Assembly: GCA_021781455.1 (NCBI GenBank)
Contig: JAJXWV010000022.1
Span: 1-64,000 of the forward strand
Length of the DNA: 64,000 nt
DNA from: Acidobacteriota bacterium
Lineage (GTDB): Bacteria > Acidobacteriota > Thermoanaerobaculia > Gp7-AA8
Reading direction: 5' to 3'
Below, piece by piece: positions 1 through 64,000 of the stretch. The notes beneath the pieces were generated by a model. The model did not search any database, had not been told where the DNA came from, and saw only the letters and a list, made by a program, of their open reading frames with translations. Numbering within the stretch: position 1 is the stretch's first letter; every line of letters starts with the position of its first letter. The position numbers and the translations under genes were made by a program.

Positions 1-108
1 GGCTGCGGCGGCCAGATTCAGGACGTCACCGGACAGGAAATACACGACCACGAACGCCGCGCCGGCAAGAAGGAACAGGAGAGCTACAAGCCGAGCAGAT
101 GTATTCAT
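1..108 (-). CDS. partial membrane or secreted protein, N-terminus only
   Basis: Read on the minus strand from an ATG at 106-108, the frame stays open for 36 codons to the window edge. The peptide starts MNTSARL, followed by a strongly hydrophobic stretch (VALLFLLAGAAFVVVYFL) and then SGDVLNLAAAA. This looks like a signal anchor or signal peptide with one positive residue before it. The rest lies outside the window, so no family can be named. It is the only open frame here with a coherent hydrophobic N-terminus. Confidence 0.55.
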   Translation of the reverse strand, partial: MNTSARLVALLFLLAGAAFVVVYFLSGDVLNLAAAA

Positions 109-136
109 TCTCGTGCCGCCCAACGGATCCGCGCCT

Positions 137-207
137 CACCGGCCCGGCCCGCGACGCTAAAGTGTAGCGCACTTGGGAGGCAGGAACGAAGCGGGCCGGG
201 TCCGGTG
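137..207. repeat. imperfect inverted repeat, possible hairpin
   Basis: The arms at 137-152 and 191-207 are near-complementary (CACCGGCCCGGCCCGC against GCGGGCCGGGTCCGGTG, one bulged base). A smaller stem CGCTA/TAGCG sits inside at about 154-167. It lies downstream of the toxin gene on the minus strand and could stop or stabilise transcripts, but there is no U-tract. Confidence 0.45.
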
Positions 208-217
208 CAGGCGCTAG

Positions 218-514
218 TTAGCCGACGCCCGGCCAGTTTGCTGGATCTTGCGCTTGGTGTTTGACGCCCAGGATGACCAGTTCGCCGCGTTCCTCAGCAA
301 AGAAGACCGCGTACGGAAAACGGTGAGTGAGTGCCCGGCGGATTCCTGCCGAGATTTCTGGAAACGATTCAGGCCTCTCGGCGATGCGAGTGACCGCTTC
401 CCGAACGGCGGCTCGAAACGCGATCGCCACGAGAGGCGATTTTCCGCGATACCAGACGGCCGCTTCCAACAGCTCGTCGCGAGCTTCCGGGCGTACGACG
501 ACCTTGCGCTTCAA
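218..514 (-). CDS. ParE/RelE-type toxin
   Basis: Predicted toxin of a type II toxin-antitoxin pair, about 98 residues. The sequence has the ParE/RelE fold signature: basic N-terminus KRKVVVRPEARDELLEA, a W-Y pair (AAVWY) in the first helical hairpin, then RRALTHRFPYAVFF and a C-terminal beta strand ELVILGVKH with a terminal W. RelE-type members cut mRNA at the ribosome and ParE-type members inhibit gyrase; the sequence alone does not say which applies. I chose the TTG at 512-514 because it overlaps the antitoxin stop (TTGA), a normal coupled arrangement. An ATG at 550 gives a longer, Arg-rich N-terminus that runs inside the antitoxin gene and looks less likely. Confidence 0.82.
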   Translation of the reverse strand: MKRKVVVRPEARDELLEAAVWYRGKSPLVAIAFRAAVREAVTRIAERPESFPEISAGIRRALTHRFPYAVFFAEERGELVILGVKHQAQDPANWPGVG

Positions 515-726
515 TCCGCTCCGAACACTTCGCGTTCGACCTCTTCCCACGGTACGGCGGTACTCGGGTCGGCACGATAAGCGGCGAGGCGATTTTCGAG
601 CAATTGGATCAGCTCGTCAGAGACCGGGAGAAGATCCGGGTCTTCGAGAATTGAATCCCAGATCTCGCCGACCAGCTGGAGCCGCTCAGTTACGGGAAGC
701 TTGCGAATCTCAGCGATGTCCTTCAC
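511..726 (-). CDS. addiction-module antitoxin
   Basis: Short acidic protein of about 71 residues (VKDIAEIRKLPVTERLQLVGEIWDS...VPWEEVEREVFGAD) that matches the putative addiction module component family usually paired with ParE/RelE toxins. Its stop overlaps the toxin start. The window allows a longer frame from an ATG at 780, but the family normally begins close to the IxxLxxxERLxLxxxIWDS block, so I prefer the GTG at 724-726 (a TTG at 730-732 is the other candidate). A TATACT hexamer ends eight bases before that GTG, which would put the transcript start at or beside the start codon. It probably binds its own promoter; see the palindromes at 807-838. Confidence 0.8.
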   Translation of the reverse strand: MKDIAEIRKLPVTERLQLVGEIWDSILEDPDLLPVSDELIQLLENRLAAYRADPSTAVPWEEVEREVFGAD

Positions 727-733
727 GTGCAAC

Positions 734-739
734 AGTATA
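734..739 (-). promoter_or_regulatory. candidate -10 box of the toxin-antitoxin operon
   Basis: On the minus strand the sequence GGTATACTGTTGCACGTGAAG contains TATACT, a near-consensus -10 element, seven bases before the GTG start. A clear -35 hexamer is not visible. The spacing would give a leaderless or nearly leaderless antitoxin mRNA. This is inference from sequence only. Confidence 0.35.
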
Positions 740-806
740 CCGCGGCGGCTAACTAGTAATTCGATCTCACCGGCACACATGTACCGGTAGATGCAAGTCT
801 GCTTCG

Positions 807-838
807 GTAGATATCTACATCCATTCGTAGATATCTAC
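807..838. promoter_or_regulatory. two perfect 12-bp palindromes, candidate operator
   Basis: The perfect palindrome GTAGATATCTAC occurs at 807-818 and again at 827-838. The centres are 20 bp apart, about two helical turns, so two dimers could bind on one face. A further GTAGAT half-site is at 787-792 (CCGGTAGATG). They lie about 70-110 bp upstream of the antitoxin start, where such operons are autoregulated. The second copy overlaps the stop codon of the gene at 835-1173. Confidence 0.6.
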
Positions 839-1173
839 TCCTCCTCGATCCACCCCGCAACTCGAGCCTCCAGACTTAGCCGGCGCACGGCGTCACCGCG
901 CATCATCCACAGCTTCCGCTCGCGATTCCAGCTCCCGCCCGCCTGCTTCACCTGCTCCCTCAATACCACCTCGTCATAGCCAATCTTCACCAGGTAGATC
1001 GCGGCCGACGGCAGCCAGGACGACTCTTCCTCGATCAGCTCCACGGTTTTCAGTCGCTTTCGCGTCTCGCTGTCATAGCGATAGCGCACGCACACGAGCC
1101 TGTCGCCGTATCGGCTCACGAGCTTCTTCGTTCCGTTTGCGCCGGGTGCCAGAGTCAATCGCGTCCTCAGCAT
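835..1173 (-). CDS. conserved hypothetical protein
   Basis: About 112 residues, beginning MLRTRLTLAPGANGTKKLVSRYGDRLVCVRYRYD. I recognise this as a widespread small family of unknown function with the shared block GTKKLVxxYGDRLVCVRYRYDxxxxKRxKTVELI and a C-terminal GGSWNRERKLWMMR...RVAGWIEEE. No catalytic motif, membrane segment or signal peptide is visible. The start at 1173 matches the family N-terminus; a longer frame to 1233 exists but adds an atypical leader. The gene ends inside the palindrome region of the toxin-antitoxin operon. The 1174-1392 stretch upstream holds only a partial tandem duplication of the end of the next gene (GTCATTGCGCCACC at about 1363 and 1391). Confidence 0.7.
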   Translation of the reverse strand: MLRTRLTLAPGANGTKKLVSRYGDRLVCVRYRYDSETRKRLKTVELIEEESSWLPSAAIYLVKIGYDEVVLREQVKQAGGSWNRERKLWMMRGDAVRRLSLEARVAGWIEEE

Positions 1174-1392
1174 CGCATCCGAGGTTCCCTCGGCGGCTGG
1201 CGCGATGTCAATTTCGCCATAGCGTGGAGCCACGGAGCGGCGAAAGAAACCTTGGTGTGAGCTCTATCGCCGCTCCGCGGTTGGTACGCTGTTCAAACGC
1301 GTTCGATTCCCACGGCTCGCGCCGTAGGCCACATTCTTCCGCCGCTCCGCGGCTTCTCACCCGTCATTGCGCCACCCCGCAGCTCTTCGCGG

Positions 1393-3381
1393 TCATTGCG
1401 CCACCGGCAGCTCGACGAAGCTGGCCTCTCCCGGAGCGTGATAGATCCGCTGCACTGCCTTTCGATACGCGTCCGGCGGGGCGAAGAAGATGCTCGGCAC
1501 GAACGTCTGCGGGTTGCGGTCGTAGAGCGGGAACCAGCTCGACTGCACCTGCACCATGATCCGATGGCCCGGCAGAAAGACGTGATTGGCCGTCGGCAGT
1601 GCGAAGCGGTACGGCAGCGGCTCGTTCGACGGAATCGCTTTCGCGGTTTCGAGGCTCTCGCGATAACGACCGCGGAAGATGTCCGCGGCGATCATCAATT
1701 GGTATCCACCCATCTCCGGCTGGGCCGCCACTTCCGGCGGATAGACGTCGATCAGCTTCACCACCCAGTCGGAGTCGCTGCCGGACGTCGATGCCACCAG
1801 GTTCGCAATCGGCTGTCCGCTGATCTTGACAGGCGTGGTCAGCACGTCCGACACGAACGTGGCCACGTCCGTTCGCCCCGACGCTTCGCGCTGATCGCTG
1901 ACCAGCCACGTCCTCCACGCCCGCTGATCCGCGTACACCGGACGATTGATGTACGGCACCGGCTTCGCGGGATCGGAGACATATTCGTCGTAAGGCGCGT
2001 CCGTGGACAGAGGCGCCGCAAATCCCGCCTTCGCACCGGCCTCGAGGTACAGCGGCGTCGGCTTGATCGTGCAGCCGCTCGGGCAGCCCGCCGGCCACGA
2101 CGGCAGCCGTTCCCACCGGTTCGTGCCGGTCTCGAACGCCGTGACCGGCGCGACGTCCATCGCCGGCGATCCGTCCTTCAGATAGTGATCGAGGAACGGC
2201 CGGAGCACGTTCTGGCGGAACCACAGTGCGGTATCGCTGCCGAACTTCAACGCGCCGAGGGAGCTCCCCTCGTGGATCTCCTGACCGTGGTACCAAGGAC
2301 CTAACGCGAGGTAGACCATGTCGTTGTGTGCGTCTTTCGGCTTGATGGCCTTGTAGACCGCAATCGCGCCGTAGATGTCCTCCTGATCCCAGAGGCCGGC
2401 CACGAGCAGGGTCGGGACGGTCAGCGGCTGGGCGGCGAGCACCTTGTCGACGGCCTGCTCGCGCCAGAACGCGTCGTAGCTCGGATGCTCGACGATCTTG
2501 CGCCAGAAGCCGGTCTGGTCGAGGCCGCGCTGACGGGCCAGCTCGCCGGCCGATCCCGCTTCCAGGAACGTGTCGTAGTCGTCGAAGTGGCTGATGAACC
2601 ACTTCTTGTCCGACTTGCGCGTCGCCTCCTGGGAGTAGATGTACGGCAGGTTTCCCTCCTGCCGGAAGGCGCCGTTGTGGAACCAGTCATCGCCCATCCA
2701 TCCGTCGACCATCGGGTTCATCGGCACGGAGACCTTGAGCGCCGGATGCGGATTGACGAGAGCCATCAGCGGCAGAAAGCCATCGTAAGAGATGCCCAGG
2801 ATGCCGACTTTGCCGTTCGACTCGGGGACGTTCTTCACCAGCCAGTCGATGGTGTCGTACGTGTCGGTGGCGTGGTCGACCGGTGTTGGATTGAGCGGCC
2901 CGTGAAGCGGCCGGTTCATCACGTAATCCCCCTCGGACCCATGCTTCCCGCGGATGTCCTGGACGACGCGAATGTAGCCGCCTTCCACGATGACGTCGGT
3001 GGCGTTGTCATAGCCCTCGAGAGTGGGGCCAAGGTGCGAGCTCTCTTCGTGCGTGGTGAGCCCGTCCGCGCCGTAGGGCGTGCGGGTGAGGAGGATCGGC
3101 GCGTTCTTCGCCCCTTTCGGCACGAGGATCACGGTGTGCAGGCGCACGCCGTCGCGCATCGGGATCATCACCTCGCGGCGCACGTAGTCGAAGCTGCTCG
3201 TAACCGGCTCGAACTTTTCCGGGATCTCACTGGGCAGCGCGGGGTAGGTGGCGGGTTTTGCCGCCGGCTTCTTCTGCGCCGCGTCCGCGCTCGACGGATG
3301 AGCGAGCAGCAGTGAAATCGCGATGGCACCGGCAATCGCCCAGTGCCTCCTGACCGCTCCGGATCTTCCTGGTCTCAGCAT
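1393..3381 (-). CDS. secreted CocE/NonD-family (S15) hydrolase
   Basis: Alpha/beta hydrolase of the X-Pro dipeptidyl-peptidase/cocaine esterase/glutaryl-7-ACA acylase group, about 662 residues. A signal peptide is clear (RRHWAIAGAIAISLLLAHPSSADA). The mature protein has RREVMIPMRDGVRLHT, typical of the family N-terminus, TRTPYG, the DIRGKHGSEG block and the nucleophile motif GISYDG (GxSxG) with the Ser expected to act with Asp and His. A C-terminal jelly-roll domain (PVKISGQP...DSDWVVKLIDVYPP) completes the S15 architecture. The ATG at 3381 is preceded by GGAGGTG on the minus strand. It probably hydrolyses ester or amide bonds in the periplasm or outside the cell; the substrate cannot be told. 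It is divergent from the acetyltransferase gene at 3491. Confidence 0.88.
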   Translation of the reverse strand: MLRPGRSGAVRRHWAIAGAIAISLLLAHPSSADAAQKKPAAKPATYPALPSEIPEKFEPVTSSFDYVRREVMIPMRDGVRLHTVILVPKGAKNAPILLTRTPYGADGLTTHEESSHLGPTLEGYDNATDVIVEGGYIRVVQDIRGKHGSEGDYVMNRPLHGPLNPTPVDHATDTYDTIDWLVKNVPESNGKVGILGISYDGFLPLMALVNPHPALKVSVPMNPMVDGWMGDDWFHNGAFRQEGNLPYIYSQEATRKSDKKWFISHFDDYDTFLEAGSAGELARQRGLDQTGFWRKIVEHPSYDAFWREQAVDKVLAAQPLTVPTLLVAGLWDQEDIYGAIAVYKAIKPKDAHNDMVYLALGPWYHGQEIHEGSSLGALKFGSDTALWFRQNVLRPFLDHYLKDGSPAMDVAPVTAFETGTNRWERLPSWPAGCPSGCTIKPTPLYLEAGAKAGFAAPLSTDAPYDEYVSDPAKPVPYINRPVYADQRAWRTWLVSDQREASGRTDVATFVSDVLTTPVKISGQPIANLVASTSGSDSDWVVKLIDVYPPEVAAQPEMGGYQLMIAADIFRGRYRESLETAKAIPSNEPLPYRFALPTANHVFLPGHRIMVQVQSSWFPLYDRNPQTFVPSIFFAPPDAYRKAVQRIYHAPGEASFVELPVAQ

Positions 3382-3490
3382 CGTGCACCTCCATGCGCAG
3401 TTGAGCAGGGGAGTGTAGCCGCATTGCGGGGTGACGACCCAACGGTCGCGCCGGCCGGCTCTCGTTATCATGCGGACGGAGGTCGGTGCC

Positions 3491-3976
3491 ATGGCCATCA
3501 CGATACGGCGCGCGGAGCAGCGGGATCTCGCAGACCTCGGGCGGCTCGGGGCGATGCTGATGCGCACGCATTACGCGTTCGACCGGCAGCGCTTTCTGGC
3601 GCCGGGCCAGGCCACCGAGGGCGGCTACGCCCGCTTCCTCGGCAGCGTCCTGGATTCCGAAGAGGGTTGCGTTTTCGTGGCGGAGGAGGAAGGCGGGAGG
3701 ATCGCCGGCTACGTCTTCGCGGCGCTCGAGCCGATGTCCTGGAAGGAACTGCGCGGGCCGGCCGGCTTCATCCACGACATCCTGGTGCGCGAGGAAGCGC
3801 GAGGATTGGGCATTGCCGCGAAGCTGATGGAGACGGCGATGGAGTGGCTTCGCGAGCACGGCGCGCCGCGCGTCATCCTCTGGACGGCTGCGCCTAACGA
3901 AGGAGCCCAACGTCTCTTCCTGCGCCTCGGTTTTCGCGAGACGATGATCGAGATGACGAAGGAGCTCGAGCGCTGA
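3491..3976 (+). CDS. GNAT-family N-acetyltransferase
   Basis: A 161-residue GNAT protein. It shows the order expected for the fold: ITIRRAEQRDLADLGRLG at the N-terminus, a central strand FIHDILVREEARGLGIAAKLM that carries the acetyl-CoA pyrophosphate loop (RGLGIAAKL, R/Q-x-x-G-x-G/A), then WTAAPNEGAQRLFLRLGF near the C-terminus. The start ATG follows GGAGGTCGGTGCC. The stop overlaps the next start by one base (TGATG), so it is translationally coupled to the YhhN-like gene. The acceptor is unknown; small amine or protein N-terminus are both possible. Confidence 0.88.
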   Translation: MAITIRRAEQRDLADLGRLGAMLMRTHYAFDRQRFLAPGQATEGGYARFLGSVLDSEEGCVFVAEEEGGRIAGYVFAALEPMSWKELRGPAGFIHDILVREEARGLGIAAKLMETAMEWLREHGAPRVILWTAAPNEGAQRLFLRLGFRETMIEMTKELER

Positions 3977-4623
3977 TGTTGTTCGGTGCAGCCCTGGCCT
4001 CGGCGCTGCTGAACCTCGCGGCCGAATATCGCGGACCGCGTTGGCTGGTGTACGTCACGAAGCCGCTCACGACCACGCTGCTTCTCCTGGCCGCCGCCGC
4101 GGTGCATGTCGGAGACCCACCGTACCAGATCGCCATTGTTGCCGGGCTGGCATGCTCGCTCGCCGGAGACGTATTTCTGATGCTGCCGCGCGATCACTTC
4201 GTGGCCGGTCTGGCGAGCTTCCTCTGCGCGCACGTGGCGTACATCGTCGCGTTCACCCGCGGCGCCGCGTTAGGCGCACGGCCGCTGCTGGCCATTCCTT
4301 ATGCCGTGGCGGCCGCGTGCGTGCTGGCGCTCCTCTGGCCGCGGCTCGGCAGACTGCGCGCGCCGGTGGTCGTGTATGTGGCCGCTCTTGTGATGATGGC
4401 GTGGCAAGCCGCCGCACGCGCTGCGATCGACGACCGCCGAGCCGCGTATGCAGCAGCTCTCGGCGCGGCGCTGTTCGTCGTTTCCGATGCAATGCTCGCC
4501 ATCGCTCGATTCCGCAGGCCATTCTGCGCTGCACAAGCCGTCGTCATGAGCACGTACGTCGCCGCGCAGGCACTCATCGCGTATTCGGTCGTGGCGACCG
4601 CCACATCCATGGCAGTGCCGTGA
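3976..4623 (+). CDS. lysoplasmalogenase/YhhN-family membrane protein
   Basis: A 215-residue polytopic protein with about eight hydrophobic helices. The spaced motifs TKPLTTTLLL, GDVFLMLP and FVVSDAMLAI are those of the YhhN/TMEM86 family, in which conserved Lys and Asp residues in the helices form the active site. Characterised members cleave the vinyl ether bond of lysoplasmalogens. It overlaps the upstream acetyltransferase stop by one base. The 4624-4722 interval to the next (convergent) relic contains nothing I can assign. Confidence 0.85.
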   Translation: MLFGAALASALLNLAAEYRGPRWLVYVTKPLTTTLLLLAAAAVHVGDPPYQIAIVAGLACSLAGDVFLMLPRDHFVAGLASFLCAHVAYIVAFTRGAALGARPLLAIPYAVAAACVLALLWPRLGRLRAPVVVYVAALVMMAWQAAARAAIDDRRAAYAAALGAALFVVSDAMLAIARFRRPFCAAQAVVMSTYVAAQALIAYSVVATATSMAVP

Positions 4624-4722
4624 GGCTGCGCAGCAATTCCGCCTCCTCGGCACGGCGCAGCCGCATACCAGCTGACACGGCGGGCGAGCTCGTTCGTCGC
4701 GCGTTTGTCCCAAGACTCCGGC

Positions 4723-6542
4723 TCAGCGAACCTGCATCCTCACTTCGTCGCCATTGGCCCTGATCTCGGCGCCGGCGTGATCCGCGGTGACGGCCCAGTC
4801 GGCGCGCGCTTCGCCGTGCGGGGGAACGTCGAGGGACCGGCTGAGAGCCGTTGCTCCAGGCGATAAGGTCAGGCCTTCGACGTCGATCGACGGATGCACG
4901 CGCAGGGGCCGGTCGGTGTTGTTGTTGACGACCGCGGATACCGTGGCGCGACCACCCGCCACGAAGAAGCGCGGCGCCTCGAGGCGCACGAGCATCGGCA
5001 TGCTTGTGCGTGTAGTGGTCGAGCCCATGCCGACCTGCGTCGCCGCCGTGACCGCGCGCGCCGTCGCGCGCCACGTCGTCAGCGCCTCGGGGAACTTCAC
5101 GTTCACGGTCGCGACGCCGTCAGGTCCGGTCCTGACGTCGGGCTGCCAGAAGGCGGTCGAGCGGAAGTCGCTGCGCACGACGACCTCGATCGAGCCCGGC
5201 GCCTGAGGCGCCAGGGCGGGAGCCGCGGCCGTCACGGTGATCGCCTCTGCAACGGACGCGGACTTCGCCATTCGTGACGATGGAGCGTTCATCGCTCTCT
5301 GCTCGTTCATTCTGATGGTGCCGCCCGCCACGCCGCCCGCCACGCCAGCCTCGACGCCACCCTCGACCTTGTCCTTCGCTTCTTCGTCGCGCCGCGCATT
5401 GGCGAGGTCGCGTTCATCGATCAGCTTTCCATCTTTCTCGACGAGGGTGACGTATCTCTGCGCCTGGACGCTGGCCATCGCCTGCAGCGCCATCCCCGAG
5501 CGGTTCTCGAAGAAGAACATCCGCGGATCACCGGCGGGATCCTTCGAGATCGCGGCGACCGATTCGTCCGACACCGCGAGCGCCACCTCGGCGGAAACGG
5601 GCTTACCGTCGACGTCACGCGTCGTCACGGTCAGCGATCCTTCATCGCGCGGCCGGTACTCGTCGCGGTCGGCCTTCACGCCGACGTCGAGGAAATGGGC
5701 GACCGGTGGAACGACCACGCGGACCGTGTTCGTGGCCAGGGCCCGGTCGTAGACGCTCGATGCCGTGATGAAGAACGAGGGCGTGTGGCGGTCGTCGAGA
5801 GGCAGCTGCACGAGTTTGACCGTGCCGTCGAGATGCAGCACCTGCGTGTCGAGAATTCCGTCGGCCGATGTCGTGAACAGCACCCACTGCCCGCTTCCTG
5901 AAGCAGTTTCGTCGCGAACAGATAGCGCGTGTGCGCCTGATCCTCGGGCGTCTCGGCGATGGCCATGGCATTGGCGAGAACTTCGCGCGGGATTGCGTAG
6001 ACGTTGATGCCGCTCCGTGGCATGTAGCGGGGCTGGGATGACTCCGCCATGCGGTAGACGATGTCGAGGTAGCGGCGGCGGGCGAGGGAGAGATCGGGAC
6101 TGCCTGCCCACCATTCCAGCGCATCCTGGTAATGCCCGTCCGGTGTGCCGTCGGAGGTCCCCTGCTGCCAGGCAAAGAAGTCGCCTAAAGACTCCTGCGC
6201 CTCGGCCCAAACGCGATCGTGCTCGTCCCCGCTGTCGCGGATGAGGGCCTCGAGCGCGGTGCGTGCGGCGTCGCGGAGGGTGCTGTCGGCCGACGGGCTC
6301 GCCGCTGCCGCGCGCCACGCCGTGTCGGCCAGTCGCATCGCCGTCCAGCGTTTCTCGCCTGGATCTGCAGCGGCCTTCTCCGCCTGTTCGTAAAGGTCAT
6401 GGGCGAGGCTGAAGGATTTCTCGGCGTAGCTCTGCTCCGCGCGACTCTTCAGCGCATCGAACGGAGAATCCTCCTGAGGAGGGAGGCCGGCGGCCGGCAG
6501 AAACGAGAGCAGCGGCAGGAGCAGGATGATGATGGTGCGCAC
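4723..6542 (-). pseudogene. decayed alpha-2-macroglobulin family gene
   Basis: Two overlapping minus-strand frames make up one broken gene. The upstream frame (from ATG at 6542) starts with a signal peptide (MRTIIILLLPLLSFLPAAGL) and a helical repeat region, and is colinear up to about 5890. There the frame changes, and the other frame continues with GSGQWVLFTTSADGIL, a macroglobulin-like domain pair, and the A2M central block EVVVRSDFRSTAFWQPDVRTGPDG...FPEALTTWRATARA. Bacterial members of this family usually run to about 1,500-1,900 residues and carry a later bait/thioester and complement-like domain. Here the gene stops at VRMQVR, before any thioester region, and the middle MG domains are missing. 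So there is an internal deletion with frameshift plus 3' truncation. Confidence 0.75.
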
Positions 6543-6615
6543 TGAAATCCTCCTGCTGCATTAGACGCAGGAGGGGGGGGCAAGACACAACCGGTGGCGT
6601 CACGGGAAGGGTGAG

Positions 6616-7801
6616 TTAGGTCATCGTGGGCGTTCGGATGAGAGAAGGTGCGATCGTCCTTCCCCTCTCCGGTCGCAGGGCGTGCGTCCGCCCCGGCCCA
6701 GGGGTGAATCGCAGCGAGCAACGGGTCGGCATCTCCCGCACGATTAGCGTGTGACGCGGTGACGAGCGCCCATCGCGCTTGCACATGGACCTGACTGCGA
6801 CGACGGTAATATCGTCGTGATATCCCGCAGCGCCGGCGAACTGCTGGACGTGATCGACGATGCGGCCGACGATCTCGCGAGCCGAGGCGCCGTTCGCGCT
6901 TATCGCCAGCGCGTCCAGCCGTGCATCGCCGAACTCCTCCTGCTGCGCGTTCATCGCCTCGGTCACCCCGTCGGTGCAGAAGAGCACGAGGTCGTCCGGC
7001 TCCAGCGCGATCGTCAGGTCGTCATAGCGGACATGGCGCCGAACGCCTGCCGGGAAACGGGGCCCCTGCACTTCGATGCGGCGGATCTCGCCGTGGCGAC
7101 GGAGAAGAGGAGCGAGCTGCCCGCCGTTGGCGATACAAAGGGTGCGGTTCCGGACGTCGAGGATGGCGACGACCATCGCCGTGAACAGCCCGCGCGGCGT
7201 CTTGTCCACGAGCTTCGCGTTGATCCGGGTCAGGCTCTCTCCGGCTGAACGACCGTCGCCGAGCTCACCGCGCGCCGCTTCCCATGACCGCGAGCATGGC
7301 CGCCTTCATGGCCTTGCCGGCCACGTCGGCCACGGGCACCTATCCAAACGACGTCTCCAGCTGGGAAAATGTCGAAGAATGCCGGATCATTTATCTCGGG
7401 AATGACCAACTGCACGGGTTCGAAACGGCCGTCCTCGCGTCGCCAATGATCGATCGTCTTACCGGAGCCTGCATCGGCGTAAACGTCCGTACCACTCGAG
7501 CCACTTAAAACCCAAAGGTCACCATTGTCGAGTTCGGCGATGCGGTCTACACGCGGAGACGACAGGTGTGAGCCGGGCTTTGCGAACGGTTCGAACTCAC
7601 CCGTAAACGTGTTTACAGTAAGCCCGATTCCACAGAGATCCTGCGGAACTGGATGTCGGTCGGGATCGTGGCGGATGCCGCGCTCCACCACGAGCCGGTT
7701 AAGACGACGATGCTGAGCAACAGCCTACGGACATTCCGCCGAATCAGCACTTTCACTCTCCTGAGCGAGAATCGCTGCCGAACAGTGGGCATGCCCGACA
7801 A
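6616..7801 (-). pseudogene. relic of a beta-propeller/SpoIIE phosphatase protein
   Basis: Three minus-strand pieces in different frames belong together. At 7801-7613 there is a signal peptide (RRLLLSIVVLTGSWWSAASA) followed by TDIQFRRISVESGL, the usual start of two-component-regulator propeller proteins. At about 7620-7370 follows a propeller piece (TGEFEPFAKPGSHLSSPRVDRIAELDNGDLWVLSG). At about 7345-7265 another frame encodes VADVAGKAMKAAMLAVMGSG, the metal-binding core of SpoIIE-type PP2C phosphatases. A fourth stretch (7250-6616) gives LTRINAKLVDKTPRGLFTAM...LFCTDGVTEAMN...YHDDITVVAVRS, the C-terminal half of the PP2C domain, reading on into an unrelated tail because the normal stop is lost. 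Most propeller repeats and the linker are deleted. It is the most decayed of the four phosphatase copies in this array. Confidence 0.75.
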
Positions 7802-7855
7802 CTATCTGCTATCTGCTATCACTTTGGACATCCGCGCGAACTGGGCCTTCAATTG

Positions 7856-8893
7856 TCAAACCGCCTTAACCACCACCCGCGTCGTGTCGTCGTTAGGCGC
7901 GGTGCCATTGCGGAAGCGGGCGACCTCTTCGAGGACGGCGGACTGAATATCGGCAGCACTCCCGGCGCGATGACTGCTGACGGCTGCCGCCAGGCGCTCG
8001 TCGCCGAATTCCTCGGAGCGATCATTCATCGCCTCGGTGAGGCCGTCGCTGTACAGGACGAGGAGGTCGCCGCGATTGAGGGCGATCTCCTCGGTCGAAC
8101 AGCTCTTCTCGAACGGCGCTTTCGCAGCGAGGCCGAGGGCCATGCCGGGGGTGTTGAGCCAGCGCACGTCGCCGGCGGCGGAGACGTGCAGCGGGGCATT
8201 GTCGCCGGCGCGAAGGATGGTGGCCGTGCTCTTCGACGAGTGAAGGCGCGCCAGGGCGAGCGAAATGAACCTGCTGCTCTGGGCGGAATCGTTGACGGTG
8301 GTGTTGAGCCGCGAGGCCACCGCGGCCAGATCCGACGAGCCGTCGAGCGTTGATTTCAAAGCTCCCTTCACCAGCGTCATGAGCATCGCCGCAGAGAGGC
8401 CCTTCCCGGACACGTCGGCGACGGTCACCGCCGCACCATCCGGCAAGGTGATGAAATCGAAATAGTCTCCCCCGACCTCGTGAGCGGGAGCGCAGGTTCC
8501 GGCCAGCTCGAATCCGGCCACGACCGGAGCCGCGTTCGGAAGGAGCCGCATCTGCACTTCGCGCGCGGCGGCAAGGTCCAGCTCGAGCGATTCGCGGTCG
8601 CGGACCTGCTGGCGGGTCAGGGCCAGGAGAATGTTGATCCCCACAGTGGTCAATAACCAGACGCCGATCGCACTCCCCACGACGACTGCCCCGCCGATGC
8701 GCCATTCGAGCAGGTCTTTCCATGCGGCGGAAAGGGACAAGAAACACGTCTCACAATGCTTCGCATCCTCGGCATTGAGGATGTGAATGACCGCCGTCAT
8801 GAAAGTGAGCCATCCCGCGATGAACGGAACCGCAACGAGCGGCGTGGCCCAACGGAGAAGAGGGTCACTCGTTCCAGCATCGAACGTCCGCAC
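7856..8893 (-). CDS. SpoIIE-type PP2C phosphatase, C-terminal half of a split membrane protein
   Basis: A 345-residue frame beginning at GTG 8893. It has two hydrophobic segments (near residues 15-35 and 66-92), then the linker LDLAAAREVQMRLLP and a complete SpoIIE/RsbU phosphatase domain: GGDYFDF, VADVSGKGLSAAMLM, LRAGDNAPL, LLVLYSDGLTEAMN and NDDTTRVVV, with all metal-binding Asp/Gly positions present. The frame upstream is the same as that of 8927-9493 and only one TAA codon (8927-8929) separates them. The combined order (TM, PH-like region, TM, phosphatase) is the same as the neighbouring gene 9525-11249. I therefore read it as the back half of a gene broken by a nonsense mutation, possibly still expressed from the GTG. 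It would dephosphorylate a STAS-type antagonist. Confidence 0.8.
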   Translation of the reverse strand: MRTFDAGTSDPLLRWATPLVAVPFIAGWLTFMTAVIHILNAEDAKHCETCFLSLSAAWKDLLEWRIGGAVVVGSAIGVWLLTTVGINILLALTRQQVRDRESLELDLAAAREVQMRLLPNAAPVVAGFELAGTCAPAHEVGGDYFDFITLPDGAAVTVADVSGKGLSAAMLMTLVKGALKSTLDGSSDLAAVASRLNTTVNDSAQSSRFISLALARLHSSKSTATILRAGDNAPLHVSAAGDVRWLNTPGMALGLAAKAPFEKSCSTEEIALNRGDLLVLYSDGLTEAMNDRSEEFGDERLAAAVSSHRAGSAADIQSAVLEEVARFRNGTAPNDDTTRVVVKAV

Positions 8894-8926
8894 GTAAACC
8901 GCACGGCCCGCCAGCCACCGCAGGAG

Positions 8927-9493
8927 TTATCCGTTCGATCGCAGGTTCGCGCTGCGGAGAAGCGCCCCGCGAAAGCGACGGAAGGTGGCCTTCTCTGTAG
9001 TTCGTCCGCTCCAACGTCGGCCGGTTACCGCCTCGACACGTGTCAGCACGTGCTGGACCGCCGGCGAGTTGGAGCGGCCGATGATGTCGAACGTAAAGGT
9101 CCGGCCATCGCGCGTTTCTACATGGCCAACGCCGAACAGGCGAGACGAGGCCACATACGTCAGGCCGGTGATCTGCGGAATCGGGATCAACTTGGTACCG
9201 CCGAGGGTCCGAAATTTCAGCACTTCGCGATCGACGTCGATCCGCAATCGAGCGGCATACAACCACGTCACAATCAACGGCATACCGACGCCAGCCAGAT
9301 ACCGCTCGTCCAGAGGAATGCCCATTGCGAACGCCATCAGGGGTGCGACCCCCAGGGGGATCACGAGGAAAAAGATGATGACCGGCCAGAACACTCTCCA
9401 GCTTCCGCACCAGAGCGTTGCGGGTTCGTGTTGGTGAGCTCGGGAGCGCCCGTTAGCGGAACGGATCTGAGCTCGGCATTCGATGTCATACAA
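8927..9493 (-). CDS. N-terminal half of the split membrane SpoIIE phosphatase
   Basis: A 188-residue frame with a helix pair (VFWPVIIFFLVIPLGVAPLMAF and YLAGVGMPLIVTWLYAA) followed by a beta-rich PH-like stretch (LRIDVDREVLKFRTLGGTKLIPIPQITGL...GHVETRDGRTFTFDIIG...RRWSGRTTEKATFRRFRGALLRS). The same arrangement, including the SRIEA/TRVEA and WSGR landmarks, occurs in 9525-11249. The frame ends at TAA 8927-8929, immediately followed in frame by LLRWLAGRAVYVRTFDAG and then the phosphatase half. Alone it has no catalytic domain, so it is probably non-functional unless the stop is read through. Confidence 0.7.
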   Translation of the reverse strand: MYDIECRAQIRSANGRSRAHQHEPATLWCGSWRVFWPVIIFFLVIPLGVAPLMAFAMGIPLDERYLAGVGMPLIVTWLYAARLRIDVDREVLKFRTLGGTKLIPIPQITGLTYVASSRLFGVGHVETRDGRTFTFDIIGRSNSPAVQHVLTRVEAVTGRRWSGRTTEKATFRRFRGALLRSANLRSNG

Positions 9494-9524
9494 CCCCTCC
9501 TGACTCTGCGATCGGTCTCGCGTC

Positions 9525-11249
9525 TCACGTTGCGCGAACGATGACCAGCGTCAAATCGTCGTTCGGCGGCGCGCCGGAACGGAACGCTTTCACGGCGTCG
9601 ACGATGGCGTCGCGAATGCCGCCCGCCGATTCTTCGCGGTGTGCGCTCACCGTGGATGCCAGCCGCACCTCGCCGAACTCCTCCGACGTGGAGTTCATCG
9701 CTTCCGTCACTCCGTCGGTGTAGAGCACGAGGACGTCTCCGGGATCGAGCGCGATTCGTTCTTCACGCGTCACCGAATCGAAAAGGGCAGCCCCGCCGAG
9801 TCCCAGGGCCAGGCCGGGAGGCGTTATCCATGACGGCGCGCCTGTTCGGCGGATCAGCAGTGGTGGATTGTGCCCGGCCCTCAGAATCGAGATCTCCCTC
9901 TCGGCGGCATGCAACCGGGCCACGGCCATCGACACGAACATCCTGCTCTCGGAAGAGGCGCGAATGGCCTGGTTGACGCTTCCAAGAATGCGGATGACCG
10001 ATGCTCCCCCCTGCAACTGCGTCACGAGCGCGCCTTTGGTGAGCGTCATGAGCAGACCCGCGGAGATCCCCTTGCCGGAGACATCGGCGATCGGAATGGT
10101 CAGCTCGTCGGCGTGGCTGAAGAAATCGTAGTAGTCACCGCCGACTTCCTGCGCAGGAAAGCAATCCGCGGCGATGTCGAACCCCGGCAAGGACGGCACG
10201 CTCGCAGGGAGCAGCTTCCGCTGGACTTCGCGCGCCGCATTGAGCTCGGCTTCGATGGCGTCGCGACGCCGTTGCTGCAGGCCGGCCACGATGACGAGGC
10301 TATTCAATCCGAATGCGGCAAAGGCCCACGCGAATGCGATCCCTGCGATGAACTGCGGAGCAGGAACGAGCAGGAATCCCGACGGCACGCGGAACTCGGA
10401 ATCGACTCCACTGGCGGCCAGCCCGAACCCGGCGCCGACGAGGAGGGCCAGCGGACCGACGAACGCCGCCGAAGCGATTTCGAAGGAGCGCCGAGCCGCA
10501 GGATCGAACAGGCCAATCCACGTCTTGCGCGGCCAGAGGCTCATTCGACCGATCCAGAGAGCGAAGCCAGCGAGGCTCTTCGCGCCGGAAGCGTCGCGAA
10601 GCAGGCGCACGTAGGCGCGAAACTCGACGCGCTGCTCCCGCCCCGACCACGGCAGTGATGTCGCCGCTTCGATCCGCGACAGCAGGCGCGGCAGCGACGA
10701 GCTCTTTACGTTGCGGCCGACGCGGAACGTGCCACTGCGCCCATCGCGGCTCTCGAGCACATACGCGCCGGCATGCCCCGCGGCCGCCCCGACCGGTCCT
10801 ATGAGTCTCGGCAGAAAATGAATGGAGCGGATCGCGGTGAGCGGCAGTGCGAAACCCTCGATGGCGGTTTCGAACCTGATGGAGCTCCGGTCCACGACGA
10901 GCAGGCGCCTCCTCTTCAGGACGAGAGCGATCGCCGCTCCGACACTTGCGCAGAGGATCAGACCAAAGAACCAGCAGGCGACGGCGGCCGCGCGCGATGC
11001 CGCCGCGTTGGACGCTCTTTCGCGTTCCAGGCTCTTCAGCGCCGCAGGCGTGACGTTCGAGGCAATCGGGGCCGCGGCCTGCGCGCGCTGCTGCTTGAAC
11101 GATGCATAGAATTCCCGGCCCACCAACGCCGAACCGGCGGCGAAGACAATCGACAGCGCCAGCAGCAACGCCCCAATGGCGTAGAGACCCTCGTTCAGGT
11201 CGACGCGAATTTCGGCCGAATCGCCGGCGACGACGGAACCTGCAGTCAT
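9525..11249 (-). CDS. membrane SpoIIE-type PP2C serine phosphatase
   Basis: A 574-residue protein starting at ATG 11249, overlapping the upstream stop by four bases (ATGA). Order: TM near residues 20-45, a helical loop with Ala-rich sequence, TM (WFFGLILCASVGAAIALVL), a PH-like beta region (SSIRFETAIEGFALPLTAIRSI...), two more hydrophobic helices, the linker LNAAREVQRKLLP, and a SpoIIE domain with GGDYYDFF, IADVSGKGISAGLLM, LRAGHNPPL, LVLYTDGVTEAMN and NDDLTLVIV. RsbU-like phosphatases dephosphorylate a STAS antagonist to release a sigma factor or other target. The STAS and RsbW-like genes sit upstream in the same operon. Intact paralogue of the split gene next to it. Confidence 0.88.
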   Translation of the reverse strand: MTAGSVVAGDSAEIRVDLNEGLYAIGALLLALSIVFAAGSALVGREFYASFKQQRAQAAAPIASNVTPAALKSLERERASNAAASRAAAVACWFFGLILCASVGAAIALVLKRRRLLVVDRSSIRFETAIEGFALPLTAIRSIHFLPRLIGPVGAAAGHAGAYVLESRDGRSGTFRVGRNVKSSSLPRLLSRIEAATSLPWSGREQRVEFRAYVRLLRDASGAKSLAGFALWIGRMSLWPRKTWIGLFDPAARRSFEIASAAFVGPLALLVGAGFGLAASGVDSEFRVPSGFLLVPAPQFIAGIAFAWAFAAFGLNSLVIVAGLQQRRRDAIEAELNAAREVQRKLLPASVPSLPGFDIAADCFPAQEVGGDYYDFFSHADELTIPIADVSGKGISAGLLMTLTKGALVTQLQGGASVIRILGSVNQAIRASSESRMFVSMAVARLHAAEREISILRAGHNPPLLIRRTGAPSWITPPGLALGLGGAALFDSVTREERIALDPGDVLVLYTDGVTEAMNSTSEEFGEVRLASTVSAHREESAGGIRDAIVDAVKAFRSGAPPNDDLTLVIVRAT

Positions 11250-12886
11250 GAAGCCTCCCCTGATCGCGTGATCACCATGAGCGTGATGTCGTCGTATTGC
11301 GGCGCCGTCGCGGCGAAGGCATCGACCGCCGCATAGACGCTCTCCACGATGGCCGCAGCCGGCGCCCGCTGCTGTGTCCGAAGCACTTCGATGAGGCGCT
11401 CGGACTCGAACTCGTTCTCGTGGGGGTCGTTTGCTTCCGTGACGCCGTCGCTGTAGAGCGCGAGGAGGTCGCCCGGCGCAAGGACGATCTCTTTTTCCGT
11501 GTACGGCCGCGCTGGGAGGAGACCGACCGACATTCCGGTCGCCTTCAGCTGCTCCACGCTGCCGTCCGCGCGCAACAGGAAGCCGTCGTTGTGGCCGGCG
11601 TTGACGTAATGCGCGTCTCCGGTGGCCGGGTCGATGGCCACGAAGATCGCCGTCACGTATTTGTTTGCCGCAGTGGAGGCCCACATCAGATCGTTCATGC
11701 GCGCCACGATCTCGGCGAGCGGACGCCCGCTGGAGGCCAGCGCGCGCAGCGTCGCCTGAAAGTTGCTCATCAGCAGCGATGCGGCGATCCCTTTGCCGGA
11801 GACGTCGGCGACGCAGAAGACGTGCTCGCTCCCGAAAGGCACGACATCGTAGTAGTCGCCGCCGACGTGACGCGCCGGCCGCGTGCGGGCCACCACTTCC
11901 ATGCCGTCGAAGGCCGGCATGGCCGCCGGAAGCAGCCGCCGCTGGATGTCGGCCGCGAGCTGCAGCTCTTTCTCGAGCTTCTCTTTCTCGACCGTCACCT
12001 GGAAGTGCCAGGCGTTTTCGAACGCCACTGCCGCCTGGGCGGCCAGACCGGCGGCGAATTCGAGGTCGGTCTCCGAGTACGGGAGGTTCCGCGGCCGCTC
12101 GCCTGCAAGTGCCACCCCGATCACCGTCTCGCCCGAGACGATCGGAACCACCGCCGCCACTTCCTCTTTCTGCAATTGCTCACGCAGCGCGTCCGCTTCG
12201 ATCTCCGCGGTCAGGCAGGGAGCGCTCATCGCGGCGATCGCTTCGCGAAGCGCGGATCCGTCGAGACCGTGAATCCCCTTTCGCTTCTCGACCGGCGCCG
12301 TGCCGTCCTTCCATGTCACGATCGCGTAGCGGCGCACCGCCCACTGTCCCGCCAGCGTCAGCGCCAGAAGGTTCGCGACTTCCTCGGGGTCGAGAGCAGA
12401 GGTGAATCCGCGACCGAGGTCGAGCAGCGTGCGAAGCTCGTGGACGCGCCGCTCCAGGATCTCGTTCAGCCGGGTCGTCTCGCCGTGCGCCTTCGCCGTG
12501 GCGATACCGCTCGACGCGATGCCGAGGAGGGCGTCGAGAAACTGCTGGTCCGCAGCACTGACCTCGCCCGCGGCCGGACGGCTGATGCCGAGATAACCGA
12601 TCGGATTGGCCTGCTGCCCGATCGGCAGCAGGATGTCGATGCCGGCGCGCTGGACCGCGGCGCGATCGAACGACGCTCCGGAAACGAGCTCGCCTGCGCC
12701 GCGCGCGTGAGCGATGCGCAGCTCGCCCGCGGTCTCGATCGCCACGACCCCGCGGCGCACGAGAAAACGGCCCATCACCGAGCGCAGAAGGTGCCGGAGC
12801 AATTCATCGACGTCGAGTGCGCGCTGAAGCAATTGCGCCGATTCGATCAGCGCATCGAGGTGCGTTTCTTCGTAGTCGCCGGTCAC
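11246..12886 (-). CDS. GAF-GAF-SpoIIE PP2C serine phosphatase
   Basis: A 546-residue cytoplasmic protein with two GAF-like sensory regions (about residues 15-145 and 150-300, the second with VVPIVSGETVIGVALAG), a coiled linker (VEKEKLEKELQLAADIQRRLLP) and a SpoIIE phosphatase domain with GGDYYDVV, VADVSGKGIAASLLM, VNAGHNDGF, LLALYSDGVTEAND and YDDITLMVI. The start is GTG 12886, overlapping the kinase stop (GTGA). The second GAF region resembles that of the adjacent kinase (LTLAGQWAVR in both), so kinase and phosphatase may sense the same ligand or share ancestry. Likely role: RsbU/RsbP-like input that dephosphorylates the STAS protein. Confidence 0.88.
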   Translation of the reverse strand: MTGDYEETHLDALIESAQLLQRALDVDELLRHLLRSVMGRFLVRRGVVAIETAGELRIAHARGAGELVSGASFDRAAVQRAGIDILLPIGQQANPIGYLGISRPAAGEVSAADQQFLDALLGIASSGIATAKAHGETTRLNEILERRVHELRTLLDLGRGFTSALDPEEVANLLALTLAGQWAVRRYAIVTWKDGTAPVEKRKGIHGLDGSALREAIAAMSAPCLTAEIEADALREQLQKEEVAAVVPIVSGETVIGVALAGERPRNLPYSETDLEFAAGLAAQAAVAFENAWHFQVTVEKEKLEKELQLAADIQRRLLPAAMPAFDGMEVVARTRPARHVGGDYYDVVPFGSEHVFCVADVSGKGIAASLLMSNFQATLRALASSGRPLAEIVARMNDLMWASTAANKYVTAIFVAIDPATGDAHYVNAGHNDGFLLRADGSVEQLKATGMSVGLLPARPYTEKEIVLAPGDLLALYSDGVTEANDPHENEFESERLIEVLRTQQRAPAAAIVESVYAAVDAFAATAPQYDDITLMVITRSGEAS

Positions 12887-14613
12887 GCCCGCCTCGTTTC
12901 CAAAGAATGTTCGACTGTCGTGACGGCATCGGAATCGACTCCGGCCGGCACCCAGACGAGGTGATCCGCCCCGCCGTACAGGGCAGCCATGTCCCGCAGC
13001 CGATTCAGCAGTCCGGCCCCGTCGGCAATCCGCTCTTTCAGATTCGGGTTCAATGCTTCATTCAGCAGCTCGGCCATCGGCGCACCGACCGCCTCGCGAT
13101 AGTCTTCGGGCACGGTGGGACGTCCCGACAGAATCTCCACGGCCAGACGAACGGTGTCGTTGGCCTTCCAGGGCCGAGAGCCGAAGATCATCTCGTAAAG
13201 AACGATTCCGAATGCCCAGACGTCTGCGCGTGAATCCACCGGATCGCCGCGGAGCTGTTCGGGCGGCATGTACGGCAAGGTGCCCATGACTTCGCTCTGG
13301 CGGGTGACGGTTGTGGAGTCGAGTGCGCGGGCCAGGCCGAAGTCGAGAAGCACCAGCCGTCCCGAGGCGGTCTGCATCACGTTCGAGCTCTTGATGTCGC
13401 GGTGAATCACTCCGCGGGAGTGAAGCTCCGCAATGGCCGAGGCGAGCTCCACGGCGCCGGCATAGGCATGGCTCAACGTCAAAGGGCCCGTCTTGAGGGC
13501 GGCGCTCAGCGGCTGGCCGTCGAGGAGCTCCATGGCCAGGAACAGGCGTCCTTCGTGTTCGCCGCGCGCCAGAAGGCGGACGATGTTCGGATGCGAAATC
13601 GAAGCGACGATCGATCCTTCGCGTTCGAGTCTGCGGCGCGTTTCAGAATTCTGGGCGTCACCAGGCGCGAGCAGTTTCACGGCCGCCAGCGAGCCGTCGT
13701 GGACGTTGACCGCGCGAAAGACCTCCCCCATCCCACCGCCACCGATCCGCTCGACGATCTCGTACGCGCCGATGCGCTCGACCGACTCGCGCGCGATCTC
13801 GGCGAGCGGCCGTCGCGCCTCGGGCAGCGCCAGCCAGTTCTCCTTCTCGATGCGCAGTCCCCGGTCGGCCGAGCGTGAGATCGCGCCGCGATCGACCAGC
13901 CGCTCCAACCCGGCGGCGATCCGCTGCGGTGTCAGCGACAGCGGCGGCTTACCGAACGTGCCGACCATCTCGGCGACGAATTCGTCTTCGGTCTGAGGGC
14001 TTTCGTACCCGAGCCGCGCCGCGGCGACGAAAAGAAACCGGCTCAGCCGGTCCAGCTCCCGCCATTCCGCGCCGGCTTCGCTGATCATCCGCCACCGGCT
14101 CGCCTCCTGCGACTGCCACGCTCCTTCGAGCGCCACCACTGCCTGGCGCGCCAGCCCGAACGCATGCGCCAGATCGTCGTCATCGAAAGGGATCCCTCCG
14201 GCGCGAGGTCCGAGCGCGGCGAATCCGACGGCCGTGTCACCACTGACCAGCGGGATAACGACTGCGGCTCTCGACCGCCCGAGCAGGTCGAGCAGAGCCG
14301 GCGTCGTGTTCGGCGGCGGTGCCTCAATCCGGAATGGCGCGTCCCATCCGGTGATCACAGCCGACACGTCGGACAGCGATTCGAAATCGGCCATGCCGCG
14401 GTGCCGCACCAGGGGAGCGCGCCCGTCGCGAAGAACCGCGATGGCCCAGGCCCGGACGGCCCACTGTCCGGCCAGCGTGAGGCTGAGCCGCCGCACCACA
14501 TCTTCCGGATCGACGATCCCGGCCAGCACGCGGCCGAACTCGATCAGAGACTCCAGCTGCTGGACTTTGCGATCCAGCCTGGCGTTGAGTTCCTGAAGTT
14601 TCGGGGAGTCCAT
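12883..14613 (-). CDS. GAF-containing Ser/Thr protein kinase
   Basis: A 576-residue protein with a GAF-like N-terminal part (about 20-165), a middle helical segment (about 170-270) and a eukaryotic-type kinase domain from about 281. The Gly-rich loop IGGGGMGEVF is at about 290-299, the catalytic Lys at 313 (AAVKLL), HRD with K and N at 404-411 (HRDIKSSN), DFG at 424-426, and PPE at about 450. All catalytic residues are present, so it should be active. There is no transmembrane segment and no PASTA domain, so it is a soluble sensor kinase. It lies between the RsbW-like gene and the GAF phosphatase with coupled starts and stops. Possible substrates are the STAS protein and Thr sites recognised by the FHA proteins encoded at 33.6-40.5 kb; the latter is inference. 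Confidence 0.9.
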   Translation of the reverse strand: MDSPKLQELNARLDRKVQQLESLIEFGRVLAGIVDPEDVVRRLSLTLAGQWAVRAWAIAVLRDGRAPLVRHRGMADFESLSDVSAVITGWDAPFRIEAPPPNTTPALLDLLGRSRAAVVIPLVSGDTAVGFAALGPRAGGIPFDDDDLAHAFGLARQAVVALEGAWQSQEASRWRMISEAGAEWRELDRLSRFLFVAAARLGYESPQTEDEFVAEMVGTFGKPPLSLTPQRIAAGLERLVDRGAISRSADRGLRIEKENWLALPEARRPLAEIARESVERIGAYEIVERIGGGGMGEVFRAVNVHDGSLAAVKLLAPGDAQNSETRRRLEREGSIVASISHPNIVRLLARGEHEGRLFLAMELLDGQPLSAALKTGPLTLSHAYAGAVELASAIAELHSRGVIHRDIKSSNVMQTASGRLVLLDFGLARALDSTTVTRQSEVMGTLPYMPPEQLRGDPVDSRADVWAFGIVLYEMIFGSRPWKANDTVRLAVEILSGRPTVPEDYREAVGAPMAELLNEALNPNLKERIADGAGLLNRLRDMAALYGGADHLVWVPAGVDSDAVTTVEHSLETRRA

Positions 14614-14631
14614 GACCGGGAGCTTCGCGGG

Positions 14632-15063
14632 CTATTTGCGCAGGCGTTTGACCATTCGCAGTTCGTTCTTCTTGCCCGGCTCGACGTCGTAGTGGACCTC
14701 GTCCATCAGGGACTTGATCAGGCGCAGGCCGAGCCCACCCGTCTTCCGCTCCGCAGCGAGGCGGCGGATGTCCTCCTCGGGGATGCTGTTCGGGTCGAAT
14801 CCCTTGCCGGTGTCGACCACTTCGATCCGCAGAGTCTCCTCGTCGAAGATCGCCCGGATCAGCACCTGCTTGGTGGCGTCGTGCTCGTAAGCGTGCTCGA
14901 TGACGTTCGCACACGCTTCGTCCACGGCCAGCTCGAGCTTGGCGACTTCGGTGTCGTCGAGGCCTGCCTGCGACCCGATGCGCGTGACGAAGTCGCGAAT
15001 CAGAGCCAGGTTGCCCGTCGAGGATGGGACGTTGAGAGCGAAGGTCTGCTCGAATGCGACCAC
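14632..15063 (-). CDS. RsbW-like anti-sigma factor kinase
   Basis: About 143 residues with the GHKL/HATPase_c fold of the RsbW/SpoIIAB group: N-box VDEACANVIEHAY, G1 box VVDTGKGFDP, and GGLGLRLIKSLMDEV. Members bind a sigma factor or other partner and phosphorylate a STAS antagonist. I prefer the GTG at 15061-15063, which follows the upstream stop (15065-15067) directly and gives VVAFEQTFALNVPSS; a longer start at 15093 would overlap the STAS gene. No sigma factor gene is in the window, so the partner is unknown. Confidence 0.87.
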   Translation of the reverse strand: MVAFEQTFALNVPSSTGNLALIRDFVTRIGSQAGLDDTEVAKLELAVDEACANVIEHAYEHDATKQVLIRAIFDEETLRIEVVDTGKGFDPNSIPEEDIRRLAAERKTGGLGLRLIKSLMDEVHYDVEPGKKNELRMVKRLRK

Positions 15064-15064
15064 A

Positions 15065-15433
15065 TCACACCTCGCGCGTCGGCACTTCGGCAAAACGCTG
15101 CACGGCGGCCGGAACGTCGTCCAGAATGTCGTAAAGGGCAGGGAAACCGAGGATTTCGAAGACCTGCCGCACTTTCGGCGTCAGACCGCAGATCTTGATG
15201 TCCCCGCCTTTTTCGCGGATTTCTTCGATGAAGCCCATGAAGACGCCGAGACCGGCCGAGGAGATGTAGGTCAGCTTCTCGCAACCCACGATGATGCGGT
15301 AGTTGCCGGCATCCAGCTCGCTCTGGATTGCCTTCTCGAATTCCGGCGCGGTATGCGCGTCGAGAAAGCCTTCCAGCGCGATGACGCTGAGGTCACCCTC
15401 AAGCGACTTTTTGATTGAAAAGGGGTTCGCCAT
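15065..15433 (-). CDS. STAS-domain anti-sigma factor antagonist
   Basis: A 122-residue RsbV/SpoIIAA-like protein. It has the central VALEGFLDAHTAPEF-type strand, and CEKLTYISSAGLGVFMGF with the Ser pair in the position phosphorylated by the RsbW-type kinase. The start at ATG 15433 is preceded by GGAGGCGCTG. It is first in the signalling operon, followed by the RsbW-like gene, the kinase and the phosphatases. Together these form a partner switch: unphosphorylated STAS protein captures the RsbW-like protein; the phosphatases set its state. Confidence 0.9.
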   Translation of the reverse strand: MANPFSIKKSLEGDLSVIALEGFLDAHTAPEFEKAIQSELDAGNYRIIVGCEKLTYISSAGLGVFMGFIEEIREKGGDIKICGLTPKVRQVFEILGFPALYDILDDVPAAVQRFAEVPTREV

Positions 15434-15460
15434 CAGCGCCTCCTGAGTGCGCATCAAACA

Positions 15461-15475
15461 AGACACGTTTTGTCT
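15461..15475. promoter_or_regulatory. short inverted repeat upstream of the signalling operon
   Basis: AGACA-CGTTT-TGTCT is a perfect 5-bp inverted repeat with a 5-bp spacer, 28 bp before the STAS start codon. It sits in a locally AT-rich stretch (ATCAAACAAGACACGTTTTGTCTAGAAT) where the promoter is expected. It may be an operator. No firm -35/-10 pair could be assigned. Confidence 0.3.
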
Positions 15476-15553
15476 AGAATCGGACCACGGTGAGTATGGG
15501 ACGCGTGACACGCTCGGTACGTGATGTCAAACACGTCGCCGAGTGAAAGCGCG

Positions 15554-15650
15554 TGGTGTGGGACAGGCTTTCCAGCCTGTCCTCCGGAGGGCGGGCTGGA
15601 GCCCGCCCCACACGGGAGCGACAGGCTGGAAAGCCTGTTCTACACGGGAG
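15554..15650. repeat. palindromic intergenic repeat (GACAGGCTTTCCAGCCTGTC family)
   Basis: Contains ACAGGCTTTCCAGCCTGT, then GGGCGGGCTGGAGCCCGCCC, then ACAGGCTGGAAAGCCTGT, flanked by GTGTGGG/CACACGGG. Each is a hairpin and the outer copies are inverted to each other. The same family occurs at 41521-41634 and, inside a gene, at 25943-25976. It fills the gap between the signalling operon and the M28 peptidase gene. Confidence 0.8.
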
Positions 15651-15652
15651 CG

Positions 15653-17290
15653 CTACCGGTTCGCCAGCTCCCAGGCCGTGGCGAAGGCGAAGCGGGCCAC
15701 GCGCTGGATCTGGGCGGGGTCGACGCGATCGGCGGTGTCGCCGGGCTCGTGGTAGTCGGGGAAGAAGTTCCCGAAGAAGCGTATGAACGGGATTCCTTCG
15801 CGCGCGAACTCGCGGTAGTCGCTTCCGCCGTGCTTGCCGTCGGTCCAGTCGATGTGCATCGCCAGGGCGTTGCCGCGTGCGGAGCGGCGGAGCGCGGTCT
15901 CCAGTGCCGGCACTCCGCGCGGCACGCCCGGCTCGACGAAGCTCTCGGCGGAAACGCGAGTGAGGAACGCCTCGCCGTCCGGCAGGTTGCTGTCGGTCAC
16001 GAGCTTGCGAATCTCCGCGGCGAGCCACGGGTGGGCGATCATGTCGAGGTTCAGGTAGGCGGCGGTGTGCTGCAGCGGCCAGCGCGGGTGCTTCGCGTAG
16101 AAGTCCGCACCGAGGTGGCCTTCCTCCTCGCCGGTCCAGAGGGCGAAGACGAGCGTCCGCTTCGATTTCACCGGTGAGGCGGCGAAGGTGCGGGCGATCT
16201 CGAGCAGTGCGGCGGTGCCGGAAGCGTTGTCGTCGGCGCCGGGGTGCATGGCGCCACCGATCAGGCCGAGGTGATCGATGTGTGCGCCTAACACGATGGC
16301 TTCGTTGCGGAGTGCCGGGTCGGAGCCGGTGATGACGGCCAGCACGTTGCGGCTGACGATCAGCGACTGGACGCCGGTCACGCGGATCGTTGCGATTGAT
16401 TCCGTGCCTGGCGCCCGACGCAGATCGCCTTTGCGTGCGGCCTCCAGCAGCTCTTCGCCGACGACGGCGCGCGCCACGGTCCGCGAGACGCGCACCAGCG
16501 CCGGAGATTCCTGCGCCGCATCGCGGTCGTACGGCAGGAAGGCGCTCTCCGCATCGGCGACGTTCGCGGCCATCTTCGTGGCGAAGCCCTCGTCCTCGAC
16601 CGCCAGAACGGCAGCTGCGCCGAGCTTCCGTGCGGTCTCCACTTTCGCGGTGTAACGCTCCCGCGGGCTCTTCGACGCATAGCGCGACACGAGGCCGGGT
16701 TTCTGCCACTCGGCGCCGGGTGGCACGCCCTCGAGGATCATCACGATGCGGCCGTGTACGTCGAGGCCGGCGTAGTCATCGCGCCCGAGCTGCGGCTCGC
16801 GGATCCCGAAGCCGGCGAAGACGACGGGCGCCTTCAGCATCTGCGGTGGCAGCGCCGAGAAGAGACAATCGACGCCTGAGGTGAACGTGCGCATCGCGGT
16901 CAGGTCGCGATCCCGACGCTCGATCTCGATGCTGCCTCCGATGCCGCTCAAATGGCGGAGCGGGACGAGCTGGAACCAGGTCGCCTCTTTCGATTCGCCT
17001 CCGCCGAACGGCGTGAGGCCCGACAGCTTCAGCGTCGATGCCGCGTACTCGATGGCGGCGTCGAGCCCGCGCGTGCCGAGAGCCCGCCCCTCCATCGACG
17101 GCGAGGCGAGGAAGGTCACGTGAGATGCCAGGGCTGACGCCGAGATCGCGCTCACGTTTCTGGCGAGCGGTTCGTCGAACGGCTCGGCCGGAGTGGGGAG
17201 CATGAAATCAGCGGCTGGCGTCGGAGTCTGCGCTGCGAGCTGCGTGCTGGCGCAAAAGAGCAACGCGAACGCGATGCGGGTAATGGTCAC
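15653..17290 (-). CDS. secreted M28-family metallopeptidase
   Basis: A 545-residue zinc aminopeptidase-like protein. Signal peptide TITRIAFALLFCASTQLAAQ follows a GTG start at 17290 that has GAGGAGGTTGTC before it. A protease-associated (PA) domain is inserted in the middle (PVVFAGFGIREPQLGRDDYAGLDVHGRIVMI). The M28 metal ligands are visible: GAHIDHLG (His), GADDNASG (bridging Asp), TGEEEG (catalytic and metal Glu), NLDMIAH (Asp) and HGGSDY (His). It should remove N-terminal residues from peptides outside the cytoplasm. It belongs to a row of peptide and amino-acid genes up to 23.1 kb. Confidence 0.9.
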   Translation of the reverse strand: MTITRIAFALLFCASTQLAAQTPTPAADFMLPTPAEPFDEPLARNVSAISASALASHVTFLASPSMEGRALGTRGLDAAIEYAASTLKLSGLTPFGGGESKEATWFQLVPLRHLSGIGGSIEIERRDRDLTAMRTFTSGVDCLFSALPPQMLKAPVVFAGFGIREPQLGRDDYAGLDVHGRIVMILEGVPPGAEWQKPGLVSRYASKSPRERYTAKVETARKLGAAAVLAVEDEGFATKMAANVADAESAFLPYDRDAAQESPALVRVSRTVARAVVGEELLEAARKGDLRRAPGTESIATIRVTGVQSLIVSRNVLAVITGSDPALRNEAIVLGAHIDHLGLIGGAMHPGADDNASGTAALLEIARTFAASPVKSKRTLVFALWTGEEEGHLGADFYAKHPRWPLQHTAAYLNLDMIAHPWLAAEIRKLVTDSNLPDGEAFLTRVSAESFVEPGVPRGVPALETALRRSARGNALAMHIDWTDGKHGGSDYREFAREGIPFIRFFGNFFPDYHEPGDTADRVDPAQIQRVARFAFATAWELANR

Positions 17291-17362
17291 GACAACCTCC
17301 TCGACGATGTGGCGGACAGTGGGGATCTCAAACGGACTCAGACGAGCTTTTCTGTTAGTTAC

Positions 17363-17486
17363 CCTTCTCCCCGCCGCAGCGGGGAGAAGGTGCCGAAGGC
17401 GGATGAGGGGTCCCTTTCGAGCGGACAAGACCCCCCGGACAAGACCCCTCACCCCGGCCCTCTCCCCGCTGCGGCGGGGAGAGGGG
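17363..17486. repeat. palindromic repeats, CTCTCCCCGC family
   Basis: Two hairpins: CCTTCTCCCCGCCGCAGCGG followed by GGAGAAGG at about 17363-17390, and CCCTCTCCCCGCTGCGGCGG followed by GGAGAGGG at about 17459-17486. Between them is a direct repeat CGGACAAGACCCC. Related copies are at 18713-18761 and 31741-31880. The 17291-17525 gap holds nothing else that I can see. Confidence 0.75.
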
Positions 17487-17525
17487 GAACAATCGAACGG
17501 TGTGCGGCTCTCACCGCAGCCGCGT

Positions 17526-18674
17526 TCACCGCAGCCGCTCCGTCGCGATCGTGACCTTCTTCAGGATGTCGGGCCGGATCCGCACGCCGATCCCGTTTCC
17601 TTCGGGCACCGAAATGAATCCGTCGCGATCGAGCACGATCGGCGGCTCGGCGATGTCTTCGTGGAAGTAGAGCCTCGTTTCCGAGGTGTCGCCGGGAAGG
17701 GTGAAGCCGGGAGCGGTCTGCAGGTGGATGTTGACGGCGCGGCCGATTCCGGTCTCGTCCATCCCTCCCGACCAGACCGGCACGCCGTGCGCGGCCGCGA
17801 ACTCGGCGATGCGCAGCGATTCCATCAGGCCGCCGACGCGCCCCTGCTTGATGTTGAGGATGCGGCAGCTGCCGAGAGCGGCGGCGGCGCGCGCATCGGC
17901 GAGATCGTGGATCGACTCGTCGAGGCAGAGTGCGGTTTTGATCTCGCGCTGCAGGACCGAATGCTCATAGATGTCGCTGTAGGAGAGCGGCTGCTCGATC
18001 ATCATCAGGTCGAAGCGATCGAGCTCGCGCAGATGGGCCGCATCGTCGAGTGAGTAGTCGCCGTTGGCGTCGACCATCAGCGGAAGGTCCGGGAAGCGCT
18101 CCCGCACCGCGGCCACCCTGTCGATGTCGGCACCGTGTTTGATCTTGATCTTCACGCGGTGGTAGCCCGTGGCCGCGGCCTTCTCCACCGCGTCGATGAG
18201 CTCGGCCACGGTCTCCTGGATGCCGATGCTGATGCCCGAGGGGATCGGCCGCCGCGGCCAGCCGAGCATCGTGTGCAGCGGAACGCCGTTGCGCTTCGCG
18301 ATCGCGTCGATCACGGCGTTCTCGATGGTGGCCTTGGCCATGCCGTGTCCGCGGACGTGGTGGAAACGGCGATCGAGCTCGCCGAGTGTGATGCCTGGCT
18401 CGACGAGTGGAAGGAGAAACTCCCTGATGATCGGCAGCGCCGTGGTGGTCGTTTCGGATGCGTAGTACGGGTCGGGATCGGCGACGCATTCACCCCATGC
18501 CGTGATGCCGTCGCCGTCGATCCGCAGCAGGAGCGCCTCCTTGCACGACCAGGTGGCGACGCTCGTCGCGAACGGATGCACGAAGGGGAGGCGGACAGTC
18601 AGCAGCTCGATCCGGTCGATGGTGCCGATCGTTTCTTCCTCGAGTTTCGTGAGCATTAGAACCGGTTCAGGCAT
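17526..18674 (-). CDS. N-acylamino acid racemase / o-succinylbenzoate synthase-like enolase-superfamily enzyme
   Basis: A 382-residue enolase-superfamily protein of the MenC2/NSAR group. Catalytic KxK is visible (VKIKIKHG), metal ligands in VDANGDY, MIEQPLSY and CLDESIHD, the second Lys in NIKQGRVGG, and the group signature GGMDETGIGRAVN...PGFTLPGDTSET. This family contains true o-succinylbenzoate synthases (menaquinone pathway) and N-succinylamino acid racemases. No men genes are nearby. Peptidases, a transporter and an M20 hydrolase are, which favours the racemase role with conversion of D- to L-amino acids. The M at 18674 is used; MLTKLEEE at 18656 is another possible start. Confidence 0.85.
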   Translation of the reverse strand: MPEPVLMLTKLEEETIGTIDRIELLTVRLPFVHPFATSVATWSCKEALLLRIDGDGITAWGECVADPDPYYASETTTTALPIIREFLLPLVEPGITLGELDRRFHHVRGHGMAKATIENAVIDAIAKRNGVPLHTMLGWPRRPIPSGISIGIQETVAELIDAVEKAAATGYHRVKIKIKHGADIDRVAAVRERFPDLPLMVDANGDYSLDDAAHLRELDRFDLMMIEQPLSYSDIYEHSVLQREIKTALCLDESIHDLADARAAAALGSCRILNIKQGRVGGLMESLRIAEFAAAHGVPVWSGGMDETGIGRAVNIHLQTAPGFTLPGDTSETRLYFHEDIAEPPIVLDRDGFISVPEGNGIGVRIRPDILKKVTIATERLR

Positions 18675-18712
18675 GGATGGCCTCTTTCACAGTCTTTTCA
18701 GGTGTCACGACC

Positions 18713-18761
18713 CCTCACCCCCGCTTCGCGGACCCTCTCCCCGCTGGCGCGGGGAGAGGGT
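18713..18761. repeat. palindromic repeat, CTCTCCCCGC family
   Basis: CCCTCACCCCCGCTTCGCGG followed by ACCCTCTCCCCGCTGGCGCG and GGGAGAGGG: a hairpin of CCCTCTCCCCGC with GCGGGGAGAGGG. It lies between the M14 peptidase and the racemase genes. It closely matches the element at 31741-31787. Confidence 0.75.
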
Positions 18762-18776
18762 CAACAACAATCAGCC

Positions 18777-20273
18777 TCAGTAGCGCACGATGCGCAGGAC
18801 CGGCAGCGCTTCTCCGTCCACGGCCAGCGCGCGGAACCGCGGGTACTGGTAGATGCCGTACATCGCCGACGGCTCGAGGAGGAGCGCAGCCCGTTGGGCC
18901 GTATCTCCGGTGAGCGGCACCCAGAGCGTTCCGGGCGGCAGCTCGCGCGTCGCCTGCGGTTCCCGTCGTGCGATCTGGCGTCCTTCGTATCGCGAGTAGA
19001 CGTCGTCGAACTCGTTTTCCAGACGCAGCAGAGTGCAGGACTCGGCGTTCACAGAGCGAGGAGCCGTCAGGCGCTCGTACGGGATGCCATGGCGGTCGAG
19101 CAGCGCCCCGATCTCGGAAGCGGCGCGAGGGTCGACCGCGTATGCGAGCGGCGTGGGGGCCGTCTTCTTCACGGCGACCTCCGTCATCATGTTTGCGGTG
19201 GCGATCTCGGCTCTGCGGCCGGTCGCAACCTCGATCACCGGGAAGTGCGTGACTGCGGCCTTCGGGTTCACCCAGAGATAGTTGATGGGGAGGAACGGCG
19301 GGAGCGTGCGCGTTCGGGCCTGGCGGATGGTGGCGAGATCGCCGGTGCGGCCGCCGTCGTCGCGGAGCAGATACCGGAACACGACGAGGTACGCGTCGAC
19401 GCGATTGCCGAGCTCGCGCGGAATGGCCTCGTCCGGGCCGGCCGCGACCTCGACGATGAAGGACAGGCCGCCGTAAGTGCCGACGGCATTCATGGCCGAG
19501 TCGATGTCGGGTGCGGAGTGACGCTGCTCGTCGTCGGGCGGCACACCGCCGACCCAGTAGCGAAGGAATCGATGTCCGCTCTTCGTTTCCGCGTGAGCAA
19601 CCCCGGCGAGCCGGCGCTCTGCTGCAGCCATGAGTGCGGGATCGAAGAGAGGATTGTTCAAGCTGTCCATGGTGACGTCGGCCCACTTCGACCAGCCGCG
19701 CTTCGCCCAGGCCTTCGGGTCGCGTCCGAACTCGTGACAATCGACGGCGACGTCGGGGCGCACGCGCCTGACGACCTGGTGCAGCGCGAGCGTCTCGGGC
19801 TGTTCGAGCGTGATGTGGTCGCGATTGAGGTCGGCGCCGGCGCTGTTGACGCGTGTGCCGGCCTCCGCGCCGTCGGGGTTCATCATCGGAAGAATCCAGA
19901 GGTCGACGTCCTCCGGCAGCTGCCGCGGATCGCGGGCGATGTCGCGGATCAGGTAGAGCAAGGCGTCCTTGCCGGAGATCTCGTCGCCGTGCTGCTGCGC
20001 GTAGAAAAGGATCTTCCAGGTCGGGTGATCGCCGCGCCGGAGGTGCACGAGGTAGAGGGAGCGACCGCGCGCAGTCGTCGCTTCGACGGAGACGCGAACC
20101 GGTCCCGTGCCGTCGACCGACTTCAGGAAGCTCTCCATCTCGGCATAAGAGATCGTCCGCGTCAGGGCGCGGTGATCGGCCGGCATGAACTGCGGCGCGA
20201 GTGTTTCTGCCGAGAGTGCGGCGGCGCCTGCCGCGAGCGCCCCGACGATCACGAACCAAGCCAATCTCTTCAT
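18777..20273 (-). CDS. secreted M14-family zinc carboxypeptidase
   Basis: A 498-residue protein with signal peptide MKRLAWFVIVGALAAGAAALSA. The M14 motifs are in order: HGDE at residues 95-98 (zinc His and Glu), GADLNRDH (substrate-binding Asn-Arg), VAVDCHEFG (third zinc ligand) and FIVEVAAG (catalytic Glu). It probably trims C-terminal residues or cuts peptidoglycan peptides in the periplasm. A long C-terminal extension of about 200 residues follows the catalytic part. The start at 20273 is chosen for the signal peptide; the longer open frame upstream reads antisense-like Arg/His-rich sequence from the transporter gene and is not real. Confidence 0.88.
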   Translation of the reverse strand: MKRLAWFVIVGALAAGAAALSAETLAPQFMPADHRALTRTISYAEMESFLKSVDGTGPVRVSVEATTARGRSLYLVHLRRGDHPTWKILFYAQQHGDEISGKDALLYLIRDIARDPRQLPEDVDLWILPMMNPDGAEAGTRVNSAGADLNRDHITLEQPETLALHQVVRRVRPDVAVDCHEFGRDPKAWAKRGWSKWADVTMDSLNNPLFDPALMAAAERRLAGVAHAETKSGHRFLRYWVGGVPPDDEQRHSAPDIDSAMNAVGTYGGLSFIVEVAAGPDEAIPRELGNRVDAYLVVFRYLLRDDGGRTGDLATIRQARTRTLPPFLPINYLWVNPKAAVTHFPVIEVATGRRAEIATANMMTEVAVKKTAPTPLAYAVDPRAASEIGALLDRHGIPYERLTAPRSVNAESCTLLRLENEFDDVYSRYEGRQIARREPQATRELPPGTLWVPLTGDTAQRAALLLEPSAMYGIYQYPRFRALAVDGEALPVLRIVRY

Positions 20274-20287
20274 CGTGTTCTCCGTAT

Positions 20288-20363
20288 CGCAGATGGCAGA
20301 TCGCAGATCGCAGATCGCAGGCGGATACAAACCTGCGATCTGCCATCTGCCATCTGCGATCTG
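20288..20363. repeat. inverted repeat of GCAGATCG/GCAGATGG units
   Basis: Left arm CGCAGATGGCAGATCGCAGA continuing TCGCAGATCGCAGG (20288-20321) pairs with CCTGCGATCTGCCATCTGCC continuing ATCTGCGATCTG (20332-20363). The units are an 8-9 bp tandem repeat, and the arms make a long imperfect hairpin between the transporter gene and the M14 gene. Confidence 0.75.
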
Positions 20364-20392
20364 GTTATTGCTGCGACAACCAACACCCAACA

Positions 20393-21811
20393 TCAGAACG
20401 GCCCCCAGTGCACCAGCACGGGGGGAATCAGGAGAAGCAGGCTCAGGACGACCAGCGCGATCATCAGCGGGAAGAACCAGCGGGCCCACGTCTCCCACGG
20501 GATTTTGGCCATGCCCAGCACGCCCATCGTCACCGCGGACGTCGGAAGGATGGGATTGATGAACTCGCAGAGCTGGAAGGCGTAGACCATGGTCTGCCGC
20601 GTGATGCCGACCAGGTCGGCCAGCGGCGTCATGATCGGCATGGTCAACGCCGCCTGGGCCGTGCCGGAGTGGATGAAGAAATTGATGATGCCCTGGATGA
20701 AGAACATCACCTGCGCGGCGACGATGGCGGGCAGTCCGGAGATCGAGCGCGAGCCCCAGTAGAGAACCGTGTCGAGCACCGCGCCTTCGCGGGCGATGAT
20801 CAGCAGCGCGCGGCCGCAGGCGATGATCAGGGTCACGCCGACCATGTCCTTCGCGCCGGCCACGAAGTTCTTTGCGATCTCGCTGCCGTTCTGGCCCGCC
20901 ACGAATCCCATGAGCAGCCCCATGGCCAGGAAGAGAGCGCCGATCTCCTCGATGAACCACTGTTTCTCGAGGATGCCCCAGATGAGGGTGGCCATGCTGG
21001 CCAGGAACAGGATCAGTACGAGCGCTCGCCTGGCCGTCCACGGCTCGGCCTCGTCCTCGACGGCGTACGCGCTCAGGTCACGGGCGCGGTCGAGCTCGTA
21101 GACCGGGCTGGACTGCGGATTCTTCTTGACGCGCGCCGCATAGACCATCACCCAGGCGATCATCACGCCGGTGCCGATGAACCAGGAGACGACCCGATAG
21201 CCGAGCCCCGAGTAGAGCGGCAGGCCGGAAAGGCCCTGCGCGATTCCGACGGTGAACGGGTTGAAGAAGGCGGCGGCGAATCCGGCGGCGGCACCGAGGA
21301 AGGGAATGGCGGTGCCGACGATGGAGTCGTAGCCGAGCGAGAGCGCGAGCGGGACGAAGATGAGGATGAAGGGGATGGTCTCTTCGCCCATGCCGAAGAT
21401 CGACCCGCCTAACGAGAAGATGATCATCATCACCGGGATGAGCAGCTTCTCGAGAAACGGCCTCGATCGCAGCGCGGCGGTGAGGCGTTTGATGGTGAAG
21501 TGAACGACGCCCGTTTCCTGGATGACGTTGAAGGAGCCGCCGATCAGCAGCAGGAAGGCGATGATCAGCGCGCCGTCGAGGAATCCCTTGATCGGTGCGA
21601 TCATCAGCCATTGCGGGCCGAGGCGGACTTTCGCCACCTCGTGATAGGTGCCCGGCACCGTGATCTGCCGGCCGGCACGCTCGACGCGCTCGTAGCTGCC
21701 CGAGGGGATCACCCAGGACATGGCCAGCACGATCGCGACGAGCGCGCCGACGATGACGAGCGTATGGGGCATGCGGAACGTCCGCGGGGTTGGGAGCGCC
21801 GCTTCGGACAT
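20393..21811 (-). CDS. YfcC/DcuC-family transporter
   Basis: A 472-residue integral membrane protein with 10-12 hydrophobic helices. It matches the YfcC/C4-dicarboxylate anaerobic carrier-like family: MPHTLVIVGALVAIVLAMSWVIPSGSYERV at the start, GGSIFGMGEETIPFILIFVPL, GYDSIVGTAIPFLGAAAGFAAAFFNPFTVGIAQ, and the C-terminal FIHSGTAQAALTMPIMTPLADL with NPILPTSAVTMGVL. Relatives are proposed to carry amino acids, peptides or dicarboxylates. Placement between an M20 hydrolase and an M14 peptidase suggests uptake of short peptides or amino acids. Confidence 0.87.
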   Translation of the reverse strand: MSEAALPTPRTFRMPHTLVIVGALVAIVLAMSWVIPSGSYERVERAGRQITVPGTYHEVAKVRLGPQWLMIAPIKGFLDGALIIAFLLLIGGSFNVIQETGVVHFTIKRLTAALRSRPFLEKLLIPVMMIIFSLGGSIFGMGEETIPFILIFVPLALSLGYDSIVGTAIPFLGAAAGFAAAFFNPFTVGIAQGLSGLPLYSGLGYRVVSWFIGTGVMIAWVMVYAARVKKNPQSSPVYELDRARDLSAYAVEDEAEPWTARRALVLILFLASMATLIWGILEKQWFIEEIGALFLAMGLLMGFVAGQNGSEIAKNFVAGAKDMVGVTLIIACGRALLIIAREGAVLDTVLYWGSRSISGLPAIVAAQVMFFIQGIINFFIHSGTAQAALTMPIMTPLADLVGITRQTMVYAFQLCEFINPILPTSAVTMGVLGMAKIPWETWARWFFPLMIALVVLSLLLLIPPVLVHWGPF

Positions 21812-21872
21812 GCGTTGGATCTCCTGGCATTCGATTGCGGCGGGCCGCCGCTTTCCTGAGAACGAAGGGGTG

Positions 21873-23081
21873 TTAGAGCGTGGCCAGCAGGTCGGCGAGG
21901 AGCACGGCGCGCCGAGCGAGCGAGTCCAGGTTCAGGTATTCGCCGCGGACGTGCATGCCGTCGCCTGTCGGACCGAGCCCGTCGATCACCGGCGTATTGG
22001 CGGGGTCCGCGAGGAAGTTCGGAAAGGAGATCCCGCCGCGGTCGTGCTCGATCTCCAGGTGAAATCCGCGCTTGGCTGCAAGCTCGACCGTGCGGTGGAC
22101 GAGCGGCAGGCCGGGACCGTTCGGGTCGACCGGCGGCACCTGCATGCCGATCGTGAAGGTCACGGAGACTTCATGCTCTGCGGCGATCTTCTCGGCGAGC
22201 GCCGTGAGGTCCGCGAGCACCGCGTCCCTGTCGCGGATCGACAGGAACCGCGTCTCGCCCTCGGCTACGGCCTTGTCGGAAACGACGTTGAGCTGCCGCG
22301 ACGTGCCGAGCATGTCGTGGTGGCGCGCCAGGTCCTGAACGAAATCCGCTCCGCCGCCGACCAGCCGCCCGATGTTGACTGTCGGTCCGCCGCCGCGGCG
22401 GGAGAGTCCCTGTGCACGGGCACACCAGTCGGCCGCGGCTGCAACCGCCGAACGGCCGGTCCAGTAGGCCAGTCCCGAGTGCGCGGCGCGCCCGGTGACT
22501 TCGAGCTTCCATTCCGTCATTCCCCGGCGGCCGGCCACCAGCGTCTCTCCGTTGGCCAGCGGCTGACCCGGCTCGAGGACCAGCACCGCGCGAGCCCGTT
22601 CGCTCCAGCGGCCTGCGGCGTTGCCGGAGATCAAGCTCTCCGACTCTTCGTCGGGAACGAGCACGAGGAGCAGATCCGTGGGGAGATGCTGCTCGCGCGC
22701 GGCGAGAACGTCGAGCGCACCGAGGAGCATGGCCAGGCCGCCCTTCATGTCGAGGGCGCCGGTGGCAAAGAGCTTTCCTTCCTCGAGCTTCGGAGGGATC
22801 GCGGACAGCACCGTGTCCATGTGACCTAACAGGAGGAGATGCCGTCCTCCGGAGCCGGGGCCGCGAGCCACGAGCACGGGCTGGGGATGACCGTTCGCGT
22901 CCGTCTCCTCGAGGATCTCGACGCGCAGCGCGTGGCGCTCGAGCTCGGCCCGCAGGAATGCCGCCACACGGTGCAGGCCGGGGGCGTTGCCGCTCTCGGA
23001 CGAGATCGCGCAGAGCTGCTTGAGCCGTTCCACGGTCGCCGTCGAGATACTGTCGAGAACTTCCCCTGCGATCGCGTTCAT
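21873..23081 (-). CDS. M20-family metallopeptidase/amidohydrolase
   Basis: A 402-residue cytoplasmic enzyme of the M20/carboxypeptidase G2-like group, with no signal peptide. Metal and catalytic residues are visible: LLGHMDTV (His, Asp), GALDMKGG (bridging Asp), VPDEESES (catalytic and metal Glu), VLEPGQP (Glu) and GPTGDGMHVRGEY near the C-terminus. A dimerisation domain is inserted at about 190-300 (RGMTEWKLEVTGRAAHSG). Substrates could be N-acyl amino acids, glutamyl conjugates or dipeptides. With the racemase at 17526-18674 it could complete N-acyl-mediated D-to-L amino acid conversion. Confidence 0.88.
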   Translation of the reverse strand: MNAIAGEVLDSISTATVERLKQLCAISSESGNAPGLHRVAAFLRAELERHALRVEILEETDANGHPQPVLVARGPGSGGRHLLLLGHMDTVLSAIPPKLEEGKLFATGALDMKGGLAMLLGALDVLAAREQHLPTDLLLVLVPDEESESLISGNAAGRWSERARAVLVLEPGQPLANGETLVAGRRGMTEWKLEVTGRAAHSGLAYWTGRSAVAAAADWCARAQGLSRRGGGPTVNIGRLVGGGADFVQDLARHHDMLGTSRQLNVVSDKAVAEGETRFLSIRDRDAVLADLTALAEKIAAEHEVSVTFTIGMQVPPVDPNGPGLPLVHRTVELAAKRGFHLEIEHDRGGISFPNFLADPANTPVIDGLGPTGDGMHVRGEYLNLDSLARRAVLLADLLATL

Positions 23082-23178
23082 CGGCTCACCTCGCGCGGGA
23101 GTCTACGGAGGGACCCGCGGACCGGGTATGTCGACGGTCACTCTGAGAGGCTGTGCAGAAATCGCCGCGTCGCGGAGA

Positions 23179-23222
23179 GCGGGTCTCCAGACCCGCAGTC
23201 GGCCGCGGTCCCCGCGGCCGAC
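23179..23222. repeat. two adjacent perfect hairpins
   Basis: GCGGGTCT-CC-AGACCCGC (23179-23196) is followed by GTCGGCCGCGG-TCC-CCGCGGCCGAC (23198-23222, 11-bp stem). They are in the gene-free stretch 23082-23414. The rest of that stretch has a partial CTTCTCCCCGC/GGGGGAGAGG pair near 23276 and 23325 and no coding signal. No U-tract follows, so these are more likely repeat elements than terminators. Confidence 0.6.
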
Positions 23223-23394
23223 TTCAATAATCGCCGCGCGAAAGTCGCCGCCGCCGACGCCTTCCGCCAGGCACCTTCTCCCCGCTCTGTTATGCGTCGC
23301 GGCACATTGTTTGTGAATCGACGCGGGGGAGAGGGCCCTCGATTGGAAAAGCTCGCGAAGAGCTGAACATCGAGGCCCTTCCTTGGGAAGTTAC

Positions 23395-23425
23395 GTTCGT
23401 ACGCTGCTGTTATCATGTTCGTACG
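23395..23425 (+). promoter_or_regulatory. candidate promoter and operator of the AbrB-Doc operon
   Basis: The 9-mer GTTCGTACG occurs at 23395-23403 and 23417-23425, 22 bp apart, each with a CGTACG palindromic core. Between them lies TATCAT (23411-23416), a plausible -10 hexamer. A repressor bound to both sites would cover the promoter, as expected for an autoregulated toxin-antitoxin operon. This position also makes the ATG at 23415 unlikely as the start codon. Confidence 0.45.
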
Positions 23426-23438
23426 AAGGGAGCGCGAC

Positions 23439-23666
23439 TTGAGCAAAAAGTTGACGAAGACTGGGAACAGCATGGCCGTGATCCTCGATCGGCCTCTGCT
23501 CGATCAGACCGGCATCGATGAGACGACGCCGCTGGAGATTTCGACCGACGGCGACGTCATCGTGATCTCGCCCGTACGCGATGCCGCCTCTCGACGCAGG
23601 CTGCGTAAGGCTGTCGACGAGATCCACGAGTTGTATGCGGGCGCATTTCGCCGTCTCGCTGAATGA
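23439..23666 (+). CDS. AbrB/MazE-like antitoxin
   Basis: About 75 residues with the swapped-hairpin DNA-binding pattern of AbrB/MazE/PhD-associated antitoxins: KKLTKTGNSMAVILDRPLLDQTGI...LEISTDGDVIVISPVR, then an acidic/basic helix that would bind the toxin. I prefer the TTG at 23439, preceded by GAAGGGAGCG; the ATG at 23415 overlaps the proposed -10 box. The stop overlaps the Doc start by four bases (ATGA). Confidence 0.82.
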   Translation: MSKKLTKTGNSMAVILDRPLLDQTGIDETTPLEISTDGDVIVISPVRDAASRRRLRKAVDEIHELYAGAFRRLAE

Positions 23667-24052
23667 GCACGCGCTTTCTCACACTCGACGAGATCCTCGC
23701 CCTCCACCACGACCAGATCGTGCGTTACGGCGGGGCTGCCGGAATCCGCGACATCGCACTCCTGGAATCTGCGATCGGGACTCCGGCGGTCACATGGGCA
23801 GGCGAATTTCTCCATCCCACGTTGCCTGAAATGGCAGCCGCGTATCTGTTCCACATTGCGCGCAATCACCCGTTCGTCGATGGCAACAAGAGGACGGCGC
23901 TCATGACGGCGCTCGTCTTCCTGTGGCTGAACGGGCAGAGGATTCGCGCCACTGAAGACGAGCTCGTCGAGCTCGTTGTGGGCGTTGCATCCGGCAGAGT
24001 CACGAAACCGGATTCGGCGGTCTTCTTCGCCAGTCACAGGGCGAAGCGCTGA
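23663..24052 (+). CDS. doc: Doc-type (Fic fold) toxin
   Basis: A 129-residue death-on-curing family protein. The Fic core HPFVDGNKRTALM is intact, with the H-x-F-x-(D/N)-G-N-K-R pattern of Doc. The N-terminal LTLDEILALHHDQIVRYGG and GIRDIALLESAI are also typical of Doc. Known Doc proteins phosphorylate elongation factor Tu and stop translation. It follows the antitoxin with a 4-bp overlap. Nothing appears broken. Confidence 0.9.
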   Translation: MSTRFLTLDEILALHHDQIVRYGGAAGIRDIALLESAIGTPAVTWAGEFLHPTLPEMAAAYLFHIARNHPFVDGNKRTALMTALVFLWLNGQRIRATEDELVELVVGVASGRVTKPDSAVFFASHRAKR

Positions 24053-24074
24053 AGCGGCCCCCTGCGTCGCACCT

Positions 24075-24452
24075 TCACCAGCGCGGCTTGCCGTCCTTGT
24101 CGCGCACGGTCACGGTCTTTCCATCATGCGAGACCTCGCGGGCCAGGATGATGTCGCATCCGTTCGACTTCACCCGCGAGCCGACGACTCTGAGCGAGTC
24201 CCCGGTCTTCAACTGGATCCCCCGATCATCGAGGAATGACCGCGGGCCGAAGAACACCTGGATCTCGTTCGAGCCATCTTTCATGATCGCGAAGAAGCCC
24301 AGCGTCGCGATGCCGTCCCCGACGTAGATCGCGCTGCCGTCCAGCGTGACCTCGGTCGAGTGCTGATAGGCGGGAGTTGCGGCGAGTAGAGGAAGCGCCA
24401 ATACGACCGCAACGAATGCTGCAGGGAGGAAGAATCGGCTCGACTTGACCAT
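24075..24452 (-). CDS. secreted small protein of unknown function
   Basis: A 125-residue protein with signal peptide (MVKSSRFFLPAAFVAVVLALPLLAATPA) and about 95 mature residues. The mature part is beta-rich (VTLDGSAIYVGDGIATLGFF, SNEIQVFFGP, GDSLRVVGSRVKSNGCDIILAREVSHDGKTVTVRDKDGKPRW) and looks like a small OB-fold or DUF-type domain; the closing TVTVRDKDGKPxW block is familiar from periplasmic proteins of unknown role. GGAGGTTCGCG precedes the ATG. It is convergent with the Doc gene. Confidence 0.7.
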   Translation of the reverse strand: MVKSSRFFLPAAFVAVVLALPLLAATPAYQHSTEVTLDGSAIYVGDGIATLGFFAIMKDGSNEIQVFFGPRSFLDDRGIQLKTGDSLRVVGSRVKSNGCDIILAREVSHDGKTVTVRDKDGKPRW

Positions 24453-24608
24453 CGCGAACCTCCTTCGAACGCGAACGCAAATCCATATTCAAGATGCATC
24501 CGGAAGCGTCTGCGCGGTATGTCACCGATCACCAGGTGAAGGTGTTCTGCCCCTTTGCGAGGTCACGGTGGCAGGGCCGCTCGTCCCGCGGCGCGATGCG
24601 AAAAGTAC

Positions 24609-24692
24609 GTAGGGACGCGCAGCAGCGCGTCCGCAACTCCCCGTGGCGGCCGCGTGGACGAGAGCTGCGGACGCGCTGCTGCGCGTCCCTAC
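24609..24692. repeat. inverted repeat, GGGACGCGCAGCAGCGCGTCC family
   Basis: Ends are GTAGGGACGCGCAGCAGCGC and its inverted copy GCTGCTGCGCGTCCCTAC, with GCAACTCC/GAGAGCTGC next to them and a variable centre. Other copies are at 43323-43400 and 59247-59326. About 80 bp, terminal inverted repeats of about 25 bp, no coding capacity: a miniature mobile or REP-like element. In the 24453-24697 gap nothing else stands out. Confidence 0.8.
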
Positions 24693-24697
24693 CCTCC

Positions 24698-26032
24698 TCA
24701 CAGCACCGCGCGCAACTCGTCGAGGTGAGCGGCGAAGCGGTTCGGGTCGTAGGCGCTGCGGTCGCGTACGTCCACGAAGAGTGTGTCGATGGCCTTCATC
24801 ATTGGGCTCGCCGCCAGCCGCGGATCGCGTCGCGTCAGAACGCTCGCCAGCGACTGCAACGCGAGCGCCACCTGCTCCGCGGAGTGGACGTCGGATCGCA
24901 GGATGAACTCGCGATCAGAAGCGATCGTGACCATCATCGCCCGGACGTCGGGCTCGTTCCAGGTGAGTGAGGCGACGCGCGGAATGGCGCTCTCGACGAG
25001 CTGCCGCGCCTCGTCAGCGGCCGTGGCAACCCCCGCGGGATCGTTCATGCGCGAGACTCGCGAAGCGACCCGGGCCACGGCGTCGTCGAGCTGGGCGCGC
25101 GTCGAGGGTGCCGCTTTGGCCAGAATCAGCCGCAGCACCGCCCAATGCTGCGGGCTCCAGGCGGGCAGTCCGGCGCGCTCCGGCCAGCCGCGCTCCTGCC
25201 GCCAGATGCTCGACGGCTCGAGGGCGTGATGACAGTTCGTGCAGCTCATGTCGGAGAACTCCGGCCACTTCTCGCCCCGGGCGTGACGCGCCAGGTTGTT
25301 CATCGAATCGCGAAAGGCCACGGCCTGACCGATCGCCCAGGCCGGCACGCCGTGGGTGTCGTTCGGGTGCCAGTGTGCCGGCATCGACTCGCTGTAGTTG
25401 TCGAGCTCGAAAGCGAGGAGCGGATGGCCCGAGGCGATCAGCTCGTGATCGACTTCCTTCTCTGCGCTGCCGAGGTGGCAACGGTCGCAGACGTGGGCAC
25501 GGACGCGGATGTCGTGCAGATCGATCATGCCCTGAGCCACCGACTGCTGGTGCGTCCATCCCTGGTCGGTGTGCCGGGCGCGCCATCCGCTGGCTGGTCC
25601 GTGGCAGGCTTCGCACTGCACGCCATCCTCGGCATCGACCATGCCGGCGATCAGCTGCGCCGGAACGTTCGTCGAGTGACAGTCGAGGCAGACTTTCTCC
25701 TGGTACGGCTTCTTCTCGAGGCGCATGTTCCGGGCGATCCGCGCGGAGACGGCATTGAAGAGGACGTTGTACGAGCTCGCGTGGCGGTCGTTCCGCAGCC
25801 ATGTGTAGTACTCGTTCTGCAGGACGCGCGTGGTCTGGAGGGGATGCGTGGAGCCATGGCATCCGGAGCTGGCGCAGGAAGCGACGCCGAGGTATTGGCC
25901 GGGGGGCGGTTCGGGAGGGGGAGCAGGGGCGGCAGGCTGAATGGGGGCAGGCTGGAAAGCCTGCCCTACACGGGGTTGCTGCGCCGCGACCGCGAGTGCA
26001 ATGGAAGCGATGGCGATTCCGAGCCACTTCAT
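24698..26032 (-). CDS. secreted tetra/pentahaem cytochrome c
   Basis: A 444-residue periplasmic multihaem cytochrome with an N-terminal signal (MKWLGIAIASIALAVA). Haem motifs: CLDCH at 115, CEACH at 140, CDRCH at 182, CTNCH at 264, plus an unusual CX4CH (CASSGCH) at 53-59 that may bind a fifth haem. This pattern resembles the cytochrome c554-type families. A Pro-rich linker (residues 28-45) follows the signal; part of it is encoded by an intergenic-type repeat (see 25943-25976). The helical C-terminal 150 residues lack haems. The ATG overlaps the upstream decahaem gene stop (ATGA), so they are co-translated. It is the last gene of the proposed conduit and would shuttle electrons in the periplasm. 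Confidence 0.88.
   Translation of the reverse strand: MKWLGIAIASIALAVAAQQPRVGQAFQPAPIQPAAPAPPPEPPPGQYLGVASCASSGCHGSTHPLQTTRVLQNEYYTWLRNDRHASSYNVLFNAVSARIARNMRLEKKPYQEKVCLDCHSTNVPAQLIAGMVDAEDGVQCEACHGPASGWRARHTDQGWTHQQSVAQGMIDLHDIRVRAHVCDRCHLGSAEKEVDHELIASGHPLLAFELDNYSESMPAHWHPNDTHGVPAWAIGQAVAFRDSMNNLARHARGEKWPEFSDMSCTNCHHALEPSSIWRQERGWPERAGLPAWSPQHWAVLRLILAKAAPSTRAQLDDAVARVASRVSRMNDPAGVATAADEARQLVESAIPRVASLTWNEPDVRAMMVTIASDREFILRSDVHSAEQVALALQSLASVLTRRDPRLAASPMMKAIDTLFVDVRDRSAYDPNRFAAHLDELRAVL
25943..25976. repeat. repeat of the GACAGGCTTTCCAGCCTGTC family inside a gene
   Basis: GGGGGCAGGCTGGAAAGCCT followed by GCCCTACACGGGG matches the intergenic elements at 15554-15650 and 41521-41634. Here it is in frame within the cytochrome gene, encoding RVGQAFQPAP right after the signal peptide. 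The frame is kept, so the protein has tolerated the insertion in its linker. Confidence 0.75.
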
Positions 26033-29000
26033 TTCTGAACCTCGTCCGCTGGTTTCGTCGTCGGTGAGTCGCTGACGGTGTAGAGCTGGCCGTCGCGCAG
26101 ATAGAGCCGCTGCATTTCGGGAAGGGTCATCGGCCGCGCGCCGATGCGGTTGAAGATCGAGACCTGGTTGCCGCTCTCGTCGACGGCACGGTCGCGATCG
26201 AGACCCTTGGAGATCGCCAGCGCCGGGCCGGCGGTGTGGCGCACCGCGATCAGACGCGGCGACGGCCGCGGGCTGAAGCCGGCGTAGGTTGGCGTCCACT
26301 CCGGCGACAGAAGCTGCACGACCTTCAATCCGCCCGCGCCGTCGGCGACATAGGCGAAGGTGCTGGCGTTGGTCGAGGCGACCTTCACATCGCGGGCATC
26401 GCGGATCCGGCCGCCCGCGTCGAAGGTCTGATCGACGAAGGGGTGCTCCGGCCGCTCCACGTCGACGATGACGATCCCCTGTTTGCCAGCGGCGATGTAG
26501 GCATAGGTGCGCGCGACATAGACGCTGTTGGCGTTCTCGATCACAAGCGAGGCGGCCAGCCGCGGATGGGCTGGGTCGGTGATGTCGATCGTGTGCAGGC
26601 CGCGCGCATCGGTGACGAAGGCGTAGCGGAACTGCACGGCGATGGAGGTCGGCTTGTCGATTCCCGCAACGGTGGCGACCACGCGCGGGGCCAGTGGCTC
26701 GTCGACGTCCACGATCACCACTCCGCGATTGCATCCGACGAGCACCCACCGGCCGGCGACGGTCAGCGTCGAGGCCCCGTCGAGGATTCCGCCGGGATTG
26801 AACGTCAGCGCGCGTTTGAGGAAATTGTTCGACGGATCGCCGTCGGTCAGCGTCGAGACGTCGACGAGGATCAGCCCCTCGTCGCGGTCGCTGATGTACG
26901 CGTACTTGTAGAGCGGATGGATGGGCTGTTCCTGATTCTCCGGAATCTTCCCGGTGACCCGATTGGGAGCCATCGGCATCGTCGTCGGAAGCGCGACGGC
27001 CGTGGCGAACTTCGTCTTGACGTACGTCCTCTGCCCGAGCGGCGAGACGGGCGCGGATACGATGCGTTCCGAGACATCCTTGTTGTCGATGTTGGCCACG
27101 TCGTAGACCGCGAAGCCCTCCTTGCCGTTGGCCGTGAAGAGATACTCGCCGCGGAGCTGGATGCTGCGCGCGCGGCCGTGGTGGTGAACGGCCTGCTGGA
27201 GCTCGAGATGGTGCGCCTCGTGCTGCCTGTAGAAATCGGGATAGACGATCCGGTGAAGGCTCGAGCCGATGACGGCCTGCGGCTCGTCCCACTCCGTCAC
27301 GGCCACGGCCTCGAGCCCGGAGCTCCCTTCCGCCACCCAGGCATAGCGCCCGATGAGGTTGACGAAGTCCGTCCCCTGCAGGAGGAGCTGCGCCAGCCAG
27401 GCGTTGTTGTCGTTCGCCGCCGTGACGTGGCAGCTGCTGCAGCCCTGCGTCTCCGTGGCGCGAACGGTGTGAGGGACGTGCGGGTTGAAGGCCTGGCTGC
27501 TGAAACCGGGAGCGGAGATGGGCGGCTGCTGGATGTAGATGCGGTCGCGCAGGGCGTTGGTGGAGCTGATCACCAGCGCGCTCGACGAGCGGACCGGCGC
27601 GATCTTGTGGCCCTTGGTGGTGCCGTTCACACCTAACATGAAGGCATCCGTGCGGATGACCTGTGGGTTGTACGAGGCGTAGTTGCGCGTCTCGGTTCCC
27701 TCGTAATGGAGCATCGGGCTCTTCGCGTTCTGCTCCTGAGGAAGATGGCAGCCCGAGCACGACGTCATCCAGGACGTGTGGCAGGCGTAGCAGGTCATCT
27801 TCTGGTCGCTGTGGGCGAGATTCCCGGCCGGCACTCCCCAGGTGCGGCCGTCGCGCTGGATGGTCTTCGCGTACCGCGATTTCTCGCTGTAGTGAGGATT
27901 CCCGGGAGTGATGGAGTCCTTCACCTGCACGACTTCCCACTCCAGGCCCGGCGTGATCATCGACCGCTGATAGAGCCGGCCGGCGAGCCAGGCGAAGCGG
28001 CGCCGCCCATCCGGCGTCCGCGCAGCGGCCAGATCCGTGCCGCCGGGGGGCGCGGCCGGGCCGGAGGTGCGGAGATTCGAGTAGCCGTTGATGGTGCCGT
28101 GGCAGTCCTGGCACTCGATCTCGATGGTGTTGCCGTACTCGCCGTAGATCTGCCCGTTGCCGTGCTCGTCCTGCGAGAAGTGGCAGTCGACGCAGTGCAT
28201 CCCCTTCTCGAGGTGGATGTCCTGGAGGTGAACGGCTTTCCTGAATTTCTCCGGATCGTCGAACGAGACCTTGTCGCCTTTCGCGTCGAGCAGGTTGCCT
28301 TTGCGGTCGCGCTTGTACACGGCCATGAAGTTCCAGCCGTGGCCGTGGTAGTCGGCGAACTGGGTGTTCTTCGCCTTCGCGTTCAGGCCGGACACGTTCT
28401 CCAGGAAGGTCGGATCGCTCCACAGCCCGCGCACCGCGGCGCCTTCGGGATCGCGATCGAGGCTGGCGCGTTTTTCCGCTGCCGTGGGATAGCGCTGCTT
28501 CTTCGGCCAGAAGAGCTCCGCGTCCGTCTCGTAGTCCCACATCGTGTAGCCGAGATAGGTGTTCAGGAACGAGTTCGGCTGGTGCATGTGGCAGCTCATG
28601 CACTGGCTGGTGGGAACTGCACGCGTGAACTGATGGCGGATCGGGTGGCCCTTCTCGTTCTTGGGGATGGTCGGATCGCCAGTCTGCGAAAGCCCCGTGT
28701 TGCCGGCCGCCGCGTAGCCGCCGGAGTGCAGCGCATCGCGGTCGTTCGCGTAGACGACGTGACACGCCGAGCAGCCGCTGGAGCGATAGTCGCCCGGATG
28801 GTCGTTGGTACCGAGAAACGAGAGGTGCGGATCGTTGAGGCGCGTCTTGTGGATGTTGATCAGGCCCGGCGAGATCCGGGATCCGGTGCCGCGGCCACGG
28901 TTGCCCAGTCGGATGTCCGGACGGCCGGGCTGGTCGTCGGGGCGCGGATTGCCGATCTCGGGCGGAATGGTGTTGTTGGCGATGCCGCCGCGCTCGAAGG

Positions 29001-29694
29001 CGCGGAGGTACTCGCCCGGCTGCATGATCTCCCACCGCGGCAGCGGCACCAGGCCGGGAAGCGCTCCATGAGCGATCTGTTGGGCGGTGGGAGGAAAGGC
29101 AGGCTTGATGGCCTGCGGCTTTCCATCGCGGTCGTAACTCTCGCCGAGAAAGGCCTGCTTCCGGCCGATGATTCCGTTGGCGTAGCCGGCGGCATCCCAG
29201 AACACCGCGGCCGTCGTCATCGTGCTGCGCGAGACCGCCGTGACCTCTGCCTGATGGCAGCCGCCGCACGTTTCCTGCGCCACGCGCAGGTCGCCTGGAT
29301 TGACGAACTTCACGAACTCCGCCGGTTCCTTCAACAGCGCCGTGTAGCTCTCCTGCGGATTGGCGGAGCTCTTCCAGACCTCGGGATGCAGCGGCAGGAC
29401 GTGCGCGCGCCGCATCGCCTCGACGTCCTGCCGCGACGAGGCCACCACGCCCGCGTCACCGCCGTGGCAATCGGTGCAGCCTAACTTCACCGCTGGCGAG
29501 GCGTGCATCGGCTCGACGCCCTCATGACAGCTCAGGCAGCCGCGGCTCTTGGCGTCCGCCTCGGCCTGCGTTTGCGAACGCAACGAGTGCTGAGTACTGA
29601 GTGCTGAGTACTGAGTGGGCGATGGCGCGGGTTGCGCGAGCGCCACAGCAAATCCCAGTAGCAATGCACTTCCGCCGATCAGTTCTTTTCGCAT
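26029..29694 (-). CDS. secreted decahaem cytochrome c with LVIVD-type propeller
   Basis: A 1221-residue secreted protein. After the signal peptide (MRKELIGGSALLLGFAVALA) there are ten CxxCH motifs at about residues 53, 73, 143, 308, 365, 501, 528, 635, 646 and 752. From about 840 to 1180 there is a row of LVIVD-type repeats (GFAVYDVANI, GLILVDVSTL, GVVIVDVDEP, GLHTIDITDP, GIVIVDVERP), which build a beta-propeller found in cell-surface proteins. A second short repeat-encoded insertion lies near residues 27-40 (TQYSALSTQHSLRS). Position between the outer-membrane barrel gene and the periplasmic cytochrome suggests that it docks at the barrel or is displayed outside. The haem part resembles the nitrite/hydroxylamine-type multihaem group, but I see no substrate-site evidence. 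Confidence 0.9.
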   Translation of the reverse strand: MRKELIGGSALLLGFAVALAQPAPSPTQYSALSTQHSLRSQTQAEADAKSRGCLSCHEGVEPMHASPAVKLGCTDCHGGDAGVVASSRQDVEAMRRAHVLPLHPEVWKSSANPQESYTALLKEPAEFVKFVNPGDLRVAQETCGGCHQAEVTAVSRSTMTTAAVFWDAAGYANGIIGRKQAFLGESYDRDGKPQAIKPAFPPTAQQIAHGALPGLVPLPRWEIMQPGEYLRAFERGGIANNTIPPEIGNPRPDDQPGRPDIRLGNRGRGTGSRISPGLINIHKTRLNDPHLSFLGTNDHPGDYRSSGCSACHVVYANDRDALHSGGYAAAGNTGLSQTGDPTIPKNEKGHPIRHQFTRAVPTSQCMSCHMHQPNSFLNTYLGYTMWDYETDAELFWPKKQRYPTAAEKRASLDRDPEGAAVRGLWSDPTFLENVSGLNAKAKNTQFADYHGHGWNFMAVYKRDRKGNLLDAKGDKVSFDDPEKFRKAVHLQDIHLEKGMHCVDCHFSQDEHGNGQIYGEYGNTIEIECQDCHGTINGYSNLRTSGPAAPPGGTDLAAARTPDGRRRFAWLAGRLYQRSMITPGLEWEVVQVKDSITPGNPHYSEKSRYAKTIQRDGRTWGVPAGNLAHSDQKMTCYACHTSWMTSCSGCHLPQEQNAKSPMLHYEGTETRNYASYNPQVIRTDAFMLGVNGTTKGHKIAPVRSSSALVISSTNALRDRIYIQQPPISAPGFSSQAFNPHVPHTVRATETQGCSSCHVTAANDNNAWLAQLLLQGTDFVNLIGRYAWVAEGSSGLEAVAVTEWDEPQAVIGSSLHRIVYPDFYRQHEAHHLELQQAVHHHGRARSIQLRGEYLFTANGKEGFAVYDVANIDNKDVSERIVSAPVSPLGQRTYVKTKFATAVALPTTMPMAPNRVTGKIPENQEQPIHPLYKYAYISDRDEGLILVDVSTLTDGDPSNNFLKRALTFNPGGILDGASTLTVAGRWVLVGCNRGVVIVDVDEPLAPRVVATVAGIDKPTSIAVQFRYAFVTDARGLHTIDITDPAHPRLAASLVIENANSVYVARTYAYIAAGKQGIVIVDVERPEHPFVDQTFDAGGRIRDARDVKVASTNASTFAYVADGAGGLKVVQLLSPEWTPTYAGFSPRPSPRLIAVRHTAGPALAISKGLDRDRAVDESGNQVSIFNRIGARPMTLPEMQRLYLRDGQLYTVSDSPTTKPADEVQK

Positions 29695-29745
29695 CTTCTC
29701 AACTCGTTATTCCCACTCAGCACTCAGCACTCAGTACTCAGCACT
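29585..29745. repeat. inverted repeats of CAGTACTCAGCACT units around the gene start
   Basis: GAGTGCTGAGTACTGAGTGC continuing TGAGTACTGAGTG (29585-29617) lies inside the decahaem gene; CACTCAGCACTCAGCACTCA continuing GTACTCAGCACT (29714-29745) lies just upstream of its start. The two blocks are inverted relative to each other and flank the signal-peptide codons. In RNA they could form a long stem enclosing the start codon at 29692-29694. Confidence 0.75.
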
Positions 29746-29750
29746 TCGAA

Positions 29751-31748
29751 TCAGAAGGTCAGTGAAACGCTGGTGAAGACGTGGTAGAGCGTCCCCGTTT
29801 TCTCGTAGATGTCTTCGAAACCACGGCCGGGGATGAAGGCGGCCACGCCTCCGACGATGATCCAGTTGTTGCTCAGGAAGGGGCGATAGCGCGCGCCGAG
29901 GCTCAGGTCGGTGCCGAGCTGCTTGTGAATCGCGCCCTGAAAGAGGACGGCCTCGACCGCCTGGGGTGCATCGAGGCGAATGGCATTGACGTTGACCAGC
30001 GCGACCAGGCGCGGCGTCAGGTCGACATCGATGCCCGCGGTCAGGAGCTGGAGCCCGGGGTTGACGTAGTTCGGCTGCCCCTCGTCCTTGCTGCTGCGGA
30101 GCGAGGGAAGCAGGCTGTCGCGATCGACGAGGACGACTCCGGTGTCGGGCAGGCGGATGGCCAGGCGGTTGAAGAAGCTGAATCCGCCTCCGGCGAAGCT
30201 CGGAGCGTCGAAGATCGAGTCGAATCCGCGGGCCTTCCGATCGCGGGGATTGCGGTCGCCGCTGGCGTAGAAGAGGCCGAGGTGAGGGCGATACCAGTCG
30301 CGGTCGACGGAGAGATCGAGCGCCGCCATGGCCGCACCGATGCGCACGGAGTTGCCGCGGCGCAGATGGGGATCGGGGCCGGCGATCGGGTTCTCGCTGT
30401 CGCTGCCGAAGACGTAGTAGGCGGCCTGGTCGACGTTGAGGCGGCCGAAATGACCGAGGCCGGCTTCACCGAGGTAGGTGGCGTCGATCTTGTGGGGTGT
30501 GATGCTGCCGATCGGCGCGGGGCGGACAAGGTTTCCGTTGCGGTCGTAGGCGACGGGGCCGCCGTCGTGAAGCTGGTGGATCGAGAATTCCTGCGTGTAG
30601 CCGCTGCGCAGGAAATCCTGCAGGTAGACGTTGGCGACGGCCACCTGCTGATCGCGCAGCTCGCCGAAGCGGTTCAGCCCGCTGTTGGTGTCCTTCTCGA
30701 AGCGGTCGAAGAAGGCCAGATTGTATTGATATCGATTCGAGGCGTAGTTGCCGAAGAGCCGGGCACCGAGGTTCGTGTCGGTGTAGACGAAGCCGCGAAA
30801 ATCGCTGGAGAAGGGCTGGGAGCCGACGCGCACGGAAAGGAAATCGAAGTTGGGGCTGAGGTCGCGCAGCTTGCGCTCGTAGAAGATCTCCTGCAGCGCG
30901 AAGTAGCCGTTGCTGCGCGAGGTGCCGCGTCGGACGTCCGGCTTGACCAGGGCGTTCTCCCCGACGGACAGGTGATTGAAATTTGCGACTACGGTGGCCT
31001 TCACCCGCTGGCGGACGGGCTGGAACGTCGTTTCGCCCTGGTAGAGGTCGGCCGAGACGATGAGGTTCTGCTCGGCGAGGTTCTGGTTGTCGCGGCCGAA
31101 GAAGCGGAAGCTCGAGGGGCGGACGCTGCCCACGCCTGAGGGCGTCGGCAGGGTGCGCGATTCCGCGAGCGTGTCGGAGATGCCGGTGAGCACGAGGAAG
31201 GTATCGTTGCCGCGGATCGGGTAGTCGCCCTTGAGCAGGTTCTTGTTGTAGGGATCGAGCGTGGCGCCGCGGCTGCCGATGCGCCGCGCCCGCGGGCTCT
31301 CATCGAGCTCGTAAGGCGGTGGAACGATGCGCCAGCGGTCCGCCATCTCCTGGGTCGCTCCGGGCCCGGGCGGCGTTTCGGCCGCCCCATAGGCCGGCTC
31401 GACGGCGAAGGGAGACTGCCGCGACACGTTTCCCGGAAGCTGCACGCGGGCGAGCTGCGTGGCTTTCGCGCCGCCGATCGTGACCTGAAGGTCGTAGGTG
31501 CCGGTGGGGAGCGGCTGAGCGAACGTCACTTCCCACGTCTGGTCGATCTCGACGGTGCCCGTCGCGGACTTTCCGCCTAACGTCGCCGTCACCGCCGTTC
31601 CGGGCGCCAGGTCGGTCGTTCCGGCGACGGTGAACGGGACCCGGTCGACGAAGAGCGGCTGATCCCGATTGATGTGCACCTCGGCGGCTGCGAGCGGTAA
31701 TGAAAGCAGCAGGGCCAGGACCGCTGCGCTGAACGCATGCCCCCTCAC
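29751..31748 (-). CDS. outer-membrane beta-barrel protein, possible porin of the electron conduit
   Basis: About 665 residues. Signal peptide HAFSAAVLALLLSLPLAAA follows a GTG start at 31748; no better start is visible because a repeat occupies the upstream DNA. Residues up to about 130 form a small Ig-like domain (VPFTVAGTTDLAPGTAVTATLGGKSATGT...VQLPG). The rest alternates short polar and hydrophobic stretches with many aromatic ends, and the final residues VFTSVSLTF end in Phe, the usual BAM-complex signal. No haem motif is present. Set among multihaem cytochromes, it could act as the membrane sheath as in MtrB-type conduits, although I see no clear MtrB similarity. Confidence 0.75.
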   Translation of the reverse strand: MRGHAFSAAVLALLLSLPLAAAEVHINRDQPLFVDRVPFTVAGTTDLAPGTAVTATLGGKSATGTVEIDQTWEVTFAQPLPTGTYDLQVTIGGAKATQLARVQLPGNVSRQSPFAVEPAYGAAETPPGPGATQEMADRWRIVPPPYELDESPRARRIGSRGATLDPYNKNLLKGDYPIRGNDTFLVLTGISDTLAESRTLPTPSGVGSVRPSSFRFFGRDNQNLAEQNLIVSADLYQGETTFQPVRQRVKATVVANFNHLSVGENALVKPDVRRGTSRSNGYFALQEIFYERKLRDLSPNFDFLSVRVGSQPFSSDFRGFVYTDTNLGARLFGNYASNRYQYNLAFFDRFEKDTNSGLNRFGELRDQQVAVANVYLQDFLRSGYTQEFSIHQLHDGGPVAYDRNGNLVRPAPIGSITPHKIDATYLGEAGLGHFGRLNVDQAAYYVFGSDSENPIAGPDPHLRRGNSVRIGAAMAALDLSVDRDWYRPHLGLFYASGDRNPRDRKARGFDSIFDAPSFAGGGFSFFNRLAIRLPDTGVVLVDRDSLLPSLRSSKDEGQPNYVNPGLQLLTAGIDVDLTPRLVALVNVNAIRLDAPQAVEAVLFQGAIHKQLGTDLSLGARYRPFLSNNWIIVGGVAAFIPGRGFEDIYEKTGTLYHVFTSVSLTF

Positions 31749-31880
31749 CCGCGCTTCGCACACCCTCTCCCCGCTGGCGCGGGGAGAGGGAGAACACTTG
31801 CCCGCTGTCGCCAGATGCCGCGATCTGTTGCCCCTCGCCCCGCGGAGCGGGGAGAGGGTGGCCGAAGGCCGGGTGAGGGG
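31741..31880. repeat. palindromic repeats, CTCTCCCCGC family, at a gene 5' end
   Basis: CCCTCACCCGCGCTTCGCAC, ACCCTCTCCCCGCTGGCGCG and GGGAGAGGG at 31742-31789 form one hairpin. CCCTCGCCCCGCGGAGCGGG with GAGAGGGTGGCCGAAGGCCG and GGTGAGGGGC at 31832-31880 is a second related copy. The first overlaps the start of the outer-membrane barrel gene and may have replaced its native leader. Remaining bases to 31897 hold nothing else. Confidence 0.75.
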
Positions 31881-31897
31881 CAGCGCCAATATGCGCG

Positions 31898-33628
31898 TCA
31901 GTGGCACGGCCCGCCTCCGCATTCCGTCACGCCTTCCGGCTGCCGCGGGAACTTGAACATCGGCAGGCGCACGCCGCCTAACTTCGTCTGGTCGGCCCAG
32001 ATCTTCGGATCCGGGAGCAGTGGGCCCGCTCCGCCGACGGTGACGTAGTCGTCCTGATCGACGCCGTCGCCGCTGATGCCAAGTCCTCCTACGAGCTGGC
32101 TGCCGCGGTAGAGCGGCGTCGAGCCTGGAAAAAAGACGATTCCGTTCTGATTCTGGTTGGGGGCCTGCGAGCCCTGCGTGCAGGGATTGGCGAGGTCGTC
32201 GACGAACAACCTCGAAAACGGACCGGGCGCGACGCCGAACGCCGCCGAGTCGATTCCGGGCGGATAAAGCGGCTGTGCACCGTAGCCGATGGTCCGGTTC
32301 GAGACGGCGGAGCCTGGCGGGACGCCGGGAAGGTCGTCACGGGCGGCCGGATCGCTTCCGCTGAAGTAGACGACGTTGCGCGCCTTCGCCACCGAGACGT
32401 CGATCGAAAAGACCGTGGCGTCGGGCATGCGGTAGAGCGCGAGGATCGATCCGTCGACATCACCCACGGCGATGACCATCCGCGCGTAGCTGTTCAGCGG
32501 CAGCCGGATGATGGCGCGCGTCTTCTTGGCGGTGGCGATCGCGCGCTGTACGACGGCGTCGACTTCGCCCTGCGACAGGAGCGAACCGGCGCGCGGGCCG
32601 GCGAGGTATCCGTTAGGCGCGCAGCCGCCGTTCTGCACAAGCAGCGTGCCCTCGGGGCTTCCGGGGCGCGTTCCGGCCGGCTGCTGCAAGCCGTTCGGGA
32701 CTCCTCGTGAATCGAACGTCAGCTTGAGGTCGGGTCCGAGGAACGGCAGGCGGATGCCGCCGATGAAAACGTTCCCCGGCTCCGGGATCGGATAGAACGG
32801 CACGGGCGCGATCGGTCCGTTGCCCGATGCCAGCGCACCGAACGCGCCCGTAACCGCCGCGAACTCGGCAAGCTGTGGATCGCCAGCAATGCCGGCTACG
32901 CCGATCCCGCCGATAAGCTTGCCATTCGAGAGAACGCCTTCCGCAACGCGGTCGAGGCCCGGCGGCACGATTCGATACAGCGGAATGCCTCCCGCATCGA
33001 CGCTCGACGGATCCGTGTCCTCGGGCTGCTGCTTTCCGGTCACGATCCCCGGACCGCATCCGGACTTGTCGAACGGCGTGCACGGTTTTCCGTTGACGGA
33101 TGTCGCGGGCGCGATGCTCAGGCCCGAGTTGAACGGGACGTTGAGGCTACAGCCGCGATTTGTGTTCTCGATGCCGTAGAGCGGCGCGTTCGGCGCGTCG
33201 ATGACGCCGGGCGGGAAGTGGATCCCGCTGATGAAGCGCACCGTCCGCGAAGACAGCGGTGCCATGTCGTTGCTGAAGTACGCGGCAGATCTTGCCAGTC
33301 CGATGGCGCGATCGTCGTTGGCGGGATCGGCATTCGGCTTCCGGAAGACGGCCAGAGGGGTTCCCGCGCGATCAACCACGGCCACGGTCATGGTGTCGCT
33401 GTCGAGCGACGCGGCTGCGGCAGCGATGATCAGGTCGGTCTCGATCGGGTGGAGCGCATCGAATGCGGTCACCTGGGCGTTGCCGACCGCGCCCTCGGTG
33501 CATTGAACGGCACCATCGCTCGGACGGGGAATTGCGACCGCCCGTCGTGGGCCGCCCCGGGCCGGTCCGCCGCCGAGGAGCACGAACACCGTGAGCGCCG
33601 GGGCAATGACTCTCGACTTCATGTTCAC
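31898..33628 (-). CDS. secreted protein with two HbpS/GlcG-like haem-binding domains
   Basis: A 576-residue protein with signal peptide (SRVIAPALTVFVLLGGGPARG). It contains two copies of the HbpS/GlcG (haem-degrading/haem-binding) fold: one from about 50 to 290 with TVAVVDRAGTPLAVFRKPNA...ARSAAYFSNDMAPLSSRTV and GGIGVAGI, and one from about 340 to 555 with RMVIAVGDVDGSILALYRMPDATVFSIDVSVAKARNVVYFSG and GGLGISGDGVDQDDYV. Each repeat has the typical DxDGxxLAxxRMPDAxxxSxDVAxxKAR-like core, with long insertions carrying Cys residues. Family members bind haem or sense redox state in the periplasm. It could supply haem to, or sense the state of, the cytochromes around it. Confidence 0.82.
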   Translation of the reverse strand: MNMKSRVIAPALTVFVLLGGGPARGGPRRAVAIPRPSDGAVQCTEGAVGNAQVTAFDALHPIETDLIIAAAAASLDSDTMTVAVVDRAGTPLAVFRKPNADPANDDRAIGLARSAAYFSNDMAPLSSRTVRFISGIHFPPGVIDAPNAPLYGIENTNRGCSLNVPFNSGLSIAPATSVNGKPCTPFDKSGCGPGIVTGKQQPEDTDPSSVDAGGIPLYRIVPPGLDRVAEGVLSNGKLIGGIGVAGIAGDPQLAEFAAVTGAFGALASGNGPIAPVPFYPIPEPGNVFIGGIRLPFLGPDLKLTFDSRGVPNGLQQPAGTRPGSPEGTLLVQNGGCAPNGYLAGPRAGSLLSQGEVDAVVQRAIATAKKTRAIIRLPLNSYARMVIAVGDVDGSILALYRMPDATVFSIDVSVAKARNVVYFSGSDPAARDDLPGVPPGSAVSNRTIGYGAQPLYPPGIDSAAFGVAPGPFSRLFVDDLANPCTQGSQAPNQNQNGIVFFPGSTPLYRGSQLVGGLGISGDGVDQDDYVTVGGAGPLLPDPKIWADQTKLGGVRLPMFKFPRQPEGVTECGGGPCH

Positions 33629-33634
33629 TCCCGC

Positions 33635-35890
33635 TCAGATCTGGTAGACGAAGGTCGCTGCGTTGTCGCCGATGACGAGGACGTCGCCGCGCTTGAGCTG
33701 CACTTCCGTGATGCGCTCCCCGCCCGCTTTTCCGAGGAACGTCCCGTTGGTCGAGCTCTGGTCGATGGCCCACACTTTTCCGTTGCGTGGAACGATGCGC
33801 ACGTGGCGCTTCGAAACGCGAGTGTCGTTGATAACGACGGTGGAGAGTGCCGGATCGCGGCCAATGTAGAAGCCCTGGTCGTCGATGATGAAGGTCTTTC
33901 CCTCGGCGGGGCCGGCCGTGCAGCGGAGCATGCCGTTCCACTGCAGCATCTCCGTCGGGGCAGCGGCCTCCGGTTGCAGTGCCTCCTTGCGCACCATCTG
34001 CGTTGCGTCGATCGCCGGCGGGGTGGCGAGGGGTGGGGCAGGGGCAGGGGCAGGGGCGGGGGTCGGTGTCGCGGCGGTGGTCCGCAATGAATCCGGCGTG
34101 AGCGGCGGAACGTTCACGGCCGCAGGACGCGGCGCGGCACGGGATGCGGCCGGCGATTCCGCGCGGACTGGCCGCAGACGCTGGTAGAGCGCCAGTCCGA
34201 CGGGGACGAACACCACCAGCAGAAGCAATCCGATGAACACGAGCAGGATCGATCCGAGCATTCCCAACCCACCTTCCATATCGGCGCGCACGGCGCCGCC
34301 GCTCAGCGAGGCCAGGGCGACCTTGGGCATCAATTGACTGGAGCTTCCATGATAGCCGTGGCAGAGGACGCAGTTGCTGGAGGCTCGTACTGACAGGCCG
34401 GCCGTCCGCCGCTCGCCATGACAGTCGGTGCAGGCGCCGCGCAGAGGCAGGAGCACGTCCGATGTGCGAACGCTCTGCCGGGCCGCGGCGTGACAGGTCT
34501 CGCACGCCAGCTCGCGGTGCGGTCCGTGAGAAAACTTAGCCTTCATCCATCGCGTCGGAATGACCGGCGGGGTGACGGCCAGGCGTCCGCCGGCTCGTCG
34601 CACCTCATGGCAGACGCTGCACTTGACCTTGATGACCTGTTCGGCGGCGAGGACGGCGCGCTCGTCGTTCCCTTCCGGCGGACGCTGGGTGAGGATGCGC
34701 CGCACTTCCTCCGGCGGCTTGCCGGCGATGTCGCGATTGCCGGAGTACGTGGCCAGCACGAATCCATAGACGAGTGACGGATCGCCGCCGTGCGGAACTT
34801 CGGCATCGGGAAAGGCGGCGTCGAAGGTCAGGCGGTGGCAGCGCTGGCAATCGGTGGCGAACCGGATCGGCGCCGGATCGAGCTTCCCTTTTGTCTCCAC
34901 GAGGCGATGGCAGGACGTGCACGACAGCACTTCCCGCCGGCCGTTGCCGTTGAAGACGCCGCCCGGCTGAAGATGCAGCCGATGGTTGAGGCGCAAGGTG
35001 TCCCGGTCGGGCGGGAGCGCGAAATCGGGATGCCTGGGGCCGAAGGCGATGGCGTTGGCCAGCTGCGTATGGCCCGTGGCATGTGCGGCAATGTTGGCGT
35101 GGCAGGCCACACAGCGGCTGTCGGGAATGGAGGCGAGAGTCGTCGCACCGCGATGCTCGGCATGGCAACTGGCGCAGGGCGGCGGCGCGACCTGCTTGCG
35201 CGCATGCACCATGCGGCCGTGGCAGGTCTGGCATCGCGCGTCCGTCACCCCGCGCCATGGATCGTGACAGGCCCTGCAGTCATTGGCGATCGACTGGCCG
35301 CGGTCGTTGACGGCTCGGGCGTGGGCCGCCGACACGCTGCCGGGAGCGAAGGCCGCCTGCTTCTGCGGCCGCGTCACTTCTCCGATCAACGTCAGGCCGG
35401 CGATCAGCACGAGAGCGGTGAGGGTCGTCTTGGTCAGGTACGGCCGGCTGAGCTGGAAGGCGTTACGGTAGTCGATGCGCGGCGCCTTGATCGTTCCTCC
35501 CGCTGGCGCCGCGGGCGCCTGTTGTTCCTCAGGCTCATCGGACGCAGCCTGACTCGCGGCCGCCGCGGTCGAGCCGATGCGCATGAACAGCGGCTGCCCC
35601 GGCTCCGCCATCTGAACTTCGATGCGCAGGTCGCCGATCTCGATGACGTCGCCCTTCGAGAGCGGCGCCGCCTCCACCGGCCGGCCGTTGACGTAGGTTC
35701 CGGTGATGCTTCCTCGGTCGGTGATCGCATAGCCGGCGGGAGTCGTGTCGATTACCGCGTGATCGAGCGCCACGGCAGGGTTCTCCGACCGAACCTCCGC
35801 GCGCGTTCCGCGTCCGATGCGCAGCACATCGCCGCTGACCTCGCTCAGCGAAAGCCCTCGCCCCACGGCGCGCTGAATGAGGAAGCTCAT
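33635..35890 (-). CDS. FHA-TM-decahaem cytochrome-TM-FHA protein
   Basis: A 751-residue inner-membrane protein with an uncommon plan. Residues 1-95 form an FHA domain (RIGRGTRAEV, TGTYVNG); TM at about 155-172 (TLTALVLIAGLTLIGEV); then ten CxxCH motifs at 205, 220, 239, 260, 324, 348, 424, 463, 487 and 507, with many extra His residues as distal ligands; a second TM at about 543-569; a Pro/Ala-rich linker (600-630); and a second FHA domain at 655-745 with the full Arg-Ser-His-Asn set (FYIGRDP, VSKRHVRI, SSTNGTF). Two TMs put both FHA domains in the cytoplasm and the haems in the periplasm. FHA domains bind phosphothreonine, so kinase signalling could control assembly or electron flow. It is next to the haem b protein gene. 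Confidence 0.92.
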   Translation of the reverse strand: MSFLIQRAVGRGLSLSEVSGDVLRIGRGTRAEVRSENPAVALDHAVIDTTPAGYAITDRGSITGTYVNGRPVEAAPLSKGDVIEIGDLRIEVQMAEPGQPLFMRIGSTAAAASQAASDEPEEQQAPAAPAGGTIKAPRIDYRNAFQLSRPYLTKTTLTALVLIAGLTLIGEVTRPQKQAAFAPGSVSAAHARAVNDRGQSIANDCRACHDPWRGVTDARCQTCHGRMVHARKQVAPPPCASCHAEHRGATTLASIPDSRCVACHANIAAHATGHTQLANAIAFGPRHPDFALPPDRDTLRLNHRLHLQPGGVFNGNGRREVLSCTSCHRLVETKGKLDPAPIRFATDCQRCHRLTFDAAFPDAEVPHGGDPSLVYGFVLATYSGNRDIAGKPPEEVRRILTQRPPEGNDERAVLAAEQVIKVKCSVCHEVRRAGGRLAVTPPVIPTRWMKAKFSHGPHRELACETCHAAARQSVRTSDVLLPLRGACTDCHGERRTAGLSVRASSNCVLCHGYHGSSSQLMPKVALASLSGGAVRADMEGGLGMLGSILLVFIGLLLLVVFVPVGLALYQRLRPVRAESPAASRAAPRPAAVNVPPLTPDSLRTTAATPTPAPAPAPAPPLATPPAIDATQMVRKEALQPEAAAPTEMLQWNGMLRCTAGPAEGKTFIIDDQGFYIGRDPALSTVVINDTRVSKRHVRIVPRNGKVWAIDQSSTNGTFLGKAGGERITEVQLKRGDVLVIGDNAATFVYQI

Positions 35891-35901
35891 GCGCTTCTCC
35901 G

Positions 35902-36022
35902 GGAGTGCGGGCTTCCAGCCCGCCTGTTGCCGGGCTTGCAGCCCGGCGACTGCTTGAGCAGGGCCCGCCGTGAAGCGGCCGGGCAGGATGCCCGTCCGCC
36001 GGCGGGCTGGAAGCCCGCACTC
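35902..36022. repeat. inverted repeat with GCGGGCTTCCAGCCCGC ends
   Basis: GGAGTGCGGGCTTCCAGCCC continuing GCC at 35902-35924 and GGCGGGCTGGAAGCCCGCAC continuing TC at 36001-36022 are near-perfect inverted copies, and each is itself palindromic. In between is GCCGGGCTTGCAGCCCGGC, a third hairpin. It fills the gap between the haem b gene and the FHA-cytochrome gene. Confidence 0.8.
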
Positions 36023-36023
36023 C

Positions 36024-36851
36024 TCATCGCAACCTTCCGTAATAGAAGACCGCCACGACGTGAACGACGGCGAAGAGCAGCAGAGCGATGGTGAACGGGA
36101 TGTGCACGTACAGCCACGCTTCCAGGACGTTCTTGTACCGCTGCTGGTACATCAGGCGGATGAGCAGCTCGCTGCGCTGCCGCGAGACGATCAGCAGCTG
36201 GCGCAGGTCGTCCTCCTCGTTCTTCGGAGCGAGCCGGAGCAGGTCGGTCCAGTTGCCGGCGTCGGCCGCAGCCGGGCGGCGGCGGGTGAACAGGAGGCGC
36301 CATCCGGCCAGCCATCCCGGCGCGGAAGAGGTCATCAGCTGTTCGTGGATCCTCTGAAAGGCGGCCGACTTTCCCGAAGCGATGCGCGCCATCTGTTTAC
36401 CGAGCTGGTTGAGCTGCTCGGAGAGCTCGCCGGCCGTGAGATCGCTCTCCACTTCGGTGAGCAGCCGCGGCACCGTCGCGTAGAGGACGGCGCCGAAGAT
36501 GCCGCTGGCCACCACGATGACGACGAGGATCAGAGTGGTGACGGCGATGCGGTCGTTGAAGCGGCCGCCGGTGTGGTAGAGCAGGATCACCAGCACGAGC
36601 ACGCCGAGGTAGATGTGCGACTGGAGCCACTGCTCGAGAGTGCCGAAAGTCGATCGATACCAGCGCTTGCGGATTCCGAAGAAGGCCAGCAGCAGGATGA
36701 GCAGAGATCCGAGGATGCCGTAGGTGATGCCGAGCGGTGAGCCGCCATGCGGGAACTCGCGCGCGGCGTCCCAGAAGTACACCGCCGTGGCTGCGAAGAG
36801 AAGCAGCAGGACAATGCGGCGCCACAACACGCCGCTGTGCGCTACGGGCAT
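36024..36851 (-). CDS. dihaem b-type membrane cytochrome subunit
   Basis: A 275-residue protein with about five hydrophobic helices (near 12-28, 42-60, 76-95, 103-127 and 247-271). Helix three carries H79 and H93 and helix five H250 and H264; both pairs have exactly 13 residues between them (H-x13-H), the standard spacing for two haems held between two helices in b-type cytochromes. A soluble loop of about 120 residues joins helices four and five. I do not recognise a specific family. It could take electrons from the Fe-S fusion protein encoded just upstream, or exchange them with quinone, and pass them to the decahaem protein encoded downstream. The start at 36851 has AAGGAGCGG before it. 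Confidence 0.78.
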   Translation of the reverse strand: MPVAHSGVLWRRIVLLLLFAATAVYFWDAAREFPHGGSPLGITYGILGSLLILLLAFFGIRKRWYRSTFGTLEQWLQSHIYLGVLVLVILLYHTGGRFNDRIAVTTLILVVIVVASGIFGAVLYATVPRLLTEVESDLTAGELSEQLNQLGKQMARIASGKSAAFQRIHEQLMTSSAPGWLAGWRLLFTRRRPAAADAGNWTDLLRLAPKNEEDDLRQLLIVSRQRSELLIRLMYQQRYKNVLEAWLYVHIPFTIALLLFAVVHVVAVFYYGRLR

Positions 36852-36897
36852 GGCTCGAAGCCGCTCCTTGTAAGAATCTCGGCTACGACGGTGAATG

Positions 36898-36965
36898 CAC
36901 CACAGAGGCACAGAGACCACAGAGAAAAGCCAGGGGGCCTCTGTGCTCTCTGTGCCTCTGTGGTG
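36898..36965. repeat. inverted repeat CACCACAGAGGCACAGAG
   Basis: CACCACAGAGGCACAGAG at about 36898-36915 is matched by CTCTGTGCCTCTGTGGTG at about 36948-36965, with CACAGAG/CTCTGTG pairs inside. The loop holds AAAAGCCAGGGGGC. It is in the 36852-36987 gap; no U-tract follows, so it is not a standard terminator. Confidence 0.8.
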
Positions 36966-36987
36966 AAAATCCGCGATCGCAATCGCC

Positions 36988-39372
36988 TCATCGTTCCCCC
37001 CGGCTGATCACGAGCTCTTCGAGCGTGTCGCGATACTCGGACGGCGTGAGGCGGATGGCCGCGCCGGTCGGGCAGCTGCGCACGCAGGCGGGGCCGCCAG
37101 TGATCTCGCGGCAGAGATCGCACTTCACCGCCACGGTGCGCTCGATCTCCTGCTGCGCCCCGTCGCCGCCGCCGAAGAGTGAGCGCACCCACGAGAAGAG
37201 CGTCTTCTTCGGCTCCTTGTGGACCATGAAGATGTTTCCGTAGGGGCAGTTTCGCTCGCAGTTGCCGCAGCCGATGCAGTTGCTCTTGATGTAGACCTCG
37301 CCGCGGGGATCGCGGACGATGGCGTCGGGCGGGCAGTCCAGCATGCACAGCGGGTTCTCGCACTGCCAGCAGGAGTTAGGCGCGAGCAGGTTGTAGAAGC
37401 GGATCCCCGTCAGCGACAGGCGGGCGTGCCGGTCCTCGTGCACCCCTTCGCAGGCGTGAATGCAGTTGCCACAGCGGATGCAGCGGTGCTCATCGATGAG
37501 CAGCGTCTGCGTACCCATGACCACTTCCTCGCGGATGAGGTCCTGGAGGATGTTCCCCGATCCGGGAGTGGCCTCGGCGACGAACCCTGCGATGCGCCGC
37601 TCCTCGAGCTTGCGCAGAGGGGCCTCGCGCAGCTCCGGATGCGCGCCTAGGAACCGGTCGAAGTCCGCCTTGGAAAGCCTGATCAGGTCGGACGGGAAGA
37701 TCGTCGTGACCGTCGCCGTGCGCTGCGAATCGGAGAAGAGCGCCGCCTCGCCGAAGAAATTGCCGGCCACGAGATAGGAGAGGACCACCTCCTTCTCACC
37801 CGACTTCTTGGAGATCTTCACCATGCCGTTGCGAATCAGGTAGAAGGCGTCCGCGGCGTCGTCTTCGCGAAAGACAACGGCGTCCTTGCCGACGCTCTCC
37901 ACGGCGGCACGGTCGATCAGCTCGCCGAGCTGCGCCTCCGGGACTCCCGGGAAGAGATAGCCTCCGAAGGCTCGGAGCATGAAGGCCTGATCGACGAGGG
38001 CGCGGGCTCTCGGGGCGGTCGCCAGCAGCTTGAGGATGGCCTTGCGCGGGATCTCGATGAGGAGCGTCCGCCCGACGGCCTTGGCCGTGGCTGTCCGCCG
38101 CCGGCCGGAGATGAGGCTCATCTCGCCGAAGAAGTTGCCGGCGGTGAGCTCGGCGATCATCCCCTCGACGGCTGACTGCTCGGTGTGTTTCCACAGCTCC
38201 ACGCGGCCGGCGGCGATGATCAGGAAATCGTTGGTGTAGTCGTTCTGGCGGATGATCGTTTCGCCGTCGGCATATTCGCGGACACGGGCAGCGAGGAACG
38301 TGTCGCGCAGCTGCTGCTCGTCCGCGGCGGCGAGCAGCGGCACGCGGCTGCGCAGAGTGCGGATCCGCTCGGACACGGGACCGTCCCAGAAGGTGAGCCG
38401 TTCCTTGAGGACCGCTTCGTCGGCGGGCTCGACCTCGCGCCCCATCAGGTGTTCGACGACCTCGTAGCCCTGATTCATGCCGAGCTTGATCAGGTCGCGC
38501 CCGCTGGCCGCGCCGATGAGGAAGAGTCCCGGCACGGCCGACTCGTGGACGGGACTGAGGACCGGGCGCGCCTCTTTCCCTTCGCCGCTGTAGCGGACGC
38601 CGATCGACTCGAAGAACTTGCGCGGCGGATCAGCGCCGAGCTTCAGGAAGATCAGCTCCGCGGGAACGCGCAGCGGCTCGCCGCGGACCACCAGGTCGGC
38701 GTATCCGGCCTGAACCTGCTTGATCCCGGCGTTGAAGTAGACCGTCAACTGTCCCCGTGCCTGCCGGGAGAGGATCTCCTTGGTGAGGATCTCGTTCGCT
38801 CGCGTGATCTCCGGCCCGCGTACGATGAGGCCGACGCGGTTCTCGTCGGAGATGGCGATGGCGATCTCCAGCGCCGAGTCGCCGGCGCCGACCACGAGGA
38901 TGTCCTGATCGCGATGTTCGCTGGCGTCGGCCAGGCGATAGAGGACGTGGGGGAGGTCGTCGCCCGGCACGCCCAGTTTCCGCGGATTCCCCTGCGTTCC
39001 CATCGACAGCACGACGGACTTGGCGTCGATTTCGGATCCGGCTGCGGTGCGCACCCGAAACCGTTCCTCTTCGCGGCTGATGGACTTGACCTCGGAGCTC
39101 AGCCGGACGTTCAGCCCGCGCTCGCGCACGTGACCGTCCCACCCTTCGAGAATCGATTCGCGCGATCCCGGCTGGAACGGCAGGTCGCCGCGCGCCGGAA
39201 TCATGACCGGCTCGGCCATGACGAACTTGCGCGCCTGGTAGTTGTAGATGGTGTCGGCGAGATGATCGCTGCGCTCGAGCAGCACGTACGACAGGCCGTT
39301 GGCCTGCGCGTGTGAGGCCGCCGCCAGCCCGGCCGGCCCCGCCCCGATGATCGCGAGTTCAAACGATTCCAT
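36988..39372 (-). CDS. flavin oxidoreductase-cNMP-binding x2-four [4Fe-4S] fusion protein
   Basis: A 794-residue cytoplasmic fusion. Residues 1-315: FAD and NAD(P) binding folds with GAGPAG at 10-15, GAGDSA at 162-167 and the C-terminal FAD motif GLFLIGAASG; the thioredoxin-reductase CxxC is absent. Residues about 340-460 and 470-590: two cyclic-nucleotide-binding (CRP-like) domains with phosphate-binding cassettes FGEMSLISGRRRTATA and FGEAALFSDSQRTATV. Residues 625-775: a ferredoxin-like DmsB-type module with Cys clusters CIRCGNC (631), CWQCENPLCMLDC (668), CIGCGNCERNC (699) and CDLC...CVRSC (751), enough for four [4Fe-4S] clusters. It should pass electrons between NAD(P)H and the membrane haem b protein, gated by cAMP/cGMP-like ligands. 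The order of partners is inferred from gene order. Confidence 0.92.
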   Translation of the reverse strand: MESFELAIIGAGPAGLAAASHAQANGLSYVLLERSDHLADTIYNYQARKFVMAEPVMIPARGDLPFQPGSRESILEGWDGHVRERGLNVRLSSEVKSISREEERFRVRTAAGSEIDAKSVVLSMGTQGNPRKLGVPGDDLPHVLYRLADASEHRDQDILVVGAGDSALEIAIAISDENRVGLIVRGPEITRANEILTKEILSRQARGQLTVYFNAGIKQVQAGYADLVVRGEPLRVPAELIFLKLGADPPRKFFESIGVRYSGEGKEARPVLSPVHESAVPGLFLIGAASGRDLIKLGMNQGYEVVEHLMGREVEPADEAVLKERLTFWDGPVSERIRTLRSRVPLLAAADEQQLRDTFLAARVREYADGETIIRQNDYTNDFLIIAAGRVELWKHTEQSAVEGMIAELTAGNFFGEMSLISGRRRTATAKAVGRTLLIEIPRKAILKLLATAPRARALVDQAFMLRAFGGYLFPGVPEAQLGELIDRAAVESVGKDAVVFREDDAADAFYLIRNGMVKISKKSGEKEVVLSYLVAGNFFGEAALFSDSQRTATVTTIFPSDLIRLSKADFDRFLGAHPELREAPLRKLEERRIAGFVAEATPGSGNILQDLIREEVVMGTQTLLIDEHRCIRCGNCIHACEGVHEDRHARLSLTGIRFYNLLAPNSCWQCENPLCMLDCPPDAIVRDPRGEVYIKSNCIGCGNCERNCPYGNIFMVHKEPKKTLFSWVRSLFGGGDGAQQEIERTVAVKCDLCREITGGPACVRSCPTGAAIRLTPSEYRDTLEELVISRGER

Positions 39373-39508
39373 TCGAGCGCCGAGTCACCGACGTCATGCA
39401 GGCGCAGCAATCGCCGAGCGGCGAAGCATCCGTTCGCGGCTCACGGCCTCCAGATGTGAGTGACAGCTAATGAGTATCCGATGAAACGGTGTCCGAGTGT
39501 GAGCTGGA

Positions 39509-40474
39509 TTACGAATGCCCCAGATTCGTAGCGGTCGTCTCGCCGGCCTTGAGCTCGGCAGCGAGATTGAAGGTGAAGACGATCTTGCCGAGCCGGACCA
39601 TATCGTTGTCGGCCAGGGCCACGGCCTGCTTCACCGGCTCGCCGTTGACGAACGTGCCATTACGGCTGCCGAGGTCCTCGATCGCAAATCCGTCGGGAGT
39701 GCGCGAGATGCGGGCATGCCGCGACGAGACGCTGGCGTCCGGTACCACGATGTCGTTTCCCGGTTCGCGGCCGATCGTGTAGGCGTTGCCGACGAGTGGA
39801 TGGACAGCCGCGTCGGTTCCGGCGGAGGTCAGGGCACCGGCGCGTTTCTTTGCGGGCCCGGTTTTCTCCGTTGCCGCGGGCTCGGGAGCAGGTGCCGGCT
39901 GAGGCGCGGCTTCCGGCGGTGCTGCAGCCGGCCGTTGGGCTCCCGAATCGATGCGCAACAACAGTCCGCTCGCTTCCAGGGTGCGAATGGCCGCGGCGAG
40001 CTCCTCGCGTGTGGCCCCACCTTCGGCCATCAGCTCGCCGAAGGTGCGGCCGCTGCCGATCCGGAACAGAAGCTTGAACTGCTCCGGCTTGAGGCTGATC
40101 TCCTGGCCCGCGGGGGCATCCACGACGTGGAAGCGCGCTTCGTCGGGAAGAGTCTGGGCGATGACGATGCGCCGCTGGGCCTCTTCGAGAATTGCATCGA
40201 TCGGGTGAGGCTTCTCCGCCGCGTTGGCCGGGAGCTCGACGCCATCGAGAAACGTGAACGCGGCCTCCTGGTCGAAGAGGGAGGCCACGATGGCGACCAC
40301 GTCATTCCCTTCCGGCGATTCGCCCCAGACGACGAATCCGTCGCGAAAGAAGAGGCGCGCCCGCCGCCCTTTCATCTCCACGTCGAGCGTGCCGCTGTGC
40401 CGGTGCTGGGCGAGGAACGACAGCAGCTGCTCCGGCGGAAAGTGCCGCAGGCTCCCCTGCAGGATGACGAGCAT
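39509..40474 (-). CDS. DUF4388-FHA domain protein
   Basis: A 321-residue cytoplasmic protein. Residues 1-110 match DUF4388 (PATAN-like): LVILQGSLRHFPPEQLLSFLAQHRHSGTLDVEMKGRRARLFFRDG. A helical winged part follows (FGELMAEGGATREELAAAIRTLEASGLLLRI), then a Pro/Ala linker and a C-terminal FHA domain at about 230-305 with YTIGREPGNDIVV, VSSRHARI and LGSRNGTFVNG, all canonical phosphothreonine-binding residues. It heads the redox gene row and may be its signalling adaptor. The gap 39373-39508 upstream of the next gene holds no clear feature. Confidence 0.87.
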   Translation of the reverse strand: MLVILQGSLRHFPPEQLLSFLAQHRHSGTLDVEMKGRRARLFFRDGFVVWGESPEGNDVVAIVASLFDQEAAFTFLDGVELPANAAEKPHPIDAILEEAQRRIVIAQTLPDEARFHVVDAPAGQEISLKPEQFKLLFRIGSGRTFGELMAEGGATREELAAAIRTLEASGLLLRIDSGAQRPAAAPPEAAPQPAPAPEPAATEKTGPAKKRAGALTSAGTDAAVHPLVGNAYTIGREPGNDIVVPDASVSSRHARISRTPDGFAIEDLGSRNGTFVNGEPVKQAVALADNDMVRLGKIVFTFNLAAELKAGETTATNLGHS

Positions 40475-40519
40475 GTTCCAATTTTAGCAGTGAAGCCGCC
40501 CCCGTCACTCGGACGTGCG

Positions 40520-41629
40520 CTACGTCGTGGCTGCGACCGGCTGGGCCGCCGCCGCGACCCGCTTCTTCCCGCTCACGGCCAGCCAGACCAGGACGGCGAT
40601 CGCTACTGCGAGCAGGCCGATTCCCAGCAACGGGCGGTAGACGATCCAGGCCACGGCAATCGTCGTGGTTGAAAGAACGATCGAGATCACGAACGCGAAC
40701 AGGCCCGTGCCGAACGCCATCAGGCTCCCGACGAACGGGACCACGTCGCCGAGGACCGAGATGGGGCGGAAGAACAGCAGCAGTCCGAAGAACATCAGGA
40801 AGAAGCCGACAGCGCGGAGAATCCAGGTCAGGACGGTGTTCTGCTTCAGCGCGCTCTCGAACATCGACTGCGCCGTGAACACGCCGGTCTTCAGCATCTC
40901 GATTTCCATCCCCGTGCTGGCCCGGTACGGCTCGAACGAGGTGCCGTTCTGTTTGGAGACGACACTCACGTCCGACGGGAGCACCGCGCTGAAGGCGATG
41001 CGCGTGTCGCCGATCTGCGGATTCGCCGGGTCGCCTCCCGCGTAGAAGGAGCTCTCGTGAACCTTCAGCGCGGACTTCATCGCGTCTGGCAGCGCCGCGA
41101 GGCTCTGCTCCGTCACGGCGACCGGCTCGTATCGATCCATCATCCCGATCAGCGACGGCGTGAGCGTGAAGGCGCCAAGGGTCACGTGTTCTGCCTGCGC
41201 GTCGCGGCTCTGGTACCGCATCTCCGATGGATTCTTGTGGTCGCCCGCCTCTTTGAAGCTGCTCGAGTCGATGGGGTGATCCGCCCACGCCCTGGTGTAG
41301 CTGTAGGTGGTTTTCGTTTCCGTGCCGCCGCCGAGCTTCTTCTCGGTCTTCGACTCGCTCTTCTCCTGCCACTGGTACATCTCGACTTTGCGGCGCAGCC
41401 GGATCGCGTTCGCGGCGATGAGGAAGTCGGGATCGGTCAACGTCTCGCCCGTGGCGGCCTTTCCGCTCAGATGAACGAGCTTCTGGTTGTTGGCGAGGAT
41501 CTTATCTTGGATGTCCCTCGTGTGGGACAGGCTTCCGTGTGGGACAGGCTTCCGTGTGGGACAGGCTTTCCAGCCTGTCCTCGTAGCCACCTGCCGGCGG
41601 GGGCACAGGCTGGAAAGCCTGTCCCACAC
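40520..41629 (-). CDS. TMEM43-family membrane protein with repeat-derived N-terminus
   Basis: The frame from about residue 45 matches the TMEM43 family: KLVHLSGKAATGETLTDPDF, IRLRRKVEMYQWQEKSES, TYSYTRAWADHPIDSSSF, a lumenal/periplasmic region, and three or four C-terminal helices (WILRAVGFFLMFFGLLLFFRPI...). Normal members have an N-terminal transmembrane helix before the LVHLSGK block. Here that part is absent and the frame instead runs into the repeat block at 41521-41634 (MWDRLSSLCPRRQVATRTGW...). So the gene has lost roughly its first 60-70 codons and is probably not functional, or starts within the repeat. Confidence 0.7.
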   Translation of the reverse strand: MWDRLSSLCPRRQVATRTGWKACPTRKPVPHGSLSHTRDIQDKILANNQKLVHLSGKAATGETLTDPDFLIAANAIRLRRKVEMYQWQEKSESKTEKKLGGGTETKTTYSYTRAWADHPIDSSSFKEAGDHKNPSEMRYQSRDAQAEHVTLGAFTLTPSLIGMMDRYEPVAVTEQSLAALPDAMKSALKVHESSFYAGGDPANPQIGDTRIAFSAVLPSDVSVVSKQNGTSFEPYRASTGMEIEMLKTGVFTAQSMFESALKQNTVLTWILRAVGFFLMFFGLLLFFRPISVLGDVVPFVGSLMAFGTGLFAFVISIVLSTTTIAVAWIVYRPLLGIGLLAVAIAVLVWLAVSGKKRVAAAAQPVAATT

Positions 41630-41634
41630 GAGGG
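41521..41634. repeat. tandem and inverted GTGTGGGACAGGCTT repeats
   Basis: Three tandem 17-bp units GTGTGGGACAGGCTTCC at about 41521-41564, the last running into the palindrome GGACAGGCTTTCCAGCCTGT, then an inverted copy ACAGGCTGGAAAGCCTGTCC followed by CACACG at 41606-41630. Same family as 15554-15650. It sits where the TMEM43-like gene should have its N-terminus. Confidence 0.85.
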
Positions 41635-41636
41635 GC

Positions 41637-43181
41637 TCACGGTTTCCTGAACAGCGACAGCGAATCGAGAGAGATGCTCAACGACAGGTAGGGTGCGAAA
41701 CGCGGGCGCTGCTTGAGGCGGATCTCGCTGTCGGTGGCGACGACCGTCGCGCCGGCGAGCGGTTGCCCGTGGTCGTATTCCAGCGCCTTCTGTCCGCTGG
41801 CGAGATCCTGCACGTACTGGCCGGTCGCGCCGAGACCGAGACGAACGAAGGGCGACACGTCGAGAGAAAAGCCCGTGAAGAGCTGGGGCTGGGAGCCGAA
41901 GCCGACGCCGAACTGGACGCCGGGGCGAAGAAGGGCCCGCTCATCACGCCAGCGGTAGGCGGCGAGGAGTGCCACCGCGCCGGAGCGCCTCTGCTCGCCG
42001 GTCCGAGTGATGACTTTCTCGTTCGGGTTCAGCGGACTGGTGACAGCGCCGTAGCTGCGCTCGACGAGCGGTGTGTAGATTCCGCCGACGCTGACCGCGA
42101 TCCGGCGCACGACGGGATCGGCGATCCGGAACGACTGCTCGCCCGTGGCATCCGGCCGCCGATCGAAGTTGACACCGAACGGGTTGACCTCGCTGATCGT
42201 CACCTTCACCGTGCCGATCCTGTCGAACGGAATCTGGTCGGGAGTGTCGGCGAAGATCAGGCCGGCGGTGTAGTTGCACGGACTGTCGGATCCCGGCATC
42301 GCGTAGAGCCGGTCGAGCATGACGGCGGTTCTGGTCGTCGGGAACTCGGCCTCGAGCAGCTTATCGGCCGTGCTGAGCACATCATTGTCCGTCGGCTCGG
42401 CATTCTCGCGCGCCAGGTCGGCATCGGACGCTCTCGCCAGCACGGCGGCCGCGTACAGCGCCCGTGCGGCTCGCAGTTTCTTGAACACGTCGATGACGTC
42501 TGCTGACCTGGAGGAGAGAAAGTCGAACGAGGAGCTGGGCAGATCGCCATACTCGCCGTACTGCAATCGGCGAATCATCGACTGCTTGTCTTGCTCGACC
42601 TGGAGCATCATGTCCGTTACCGGCTTGAACGTGGCTTTGAGGCTGATGTCAGCCTGGGGCAGAGGTGTCTTATCGGGTTCCGTTTGTGCGCGAATAGACT
42701 CGATGGGAACCATCTTGCCGGCGCCAACGGCGATCGCCGCCAGGTCGCCGAGGTTTGGGATCGGCGCCGCGGTCGTTGTTTTCGTGAGCGAGTAGAGCGG
42801 CGGATTGGTATTGGCGAGAACGAAGATGACGTGACCATTCCGTGGGATCGGCACTTCGGGGAGACCATCGGCGTCGCGAACGATGCGGAGCGGCTCGAGA
42901 ACCGTGACCGGGCCGGGGCCGCGCTTGAACGCGAAGATGTTCTGGCGCTGTCGATGATCGACGGCGACGATATAGACCGACTGCTTCAGCGGGTCGATTT
43001 CGAAGCGACTGAACAGGGTCGCCAGCCGCCCTTCGAGAATTGCGGTTGTGATTGCCTGATCGATTCTTTCGCAAGGTGCGGCCACGGGTGTTTTAGAGAC
43101 GGGCGCAACGGCGACGGTGCCGGAAAAGGCGGGGAATGAGCCGAACAGCAAAGAAACGACGATGAGGATGGTCCGGTTCAT
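41637..43181 (-). CDS. secreted protein of unknown function with beta-rich C-terminus
   Basis: A 514-residue protein with signal peptide (MNRTILIVVSLLFGSFPAFS). The first half is mixed helix/strand (VYIVAVDHRQRQNIFAFKRGPG, HVIFVLANTNPPLYSLT). The last 200 residues are strand-rich with alternating hydrophobics (IAVSVGGIYTPLVERSYGAV, GAVALLAAYRW, PGVQFGVGFGSQPQLFTGFSLDV, LSLSISLDSLSLF), as in small outer-membrane barrels. I do not recognise the family. There is no haem or metal motif. Confidence 0.65.
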   Translation of the reverse strand: MNRTILIVVSLLFGSFPAFSGTVAVAPVSKTPVAAPCERIDQAITTAILEGRLATLFSRFEIDPLKQSVYIVAVDHRQRQNIFAFKRGPGPVTVLEPLRIVRDADGLPEVPIPRNGHVIFVLANTNPPLYSLTKTTTAAPIPNLGDLAAIAVGAGKMVPIESIRAQTEPDKTPLPQADISLKATFKPVTDMMLQVEQDKQSMIRRLQYGEYGDLPSSSFDFLSSRSADVIDVFKKLRAARALYAAAVLARASDADLARENAEPTDNDVLSTADKLLEAEFPTTRTAVMLDRLYAMPGSDSPCNYTAGLIFADTPDQIPFDRIGTVKVTISEVNPFGVNFDRRPDATGEQSFRIADPVVRRIAVSVGGIYTPLVERSYGAVTSPLNPNEKVITRTGEQRRSGAVALLAAYRWRDERALLRPGVQFGVGFGSQPQLFTGFSLDVSPFVRLGLGATGQYVQDLASGQKALEYDHGQPLAGATVVATDSEIRLKQRPRFAPYLSLSISLDSLSLFRKP

Positions 43182-43322
43182 CGCGATTCTCCTTGTTCCA
43201 TCGAGCGATCACCGGGGTGAGCGCGACGGCGTCAGTGTTCCTGATTGGGAGTGACCGATGAGGGTCAATCTATACCCTCTCGCGGAGCATTTCGCGCCGC
43301 AGCCTAACGTTTCGCACTCCGG

Positions 43323-43400
43323 AGGGACGCGCAGCAGCGCGTCCGCAACTCCGGTCGGCGGGCGAGAACGAGAGCTGCGGACGCGCTGCTGCGCGTCCCT
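43323..43400. repeat. inverted repeat, GGGACGCGCAGCAGCGCGTCC family
   Basis: AGGGACGCGCAGCAGCGCGT followed by CCGCAACTCC, a variable centre, and GAGAGCTGCGGACGCGCTGC followed by TGCGCGTCCCT. It is nearly identical at both ends to 24609-24692 and 59247-59326. The rest of the 43182-43447 gap contains no recognisable signal. Confidence 0.85.
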
Positions 43401-43447
43401 GCCGACGTCATCTCCTCCAAACGGCGGATCTGTGGCACCGTATCGGC

Positions 43448-43897
43448 GTGGAGAGAGCCGTGGTCATTGCGGCGTTCCGGTCGCGGGACGAGGCCATCGA
43501 GGCGCGTGAAGCGCTGCAACGGGAGGGAATCGCAGCGACCGCGGGGCCGCGGGACGAGAGCATCGAGCGAATGTGCGCCGACGCACTCGGCACGAATTTC
43601 GACGTGGTCGTCGACGCGGCCGAGGCGGAACGCGGCATCGCGCTGCTCCGGCGCATCTGGCCGGATGAGGCTCAATTGGAAGCGCTCGCTGCGCGGCACT
43701 GCCCGGCGTGCGGTGCGAGCGATGTGGCGCGCCTGCCACGCCTGCGCATCTTTCTCGTGGTCGCACTCATCCTGATCGCCGGCAGCGTCGTGTTCGGCGA
43801 GCAGGAGCTGTTCCTCCTGCTCATCGGCATCGTCGGAGGGCTGCTTCTGCTGACTCCGCGATGGCACTGCCGCGCGTGCCGCGAGCGATGGCGTTGA
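43448..43897 (+). CDS. small membrane protein with DUF2007-like domain and Cys pairs
   Basis: A 149-residue protein from a GTG start. Residues 1-75 (AVVIAAFRSRDEAIEAREALQREGIAATAGPRDES...FDVVVDAAEAERGIALL) resemble the DUF2007-type signal-transducing PII-like domain. CPAC at about 79 and CRAC near the C-terminus flank two hydrophobic helices (RIFLVVALILIAGSVVF and LFLLLIGIVGGLLLL), a possible split zinc ribbon. Function is unknown. It is divergent from 41637-43181 and convergent with 43907-45460. Confidence 0.65.
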   Translation: MERAVVIAAFRSRDEAIEAREALQREGIAATAGPRDESIERMCADALGTNFDVVVDAAEAERGIALLRRIWPDEAQLEALAARHCPACGASDVARLPRLRIFLVVALILIAGSVVFGEQELFLLLIGIVGGLLLLTPRWHCRACRERWR

Positions 43898-43906
43898 CGC
43901 AGCCGC

Positions 43907-45460
43907 CTAACGGCCGCCCATGGCCTTCAACGCCTGCGCCGGTCGCGGATCGCCGGGCAGCAGCGTCGCGGCGCGGCCGATGTAGGCCTGCCCTTCGAGG
44001 CGATTGCCCAGGATGGCCAGGACCTGGCCGGCGTAGAGGTGCGCCACGCCGGAGGAGCCGTCGATGCGAATGGCATTCTTGAGCAGCTTGATCGCGGTCG
44101 ATGGCGGCGACACGCCTAACTGGAAGCGGCACCAGGCCGCCTCGGCCGCATACGTGCCATTCTGGGCGTCGCAGTCAGCGGCCATCTCGAACGAGGAGAG
44201 CGCCTCGCGCATCTTCCCCGCAGCCATCAGAGTGCGGCCGCTCCGGCAGAGCGCCTCGGGATCGATGAGTGCGGCCGGGCCGGCCTTTGCCGCAGCCTGC
44301 GCCTGCTCGCGCAGTTTCTCGCGACGTTTGACCAGCGCTTCGCGGCGGTCCGGGTCGGCCAGCTCCGCGTAGGCGCGAGCCGCCGCCAGGTACACCTCCT
44401 GTGCCTTGTCGCGCAGGCCGTCCGCAGCGCGCTCGTCGAACTTCGACGGCCGGAACTTCTCCGACATCCGCAGAAATGCCTTCGTGATCGCCGATGCACC
44501 CTCCGTCTCGGCAAGTTCGAGAAGGTCGAACGCGTCCCTGCGCCGGTAGGCGAGATAGGCGGACATGACCTCTTCTGCCGCTGCCGGTTCCTCGCCGCGC
44601 GGCGGGGCGGAGGGAGTCTCGAAGGCCATTCGCGGAATCTCGGCCGGCCGGGCCGCGGGATGCGCCTCCGTCTCTTCGACCACGAACGGATTGACGGCGA
44701 GCTCCAGCCGCGGCGCTTCGGGCATGGAGTGTTCCGTGATCCGCAGGATGCCGAGGAGCATCAGCGCGTACACCAGGCGATGGAGGTCGTCGGTATCGAC
44801 CCCGGCACGGATGTCGTCGAACTTCGCCCCGCGGCGCGCGGCGTCGACGATCTTCTGCTGCTCGGAGCTCAGCCGGAGCTCCTCGATCCCGAAGATCGGA
44901 TTTTCGGCGATGGCCAGGTACTTCCCGTTCGCGGCCGCAGCGGCCTCGTCGGCGGTTTCCTGCGTCTCGATCTTGCCGATGCCGGTGACGAGGAGCTGCG
45001 GCACTTTCACGCGCAGGACAGACGCAGTTGGCGGCACGTCGAAAGAGATCGCCCAGCTGCCGCTCTTCCAGCTGAACGGCTCGAGCAGCTTGCGGCCGAG
45101 ATTCTGCTGAAGCGCGCGATAGAGCTCAGTCGGTGCGATCAGCTTGCGCTCGGTGAGGATCTCGCCGAGCGGGACGCCGCGCGATGCCGCCACGGCGAAG
45201 GCGGCATGACAGTCAGCCTCTGAGACCTTGCCGCTGCTCACCAGGAAGCGCCCCAGGGTCTCGGTGGCGATGTTGGAGCGACATTCGACGGGAGAGCCGT
45301 CGTCGAAGACGATCGTCTTCTCGAGCTGGTTGCGCCGCAGCTCGAGCACGGCCGAACGCTCGTGCGCGGCGATGGCCAGCAGCAGGATGGGATAGGGCGT
45401 CTGCTGAAGATCACCGCTGGGCGCGCGGAAGAGTTGTTCGAGCTCGTCGCGAGTGGGCAT
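43907..45460 (-). CDS. DUF4388 protein with J-like and TPR regions
   Basis: A 517-residue cytoplasmic protein. Residues 1-160 carry a DUF4388/PATAN-like domain (TPYPILLLAIAAHERSAVLELRRNQLEKTIVFDDGSPVECRSN) followed by a GspE-N-like helical segment (LGRFLVSSGKVSEADC...LGEILTERKLI). Residues 300-390 resemble a degenerate J domain (DAFDLLELAETEGASAITKAFLRMSEKFRPSKF), and the C-terminus has TPR-like helices (LMAAGKMREALSSFEMAADCDAQN...AHLYAGQVLAILGNRLEGQAYIGRA). Such proteins occur in myxobacteria and acidobacteria as adaptors of unknown role. Confidence 0.75.
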   Translation of the reverse strand: MPTRDELEQLFRAPSGDLQQTPYPILLLAIAAHERSAVLELRRNQLEKTIVFDDGSPVECRSNIATETLGRFLVSSGKVSEADCHAAFAVAASRGVPLGEILTERKLIAPTELYRALQQNLGRKLLEPFSWKSGSWAISFDVPPTASVLRVKVPQLLVTGIGKIETQETADEAAAAANGKYLAIAENPIFGIEELRLSSEQQKIVDAARRGAKFDDIRAGVDTDDLHRLVYALMLLGILRITEHSMPEAPRLELAVNPFVVEETEAHPAARPAEIPRMAFETPSAPPRGEEPAAAEEVMSAYLAYRRRDAFDLLELAETEGASAITKAFLRMSEKFRPSKFDERAADGLRDKAQEVYLAAARAYAELADPDRREALVKRREKLREQAQAAAKAGPAALIDPEALCRSGRTLMAAGKMREALSSFEMAADCDAQNGTYAAEAAWCRFQLGVSPPSTAIKLLKNAIRIDGSSGVAHLYAGQVLAILGNRLEGQAYIGRAATLLPGDPRPAQALKAMGGR

Positions 45461-45561
45461 CGATCGAAACGAGCATTGTAGCGGGGTGGTGGGAGTGCGC
45501 CACGGCCGTCATCCCGAGCGTCCGAATCGCGCAAGCGCGACACCGGAGAAAAGAAACGTTC

Positions 45562-45927
45562 CTACTCGTCAGGCGAGACGTCACGCGGCTTCTTCTCGGC
45601 GCCGACCTCTTCGCCCTCGCGCGTCTCGCGCATCCGGCGGCGGGCGCTGGCGAACGCCTGTTCGATCTCGTCCCAGGCGCGCTCGAAGCCGGACTTCAAC
45701 TCGGTCGCGACGGGTTGCCGCGCTTTGTGAAGGTCGATCAGCGTTTGCTTGGTCGAGGCCATGACCTTGCGAAGCGCTCCCGTGACCTCGCCGAGGTCGC
45801 CACGGGTGCTGCTGAGCGACTGTTTAGCGCGGGCCTCGAAGGCTTCGAGGTCGAATCCCCACTCGCGCAGGAACTCGCGCGTCGCGGAGCGAGATTCGGG
45901 AGCATTCGGATCCTGGTTCTGGGACAT
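45562..45927 (-). CDS. small helical protein of unknown function
   Basis: About 121 residues, rich in charged residues and probably all helical (TREFLREWGFDLEAFEARAKQSLSSTRGDLGEVTGALRKVMASTKQTLIDL...FERAWDEIEQAFASARRRMRE). There is no signal or TM. GGAGGACGCAG before the ATG at 45927 supports this start over the longer frame to 46014. No family is recognised. The 45461-45561 gap has nothing assignable. Confidence 0.6.
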   Translation of the reverse strand: MSQNQDPNAPESRSATREFLREWGFDLEAFEARAKQSLSSTRGDLGEVTGALRKVMASTKQTLIDLHKARQPVATELKSGFERAWDEIEQAFASARRRMRETREGEEVGAEKKPRDVSPDE

Positions 45928-46014
45928 CTGCGTCCTCCTCCCAGCCAACATGCAGTCGGCGGGCCCGAGGCGGTAGTGTGCCGGTTCACGGGACGGCGGG
46001 GCGAGTGTCACCAT

Positions 46015-46042
46015 GGAGGGACGCGCCGCGGCGCGTCCCTCC
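46015..46042. repeat. perfect 28-bp palindrome
   Basis: GGAGGGACGCGCCGCGGCGC followed by GTCCCTCC is a perfect palindrome between the PilZ gene and the small helical protein gene. It shares GGGACGCGC ends with the 24609/43323/59247 repeat family and may be its collapsed form. Confidence 0.75.
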
Positions 46043-46057
46043 CGTTGTCCCGCAGGC

Positions 46058-46774
46058 TCAACTCGAGCCCTGCAGCCGGCGTAGCGCGGCCTGCTTGAGG
46101 GCCATGCTCGTGGCGGCGCCGCGCGCGATCACGCGTACCTCGCTCTCCGGCAGGGTGGCGAGAATCCGCATGGCAAACGGTGGAGGCGTTTTCGGATTGT
46201 GGATCAGCGCCAGCCGGACATCGAGGTTGCCGATCCACTGAGTCGTCTTCATGATCATGTCGGCGGTCTGGTAGGTGAGGTGCGACGACTTCGCCACCCT
46301 CACCACCTCGTCGACCGTGATCCGCGGATTGCGCAGCAGCGACAGCAGGACGCGTGGATCGCTGTCCTGCACGAGAAAGGCGCGCTCCACACGGTCGGCC
46401 TTCGCCGCCTGGATGATCTTCTCGGTCTGGGTCAGGCCACGAAGGCGATCGGAAACGTTCTGACTTCTCTCCGTCGACTCGTCGGCTTCGTCGCTGACGT
46501 CTGTGTGTGCGAGGAGCCTTGTTAGGAGTTCCTGCGGGTCGTCGGTGATGGCCACGGCCGCGCCGTCGGGCAGCGGAGCGACGACCGTGGCCCGGACCTC
46601 GACTTCGCCTCCCCAGGGACCGCGAAGTGTCACGCCGATCTGCGCATGAAGCGGCAGCGGCTCGGAAAGGCGCAGCCCTCCCACGGAGAGATTCGTGCGA
46701 TGCTCTTCACGCAGCTCTTCCTCCGATTCGAACTCCACTGTGAAGGCGTCGCTGCCGCTTCGGAAGATCTTCAT
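46058..46774 (-). CDS. PilZ-like domain protein
   Basis: A 238-residue cytoplasmic protein. The first 95 residues resemble a PilZ domain (EEHRTNLSVGGLRLSEPLPLHAQIGVTLRGPWGGEVEVRATVVAPLP), with an NLSVGGL block as in the D/NxSxxG motif; the usual RxxxR arm is only weakly represented (REEHR). The rest is helical (RLRGLTQTEKIIQAAKADRVERAFLVQDSDPRVLLSLLRNPRITVDEVVRVAKSS), a region seen in other acidobacterial PilZ proteins. Adjacent to a GGDEF-EAL gene, it may respond to c-di-GMP. Confidence 0.75.
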   Translation of the reverse strand: MKIFRSGSDAFTVEFESEEELREEHRTNLSVGGLRLSEPLPLHAQIGVTLRGPWGGEVEVRATVVAPLPDGAAVAITDDPQELLTRLLAHTDVSDEADESTERSQNVSDRLRGLTQTEKIIQAAKADRVERAFLVQDSDPRVLLSLLRNPRITVDEVVRVAKSSHLTYQTADMIMKTTQWIGNLDVRLALIHNPKTPPPFAMRILATLPESEVRVIARGAATSMALKQAALRRLQGSS

Positions 46775-46786
46775 CGTTCGCTGATC

Positions 46787-49700
46787 TCAGGCAGGTACCG
46801 AGCCGGAGGTGCGCAGCAGCGCGGAAAATTTCTCTGCTTCGGTCGGACGTCCGATGTGGAACCCCTGCAGCTCGTCGCACTGCAGCGACTCCAGGAACTT
46901 CTGCTGCTCGGCCGTTTCCACTCCTTCGGCGATGACTCGGAGCTTGAGGCTCTTGCCCATGCCGATGATCGCCGTGGCGATGGCCGCGGCATCGGGATTC
47001 GTGTTGATGTCCCGGACGAACGACTGATCGATTTTGAGCTTGTGGATCGGGAATCGCCGCAGGTAGCTCAGGGACGAGTATCCGGTGCCGAAGTCGTCGA
47101 TGGAGAGTGAGATGCCCATGTCGTGCAGCTCGAGCAGCACCTCGATCGACTGCTCGGCTTCGCGCATGATGATGCTCTCGGTCAGTTCGAGCTCCAGGTA
47201 CTCCGGCGCCAGGCCGGTCTGCTCGAGGATCTCGGCGACGCGTGTGGCAAGGCCCGGTTGCCTGAACTGCACCGCCGACACGTTCACGGCCACGGGGACG
47301 GCGGGCAGTCCTTCGTCGAGCCACTGACGGACCTGTGCGCAGGCGGTGCGCAGGACCCAGTCGCCGATGGGGACGATCAATCCATGCTCTTCGGCGACGG
47401 GAATGAATTTTCCGGGTGAGACAAAGCCGAGGTCACGATGATTCCAGCGGATGAGGGCCTCAGCGCCGATGATGCGGCCGGTGAGGATCTGTATCTGCGG
47501 CTGATAGTGCAGCGTGAACTCGTTGCGTTCCAGGGCGCCGCGCAGGCTCATCTCGACCGAGAGCGCTTCGAAGGCGCGGGCATTCATGTCCGGCGTGAAG
47601 AACTGGAAGTTGTTCCGGCCGCGCTCTTTGGCGTGGTACATGGCGGCGTCGGCATTCTTCACGAGCGTGGGTACGTCGAACCCGTCGTGCGGGCAGATGC
47701 TGATGCCGATCGAGGCCGTGATGGCGAGCTCGTGCTCCTGGACGTAGATCGGCTTGTGCATGGCCTGCACGATCTTTTCGGCCACGAGCGCGGCGTCCTG
47801 GCTCCTGGCCAGCTCGGGAAGCATGATCAGGAACTCGTCTCCACCGAGGCGGGCCACGGTGTCGCCTTCGCGGACGCAGTCGGTCAGGCGCGAGGCGACG
47901 CGCTGGAGCAGGACGTCTCCGGCAGGATGGCCGAGCGAGTCGTTGATGGTCTTGAAGCGGTCGAGGTCGAGGAAGAGAAGAGCGAGATTCGACCCCTTGC
48001 GGCGGGTCGTGGCCACAGCCTGGCGGGCCAGGTCGTTCATCAGGGAACGGTTGGGCAGGCCGGTCAGGAAATCGTGATTGGCCAGGAACTCGATGCGGTC
48101 CGCCGACTCTTTCCGCTCGGTGATGTCGGTGAAGATGCCGACGTAGTGCGTGATCTGGCCGGCGTCGTTGCGCACCGCCGTGATGGAGAGCCACTCCAGA
48201 TAGACCTCGCCGCTCTTGCGCCGGTTCCAGATCTCTCCCTGCCATCGGCCCGACTCGCGGATGGTCCGCCACATCACGTGGTAGAAGGCCGGTTCGTGTC
48301 GTCCCGAGCTGAGGACCTTCGGGTCGGATCCGATGACCTCTTCCGGCGCATACCCGGTGAGCGCGGTGAATGCCTTGTTCACCGTGAGGATTCTGCGGTC
48401 GGTATCAGTGATGACGATTCCCTCGGCGCTGTCCTCGAGCACCCGGGCCCAGAGGCGGGCGCTTTCCTCGGCCTTCATCCTTTCGGTGATGTCGCGGAGG
48501 ATCGACGTGACCAGGCGCCGGCCGCGCCAGACGAACGTGTTCAGGGAGATCTCCACCGAGAGGGCGGTGCCGTCCTTGCGGCGGAACAGCCGTACGTCGA
48601 CGTGATCGAACCCTCGCTCGCGCACGTTGCGGAGCGAGTCACGAGTGGCGTCGGGGTCGGCGCTGACGTCCTGAACGCGTAGCTGGGTCGTTTCTTCCGC
48701 CGTGTAGCCGGAGAGCGCCAGGAAGGCCTCGTTGGCGTCGAGGATGCGCGTGCTGTCGGCGTCGAACAGGACGATGGCGTCCCGCTCGCTGCTGAACAGG
48801 AGCCGGTATTTCTCTTCGCTCTCCCGCAGCGCCGCCTCCGCAGCCCGTCGTCGCTCTTCCTTGGCGAGGTTTTCCAGACCGAAGGAAACGTCGCTGCACA
48901 TCTCCTCGAGCAGGGCGATGGTCTCGTTGTCGAAGAACCCGGGCTCGTCGGCGTAGACGGCGAGAACGGCCACGATCTTCCCTTCTTCGAGCAGAGGCAG
49001 CGTGGCGATGGAGCGGAACCCGGACTGCGCGGCCGCGGCCCGCCACGGAATCATGCTCGGATCGGTGAAGATGTCGTTGCAGACCTGGGTGTGGCCTTCA
49101 CGAAGGGTCCGGCCGATCGGCCCGCGCCCCGTTGGCTGCGCAGGATCGGCCAGAACCGTGATCTGCGCGAGATAACCGGAATCGGGGCCGTAGGTCGCTG
49201 CGGGCTTGACCCGTCCGTCATGCTCGTCGATCGAGCCGACCCAGGCGAAGTGCAGCCGTCCGTACTCGACGGCCACGCGGCAGATCTCGCCTAACAACTC
49301 CTGGCGTCGCTTGCCGCGCACGATGGCCTGATTCATCTGGCTCAGGGCGGCGTAGAGGTTGCTCAGGCGGCGGATCTTGCCGTCCGCCTCCTTTCGCTCG
49401 CTGATGTCGCGGATGATGCTCTGGCGAAGGGTGACGTCGTCGGCCCGGATCCCCCGCGAGCTGACCTCCACGGGGAAGGCCGTGCCGTCGCTGCGCCTGT
49501 GGATGGTCTCGAAAACGACGCCGTCTTCCCAGCGCGCCTTCTGCCAATCGGATTCGAACGTTTCCAGCGCCGCCGGCGCGCGGAGACTGCGCACGTTCAT
49601 TCGCAGCAGCTCTTCGCGTGGAAACCCGTATGCGGCCACGGCGCGTTCGTTGGCGTCGAGGATGCGCCCCTCGTCGTCCATGATCAGGATCATGTCGTTG

Positions 49701-51073
49701 GCGTAGCGGGTCAGCGTGTCGAGGTGCTTCTCCAGCACCGTCCGTTCACGCTCCGCGCGGTATTGGCGGACCAGCGCGATCGCGCGTTGCTGCCGCAGCC
49801 ACAGCGCGGTCGCCAGCGCCGCCGCGAGAACCAGCACGAGCCCGATGATGGCCATCAGCCGTGCGTTCTCGGCCACCGGCCCCTTCACTTCCTGCAGGTC
49901 GACCTTCGCCACGAGCACCCACGACGTGCCCGGCACCCTGCGCGCGCAGGCCAGCACCGGAATGCCGCGATAGTCGCGCTCCTCCAGCGGCCCCCTGGCG
50001 CCGAGGACCGCCTGTGCGGCAACCAGCTTGCTGGTCAACGGGAAACGCAGCGAGAGCGTCGATCCTTTGCGGAGCCGCAGGTCGTTCAGGAACACGACGA
50101 AGTTGCCCTCGCGCCGCACGAGGAGGGTCTCTCCACTCCTCGAGGGAAGCGGCCAGCTCTGGATGAGCGGATAGAGATACTGCTGGGGATCGATCTCCAT
50201 CGCCACGGCGCCGATGGAGCGCGCCTGATCTCCGGTGCCGACCAGCAGCGGAGCGAAGAAACCGAGCTCGATCTGCTGGTCGTGGCGGTGGAAATCGGAG
50301 AAGACTGTCTCCCTCGAGGCGATGGCCTGAAGAGCAAGCGTCCGCGACAGCTGCGAATAGGCGCGGGGGACGCCGACCGTCATCCGGGGCTCTCCCTGCC
50401 GGTCGAGGAGCGATATCCGATCCCACCCGCGGGCCGAGCGCAGGCCGTCCAGACGGGCGCGCAGGCGTGCTGCCGTGGCATCCTCCGGCGCTCCGCGGGA
50501 CAGCCACGCCTCGGCTTCGGGTGCCATGAACGGGTCATGGCTGATGCGCTCCGCGTTCCCGCGCCTCTCATTCATCCAGTCGGCGATCTGATGGACTTTC
50601 AGATCGGCGACGGCTCCCAATGTCTCTTCGGCACGCACTTTCGCGGCGCGGGCGGTGTTCCGGTAGGCCAGATACCCGGTGGCGGTGACGATGCCGACAA
50701 ACAGCAGAAAGATCAGCAGCGGCAACCAGATGTTGAACGGACCATCGTCTTCGGCGCCCGGCTCTTCAGCAGCCTTCGCGGATGAGTTTCTGAGGTGAGC
50801 GTAGAGCAGGGCCGAGGTGAAGGCCACGAAGACCCAGCCCTTGTACATGGACAGCGTCGAAAAGAGGACGGGATCAAAGACGATCCGTCCCAGGAGCGCA
50901 TCCGAGGCGTAGATCCAGGCCGCGGCTAGAACGGCATAGACGGCGGTGACGACGATCGCGTGGCTGCGGGGCGCAAGAATCCTCGGACTGTCAGGGAGGT
51001 TCACGGGCGAGCTCGCTTGCGGCGAAGAGGGGACCGATCCGCGCGACAATTCTACGCCAACCGTATGAGCCAC
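46787..51073 (-). CDS. membrane PAS/GAF sensor with GGDEF and EAL domains
   Basis: A 1428-residue sensor. N-terminal helices (about 40-60, 72-93, 113-137), an extracytoplasmic sensor region (about 140-415) and another TM (about 420-440). Then a PAS domain (about 450-570), a GAF domain (575-740), two PAS domains (745-1000), a GGDEF domain with DFLTGLPNR, DLDRFKTINDSLGH and intact GGDEF, and a C-terminal EAL domain with GAEALIRW, NVSAVQF, ELTES, DDFGTGYSSL, KIDQSFV and EGVET. Both active sites look intact, so it may make and break c-di-GMP. The start at 51073 is only 30 bp from the divergent esterase start. Confidence 0.92.
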   Translation of the reverse strand: MAHTVGVELSRGSVPSSPQASSPVNLPDSPRILAPRSHAIVVTAVYAVLAAAWIYASDALLGRIVFDPVLFSTLSMYKGWVFVAFTSALLYAHLRNSSAKAAEEPGAEDDGPFNIWLPLLIFLLFVGIVTATGYLAYRNTARAAKVRAEETLGAVADLKVHQIADWMNERRGNAERISHDPFMAPEAEAWLSRGAPEDATAARLRARLDGLRSARGWDRISLLDRQGEPRMTVGVPRAYSQLSRTLALQAIASRETVFSDFHRHDQQIELGFFAPLLVGTGDQARSIGAVAMEIDPQQYLYPLIQSWPLPSRSGETLLVRREGNFVVFLNDLRLRKGSTLSLRFPLTSKLVAAQAVLGARGPLEERDYRGIPVLACARRVPGTSWVLVAKVDLQEVKGPVAENARLMAIIGLVLVLAAALATALWLRQQRAIALVRQYRAERERTVLEKHLDTLTRYANDMILIMDDEGRILDANERAVAAYGFPREELLRMNVRSLRAPAALETFESDWQKARWEDGVVFETIHRRSDGTAFPVEVSSRGIRADDVTLRQSIIRDISERKEADGKIRRLSNLYAALSQMNQAIVRGKRRQELLGEICRVAVEYGRLHFAWVGSIDEHDGRVKPAATYGPDSGYLAQITVLADPAQPTGRGPIGRTLREGHTQVCNDIFTDPSMIPWRAAAAQSGFRSIATLPLLEEGKIVAVLAVYADEPGFFDNETIALLEEMCSDVSFGLENLAKEERRRAAEAALRESEEKYRLLFSSERDAIVLFDADSTRILDANEAFLALSGYTAEETTQLRVQDVSADPDATRDSLRNVRERGFDHVDVRLFRRKDGTALSVEISLNTFVWRGRRLVTSILRDITERMKAEESARLWARVLEDSAEGIVITDTDRRILTVNKAFTALTGYAPEEVIGSDPKVLSSGRHEPAFYHVMWRTIRESGRWQGEIWNRRKSGEVYLEWLSITAVRNDAGQITHYVGIFTDITERKESADRIEFLANHDFLTGLPNRSLMNDLARQAVATTRRKGSNLALLFLDLDRFKTINDSLGHPAGDVLLQRVASRLTDCVREGDTVARLGGDEFLIMLPELARSQDAALVAEKIVQAMHKPIYVQEHELAITASIGISICPHDGFDVPTLVKNADAAMYHAKERGRNNFQFFTPDMNARAFEALSVEMSLRGALERNEFTLHYQPQIQILTGRIIGAEALIRWNHRDLGFVSPGKFIPVAEEHGLIVPIGDWVLRTACAQVRQWLDEGLPAVPVAVNVSAVQFRQPGLATRVAEILEQTGLAPEYLELELTESIIMREAEQSIEVLLELHDMGISLSIDDFGTGYSSLSYLRRFPIHKLKIDQSFVRDINTNPDAAAIATAIIGMGKSLKLRVIAEGVETAEQQKFLESLQCDELQGFHIGRPTEAEKFSALLRTSGSVPA

Positions 51074-51103
51074 CCGGTCCGAGCCCGGCGGGCTGGTCGT
51101 ACG

Positions 51104-51898
51104 ATGAGGTCCATGTCGAGAACTCTGCTGGCCTGCGCGCTCGCGCTCTTCGCGCTATCGTCGTGCTGCACGATGAGCGTCCACCAGGAAACGGGCTTCC
51201 TGAACCGCCGCGTGCGGGTCGGCGGAACTGAGTTTCCGTACTCGGTCTACGTGCCGCGCGACTTCGACCGCGGGCGAAGCTGGCCGGTCATTCTCTTTCT
51301 GCACGGATCGGGCGAGCGCGGCAGCGATGGCCTTCGCCCGACGCAGATTGGAGTCGGAGGTGCGATCCGCTTCGAGCCCGCGCGCGTGCCGGCCATCGTG
51401 GTCTTCCCGCAGGCTCCGCTCGACACGAGCTGGATTGGCGTCCCCGCCGACGCGGCGATGGCTGCGCTCGATGCCGCCACTGCGGAGTTCCACGGCGATC
51501 CTCGTCGAACCTACGTGACCGGCTTGTCGATGGGTGGCTACGGAAGCATCCACCTGGCGCTGGCGCACCCGGCCCGATTCGCCGCGATGGTAATCGTCTG
51601 CGGCGGGCTGCTTCCGCATCCGACCACGACCGCGGTTCACCGTTCTCCGCTCATTCCCGACGGAGTCGATCCGTATGCCTTCGTGGCGCAGTCACTGCGC
51701 GCGATGCCGATCTGGATTTTCCACGGTGCGGATGATCCGGTCATCCCGGTCGACGAGGCGCGGCGCCTCGACGGGGAGCTGAAGAAAGCCGCGGCAAACG
51801 TTCGCTATACCGAATATCCCGGTGTGGGGCACAACGCCTGGGACCGCGCGTACGGCGAAGCGGAAGTGTGGACGTGGCTGTTCGAGCAGCACCTTTGA
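51104..51898 (+). CDS. lipoprotein alpha/beta hydrolase (esterase-like)
   Basis: About 264 residues. A lipobox is visible (LACALALFALSSCC). The fold is that of PHB-depolymerase/LpqC- or phospholipase-type esterases: YVPRDFDRGRSWPVILFLHGSGERG (oxyanion region), VTGLSMGGYGS (nucleophile Ser in GLSMG), IFHGADDPVIP (Asp) and YPGVGHNAW (His). It should cleave an ester at the cell envelope. ATG at 51104 is used; ATG 51113 is an alternative. Confidence 0.85.
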   Translation: MRSMSRTLLACALALFALSSCCTMSVHQETGFLNRRVRVGGTEFPYSVYVPRDFDRGRSWPVILFLHGSGERGSDGLRPTQIGVGGAIRFEPARVPAIVVFPQAPLDTSWIGVPADAAMAALDAATAEFHGDPRRTYVTGLSMGGYGSIHLALAHPARFAAMVIVCGGLLPHPTTTAVHRSPLIPDGVDPYAFVAQSLRAMPIWIFHGADDPVIPVDEARRLDGELKKAAANVRYTEYPGVGHNAWDRAYGEAEVWTWLFEQHL

Positions 51899-52043
51899 TG
51901 GTTGCGAGGTTGCGAGGTTCCGCGGTTCCGAGACTGCGAAAATTGCGTCTTGACTGATGACCTCGTGACCTCGTGACCTCGTGACCTCGTGACCTCGTAA
52001 CCGCGCAACCGCGTAACCGCGCAACCGCGCAACCACGTCACCT
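51899..52043. repeat. 8-bp tandem and inverted repeats (AACCGCGC/TGACCTCG)
   Basis: TTGCGAGG units and GGTTCCGCGGTTCCGAG are at 51901-51932; about five tandem TGACCTCG units at 51958-51998; then TAACCGCGCAACCGCGTAAC continuing CGCGCAACCGCGCAACCACG to 52036. The right block is largely complementary to the left. Related blocks are at 60152-60260 and 61082-61172. Confidence 0.85.
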
Positions 52044-52130
52044 CCCGCCACACCGCGCGGGTGCCGCGCATCACGATCTCCGCGCCGCCCCTGTCATCGA
52101 GGGTGCAGGAGGCGGAGATTAGCTTCGAAG

Positions 52131-53891
52131 GTGATCGGAGGTCGTGTGAATTTCACCATCAAAGTAGATCCCGCCACATGGCAGCACTACATCTCCACAC
52201 CCGTCAAGGGCAAGGCGCTCCTGATGGATCCATTCACGAACAAGGGCACCGCCTTCACGGCGCGTGAGCGCGACGAGCTCGACCTGCACGGATTGCTGCC
52301 GCCGCAGGTCTCCACCATCGAGATGCAGCTGGAACGCGTCTACGAGAACTTCCAGGCGAAGTCGACGGCGCTGGAAAAATTCATCTACATGGCCAGCCTG
52401 CAGGACCGGAACGAGACGCTCTTCTTCCGCCTCTGCCACGAGCGCATCGACGAGATGATGCCGATCGTCTACACGCCCGTGGTCGGCGAGGCCTGCCAGA
52501 AGTACTCGCACATCTATCGCCGCGGCCGCGGTCTCTACATCGGTTACGACCAGCGTGACGCCATCGAGAAGGTCCTGTCCAACTATCACACCAGGAATCC
52601 GTCGGTGATCGTGGTGACCGATGGCGAGCGCATTCTCGGGTTGGGCGACCAGGGCGCCGGCGGCATGGGCATCCCCATCGGGAAGCTCTGCCTCTACACG
52701 CTGTGCGCGGGCATCTCGCCTTACAGCACGCTGCCGATCACGCTCGACGTCGGCACCGACAACGAGGAGCGCCTCCGCGATCCGCTGTACCTCGGCCTTC
52801 GTCAGAAGCGCGTGCGCGGCGATGAGTATCAGAACTTCATCGATCGCTTCGTGACTGCGGTCAGGCGCGTCTATCCTAACGTTCTACTGCAGTGGGAGGA
52901 CTTCCTGAAGGCGAATGCCATCAAGCAGCTCGATCGCTTCCGCAACCAGGCCACCACGTTCAACGACGACATCCAGGGCACCGCGGCAGTGGTCCTCTCC
53001 GGCATCTACGGCGGCCTGCGCGTGACCGGGAAATCGATGCGCGATCAGCGCCTCGTCTTCGCCGGCGCCGGAGCGTCCGCCCACGGTATCGCCGGCCTGT
53101 TCGTCGCCGCACTCGTCGAGGGAGGCCTTTCCGAGGAAGAAGCGCGCCGGCGGATCTGGACCGTCGACACCAAAGGACTCGTTCTCTCCAGCCGTCCGGG
53201 ACTCGAGGATTTCAAGGCCGCCTACGCACGCGGAACCGACGAGGTGGCGGCATGGAAGTGCACCGACCGCTCGCGCATCACGCTCGAGGAAGTCGTCGCC
53301 AACGCCAAGCCGACGATCCTCATCGGTGTTTCCGCGACACCGGGCACGTTCAGCGAGAGCGTGATTCGTCTGATGGCGAAGATCAACGAGCGTCCGCTCA
53401 TCTTCCCGTTGTCCAATCCGACGTCGAAGGCCGAGTGCACCGCTGAGGAAGCCATCCGCTGGTCGGACGGGCGCGCGGTGGTCGCAACCGGCAGCCCGTT
53501 TGCGCCGGTCACGTTCAACGGAAAGAAGTCGCGCATCGGGCAGTGCAACAACTCCTTCATCTTCCCCGGCGTTGGACTCGGCGTCTGCGTGGCGCGAGCC
53601 ACGTACATCAGCGATGGGATGTTCCTCGCCTCGGCCAAAGCACTGGCCGACGCCGTGACGGCGGCGGATCTCGCCGAGTCGGCGGTCTATCCGCAGCTGT
53701 CGCGCATCCGCGAGTGTTCCGAGGCGGTGGCCACGGCGGTGATCCGCCGCGCGGTCGCTGAGGGACATGCGGACGGCAGCGTGCTGGTGAACCTCGACAA
53801 GACCGTCCGCCAGGCGATGTGGTTCCCCGAATACCTGCCGATCCGGTACGAGCCGCGGCGTGTGGAAGCCGGGCGTGAGGTGGCTGTGTAG
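52131..53891 (+). CDS. maeA: NAD(P)-dependent malic enzyme
   Basis: A 586-residue malic enzyme that oxidatively decarboxylates malate to pyruvate. Motifs: YTPVVGEACQKYSHIYRRGRGLYIGYD (catalytic Tyr), VVTDGERILGLGDQGAGGMGIPIGKL, TFNDDIQGTAAVVLSG (metal Asp), GAGASAHGIAGL (nucleotide-binding), GVSATPGTFSE and PLSNPTSKAECT. The length and signature are those of the SfcA/MaeA long form. The start is GTG; 52131 gives MIGGRVN, and a GTG at 52146 three bases after GGAGGT is the other candidate. A strong terminator follows. Confidence 0.93.
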   Translation: MIGGRVNFTIKVDPATWQHYISTPVKGKALLMDPFTNKGTAFTARERDELDLHGLLPPQVSTIEMQLERVYENFQAKSTALEKFIYMASLQDRNETLFFRLCHERIDEMMPIVYTPVVGEACQKYSHIYRRGRGLYIGYDQRDAIEKVLSNYHTRNPSVIVVTDGERILGLGDQGAGGMGIPIGKLCLYTLCAGISPYSTLPITLDVGTDNEERLRDPLYLGLRQKRVRGDEYQNFIDRFVTAVRRVYPNVLLQWEDFLKANAIKQLDRFRNQATTFNDDIQGTAAVVLSGIYGGLRVTGKSMRDQRLVFAGAGASAHGIAGLFVAALVEGGLSEEEARRRIWTVDTKGLVLSSRPGLEDFKAAYARGTDEVAAWKCTDRSRITLEEVVANAKPTILIGVSATPGTFSESVIRLMAKINERPLIFPLSNPTSKAECTAEEAIRWSDGRAVVATGSPFAPVTFNGKKSRIGQCNNSFIFPGVGLGVCVARATYISDGMFLASAKALADAVTAADLAESAVYPQLSRIRECSEAVATAVIRRAVAEGHADGSVLVNLDKTVRQAMWFPEYLPIRYEPRRVEAGREVAV

Positions 53892-53915
53892 CGAGGGTGC
53901 GGGCGTCTCGTCCGC

Positions 53916-53951
53916 AGCAGCCGGGCGCGGGACCGCCCGGCTGCTTTTTTT
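53916..53951 (+). terminator. rho-independent terminator of the malic enzyme gene
   Basis: A perfect 12-bp stem AGCAGCCGGGCG (53916-53927) with CGCCCGGCTGCT (53934-53945), 6-base loop, then a run of seven T. It begins 25 bp after the stop codon. The following 53952-54226 stretch holds the leader of the cytochrome gene; no promoter could be assigned firmly. Confidence 0.92.
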
Positions 53952-54226
53952 GCCTGAGCACAACGAGCCGTGACGACGTTGAAACAAGAACTTGCGAGCA
54001 TCGCGGGCTGCGCCCTGAAGCAAATTGCCGCAGCCACTGCCATTCACGACGAGTGATCATGACGCAGCCCCTCGGTCGCGTCTTGCACAGACCTCTGGTG
54101 ACTCCTGAGACATACAGCTGCTTAGACGATCCGCTTCACTGCGCTCTGCGAAAGAAACCATCGTCCACTGTCAGTTCCCTGCAGTTTCGCGGTCCTAATG
54201 CCGCACAAATCAGAAGGAGAAAACGC

Positions 54227-57200
54227 ATGAAAGGTCTGAATCTCGTTCAGAGAGTGGCGCTGCTCGCAGCGTTGTTCGCGGCCGTTCTGCCCGGGTTCGT
54301 CGCGGGTGCTTTTGCCGCTGGCGCGCCGACCGTGGCGTTGAAGGTCACCCCTGACCCGGCGCCCGGCGCGGCCGTGACGGTCAAGGCGACCATCACGATC
54401 ACGGACGGCTCTGCCCTGCAGAGCGTCAGCTGGAAGCAAACCAGCGGCGTCACAGTGAACGCGTCGGGTACGACAACCGACACGATCACACTCACGGTCC
54501 CGGATCGGAAGACGCTCCGGAACCAGCTCATCACCGCGCTGGAGGAGCCGGGGCTGCCGGATTCGGCCATTCCCGACTACGTTCCGACTCGGGCGGCGAA
54601 TTTCTACGGTGGGCTCCAGGAGCGGTTCCAGGTCGTCGGCGTTTCGAACCACGCGCTCAGTGACGCGACCTCGTTCCGATTCACTCTGACGATCGTGACT
54701 TCGTCGGGTACGTACAATGTTCCGGCGTCGTTCAGCGCCTCGATTCCGTGGTCGACTTCGGTCGGTCAGCGGAATGTGGCGATCAATCTTCCGGTCATCC
54801 TGCACGCGCCGCAGCAGGCCAGCTACAACTGGACGCTGACCGCGCCGTCGGGCTCGAAGACGACACTCGTCGACGCGACGAGCCAGAACCCCGAGTTCAC
54901 GCCGGACGTGGCCGGCTCGTACAAGCTGAGCGTCACCAACCTGGCCACGAATGCGGCCGTGAACTTCACGGTCTACGCGGGCACGTGGAAAGGCATCATC
55001 GTTGGCCAGGACGCGAACGGCCGTCCGACGACGGACCCGAGCTGCAAGAGCTGCCACGTCGGCCAGACCGAAGTCTTCACGCCGTGGGCGCAGTCGGGCC
55101 ACGCCGAGATTCTGACCCAGAACGTCACTGCACCCGGCGCCAGCCACTATGGTGAATCGTGCTGGGAGTGCCACACGGTCGGTTACACCGGCACGGCGCT
55201 GAATAACAACGGCCTCGCCGACCAGTCCGACTTCGCAGGCTTTGAGAAAGACTTCGGGCACATGACCAAGGGCGACCCGCTCAACTGGACGAAGATCCTC
55301 ACCAGTTACCCGGCCACCGCGCGTCTCACAAACATCCAGTGCGAGAACTGCCACGGTCCGCAGAACAGCGACGCTCACGGCACGTCGGTCGGGAGCGACC
55401 CGGGCGCCCGCGTTTCGCTCTCCTCGGACGTCTGCGGTTCCTGCCACGGCGAGCCTGCCCGTCACGGTCGCTTCCAGCAGTGGCAGCTGTCCGGCCACGC
55501 GAACTTCGAGACGGCTATCAACGAAGGCACGAATGCCGGCTGCGCGAAGTGCCACTCCGCGCAGGGCTTCATGCAGTGGGGCGACAAGGGCTACGCCAGC
55601 ACCGCTACGATCAACGTGACGTGGACTGCGGACAACGTTCAGCCGCAGACCTGCGTCGTCTGCCACGACCCGCACGCCGAGGGGACGACCTCGAGCGCCG
55701 GAACGAACGCGCAGATGCGCGTTCAGGGCAACACGCCGGTTCTCGACGCCGGATTCGCGGCGACGAACGTCGGCAAGGCCGCCGAGTGCATGACCTGCCA
55801 CAACAGCCGCCGCGGCCTCCGCGACGAGCAGCACTTCACCGCAGCGGGGAACGCCCCGCACGAAGGACCCCAGGCCGATATCCTGCTGGGCCAGAACCTC
55901 TACTTCGTCAAAGTCGGAACTCGTGGGTATCACGGCATGCTCGCCGACTCGTGCGTGACCTGCCACATGCGCAAGAGCAGCGCACCTTCCACGATCTCCA
56001 TGGCGAACCAGACGAACCACACGTTCTACGCCGACCCGGCGATCTGTAAGCAGTGCCACAGCGAGATCACGGCGGACGCGGTCCAGGGTAGGGTCGTCGA
56101 GAAACTCGTCACACTGAAGAGCAACATCGAGGCAGTCTACAAGAGCTCAATGCAGGCGCAGATTCGCGCCGGCAACAGCATCGACTTCGGCGGCGGTACC
56201 GTCGCCAGGAACGCGAGCGACATCAGCGGCGTCACCTTCGAATCCAGCCACGGCCAGCAGGCGCTCACGGTTGCTCTGGGGAGCAAGACGGCTGCCGACG
56301 TCCAGCTCGGCTCCATCAAGGTCGTTCGCCCCGGCGGCAGCTCTACTGCGCTTCCGGCGGCCGTCGATCCGGCCCTGATCAAGGCCGGGTGGAACTACTT
56401 CATGGTCGAGAACGACAAGAGCGAAGGCGTCCACAATCCGGCCTTCGTCAACTCGGCTCTCGATCTTTCAATCTACGCGACCAATGCGCTCGCGAGCTCC
56501 CTCGGCGGAACGGCGACCGCGACGACGCCTGCGGGCAATTCCGCCGCGGCCATCGGCGGTGGACTCGGTAACGGCGCGGGCGCGGTCTCGTGCACGAGCT
56601 CATACGTCTACTGGGCCGAGATCGCGGGCCACATGCCCGGCAGCGAAGGCAGCCAGTGGCGCACCGACATCATCACGCGCAACCTCTCCTCGCATGACGC
56701 CACTCTGAAGTTCTTCCTCCACCAGTCGGACGGCACCATGCTCACCGGCAATGGCGCAGTCGTGGCCAGCGGCCAGAAGGCCTTCGAGGACATCGTCAAC
56801 GCCACGCTCGGTGGCGGCAACAACCTGGGCTCGCTCGAGATCTGCTCCGACCAGCCGCTGCTGGTCAACGGGCGCATCTTCAACGCGGCGACCAGCGGTA
56901 CGTTCGGACAGAACCTCGACGGCGCCGTCGCAGACGTCGGTTACAGCACCGGCCAGACGGTCAGCCTCATCGGCCTGCGCCAGAAGTCGGATTCGTTCCG
57001 CACGAACATCAGCGTGACGAACTCCGGTACGACGGAAGCTCAGGTCTCGATCACTCTGTACGACGCCACCGGCACTTCCATCAAGACGTACACGCTCACC
57101 GTTCCTGCCGGCCAGGTCGTGCAGGATACCGAGCCGTTCAAGAACCGCGCGAATGCACCCAATCTCGATTGGGGCTTCGCCACGGTCACAGTCCTGAAGG

Positions 57201-57277
57201 GCTCGAACATTCACACCTCGGCGTCGCTGGCCGACAACAAGACCAACGATCCGACGACGATCACGGCCAAGCAGTAG
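54227..57277 (+). CDS. secreted nine-haem cytochrome c with C-terminal adhesion-like domain
   Basis: A 1016-residue secreted protein. The start at ATG 54227 follows AGAAGGAGAAAACGC and gives a signal peptide (LVQRVALLAALFAAVLPGFVAGAFA). Residues 30-255 are two Ig-like regions (PTVALKVTPDPAPGAAVTVKAT...PDVAGSYKLSVTNL). Nine CxxCH motifs lie at about 273, 312, 372, 403, 439, 476, 521, 576 and 607, in a cytochrome c554-like arrangement with extra His (GQTEVFTPWAQSGHAE, FQQWQLSGHANFE). Residues 850-1016 form a beta-sandwich seen in secreted acidobacterial proteins (GSEGSQWRTDIITRNLSS...). It is transcribed alone, away from the 24-40 kb conduit, and ends in a strong terminator. Likely role: extracellular or periplasmic electron carrier. 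Confidence 0.9.
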   Translation: MKGLNLVQRVALLAALFAAVLPGFVAGAFAAGAPTVALKVTPDPAPGAAVTVKATITITDGSALQSVSWKQTSGVTVNASGTTTDTITLTVPDRKTLRNQLITALEEPGLPDSAIPDYVPTRAANFYGGLQERFQVVGVSNHALSDATSFRFTLTIVTSSGTYNVPASFSASIPWSTSVGQRNVAINLPVILHAPQQASYNWTLTAPSGSKTTLVDATSQNPEFTPDVAGSYKLSVTNLATNAAVNFTVYAGTWKGIIVGQDANGRPTTDPSCKSCHVGQTEVFTPWAQSGHAEILTQNVTAPGASHYGESCWECHTVGYTGTALNNNGLADQSDFAGFEKDFGHMTKGDPLNWTKILTSYPATARLTNIQCENCHGPQNSDAHGTSVGSDPGARVSLSSDVCGSCHGEPARHGRFQQWQLSGHANFETAINEGTNAGCAKCHSAQGFMQWGDKGYASTATINVTWTADNVQPQTCVVCHDPHAEGTTSSAGTNAQMRVQGNTPVLDAGFAATNVGKAAECMTCHNSRRGLRDEQHFTAAGNAPHEGPQADILLGQNLYFVKVGTRGYHGMLADSCVTCHMRKSSAPSTISMANQTNHTFYADPAICKQCHSEITADAVQGRVVEKLVTLKSNIEAVYKSSMQAQIRAGNSIDFGGGTVARNASDISGVTFESSHGQQALTVALGSKTAADVQLGSIKVVRPGGSSTALPAAVDPALIKAGWNYFMVENDKSEGVHNPAFVNSALDLSIYATNALASSLGGTATATTPAGNSAAAIGGGLGNGAGAVSCTSSYVYWAEIAGHMPGSEGSQWRTDIITRNLSSHDATLKFFLHQSDGTMLTGNGAVVASGQKAFEDIVNATLGGGNNLGSLEICSDQPLLVNGRIFNAATSGTFGQNLDGAVADVGYSTGQTVSLIGLRQKSDSFRTNISVTNSGTTEAQVSITLYDATGTSIKTYTLTVPAGQVVQDTEPFKNRANAPNLDWGFATVTVLKGSNIHTSASLADNKTNDPTTITAKQ

Positions 57278-57300
57278 TTTTTCGCATCCCGAAGTTCGGA

Positions 57301-57335
57301 AAGGGCGGCAGCCGCGGGCTGCCGCCCTTTTTTTT
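57301..57335 (+). terminator. rho-independent terminator of the nine-haem cytochrome gene
   Basis: AAGGGCGGCAGCC (57301-57313), loop GCG, GGCTGCCGCCCTT (57317-57329), followed by T to 57335: a 13-bp stem with U-tract 24 bp after the stop codon. Its A-rich left flank is short, so it is mainly oriented for the plus strand. Confidence 0.92.
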
Positions 57336-57381
57336 CGTCAGAGTGACGGTTTGCGCGATCATGTCTGCTGGGCGCGTGCCC

Positions 57382-58800
57382 TTACACGACGGCCGCTTTG
57401 AATCCGGGCGCAACCGCCACGGGAACGCTGTTGTCGCGCCAGCCGCGCGTCTTGACGGTCTCGAAAGGCAGAAGAGAATTCGCGTAGTAGGCGAGCAGCA
57501 GCCGCTCGCCGGGATTCCATCGCCATCGTCCGCCGGCGTTTTCCAGGAGATGGCGGATGACGAGCACCTCGCGCGCGGCATTCCACAGCGAGGCGCCGTC
57601 CTTCTCGCGCAGAAGCCAGTTACGCTCCGCCCACGCGGTACGGCGTTCATCGACGGCGGCGATGATCTCGCGATCGTCGAGCCATTCGTGTTCCGCGAAA
57701 ACGGTGGCCAGAAGCGCCACGGGCGTGACCGGCAGGGCGTGCGAGATCCCGTCCATGATGGTCTCGGCCAGACGCTGCATCTCTGGTTTGCGCTCTTCGA
57801 ATTCCTTCGCCAGCAGGGCCGGATGCTGTCGCGCGAACTCGTCCACGCTGATCGGTTCACCGAACGCCACCACCGCATACCCGAAGCGCTTGAACCGCCG
57901 CACCACGCTGCGGAGGCTGTTCTTGAAGAGAAACTCGAACGTGGTGGCCAGCTTCTCCATCTTCCCGCTGCGGTCCTCTCGCCCTAACAGCTCCTCGGTC
58001 AGGCGCCGATCCTCGAGCACGCGGTCGTAGTTGATGGCCGTGGGAATGACGAACAGCGGCGCGGTGAAGGAAGGATCGCGCTTCGAGGAGACGATGTAGT
58101 CGAGCATCCCCAGCTTCGGCTTGCCGAAGGCGCCGTCGCGCGACAGGCCGCCTTCGATGAAGATCCCCTGGGTCACCCCGTTCCGCGTGATCGTGCGGAC
58201 GAAGTTCGACAGCACCGCGTGGTAGAGCGGCTCGCGGTAGCGGCGGCGGATGAAGTACGCGCCGAACCACTTGAAGAGATGGTTCAACGGCCAGACGCGC
58301 GCCCACTCGCCGACCGCATACGACAGCGAGATGAACTTGAAGAGCATGTGCGCGACCAGCACGTAGTCGGCGTTGGAGCGGTGGTTGATGACGTAGACGA
58401 CCACCGACCCTTTCGGAGCGTGCTCGTTGAAGCGGTGCAACGGAGCGCGCTCGACGACCGGGCGATAGAGAAAGTGCATGATGGCGCGGGCGATCGGCGC
58501 GCCGAACCGGTAATAGGCCAGCAGGTTGAATTTCGGCACGATCTCGGCGAGGTAGGCCCGGGCCTGGTGCATGGCCTCGTCGGTGGTGACGTGATTGTGC
58601 CTCGCGTAGTCGCGGATGGCGTCGACGACCTCACGCGAGCCGAAGACTTCCAGCTCGATGTCGGCGTGGCGCCGCTTGAGCTTGAACCTGTCGATGCGGA
58701 TCCGCCGGGCGCGCTGAAAGCGCCTCGCGTGCCGCTTGCCGACGCCAAATCCGATCGCGCCGGCCACGATGATCGCCGCCGCGACGAAAAGCATGTTCAT
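57382..58800 (-). CDS. PlsB/PlsC-like glycerolipid acyltransferase
   Basis: A 472-residue protein with one N-terminal helix (MNMLFVAAAIIVAGAIGFGVG). The acyltransferase motifs are visible: NHRSNADYVL (H-x4-D catalytic site), FGAYFIRRRYREPLY (block II), FIEGGLSRDG (block III, E-G) and APLFVIPTAINYDRV (block IV). This is the PlsB-like arrangement (glycerol-3-phosphate or lysophosphatidate acylation) but shorter than E. coli PlsB (about 800 residues). It probably acts at the inner membrane in phospholipid synthesis. Confidence 0.85.
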   Translation of the reverse strand: MNMLFVAAAIIVAGAIGFGVGKRHARRFQRARRIRIDRFKLKRRHADIELEVFGSREVVDAIRDYARHNHVTTDEAMHQARAYLAEIVPKFNLLAYYRFGAPIARAIMHFLYRPVVERAPLHRFNEHAPKGSVVVYVINHRSNADYVLVAHMLFKFISLSYAVGEWARVWPLNHLFKWFGAYFIRRRYREPLYHAVLSNFVRTITRNGVTQGIFIEGGLSRDGAFGKPKLGMLDYIVSSKRDPSFTAPLFVIPTAINYDRVLEDRRLTEELLGREDRSGKMEKLATTFEFLFKNSLRSVVRRFKRFGYAVVAFGEPISVDEFARQHPALLAKEFEERKPEMQRLAETIMDGISHALPVTPVALLATVFAEHEWLDDREIIAAVDERRTAWAERNWLLREKDGASLWNAAREVLVIRHLLENAGGRWRWNPGERLLLAYYANSLLPFETVKTRGWRDNSVPVAVAPGFKAAVV

Positions 58801-58858
58801 GGTTTGACGACAGTGTAGCGCGCGGCCAGCCGCGCTGGCCCGGTGTGCGCTCTTCCCG

Positions 58859-58916
58859 GCTCTTGGCTGTCGGCTCTTGGCTCATGGGGGACACGAGATC
58901 CCCAAGAGCCAAGAGC
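58859..58916. repeat. GCTCTTGGCT repeats, inverted
   Basis: GGCTCTTGGCTGTCGGCTCT continues TGGCTCATGGGG, a direct repeat of GGCTCTTGGCT, followed by an inverted copy CCCCAAGAGCCAAGAGC at 58900-58916. It sits beside the L,D-transpeptidase remnant. Confidence 0.7.
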
Positions 58917-58941
58917 TGCGACCTGAAAGCTGCGACCTCAG

Positions 58942-59076
58942 TCAATTCAGGAACGCCGACCCATGCAGCCAGCTCGAGTCGGGGTAGTAGGCGAAGATCG
59001 CGGTGCCGTTCTTCAACGTGTCGATCATCGTCGGCGCGATCTCGGCGCGGACGGCGGGGCAGCCGAAGCTGCGTCG
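58942..59076 (-). pseudogene. C-terminal remnant of a YkuD-type L,D-transpeptidase
   Basis: Read on the minus strand, 59076-58942 gives RRSFGCPAVRAEIAPTMIDT, continuing LKNGTAIFAYYPDSSWLHGSAFLN and a stop. The RSxGCPAVR block contains the catalytic Cys motif of murein L,D-transpeptidase-like proteins, and the FAYYPDxxWL tail is typical. Everything before RRS is gone: an in-frame TAA lies immediately upstream and no related sequence is seen beyond. The rest of 59077-59246 has no coding signal I can assign. Confidence 0.75.
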
Positions 59077-59246
59077 TTAAAACCGGTTCTCGGGAGGGCT
59101 GATTTCCAGTTGAATCCGGTCGGAGCGACGGTCACGAGGTTACGGCTGACGTGCTGAGCCCGCCTGCGATCTGCGACCTGGTCCTGCGCGGGATGCCGCG
59201 CCCGATTCGTGCTGAGCTCGAATCCATAGACGTGTCGAACCGGGGC

Positions 59247-59326
59247 AGGGACGCGCAGCAGCGCGTCCGCAACCCCGGTCCACCAGGAGATCAACGAGAG
59301 TTGCGGACGCGCTGCTGCGCGTCCCT
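59247..59326. repeat. inverted repeat, GGGACGCGCAGCAGCGCGTCC family
   Basis: AGGGACGCGCAGCAGCGCGT followed by CCGCAACCCC, centre, and GAGAGTTGCGGACGCGCTGC followed by TGCGCGTCCCT. Third copy of the family at 24609 and 43323. Confidence 0.85.
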
Positions 59327-59334
59327 ACTGCGGA

Positions 59335-60105
59335 TCATGGTTCGGGGCAGTAGCTCTCGAAGCCGCGGGCGTGTTCGCGGCGTTCCAGCGGGGCGGCGCC
59401 TAACGACGGCAGGATGCCCAGCTTCACGAGTTGCGGCCGGAATTCGTAGCGGATTCGCATCGACGCGACCGGTTGCGGGACGAGGTGGATGTCGACGGTG
59501 CGCACGCTGTGATGCGTCCGGTCACCCATGCCCGTGGCTGCATAGTCGTCCGACAGCGCGACCTCGCTCTTCGCCGCTCCGGCGGAGGCTGGCGACGCCT
59601 GGTTACGCGCTGAGGGCGCCGGCGCGCTCCGGCGATCGAGGAACGTATCGATTGCCGAAGGGCGCTCGCGGAAGAACACGGCCTCGATGATGCCGAGGTT
59701 TTCGCTGTGGCCGATGGCTGCGCCGTAGGAGTCGGTCTCACCGGTGAAGTAGAAGCGGCGCGCGGTCTGCCGGTTGACCTGCCAGCCGGAGATGACCGCC
59801 GACTCGTAGGGATCGAGGACCCATTTTGCGGCGTCCCAGGGCGCCGTGTGGCGCGCGTCGATGGTGTTGAGGCCATCGACCGACAGCGCCACCGCCACCC
59901 GATAGGGCGTCGGATTGGTGATGCGGATCGCGTAATCGCTACCGCGTACGGCCTCGACATAGACGCTCCCGCGCCCGCGGTACTCGGGGCGCTCCGCGCC
60001 ATTCACGAGCAGGTTGAGGCCGAAGCCGGACTGGGTCGTGGCAAAGGAAGCGGCGCAGCAGAGGAACGCGCCGGCAACTGCGAGAACGAGGTTAGTGCGT
60101 CTCAT
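59335..60105 (-). CDS. secreted protein of unknown function
   Basis: A 256-residue protein with a signal peptide (LVLAVAGAFLCCAASFA). The mature part has a beta-sandwich-like region with VYVEAVRGSDYAIRITNPTPYRVAVALSVDGLNTIDARHT...DPYESAVISGWQVNRQTARRFYFTGE, which I recognise as a recurring domain of unknown function in secreted proteins. The C-terminal part has LSDDYAATGMGDRTHHSVRTVDIHLVPQPVASMRIRYEFRPQLVKLGIL. No catalytic residues can be named. Confidence 0.7.
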   Translation of the reverse strand: MRRTNLVLAVAGAFLCCAASFATTQSGFGLNLLVNGAERPEYRGRGSVYVEAVRGSDYAIRITNPTPYRVAVALSVDGLNTIDARHTAPWDAAKWVLDPYESAVISGWQVNRQTARRFYFTGETDSYGAAIGHSENLGIIEAVFFRERPSAIDTFLDRRSAPAPSARNQASPASAGAAKSEVALSDDYAATGMGDRTHHSVRTVDIHLVPQPVASMRIRYEFRPQLVKLGILPSLGAAPLERREHARGFESYCPEP

Positions 60106-60151
60106 CAGAATCTCCTTGGCTGATGAGACACGGGTGGGTGGGGGAAAGAAA

Positions 60152-60260
60152 CCGGGTTGCGCGGTTTCGCGGTTCCGAGGTCACGGGGTCACGGGGTCGC
60201 GAGGCTCACCATGCGCAGAGGCACACCTCGCAACCGCGCAACCGCGCAACCCCGTAACCC
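60152..60260. repeat. 8-bp tandem and inverted repeats (AACCGCGC family)
   Basis: ACCGGGTTGCGCGGTTTCGC continues GGTTCCGAGGTCACGGGGTCACGGGGTCGCGAGG on the left, and CTCGCAACCGCGCAACCGCG continues CAACCCCGTAACCCG on the right. It lies between two secreted-protein genes. Same family as 51899-52043. Confidence 0.8.
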
Positions 60261-60268
60261 GTCCCCGA

Positions 60269-61033
60269 CTACTGCCTAATATTCCTGGTCACCGTGATCG
60301 TGTCAGCCTGGTACTGGCCGTTGCCGTTGTTGAAGACGCGAACGTCCACCTGGTCGCCGCGCTCGAGGTCCGCGGGGCGATAGGTCTGGCCCTGATACAG
60401 GACCTGCGTGCGCGAATCGTAGAAGATCGAGTAATTGCCGCGGCCGCCGCTGTTCCGAAGATTCGTGGCATACGCGGAACCGAGGTCGATGCGCTGCGCC
60501 TGCGTGTCGACGTAGTTGACGGTGCCCCGGATGTCGCCTTCGTTCGTGTTCTGCGGATAGTTGTCGTTGGGATAGTTATTAGGCGGGTAGCTGCTCCCCG
60601 GATAGGCGCCGCCGGGATAGCCCTGGTTGTTGCGCACGTCGGCGGTCACGGTGATCGTTCCGGCCACCGACCGCCCGTTGTCGTAGTACATGCTCACGTC
60701 GATCTGGTCTCCGGGCTCCAGGTTGGACGCGCTGTAACTGCGTCCCTGGTAGAGGACCTGAGTCCGCGAGTCGTAGTAGACCGACGTTTGATAGGGGTTG
60801 TTGGGGTGGCCGTTGATGGCGTTGACCGTGAGATCGATGCGCTGGGCGCGCGTGTCGATGTTGTTGACCGTTCCGAGCATGTCGGAGCCCTGCTGGCCGG
60901 GGTAGGTCGACGGCGAGCTCGGATAGGGGTAGTTGTCTCGGCTCGGGTAACCGTACTGGCCCATGGCGCCGCAACCGGCGGCGAAGAGCAGCGCGAGCGA
61001 GGCTGCAATGCCCGCGAAATGAATGCGTTTCAT
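60269..61033 (-). CDS. lipoprotein with two OB-like repeats
   Basis: About 254 residues, starting MKRIHFAGIAASLALLFAAGC; the Cys after LFAAG fits a lipobox. Two homologous beta-rich units follow: one with GTVNNIDTRAQRIDLTVNAI...VYYDSRTQVLYQGRSYSASNLEPGDQIDV and one with GTVNYVDTQAQRIDLGSAYA...IFYDSRTQVLYQGQTYRPADLERGDQVDV, joined by a Pro/Tyr/Asn-rich linker (SSYPPNNYPNDNYPQN). The duplicated unit looks like a small OB-type domain. Function is unknown. Confidence 0.75.
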   Translation of the reverse strand: MKRIHFAGIAASLALLFAAGCGAMGQYGYPSRDNYPYPSSPSTYPGQQGSDMLGTVNNIDTRAQRIDLTVNAINGHPNNPYQTSVYYDSRTQVLYQGRSYSASNLEPGDQIDVSMYYDNGRSVAGTITVTADVRNNQGYPGGAYPGSSYPPNNYPNDNYPQNTNEGDIRGTVNYVDTQAQRIDLGSAYATNLRNSGGRGNYSIFYDSRTQVLYQGQTYRPADLERGDQVDVRVFNNGNGQYQADTITVTRNIRQ

Positions 61034-61081
61034 GTTCGAACCTCCATTGTTCAATGAGCAAGCTGTGGGCCCATCGCAAAA

Positions 61082-61172
61082 GGTTGCGCGGTTCCGCAGT
61101 TCCGCGGTTGCGCGGTCAGCGAGCCCAACAGGCGGGCTTTCCCACCGCGCAACCGCGTAACCGCGCAACCCG
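61082..61172. repeat. 8-bp inverted repeats (AACCGCGC family)
   Basis: GGTTGCGCGGTTCCGCAGTT continues CCGCGGTTGCGCGG; the right block is CCGCGCAACCGCGTAACCGC continuing GCAACCCGG. In between is AGCCCAACAGGCGGGCT, a small hairpin. It separates the lipoprotein gene from the divergent oxidoreductase gene. Confidence 0.8.
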
Positions 61173-61192
61173 GTCTGCGTTATCGTCGGGCC

Positions 61193-62620
61193 ATGACCAA
61201 ATCATTCGACGTGGTCGTCATCGGAGGCGGCACGGCCGGGCTGGTCACCGCCTCCGGTTGCGCACGCCTCGGGCGAAGAGTGGCGCTGGTCGACCGCGCG
61301 CCGCTGGGCGGCGATTGCCTCTGGACAGGATGCGTGCCGACCAAGGCCCTGATCGCCACTGCTCGACTGATCCACTGTGCCGCGAACGCCGGGCGCTTCG
61401 GTTTGGAGCCGCACCGGTTCGAGATCTCGCCGCCGCGGATCATGGAGTCGATGCGCGCCGCACGCGCCGCGGTCGGGGTGCACGACGACCCGAGCCGTTT
61501 CCGCGCACTCGGCGTGGAAGTGATCGAGGCGCCGGCGCGCCTTCTCTCCGCCACGGAAGTGCAGGCCGGCGATGAGGGCCTCACTGCCAAAGACATCGTC
61601 GTCGCCACCGGCTCCCGCACGGCCGTACCGCCGGTCGACGGCCTCGCGGAGACCGGCTTTCTCGACCACGCCTCGTTCCTGCTGCAGAACGAATTTCCCG
61701 CCTCGCTGGTCATCCTGGGCGGGGGAGCGATCGGCATCGAGTTCGCGCAGATGTTTCGCCGCTTCGGCTGCCGCGTCACGGTCGTGGAGATGATGGACGA
61801 GATCCTCGCGCACGAGGACGCGGCGGTCGCGCGGTTCGTACGCGGCCTGCTTGCCGGCGAGGGAGTGGAGATCCGCACGGGATGGAGTGCAAGAAAGGCG
61901 CGCCGTGAGAACGGTCGCAAGGTGCTGACGATCGAGGCGAAGGATGGCCGGACGGAGGAGCTGACCGCCGACGAGATCTTCGTCGCCTCCGGCCGCCGCG
62001 GCAATACCGAAGGGCTCGGCCTCGAGGCGCTGGGCATGAAGATGAACGGCTCCTACATCGCCGTCGACGATTACCTGCAGACGAGCATCCCGCGCATCTG
62101 GGCTTGTGGCGACGTTCACGGCGGACTGCAGTTCACGCAGGTCGCCGCGTACGAAGCGGTGAAGCTCGTGCGTAACATGCTCTTCCCCGGCCGGCGCAAA
62201 GTCGATTATTCGAACGTCCCGTGGGCGCTCTACACCGATCCGGAGGCCGGCCACATCGGGCTGACCGAAGCGGAGGCGATGGAGCGTCTCGGAAGCGGCG
62301 TGCGGACGTATGTGGCGGAGCTGAAGGATGTCGACCGGGCAGTCGTCGAGAGGTCGGGACCCGGTTTTGTCAAGATCGTCGCGGATCGACGCGGCAGGAT
62401 CCTGGGAGCGCACGTCGTGGCGAACGACGCCTCGACTCTGATCGAGCCGCTGGTGCTGGCGCGGGCGAGCGGCGTACGCGTGGGCGGGCTCGCCCAACTC
62501 GTCTCGCCTTATCCGTCGCTCGCCGACGCAATTCAGAAGGCCGCTTCCCAGCACTACGAGGCGCTGGGAAGATCGTGGATCGGCGGGGTGGCCAGGAAGA
62601 TCGCGTCGTGGTCGCAGTGA
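61193..62620 (+). CDS. FAD-dependent disulfide oxidoreductase (mercuric-reductase-like group)
   Basis: A 475-residue class I pyridine nucleotide-disulfide oxidoreductase. FAD motif GGGTAG at about 11-16, redox Cys pair CLWTGC (42 and 47), NAD(P) motif GGGAIGIE, and ACGDVHGG for the second FAD contact. The C-terminal dimerisation domain is complete, but the usual His-Glu pair (HAHPT/SE) is replaced by VSPYPSLADA. It therefore lacks the standard catalytic base of lipoamide or glutathione reductases, and has no MerA-type C-terminal Cys pair. Its stop overlaps a possible GTG start of the VTT-type gene, so the two are coupled; this pairing of disulfide reductase and TVP38/TMEM64 protein is widespread. 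Confidence 0.9.
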   Translation: MTKSFDVVVIGGGTAGLVTASGCARLGRRVALVDRAPLGGDCLWTGCVPTKALIATARLIHCAANAGRFGLEPHRFEISPPRIMESMRAARAAVGVHDDPSRFRALGVEVIEAPARLLSATEVQAGDEGLTAKDIVVATGSRTAVPPVDGLAETGFLDHASFLLQNEFPASLVILGGGAIGIEFAQMFRRFGCRVTVVEMMDEILAHEDAAVARFVRGLLAGEGVEIRTGWSARKARRENGRKVLTIEAKDGRTEELTADEIFVASGRRGNTEGLGLEALGMKMNGSYIAVDDYLQTSIPRIWACGDVHGGLQFTQVAAYEAVKLVRNMLFPGRRKVDYSNVPWALYTDPEAGHIGLTEAEAMERLGSGVRTYVAELKDVDRAVVERSGPGFVKIVADRRGRILGAHVVANDASTLIEPLVLARASGVRVGGLAQLVSPYPSLADAIQKAASQHYEALGRSWIGGVARKIASWSQ

Positions 62621-62643
62621 GTGGCGAAAGTCAACCAAGAGCC

Positions 62644-63312
62644 ATGCAGAACAACCGCCGCCGCTTCTGGGTCGCCGTCGCTGTCGTAGCGGTACTGATC
62701 GTCGTCGCCATCGCGCTGGCGCGTTCCGGTCTGCATCCGCGGGCTGTCGCCGAGTGGCTGGCGATGGTTGGCCAGCGCTGGTGGGCGCCGCTGGCGTTCA
62801 TCGCGCTTTACACGTTCTTCAATGCGCTGCTCTTTCCGGCCACGGTCCTGACCCTGACCGCCGGAGTGGTTTGGGGCTGGTGGATCGGCGGCCTGTGGGT
62901 ACTGGCCGCGTCGACGATCGGATCTGCGGTGTCGTATTCGATCGGCCGAACGGGAGCGGCGTGGATCGGCGACGTGATGAAGCGGCGGGCCGGGCGCATT
63001 CACGATGCGTTGCGAAACGAGGGCTTCACGACGCTGTTGCTGATGCGCCTCATCCCGGTGGTGCCGTACAACGTGCTGAATTACGCGGCGGGGCTGGCCG
63101 GCATCGGCTGGCGCGACTACCTCGTGGCCACGTTCGTCGGCACGATTCCGGGAATCTTCATCTTCACGTGGCTGGCGTCGTCGATTGCCGCAGGTGTGGT
63201 CAGCCCACGGCAGGCGTTCGTGCGGATCCTGATCGCCGGAGCGCTTCTGGCCACCCTGGTGCTGCTCACGCGGAAATTCGCGGGACGCTTGCGGAAGCGG
63301 ATCGGCGCGTGA
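62644..63312 (+). CDS. TVP38/TMEM64 (VTT-domain) membrane protein
   Basis: A 222-residue membrane protein with five or six helices. VTT/SNARE-associated signatures: FNALLFPATVLTLTAGVVWGWWIGGLWVLAASTIGSAVSYSIGRTGA, LLLMRLIPVVPYNVLNYAAGLAGIGWRDYLVATFVGTIPG. The F-P-x-x-x-L-x-x-x-A-G and RxxPxxPyxxxNyxaG motifs are those of the family. Function is uncertain; eukaryotic relatives are scramblases. A GTG at 62617, overlapping the previous stop (GTGA), is in frame and may be the real start; ATG 62644 is used here. Confidence 0.87.
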   Translation: MQNNRRRFWVAVAVVAVLIVVAIALARSGLHPRAVAEWLAMVGQRWWAPLAFIALYTFFNALLFPATVLTLTAGVVWGWWIGGLWVLAASTIGSAVSYSIGRTGAAWIGDVMKRRAGRIHDALRNEGFTTLLLMRLIPVVPYNVLNYAAGLAGIGWRDYLVATFVGTIPGIFIFTWLASSIAAGVVSPRQAFVRILIAGALLATLVLLTRKFAGRLRKRIGA

Positions 63313-63333
63313 TCGAGGTCTGCGACGAGATCT

Positions 63334-63654
63334 CTACTTCTTTGCGAGCGATCGGATGTAGGTGACAAGCAGCATGACTTGCTCGCGCGTCAACGTCGCC
63401 TTGAATGACGGCATCCGCGAATGACCCGCGGTGATCAGCTTTGCCAGTTCGTCGTCCGTGAGCTTCTGGATCGCTTCGCTTCGAAGATCCGGTACGCCGC
63501 GGCTGCGGCCTTCGGGGGTGTTGCCTGAGCCGTCTTCGCCGTGGCAAAGGGCGCATTTCGCCTTGAGCCAGGCCATGTGGGGCGTGTCGCTGGCGAAGGC
63601 CGCGGAGCAGGTCAGCAGAGTGATCAGGAAGAAGGTTAGTCGGCTGGATCGCAT
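63334..63654 (-). CDS. periplasmic monohaem cytochrome c
   Basis: A 106-residue cytochrome c, class I. Signal peptide (RLTFFLITLLTCSAAFA), CALCHG at about 34-39, and the axial Met in HSRMPSFKATLT. The C-terminal helix LTREQVMLLVTYIRSLAK is typical. It could carry electrons to a terminal oxidase or peroxidase. It is convergent with the VTT-protein gene. The 63655-63804 gap upstream shows nothing definite. Confidence 0.88.
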   Translation of the reverse strand: MRSSRLTFFLITLLTCSAAFASDTPHMAWLKAKCALCHGEDGSGNTPEGRSRGVPDLRSEAIQKLTDDELAKLITAGHSRMPSFKATLTREQVMLLVTYIRSLAKK

Positions 63655-63804
63655 AAGGTCCCTCGTGATTCAGTCGAGAGGAGAGGTGCGACGGATTGTA
63701 GAGATCACGTCACGGCCCACCTACGGGCGGCCGCCACAGGGTCATGCGACGAGAATCACACATCAAGTGCGTTCGGGCGGTTGAAGCCACTCAATCGCGC
63801 ATCC

Positions 63805-64000
63805 CTACAACCGGAAATCAGCGAGCTCGTCCGGCACGGGCGCCTTGAACGACATCCTCTTCTTCGTCCGCGGATGGACGAAGCCGAGGTCGCGGGCGTG
63901 CAGGGCGAGGCGCCCGAGCCGGTCGGGGAGACCGCGGCCGTACATCGCGTCGCCGACGATCGGGTGACCAGCCTCGGACAGATGGACGCGGATCTGGTTT
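63805..64000 (-). CDS. partial RluA-family pseudouridine synthase
   Basis: The minus-strand frame from the window edge to TAG 63805-63807 encodes the last 64 residues: NQIRVHLSEAGHPIVGDAMYG, then RGLPDRLGRLALHARDLGFVHPRTKKRMSFKAPVPDELADFRL. The QIRVHL...GHPIVGDxxYG block and LHAxxLxFxHPxTxxxxxFxAPxPxD are the C-terminal signature of RluA/RluD enzymes, which convert uridine to pseudouridine in rRNA or tRNA. The catalytic Asp region lies outside the window. Confidence 0.9.
   Translation of the reverse strand, partial: NQIRVHLSEAGHPIVGDAMYGRGLPDRLGRLALHARDLGFVHPRTKKRMSFKAPVPDELADFRL

Follow-up and report, generated by a model that had tools for sequence, protein, structure and literature searches.

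A gene set conserved across bacterial phyla that may encode an NAD(P)H-driven, regulated electron-transfer chain through the cell envelope

In the genome of an Acidobacteriota bacterium (Thermoanaerobaculia; Gp7-AA8; assembly GCA_021781455.1), multihaem cytochromes, an iron-sulfur flavoprotein, and an outer-membrane barrel are encoded side by side, and some of the redox proteins contain signalling domains as well. What kind of electron-transfer system do these genes encode, and how widespread is it? We analyzed positions 1-64,000 of contig JAJXWV010000022.1, and we will call this stretch, at its full length of 64,000 nucleotides, the window. At 24698-40474, the minus strand of the window contains eight ORFs (g1 to g8), which we list with the three gaps that contain palindromic repeats. 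Apart from those of g6, the named domains were detected by Pfam.

39509..40474, minus strand: g1, DUF4388 + FHA protein, 321 amino acids
36988..39372, minus strand: g2, YpdA-like FAD/NAD(P) domain + tandem cNMP-binding domains + four [4Fe-4S], 794 amino acids
36852..36987, no strand: gap g2-g3, contains a CACAGAGGCACAGAG-type palindrome
36024..36851, minus strand: g3, predicted membrane b-type cytochrome, dihaem (H79/H93, H250/H264)
35891..36023, no strand: gap g3-g4, made of a GCGGGCTTCCAGCCCGC-type palindromic repeat
33635..35890, minus strand: g4, FHA (degenerate)-TM-decahaem-TM-FHA (intact), 751 amino acids
31898..33628, minus strand: g5, secreted double HbpS-like protein (PF03928)
31749..31897, no strand: gap g5-g6, contains a CCCTCTCCCCGC-type palindromic repeat
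29751..31748, minus strand: g6, predicted outer-membrane protein with an Ig-like N-terminal domain and an 18-strand barrel closest to AlgE
26029..29694, minus strand: g7, secreted decahaem protein with a C-terminal LVIVD beta-propeller, 1221 amino acids
24698..26032, minus strand: g8, cytochrome c554-like pentahaem protein (4 CxxCH + CX4CH), 444 amino acids

The first-pass annotation had reported eight same-strand genes with these domains and at least 24 CxxCH motifs. Its outer coordinates are right, Pfam agrees on the domains, and g4, g7, and g8 contain 10, 10, and 4 of the motifs, or 24 in all. It had also described the junctions as short or overlapping. From g1 to g8, they are 136, 136, 133, 6, 149, 56, and -4 bases, so the description suits those of 6, 56, and -4 bases (the stop of g7 and the start of g8 overlap by 4 bases) but not the gaps of 133-149 bases, three of which contain palindromes. 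The palindromic repeats in gaps g2-g3, g3-g4, and g5-g6 are of three kinds. If g6 begins at an upstream start (31922), then the g5-g6 junction is -25 bases instead of 149, and the longer g6 would run through the palindromic repeat. Another palindromic repeat, with about 60 matches genome-wide, lies inside the signal-peptide region of g8 (window 25943-25975).

A promoter scan identified one promoter-like site, on the minus strand immediately before g1. Within the gene row, scanning found no strong terminator or internal promoter signal, and terminators were without clear excess. We consider the row to be a candidate operon, which these scans do not prove. The row itself is far above chance, given its invariant haem motifs and a gene order that recurs across phyla.

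Among 149 Acidobacteriota genomes, we found g7 in 14 and g3 in 26, including all of those with g7 (14/14, p = 6e-13). In these 149 genomes, the outer part of the set never occurs without the inner part, and the inner part also occurs alone. g6 adjoins g7 in 13/13 of the Acidobacteriota neighbourhoods that we examined besides the window. The full eight-gene order is kept in the two nearest relatives; elsewhere, g2-g3-g4 are rearranged or are found at another site. Among the relatives examined, these two are also the only ones in which g1 is syntenic. The FHA domain of g1 has the canonical GR / SSRH / NGT residues, and g1 is a local accessory, which belongs to the local version of the set only.

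Scanning GTDB species genomes with an alignment of g7 gave at least 587 loci, and we sampled the best 80 of these, as chosen by g7 alone. Where the sampled loci had enough flanking sequence, g6 was present in 65/65, g5 in 55/58, g4 in 51/55, g3 in 48/53, and g2 in 40/47. All of g2-g7 are present in 45 of the best 80 loci, and 31 of those 45 contain g8 too. The commonest order in the best 80 loci is g2-g3-g4-g5-g6-g7(-g8), which is the window's order. These 80 loci span at least seven phyla, with carriers from Acidobacteria, Nitrospirae, Binatia, Deltaproteobacteria, Chlorobi/Ignavibacteria, Marinimicrobia, Rokubacteria, and alpha-, beta-, and gamma-Proteobacteria. (The taxa are the depositors' names, and a few bins are plainly misnamed.) Pairwise distances between the proteins are correlated, with r = 0.90 for g7 and g6 and r = 0.87 for g7 and g2, to which shared descent contributes; 0/2000 permutations reach either value. 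The first-pass annotation had named an order confined to close relatives as grounds for giving up its proposal; the order instead recurs across phyla, and the proposal withstood this comparison. What had been presented as an eight-gene set is a conserved set of seven genes, g2-g8, with g1 as a local addition.

The isolates that carry the set include aerobic heterotrophs, and Limnobacter alexandrii and Pseudoteredinibacter isoporae are cultured, aerobic carriers. The set is also found on large plasmids of Sphingobium and Sphingopyxis. On plasmid pMSHV of Sphingobium herbicidovorans (L140), genes for two-partner secretion and a CHASE2 gene are found close to it. Because this large plasmid is typed as conjugative, the set can probably move between strains.

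If these genes encode an electron-transfer chain, then g2 is the candidate for its cytosolic end. In Pfam, g2 contains Pyr_redox, two cNMP_binding, and four [4Fe-4S] domains, and no signal peptide was seen in its sequence. Residues 4-294 match structures of YpdA/Bdr (E = 8e-40), and Pyr_redox_3 was found in 34/34 homologues of g2. Although its N-terminal region is similar to YpdA flavoproteins, g2 differs from them by its fused cNMP and [4Fe-4S] domains, and it scores 145 bits against the YpdA equivalog (the cut-off is 340). The C-terminal part of g2 has exactly 16 invariant cysteines, which would ligate four [4Fe-4S] clusters. The nucleotide-binding flavoprotein domain fits the predicted entry of electrons from NAD(P)H.

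Across the loci, three NAD(P)H modules alternate at the cytosolic end: the YpdA-like FAD module, a NuoEF/NuoG-like module, and an FAD-FHA-2Fe2S module. In loci from Terriglobia and Rokubacteria, the N-terminus of g2 is NuoG-like (2Fe-2S/4Fe-4S), and a NuoE-NuoF fusion with an FMN domain is encoded upstream. Such a fusion lies beside a NuoG-like/cNMP/4Fe-4S protein at L083:21071-22750 and L041:12550-14196, and also in loci L094, L103, L106, and L125. The arrangement resembles NuoEFG, but here the NuoG-like N-terminus continues into cNMP domains and four [4Fe-4S], and the dihaem b protein and the decahaem c protein come next. The two proteins apparently make up a cNMP-regulated NADH dehydrogenase head outside of complex I. 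Chlorobi/Ignavibacteria and some Acidobacteriota encode a separate FAD-FHA-2Fe2S protein. In several Acidobacteriota, an FHA-octahaem protein carries a fused FAD domain at its far end: L032:3351-6674 is a single ORF with the arrangement FHA-TM-octahaem-TM-4Fe4S-FAD, and there are similar ORFs in L165-L168. There is also a natural fusion of cNMP, 4Fe4S, and cytochrome b in one ORF. The best evidence that NAD(P)H is the cytosolic partner is that non-homologous NAD(P)H flavoproteins fill one position, and we consider this partner to be likely.

g3 has weak similarity to Ferric_reduct / cytochrome b561 in Pfam, and searching the PDB gave no meaningful match. Because the four invariant histidines of g3 form two pairs, each spaced by 14 residues, we predict that it is a dihaem b-type cytochrome. 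g4 contains 10 CxxCH motifs between two FHA domains, and each CxxCH is invariant over 38 homologues. Two hydrophobic stretches in g4 suggest the membrane topology that is listed above. Elsewhere in the window's genome, a second homologue of g3 adjoins a minus-strand ORF with 40 CxxCH in 1017 amino acids (L161:1-3051, on contig C64; the ORF runs off the contig end). These two genes may encode another inner module, in which the partner protein is very rich in haem.

We propose that the set encodes a modular chain that leads from cytosolic NAD(P)H to a haem/barrel pair at the outer membrane, and that this chain is regulated by cyclic nucleotides, with Ser/Thr phosphorylation as a further control in many lineages. 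We give this proposal an even chance of being correct. Electrons would pass from NAD(P)H to the FAD of g2 and its four [4Fe-4S] clusters, then to the two b-haems of g3, and then to the ten c-haems of g4, which would be anchored in the inner membrane with its FHA domains on the cytosolic side. The pentahaem protein g8 would serve as a periplasmic relay (g4 to g8 to g7). The decahaem protein g7 would form a complex with the AlgE-like barrel g6, which would hold it so that the beta-propeller is towards the acceptor. g5 would be secreted as an accessory protein, possibly to bind haem or the acceptor. Finally, cNMP bound to the tandem domains of g2, between the flavin and the Fe-S clusters, would gate electron entry. 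One point against this proposal is that the dihaem b protein g3 may interact with quinone rather than relay electrons directly.

The direction of flow was described as unknown in the first-pass annotation, and we can narrow this. With NAD(P)H as the partner, potentials suggest that electrons flow outward, so the three alternative NAD(P)H modules at one position favor NAD(P)H-driven outward flow. Conversely, the chain might run inward from an extracellular donor and reduce NAD(P)+ for lithotrophy. Multihaem conduits of the Mto/Mtr type can work reversibly (PMC10734462), and one of our loci (L089) is titled 'Haliea sp. Biocath'. However, reduction of NAD(P)+ requires a donor below about -320 mV or an input of energy, the set lacks a proton-coupled unit, and it is found in isolates that are aerobic heterotrophs. 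We consider electron uptake to be improbable.

How would electrons that flow outward reach the outside of the cell? g6 has no hit to any Pfam family above its cut-off. In its AlphaFold model (mean pLDDT 84.8), an Ig-like domain accompanies a barrel of 18 strands, and the nearest solved fold is AlgE (E = 6e-15, TM 0.67 on target, 12-14% identity). g6 differs from AlgE by its extra Ig-like domain and by its genetic partnership with haem proteins. One acidobacterial g6 barrel bears four CxxCH, which links the barrel to haem; the window's own g6 has none. In g7, nine of the ten CxxCH are invariant over 48 homologues, and the tenth is present in 44/48. When g7 was compared to known structures with Foldseek, the best 50 matches were mainly beta-propeller proteins, which is uninformative about the haem half. 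g8 matches Cytochrome_C554 in Pfam, and since it has a conserved CX4CH besides four CxxCH, we consider it to be a pentahaem protein. g5 matches the HbpS-like family PF03928 at 79 bits (the cut-off is 25) in two stretches, and some proteobacterial homologues have a lipobox-like N-terminus. We rejected a CX4CH at the end of g5 as an extra haem site because it is not conserved. The strict pairing of g6 and g7 (65/65) is suggestive of electrons crossing the outer membrane by a barrel and a cytochrome.

MtrCAB is one known way to do so, and by the following tests the set is not a member of this type. The MtrB barrel has 26 strands in a solved complex. An MtrB-like barrel around a decahaem protein is ruled out by the 18 strands in the model of g6 and by its best 50 matches in the PDB, which are AlgE and general porins. 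A decahaem of the DmsE/MtrA family (TIGR03508, cut-off 192 bits) is ruled out by scores of 18 bits for g4 and 18.7 bits for g8, and g7 lacks the match to PF22113 that would be expected for an outer-membrane decahaem of the MtrC/F type. The set does resemble MtrCAB, PCC3, and Uet in having an outer-membrane barrel beside multihaem cytochromes and an inner-membrane electron donor, and Uet has propeller-type (NHL) proteins too (PMC10734462). Nevertheless, none of the clusters in PMC10734462 is reported with a cytosolic NAD(P)H enzyme, a dihaem b protein, or cNMP/FHA domains, all of which are in this set. Judged by their composition as described in PMC10734462, membership in PCC3 or Uet is not supported.

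The chain might also end in the periplasm. If so, g7 would be a multihaem reductase, distantly similar to octahaem or NrfA reductases, that acts on a small substrate; the AlgE-like barrel would admit the substrate or release the product, and g5 would bind it. The barrel does resemble an exporter or a substrate-specific porin rather than MtrB. Also, the first haems of g7 resemble octahaem nitrite reductase: the profile of g7 aligns with the two-haem region at the N-terminus of that enzyme (E = 1e-5) and has a weak match to NrfA. g7 is partially similar to ExtM (91 bits), from a selenite/tellurite operon. But CxxCK is absent from the 48 g7 sequences, and g7 has at least 10 conserved histidines outside of CxxCH, which suffice for bis-His ligation of all haems. 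The lack of CxxCK speaks against an octahaem or NrfA nitrite reductase, but g7 may have an open haem. The propeller half would be typical of secreted or surface proteins, and the barrel bears haem motifs in one genome. On balance, a periplasmic reductase seems unlikely, but it is the main alternative.

Whether g7 is at the surface or in the periplasm, where it could be, is what divides this alternative from the trans-envelope chain that we prefer. In addition, the modeled barrel is AlgE-like with 18 strands, and it is not established that a barrel of that width can be threaded by a multihaem protein. Of the trans-envelope conduit that the first-pass annotation had proposed, the conserved set stands, and we infer the step across the outer membrane.

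The similarity of g7 to ExtM raises the question of whether the set is related to the extHIJKLMNOPQS operon of Geobacter, which is a selenite/tellurite operon (PMC5877670). In both, a single cluster encodes a porin and a b-type cytochrome along with several multihaem proteins. But the set lacks the Rieske protein, the rhodanese, and the selenoprotein, and ext as described in PMC5877670 lacks an NAD(P)H or cNMP part. Scores for ExtM (91 versus 800 bits), ExtN (19 versus 200), and ExtO (19 versus 200) are all below the cut-offs, so the set is not an Ext system.

Like Pyr_redox_3, the cNMP domains are present in 34/34 homologues of g2; the NuoG-like variants and the shorter ones contain them as well. 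As in cNMP-regulated proteins (CNB), the phosphate-binding cassettes of g2 contain Glu and Arg: the Glu is present in 33/34 homologues for CNB1 and in 29/34 for CNB2, Arg 426 is invariant, and Arg 551 is conserved in at least 90%. As for the FHA domains, both g1 and the C-terminal FHA of the window's g4 retain the phosphothreonine contacts (Arg, Ser, Asn). The N-terminal FHA fold of g4 can be detected by Pfam in 18/38 homologues, and also in the family profile, yet nearly all homologues have lost the phosphothreonine contacts there. Because the widely shared FHA domain lacks these contacts, phospho-signalling through g4 would be lineage-specific.

Signalling genes are also found beside the set: among the best 80 loci, there are 12 with PP2C, 12 with an extra FHA protein, 6 with a Ser/Thr kinase (one of them weak), and 6 with a CHASE2 cyclase, and 22 of these 80 loci have at least one such neighbour. 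The inner module of acidobacterium G008 is likewise flanked by a PP2C gene and a kinase gene. Because genomes of this kind often encode CHASE2 cyclases, their linkage to the set is weak evidence. The first-pass annotation had called the system regulated. The cNMP domains in every g2 homologue and the PP2C, kinase, FHA, or cyclase neighbours in unrelated lineages strengthen this.

These domains also raise the possibility that the system is mainly a redox sensor, in which the haem chain of the envelope would report on redox conditions outside the cell, with the cNMP/FHA parts as its output. In favor of this, both electron carriers have signalling domains on their cytosolic side, and kinases and phosphatases are encoded nearby. 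However, cNMP domains are receivers, and the window's redox proteins have no attached effector domain. About 27 haems, a barrel, and an NAD(P)H enzyme would also be costly for a sensor. We consider a sensor to be very improbable, and we return to regulated electron export as our preferred reading.

The set has no kinase or cyclase as a direct neighbour in the window's genome, but 25 matches to Ser/Thr kinases and two to class III cyclases are present in that genome. One kinase domain match, at window 12883-14613, is about 11 kb from the set, and the ORFs upstream of it resemble anti-sigma factor and antagonist proteins. A Cache-GAF-PAS-GGDEF-EAL protein (window 46787-51004) is encoded 6 kb upstream of the set, near DUF4388 proteins.

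The set would work like a porin-cytochrome chain, but with its own entry enzyme and its own regulation. As far as we know, the outer-membrane conduits described so far have been studied mainly in metal-respiring or iron-oxidising bacteria and are tied to the quinone pool. The first-pass annotation knew of no characterised system of this composition, and we likewise found no description of this gene combination in open-access full text from PMC. In RefSeq, the proteins of one set are named 'hypothetical protein', 'multiheme c-type cytochrome', 'heme-binding protein', and 'cyclic nucleotide-binding domain-containing protein', and because these names are generic, the system is easily overlooked. 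We suggest, tentatively and with some doubt, that the set represents a widespread and undescribed class of trans-envelope chains, which would be fed directly by cytosolic NAD(P)H independently of quinones, gated by second messengers and protein phosphorylation, and used for redox balancing or extracellular reduction in aerobes, rather than for metal respiration in anaerobes. If so, electron export would be gated by cAMP/cGMP together with phosphorylation, and a single inner-membrane unit would have acquired three alternative NAD(P)H enzymes. At least 587 GTDB loci contain g7, and the sampled ones have matched partners in Proteobacteria, Acidobacteria, and several other phyla. The carriers include cultured aerobes, which are testable.

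The window also encodes, at 54227-57277 on the plus strand, a 9-haem protein that resembles the MtrC/F domain. Two 10-haem proteins are encoded on the plus strand of the same contig, about 14-17 kb beyond it (L162:7594-10853). These three proteins possibly form a separate, Mtr-like set.
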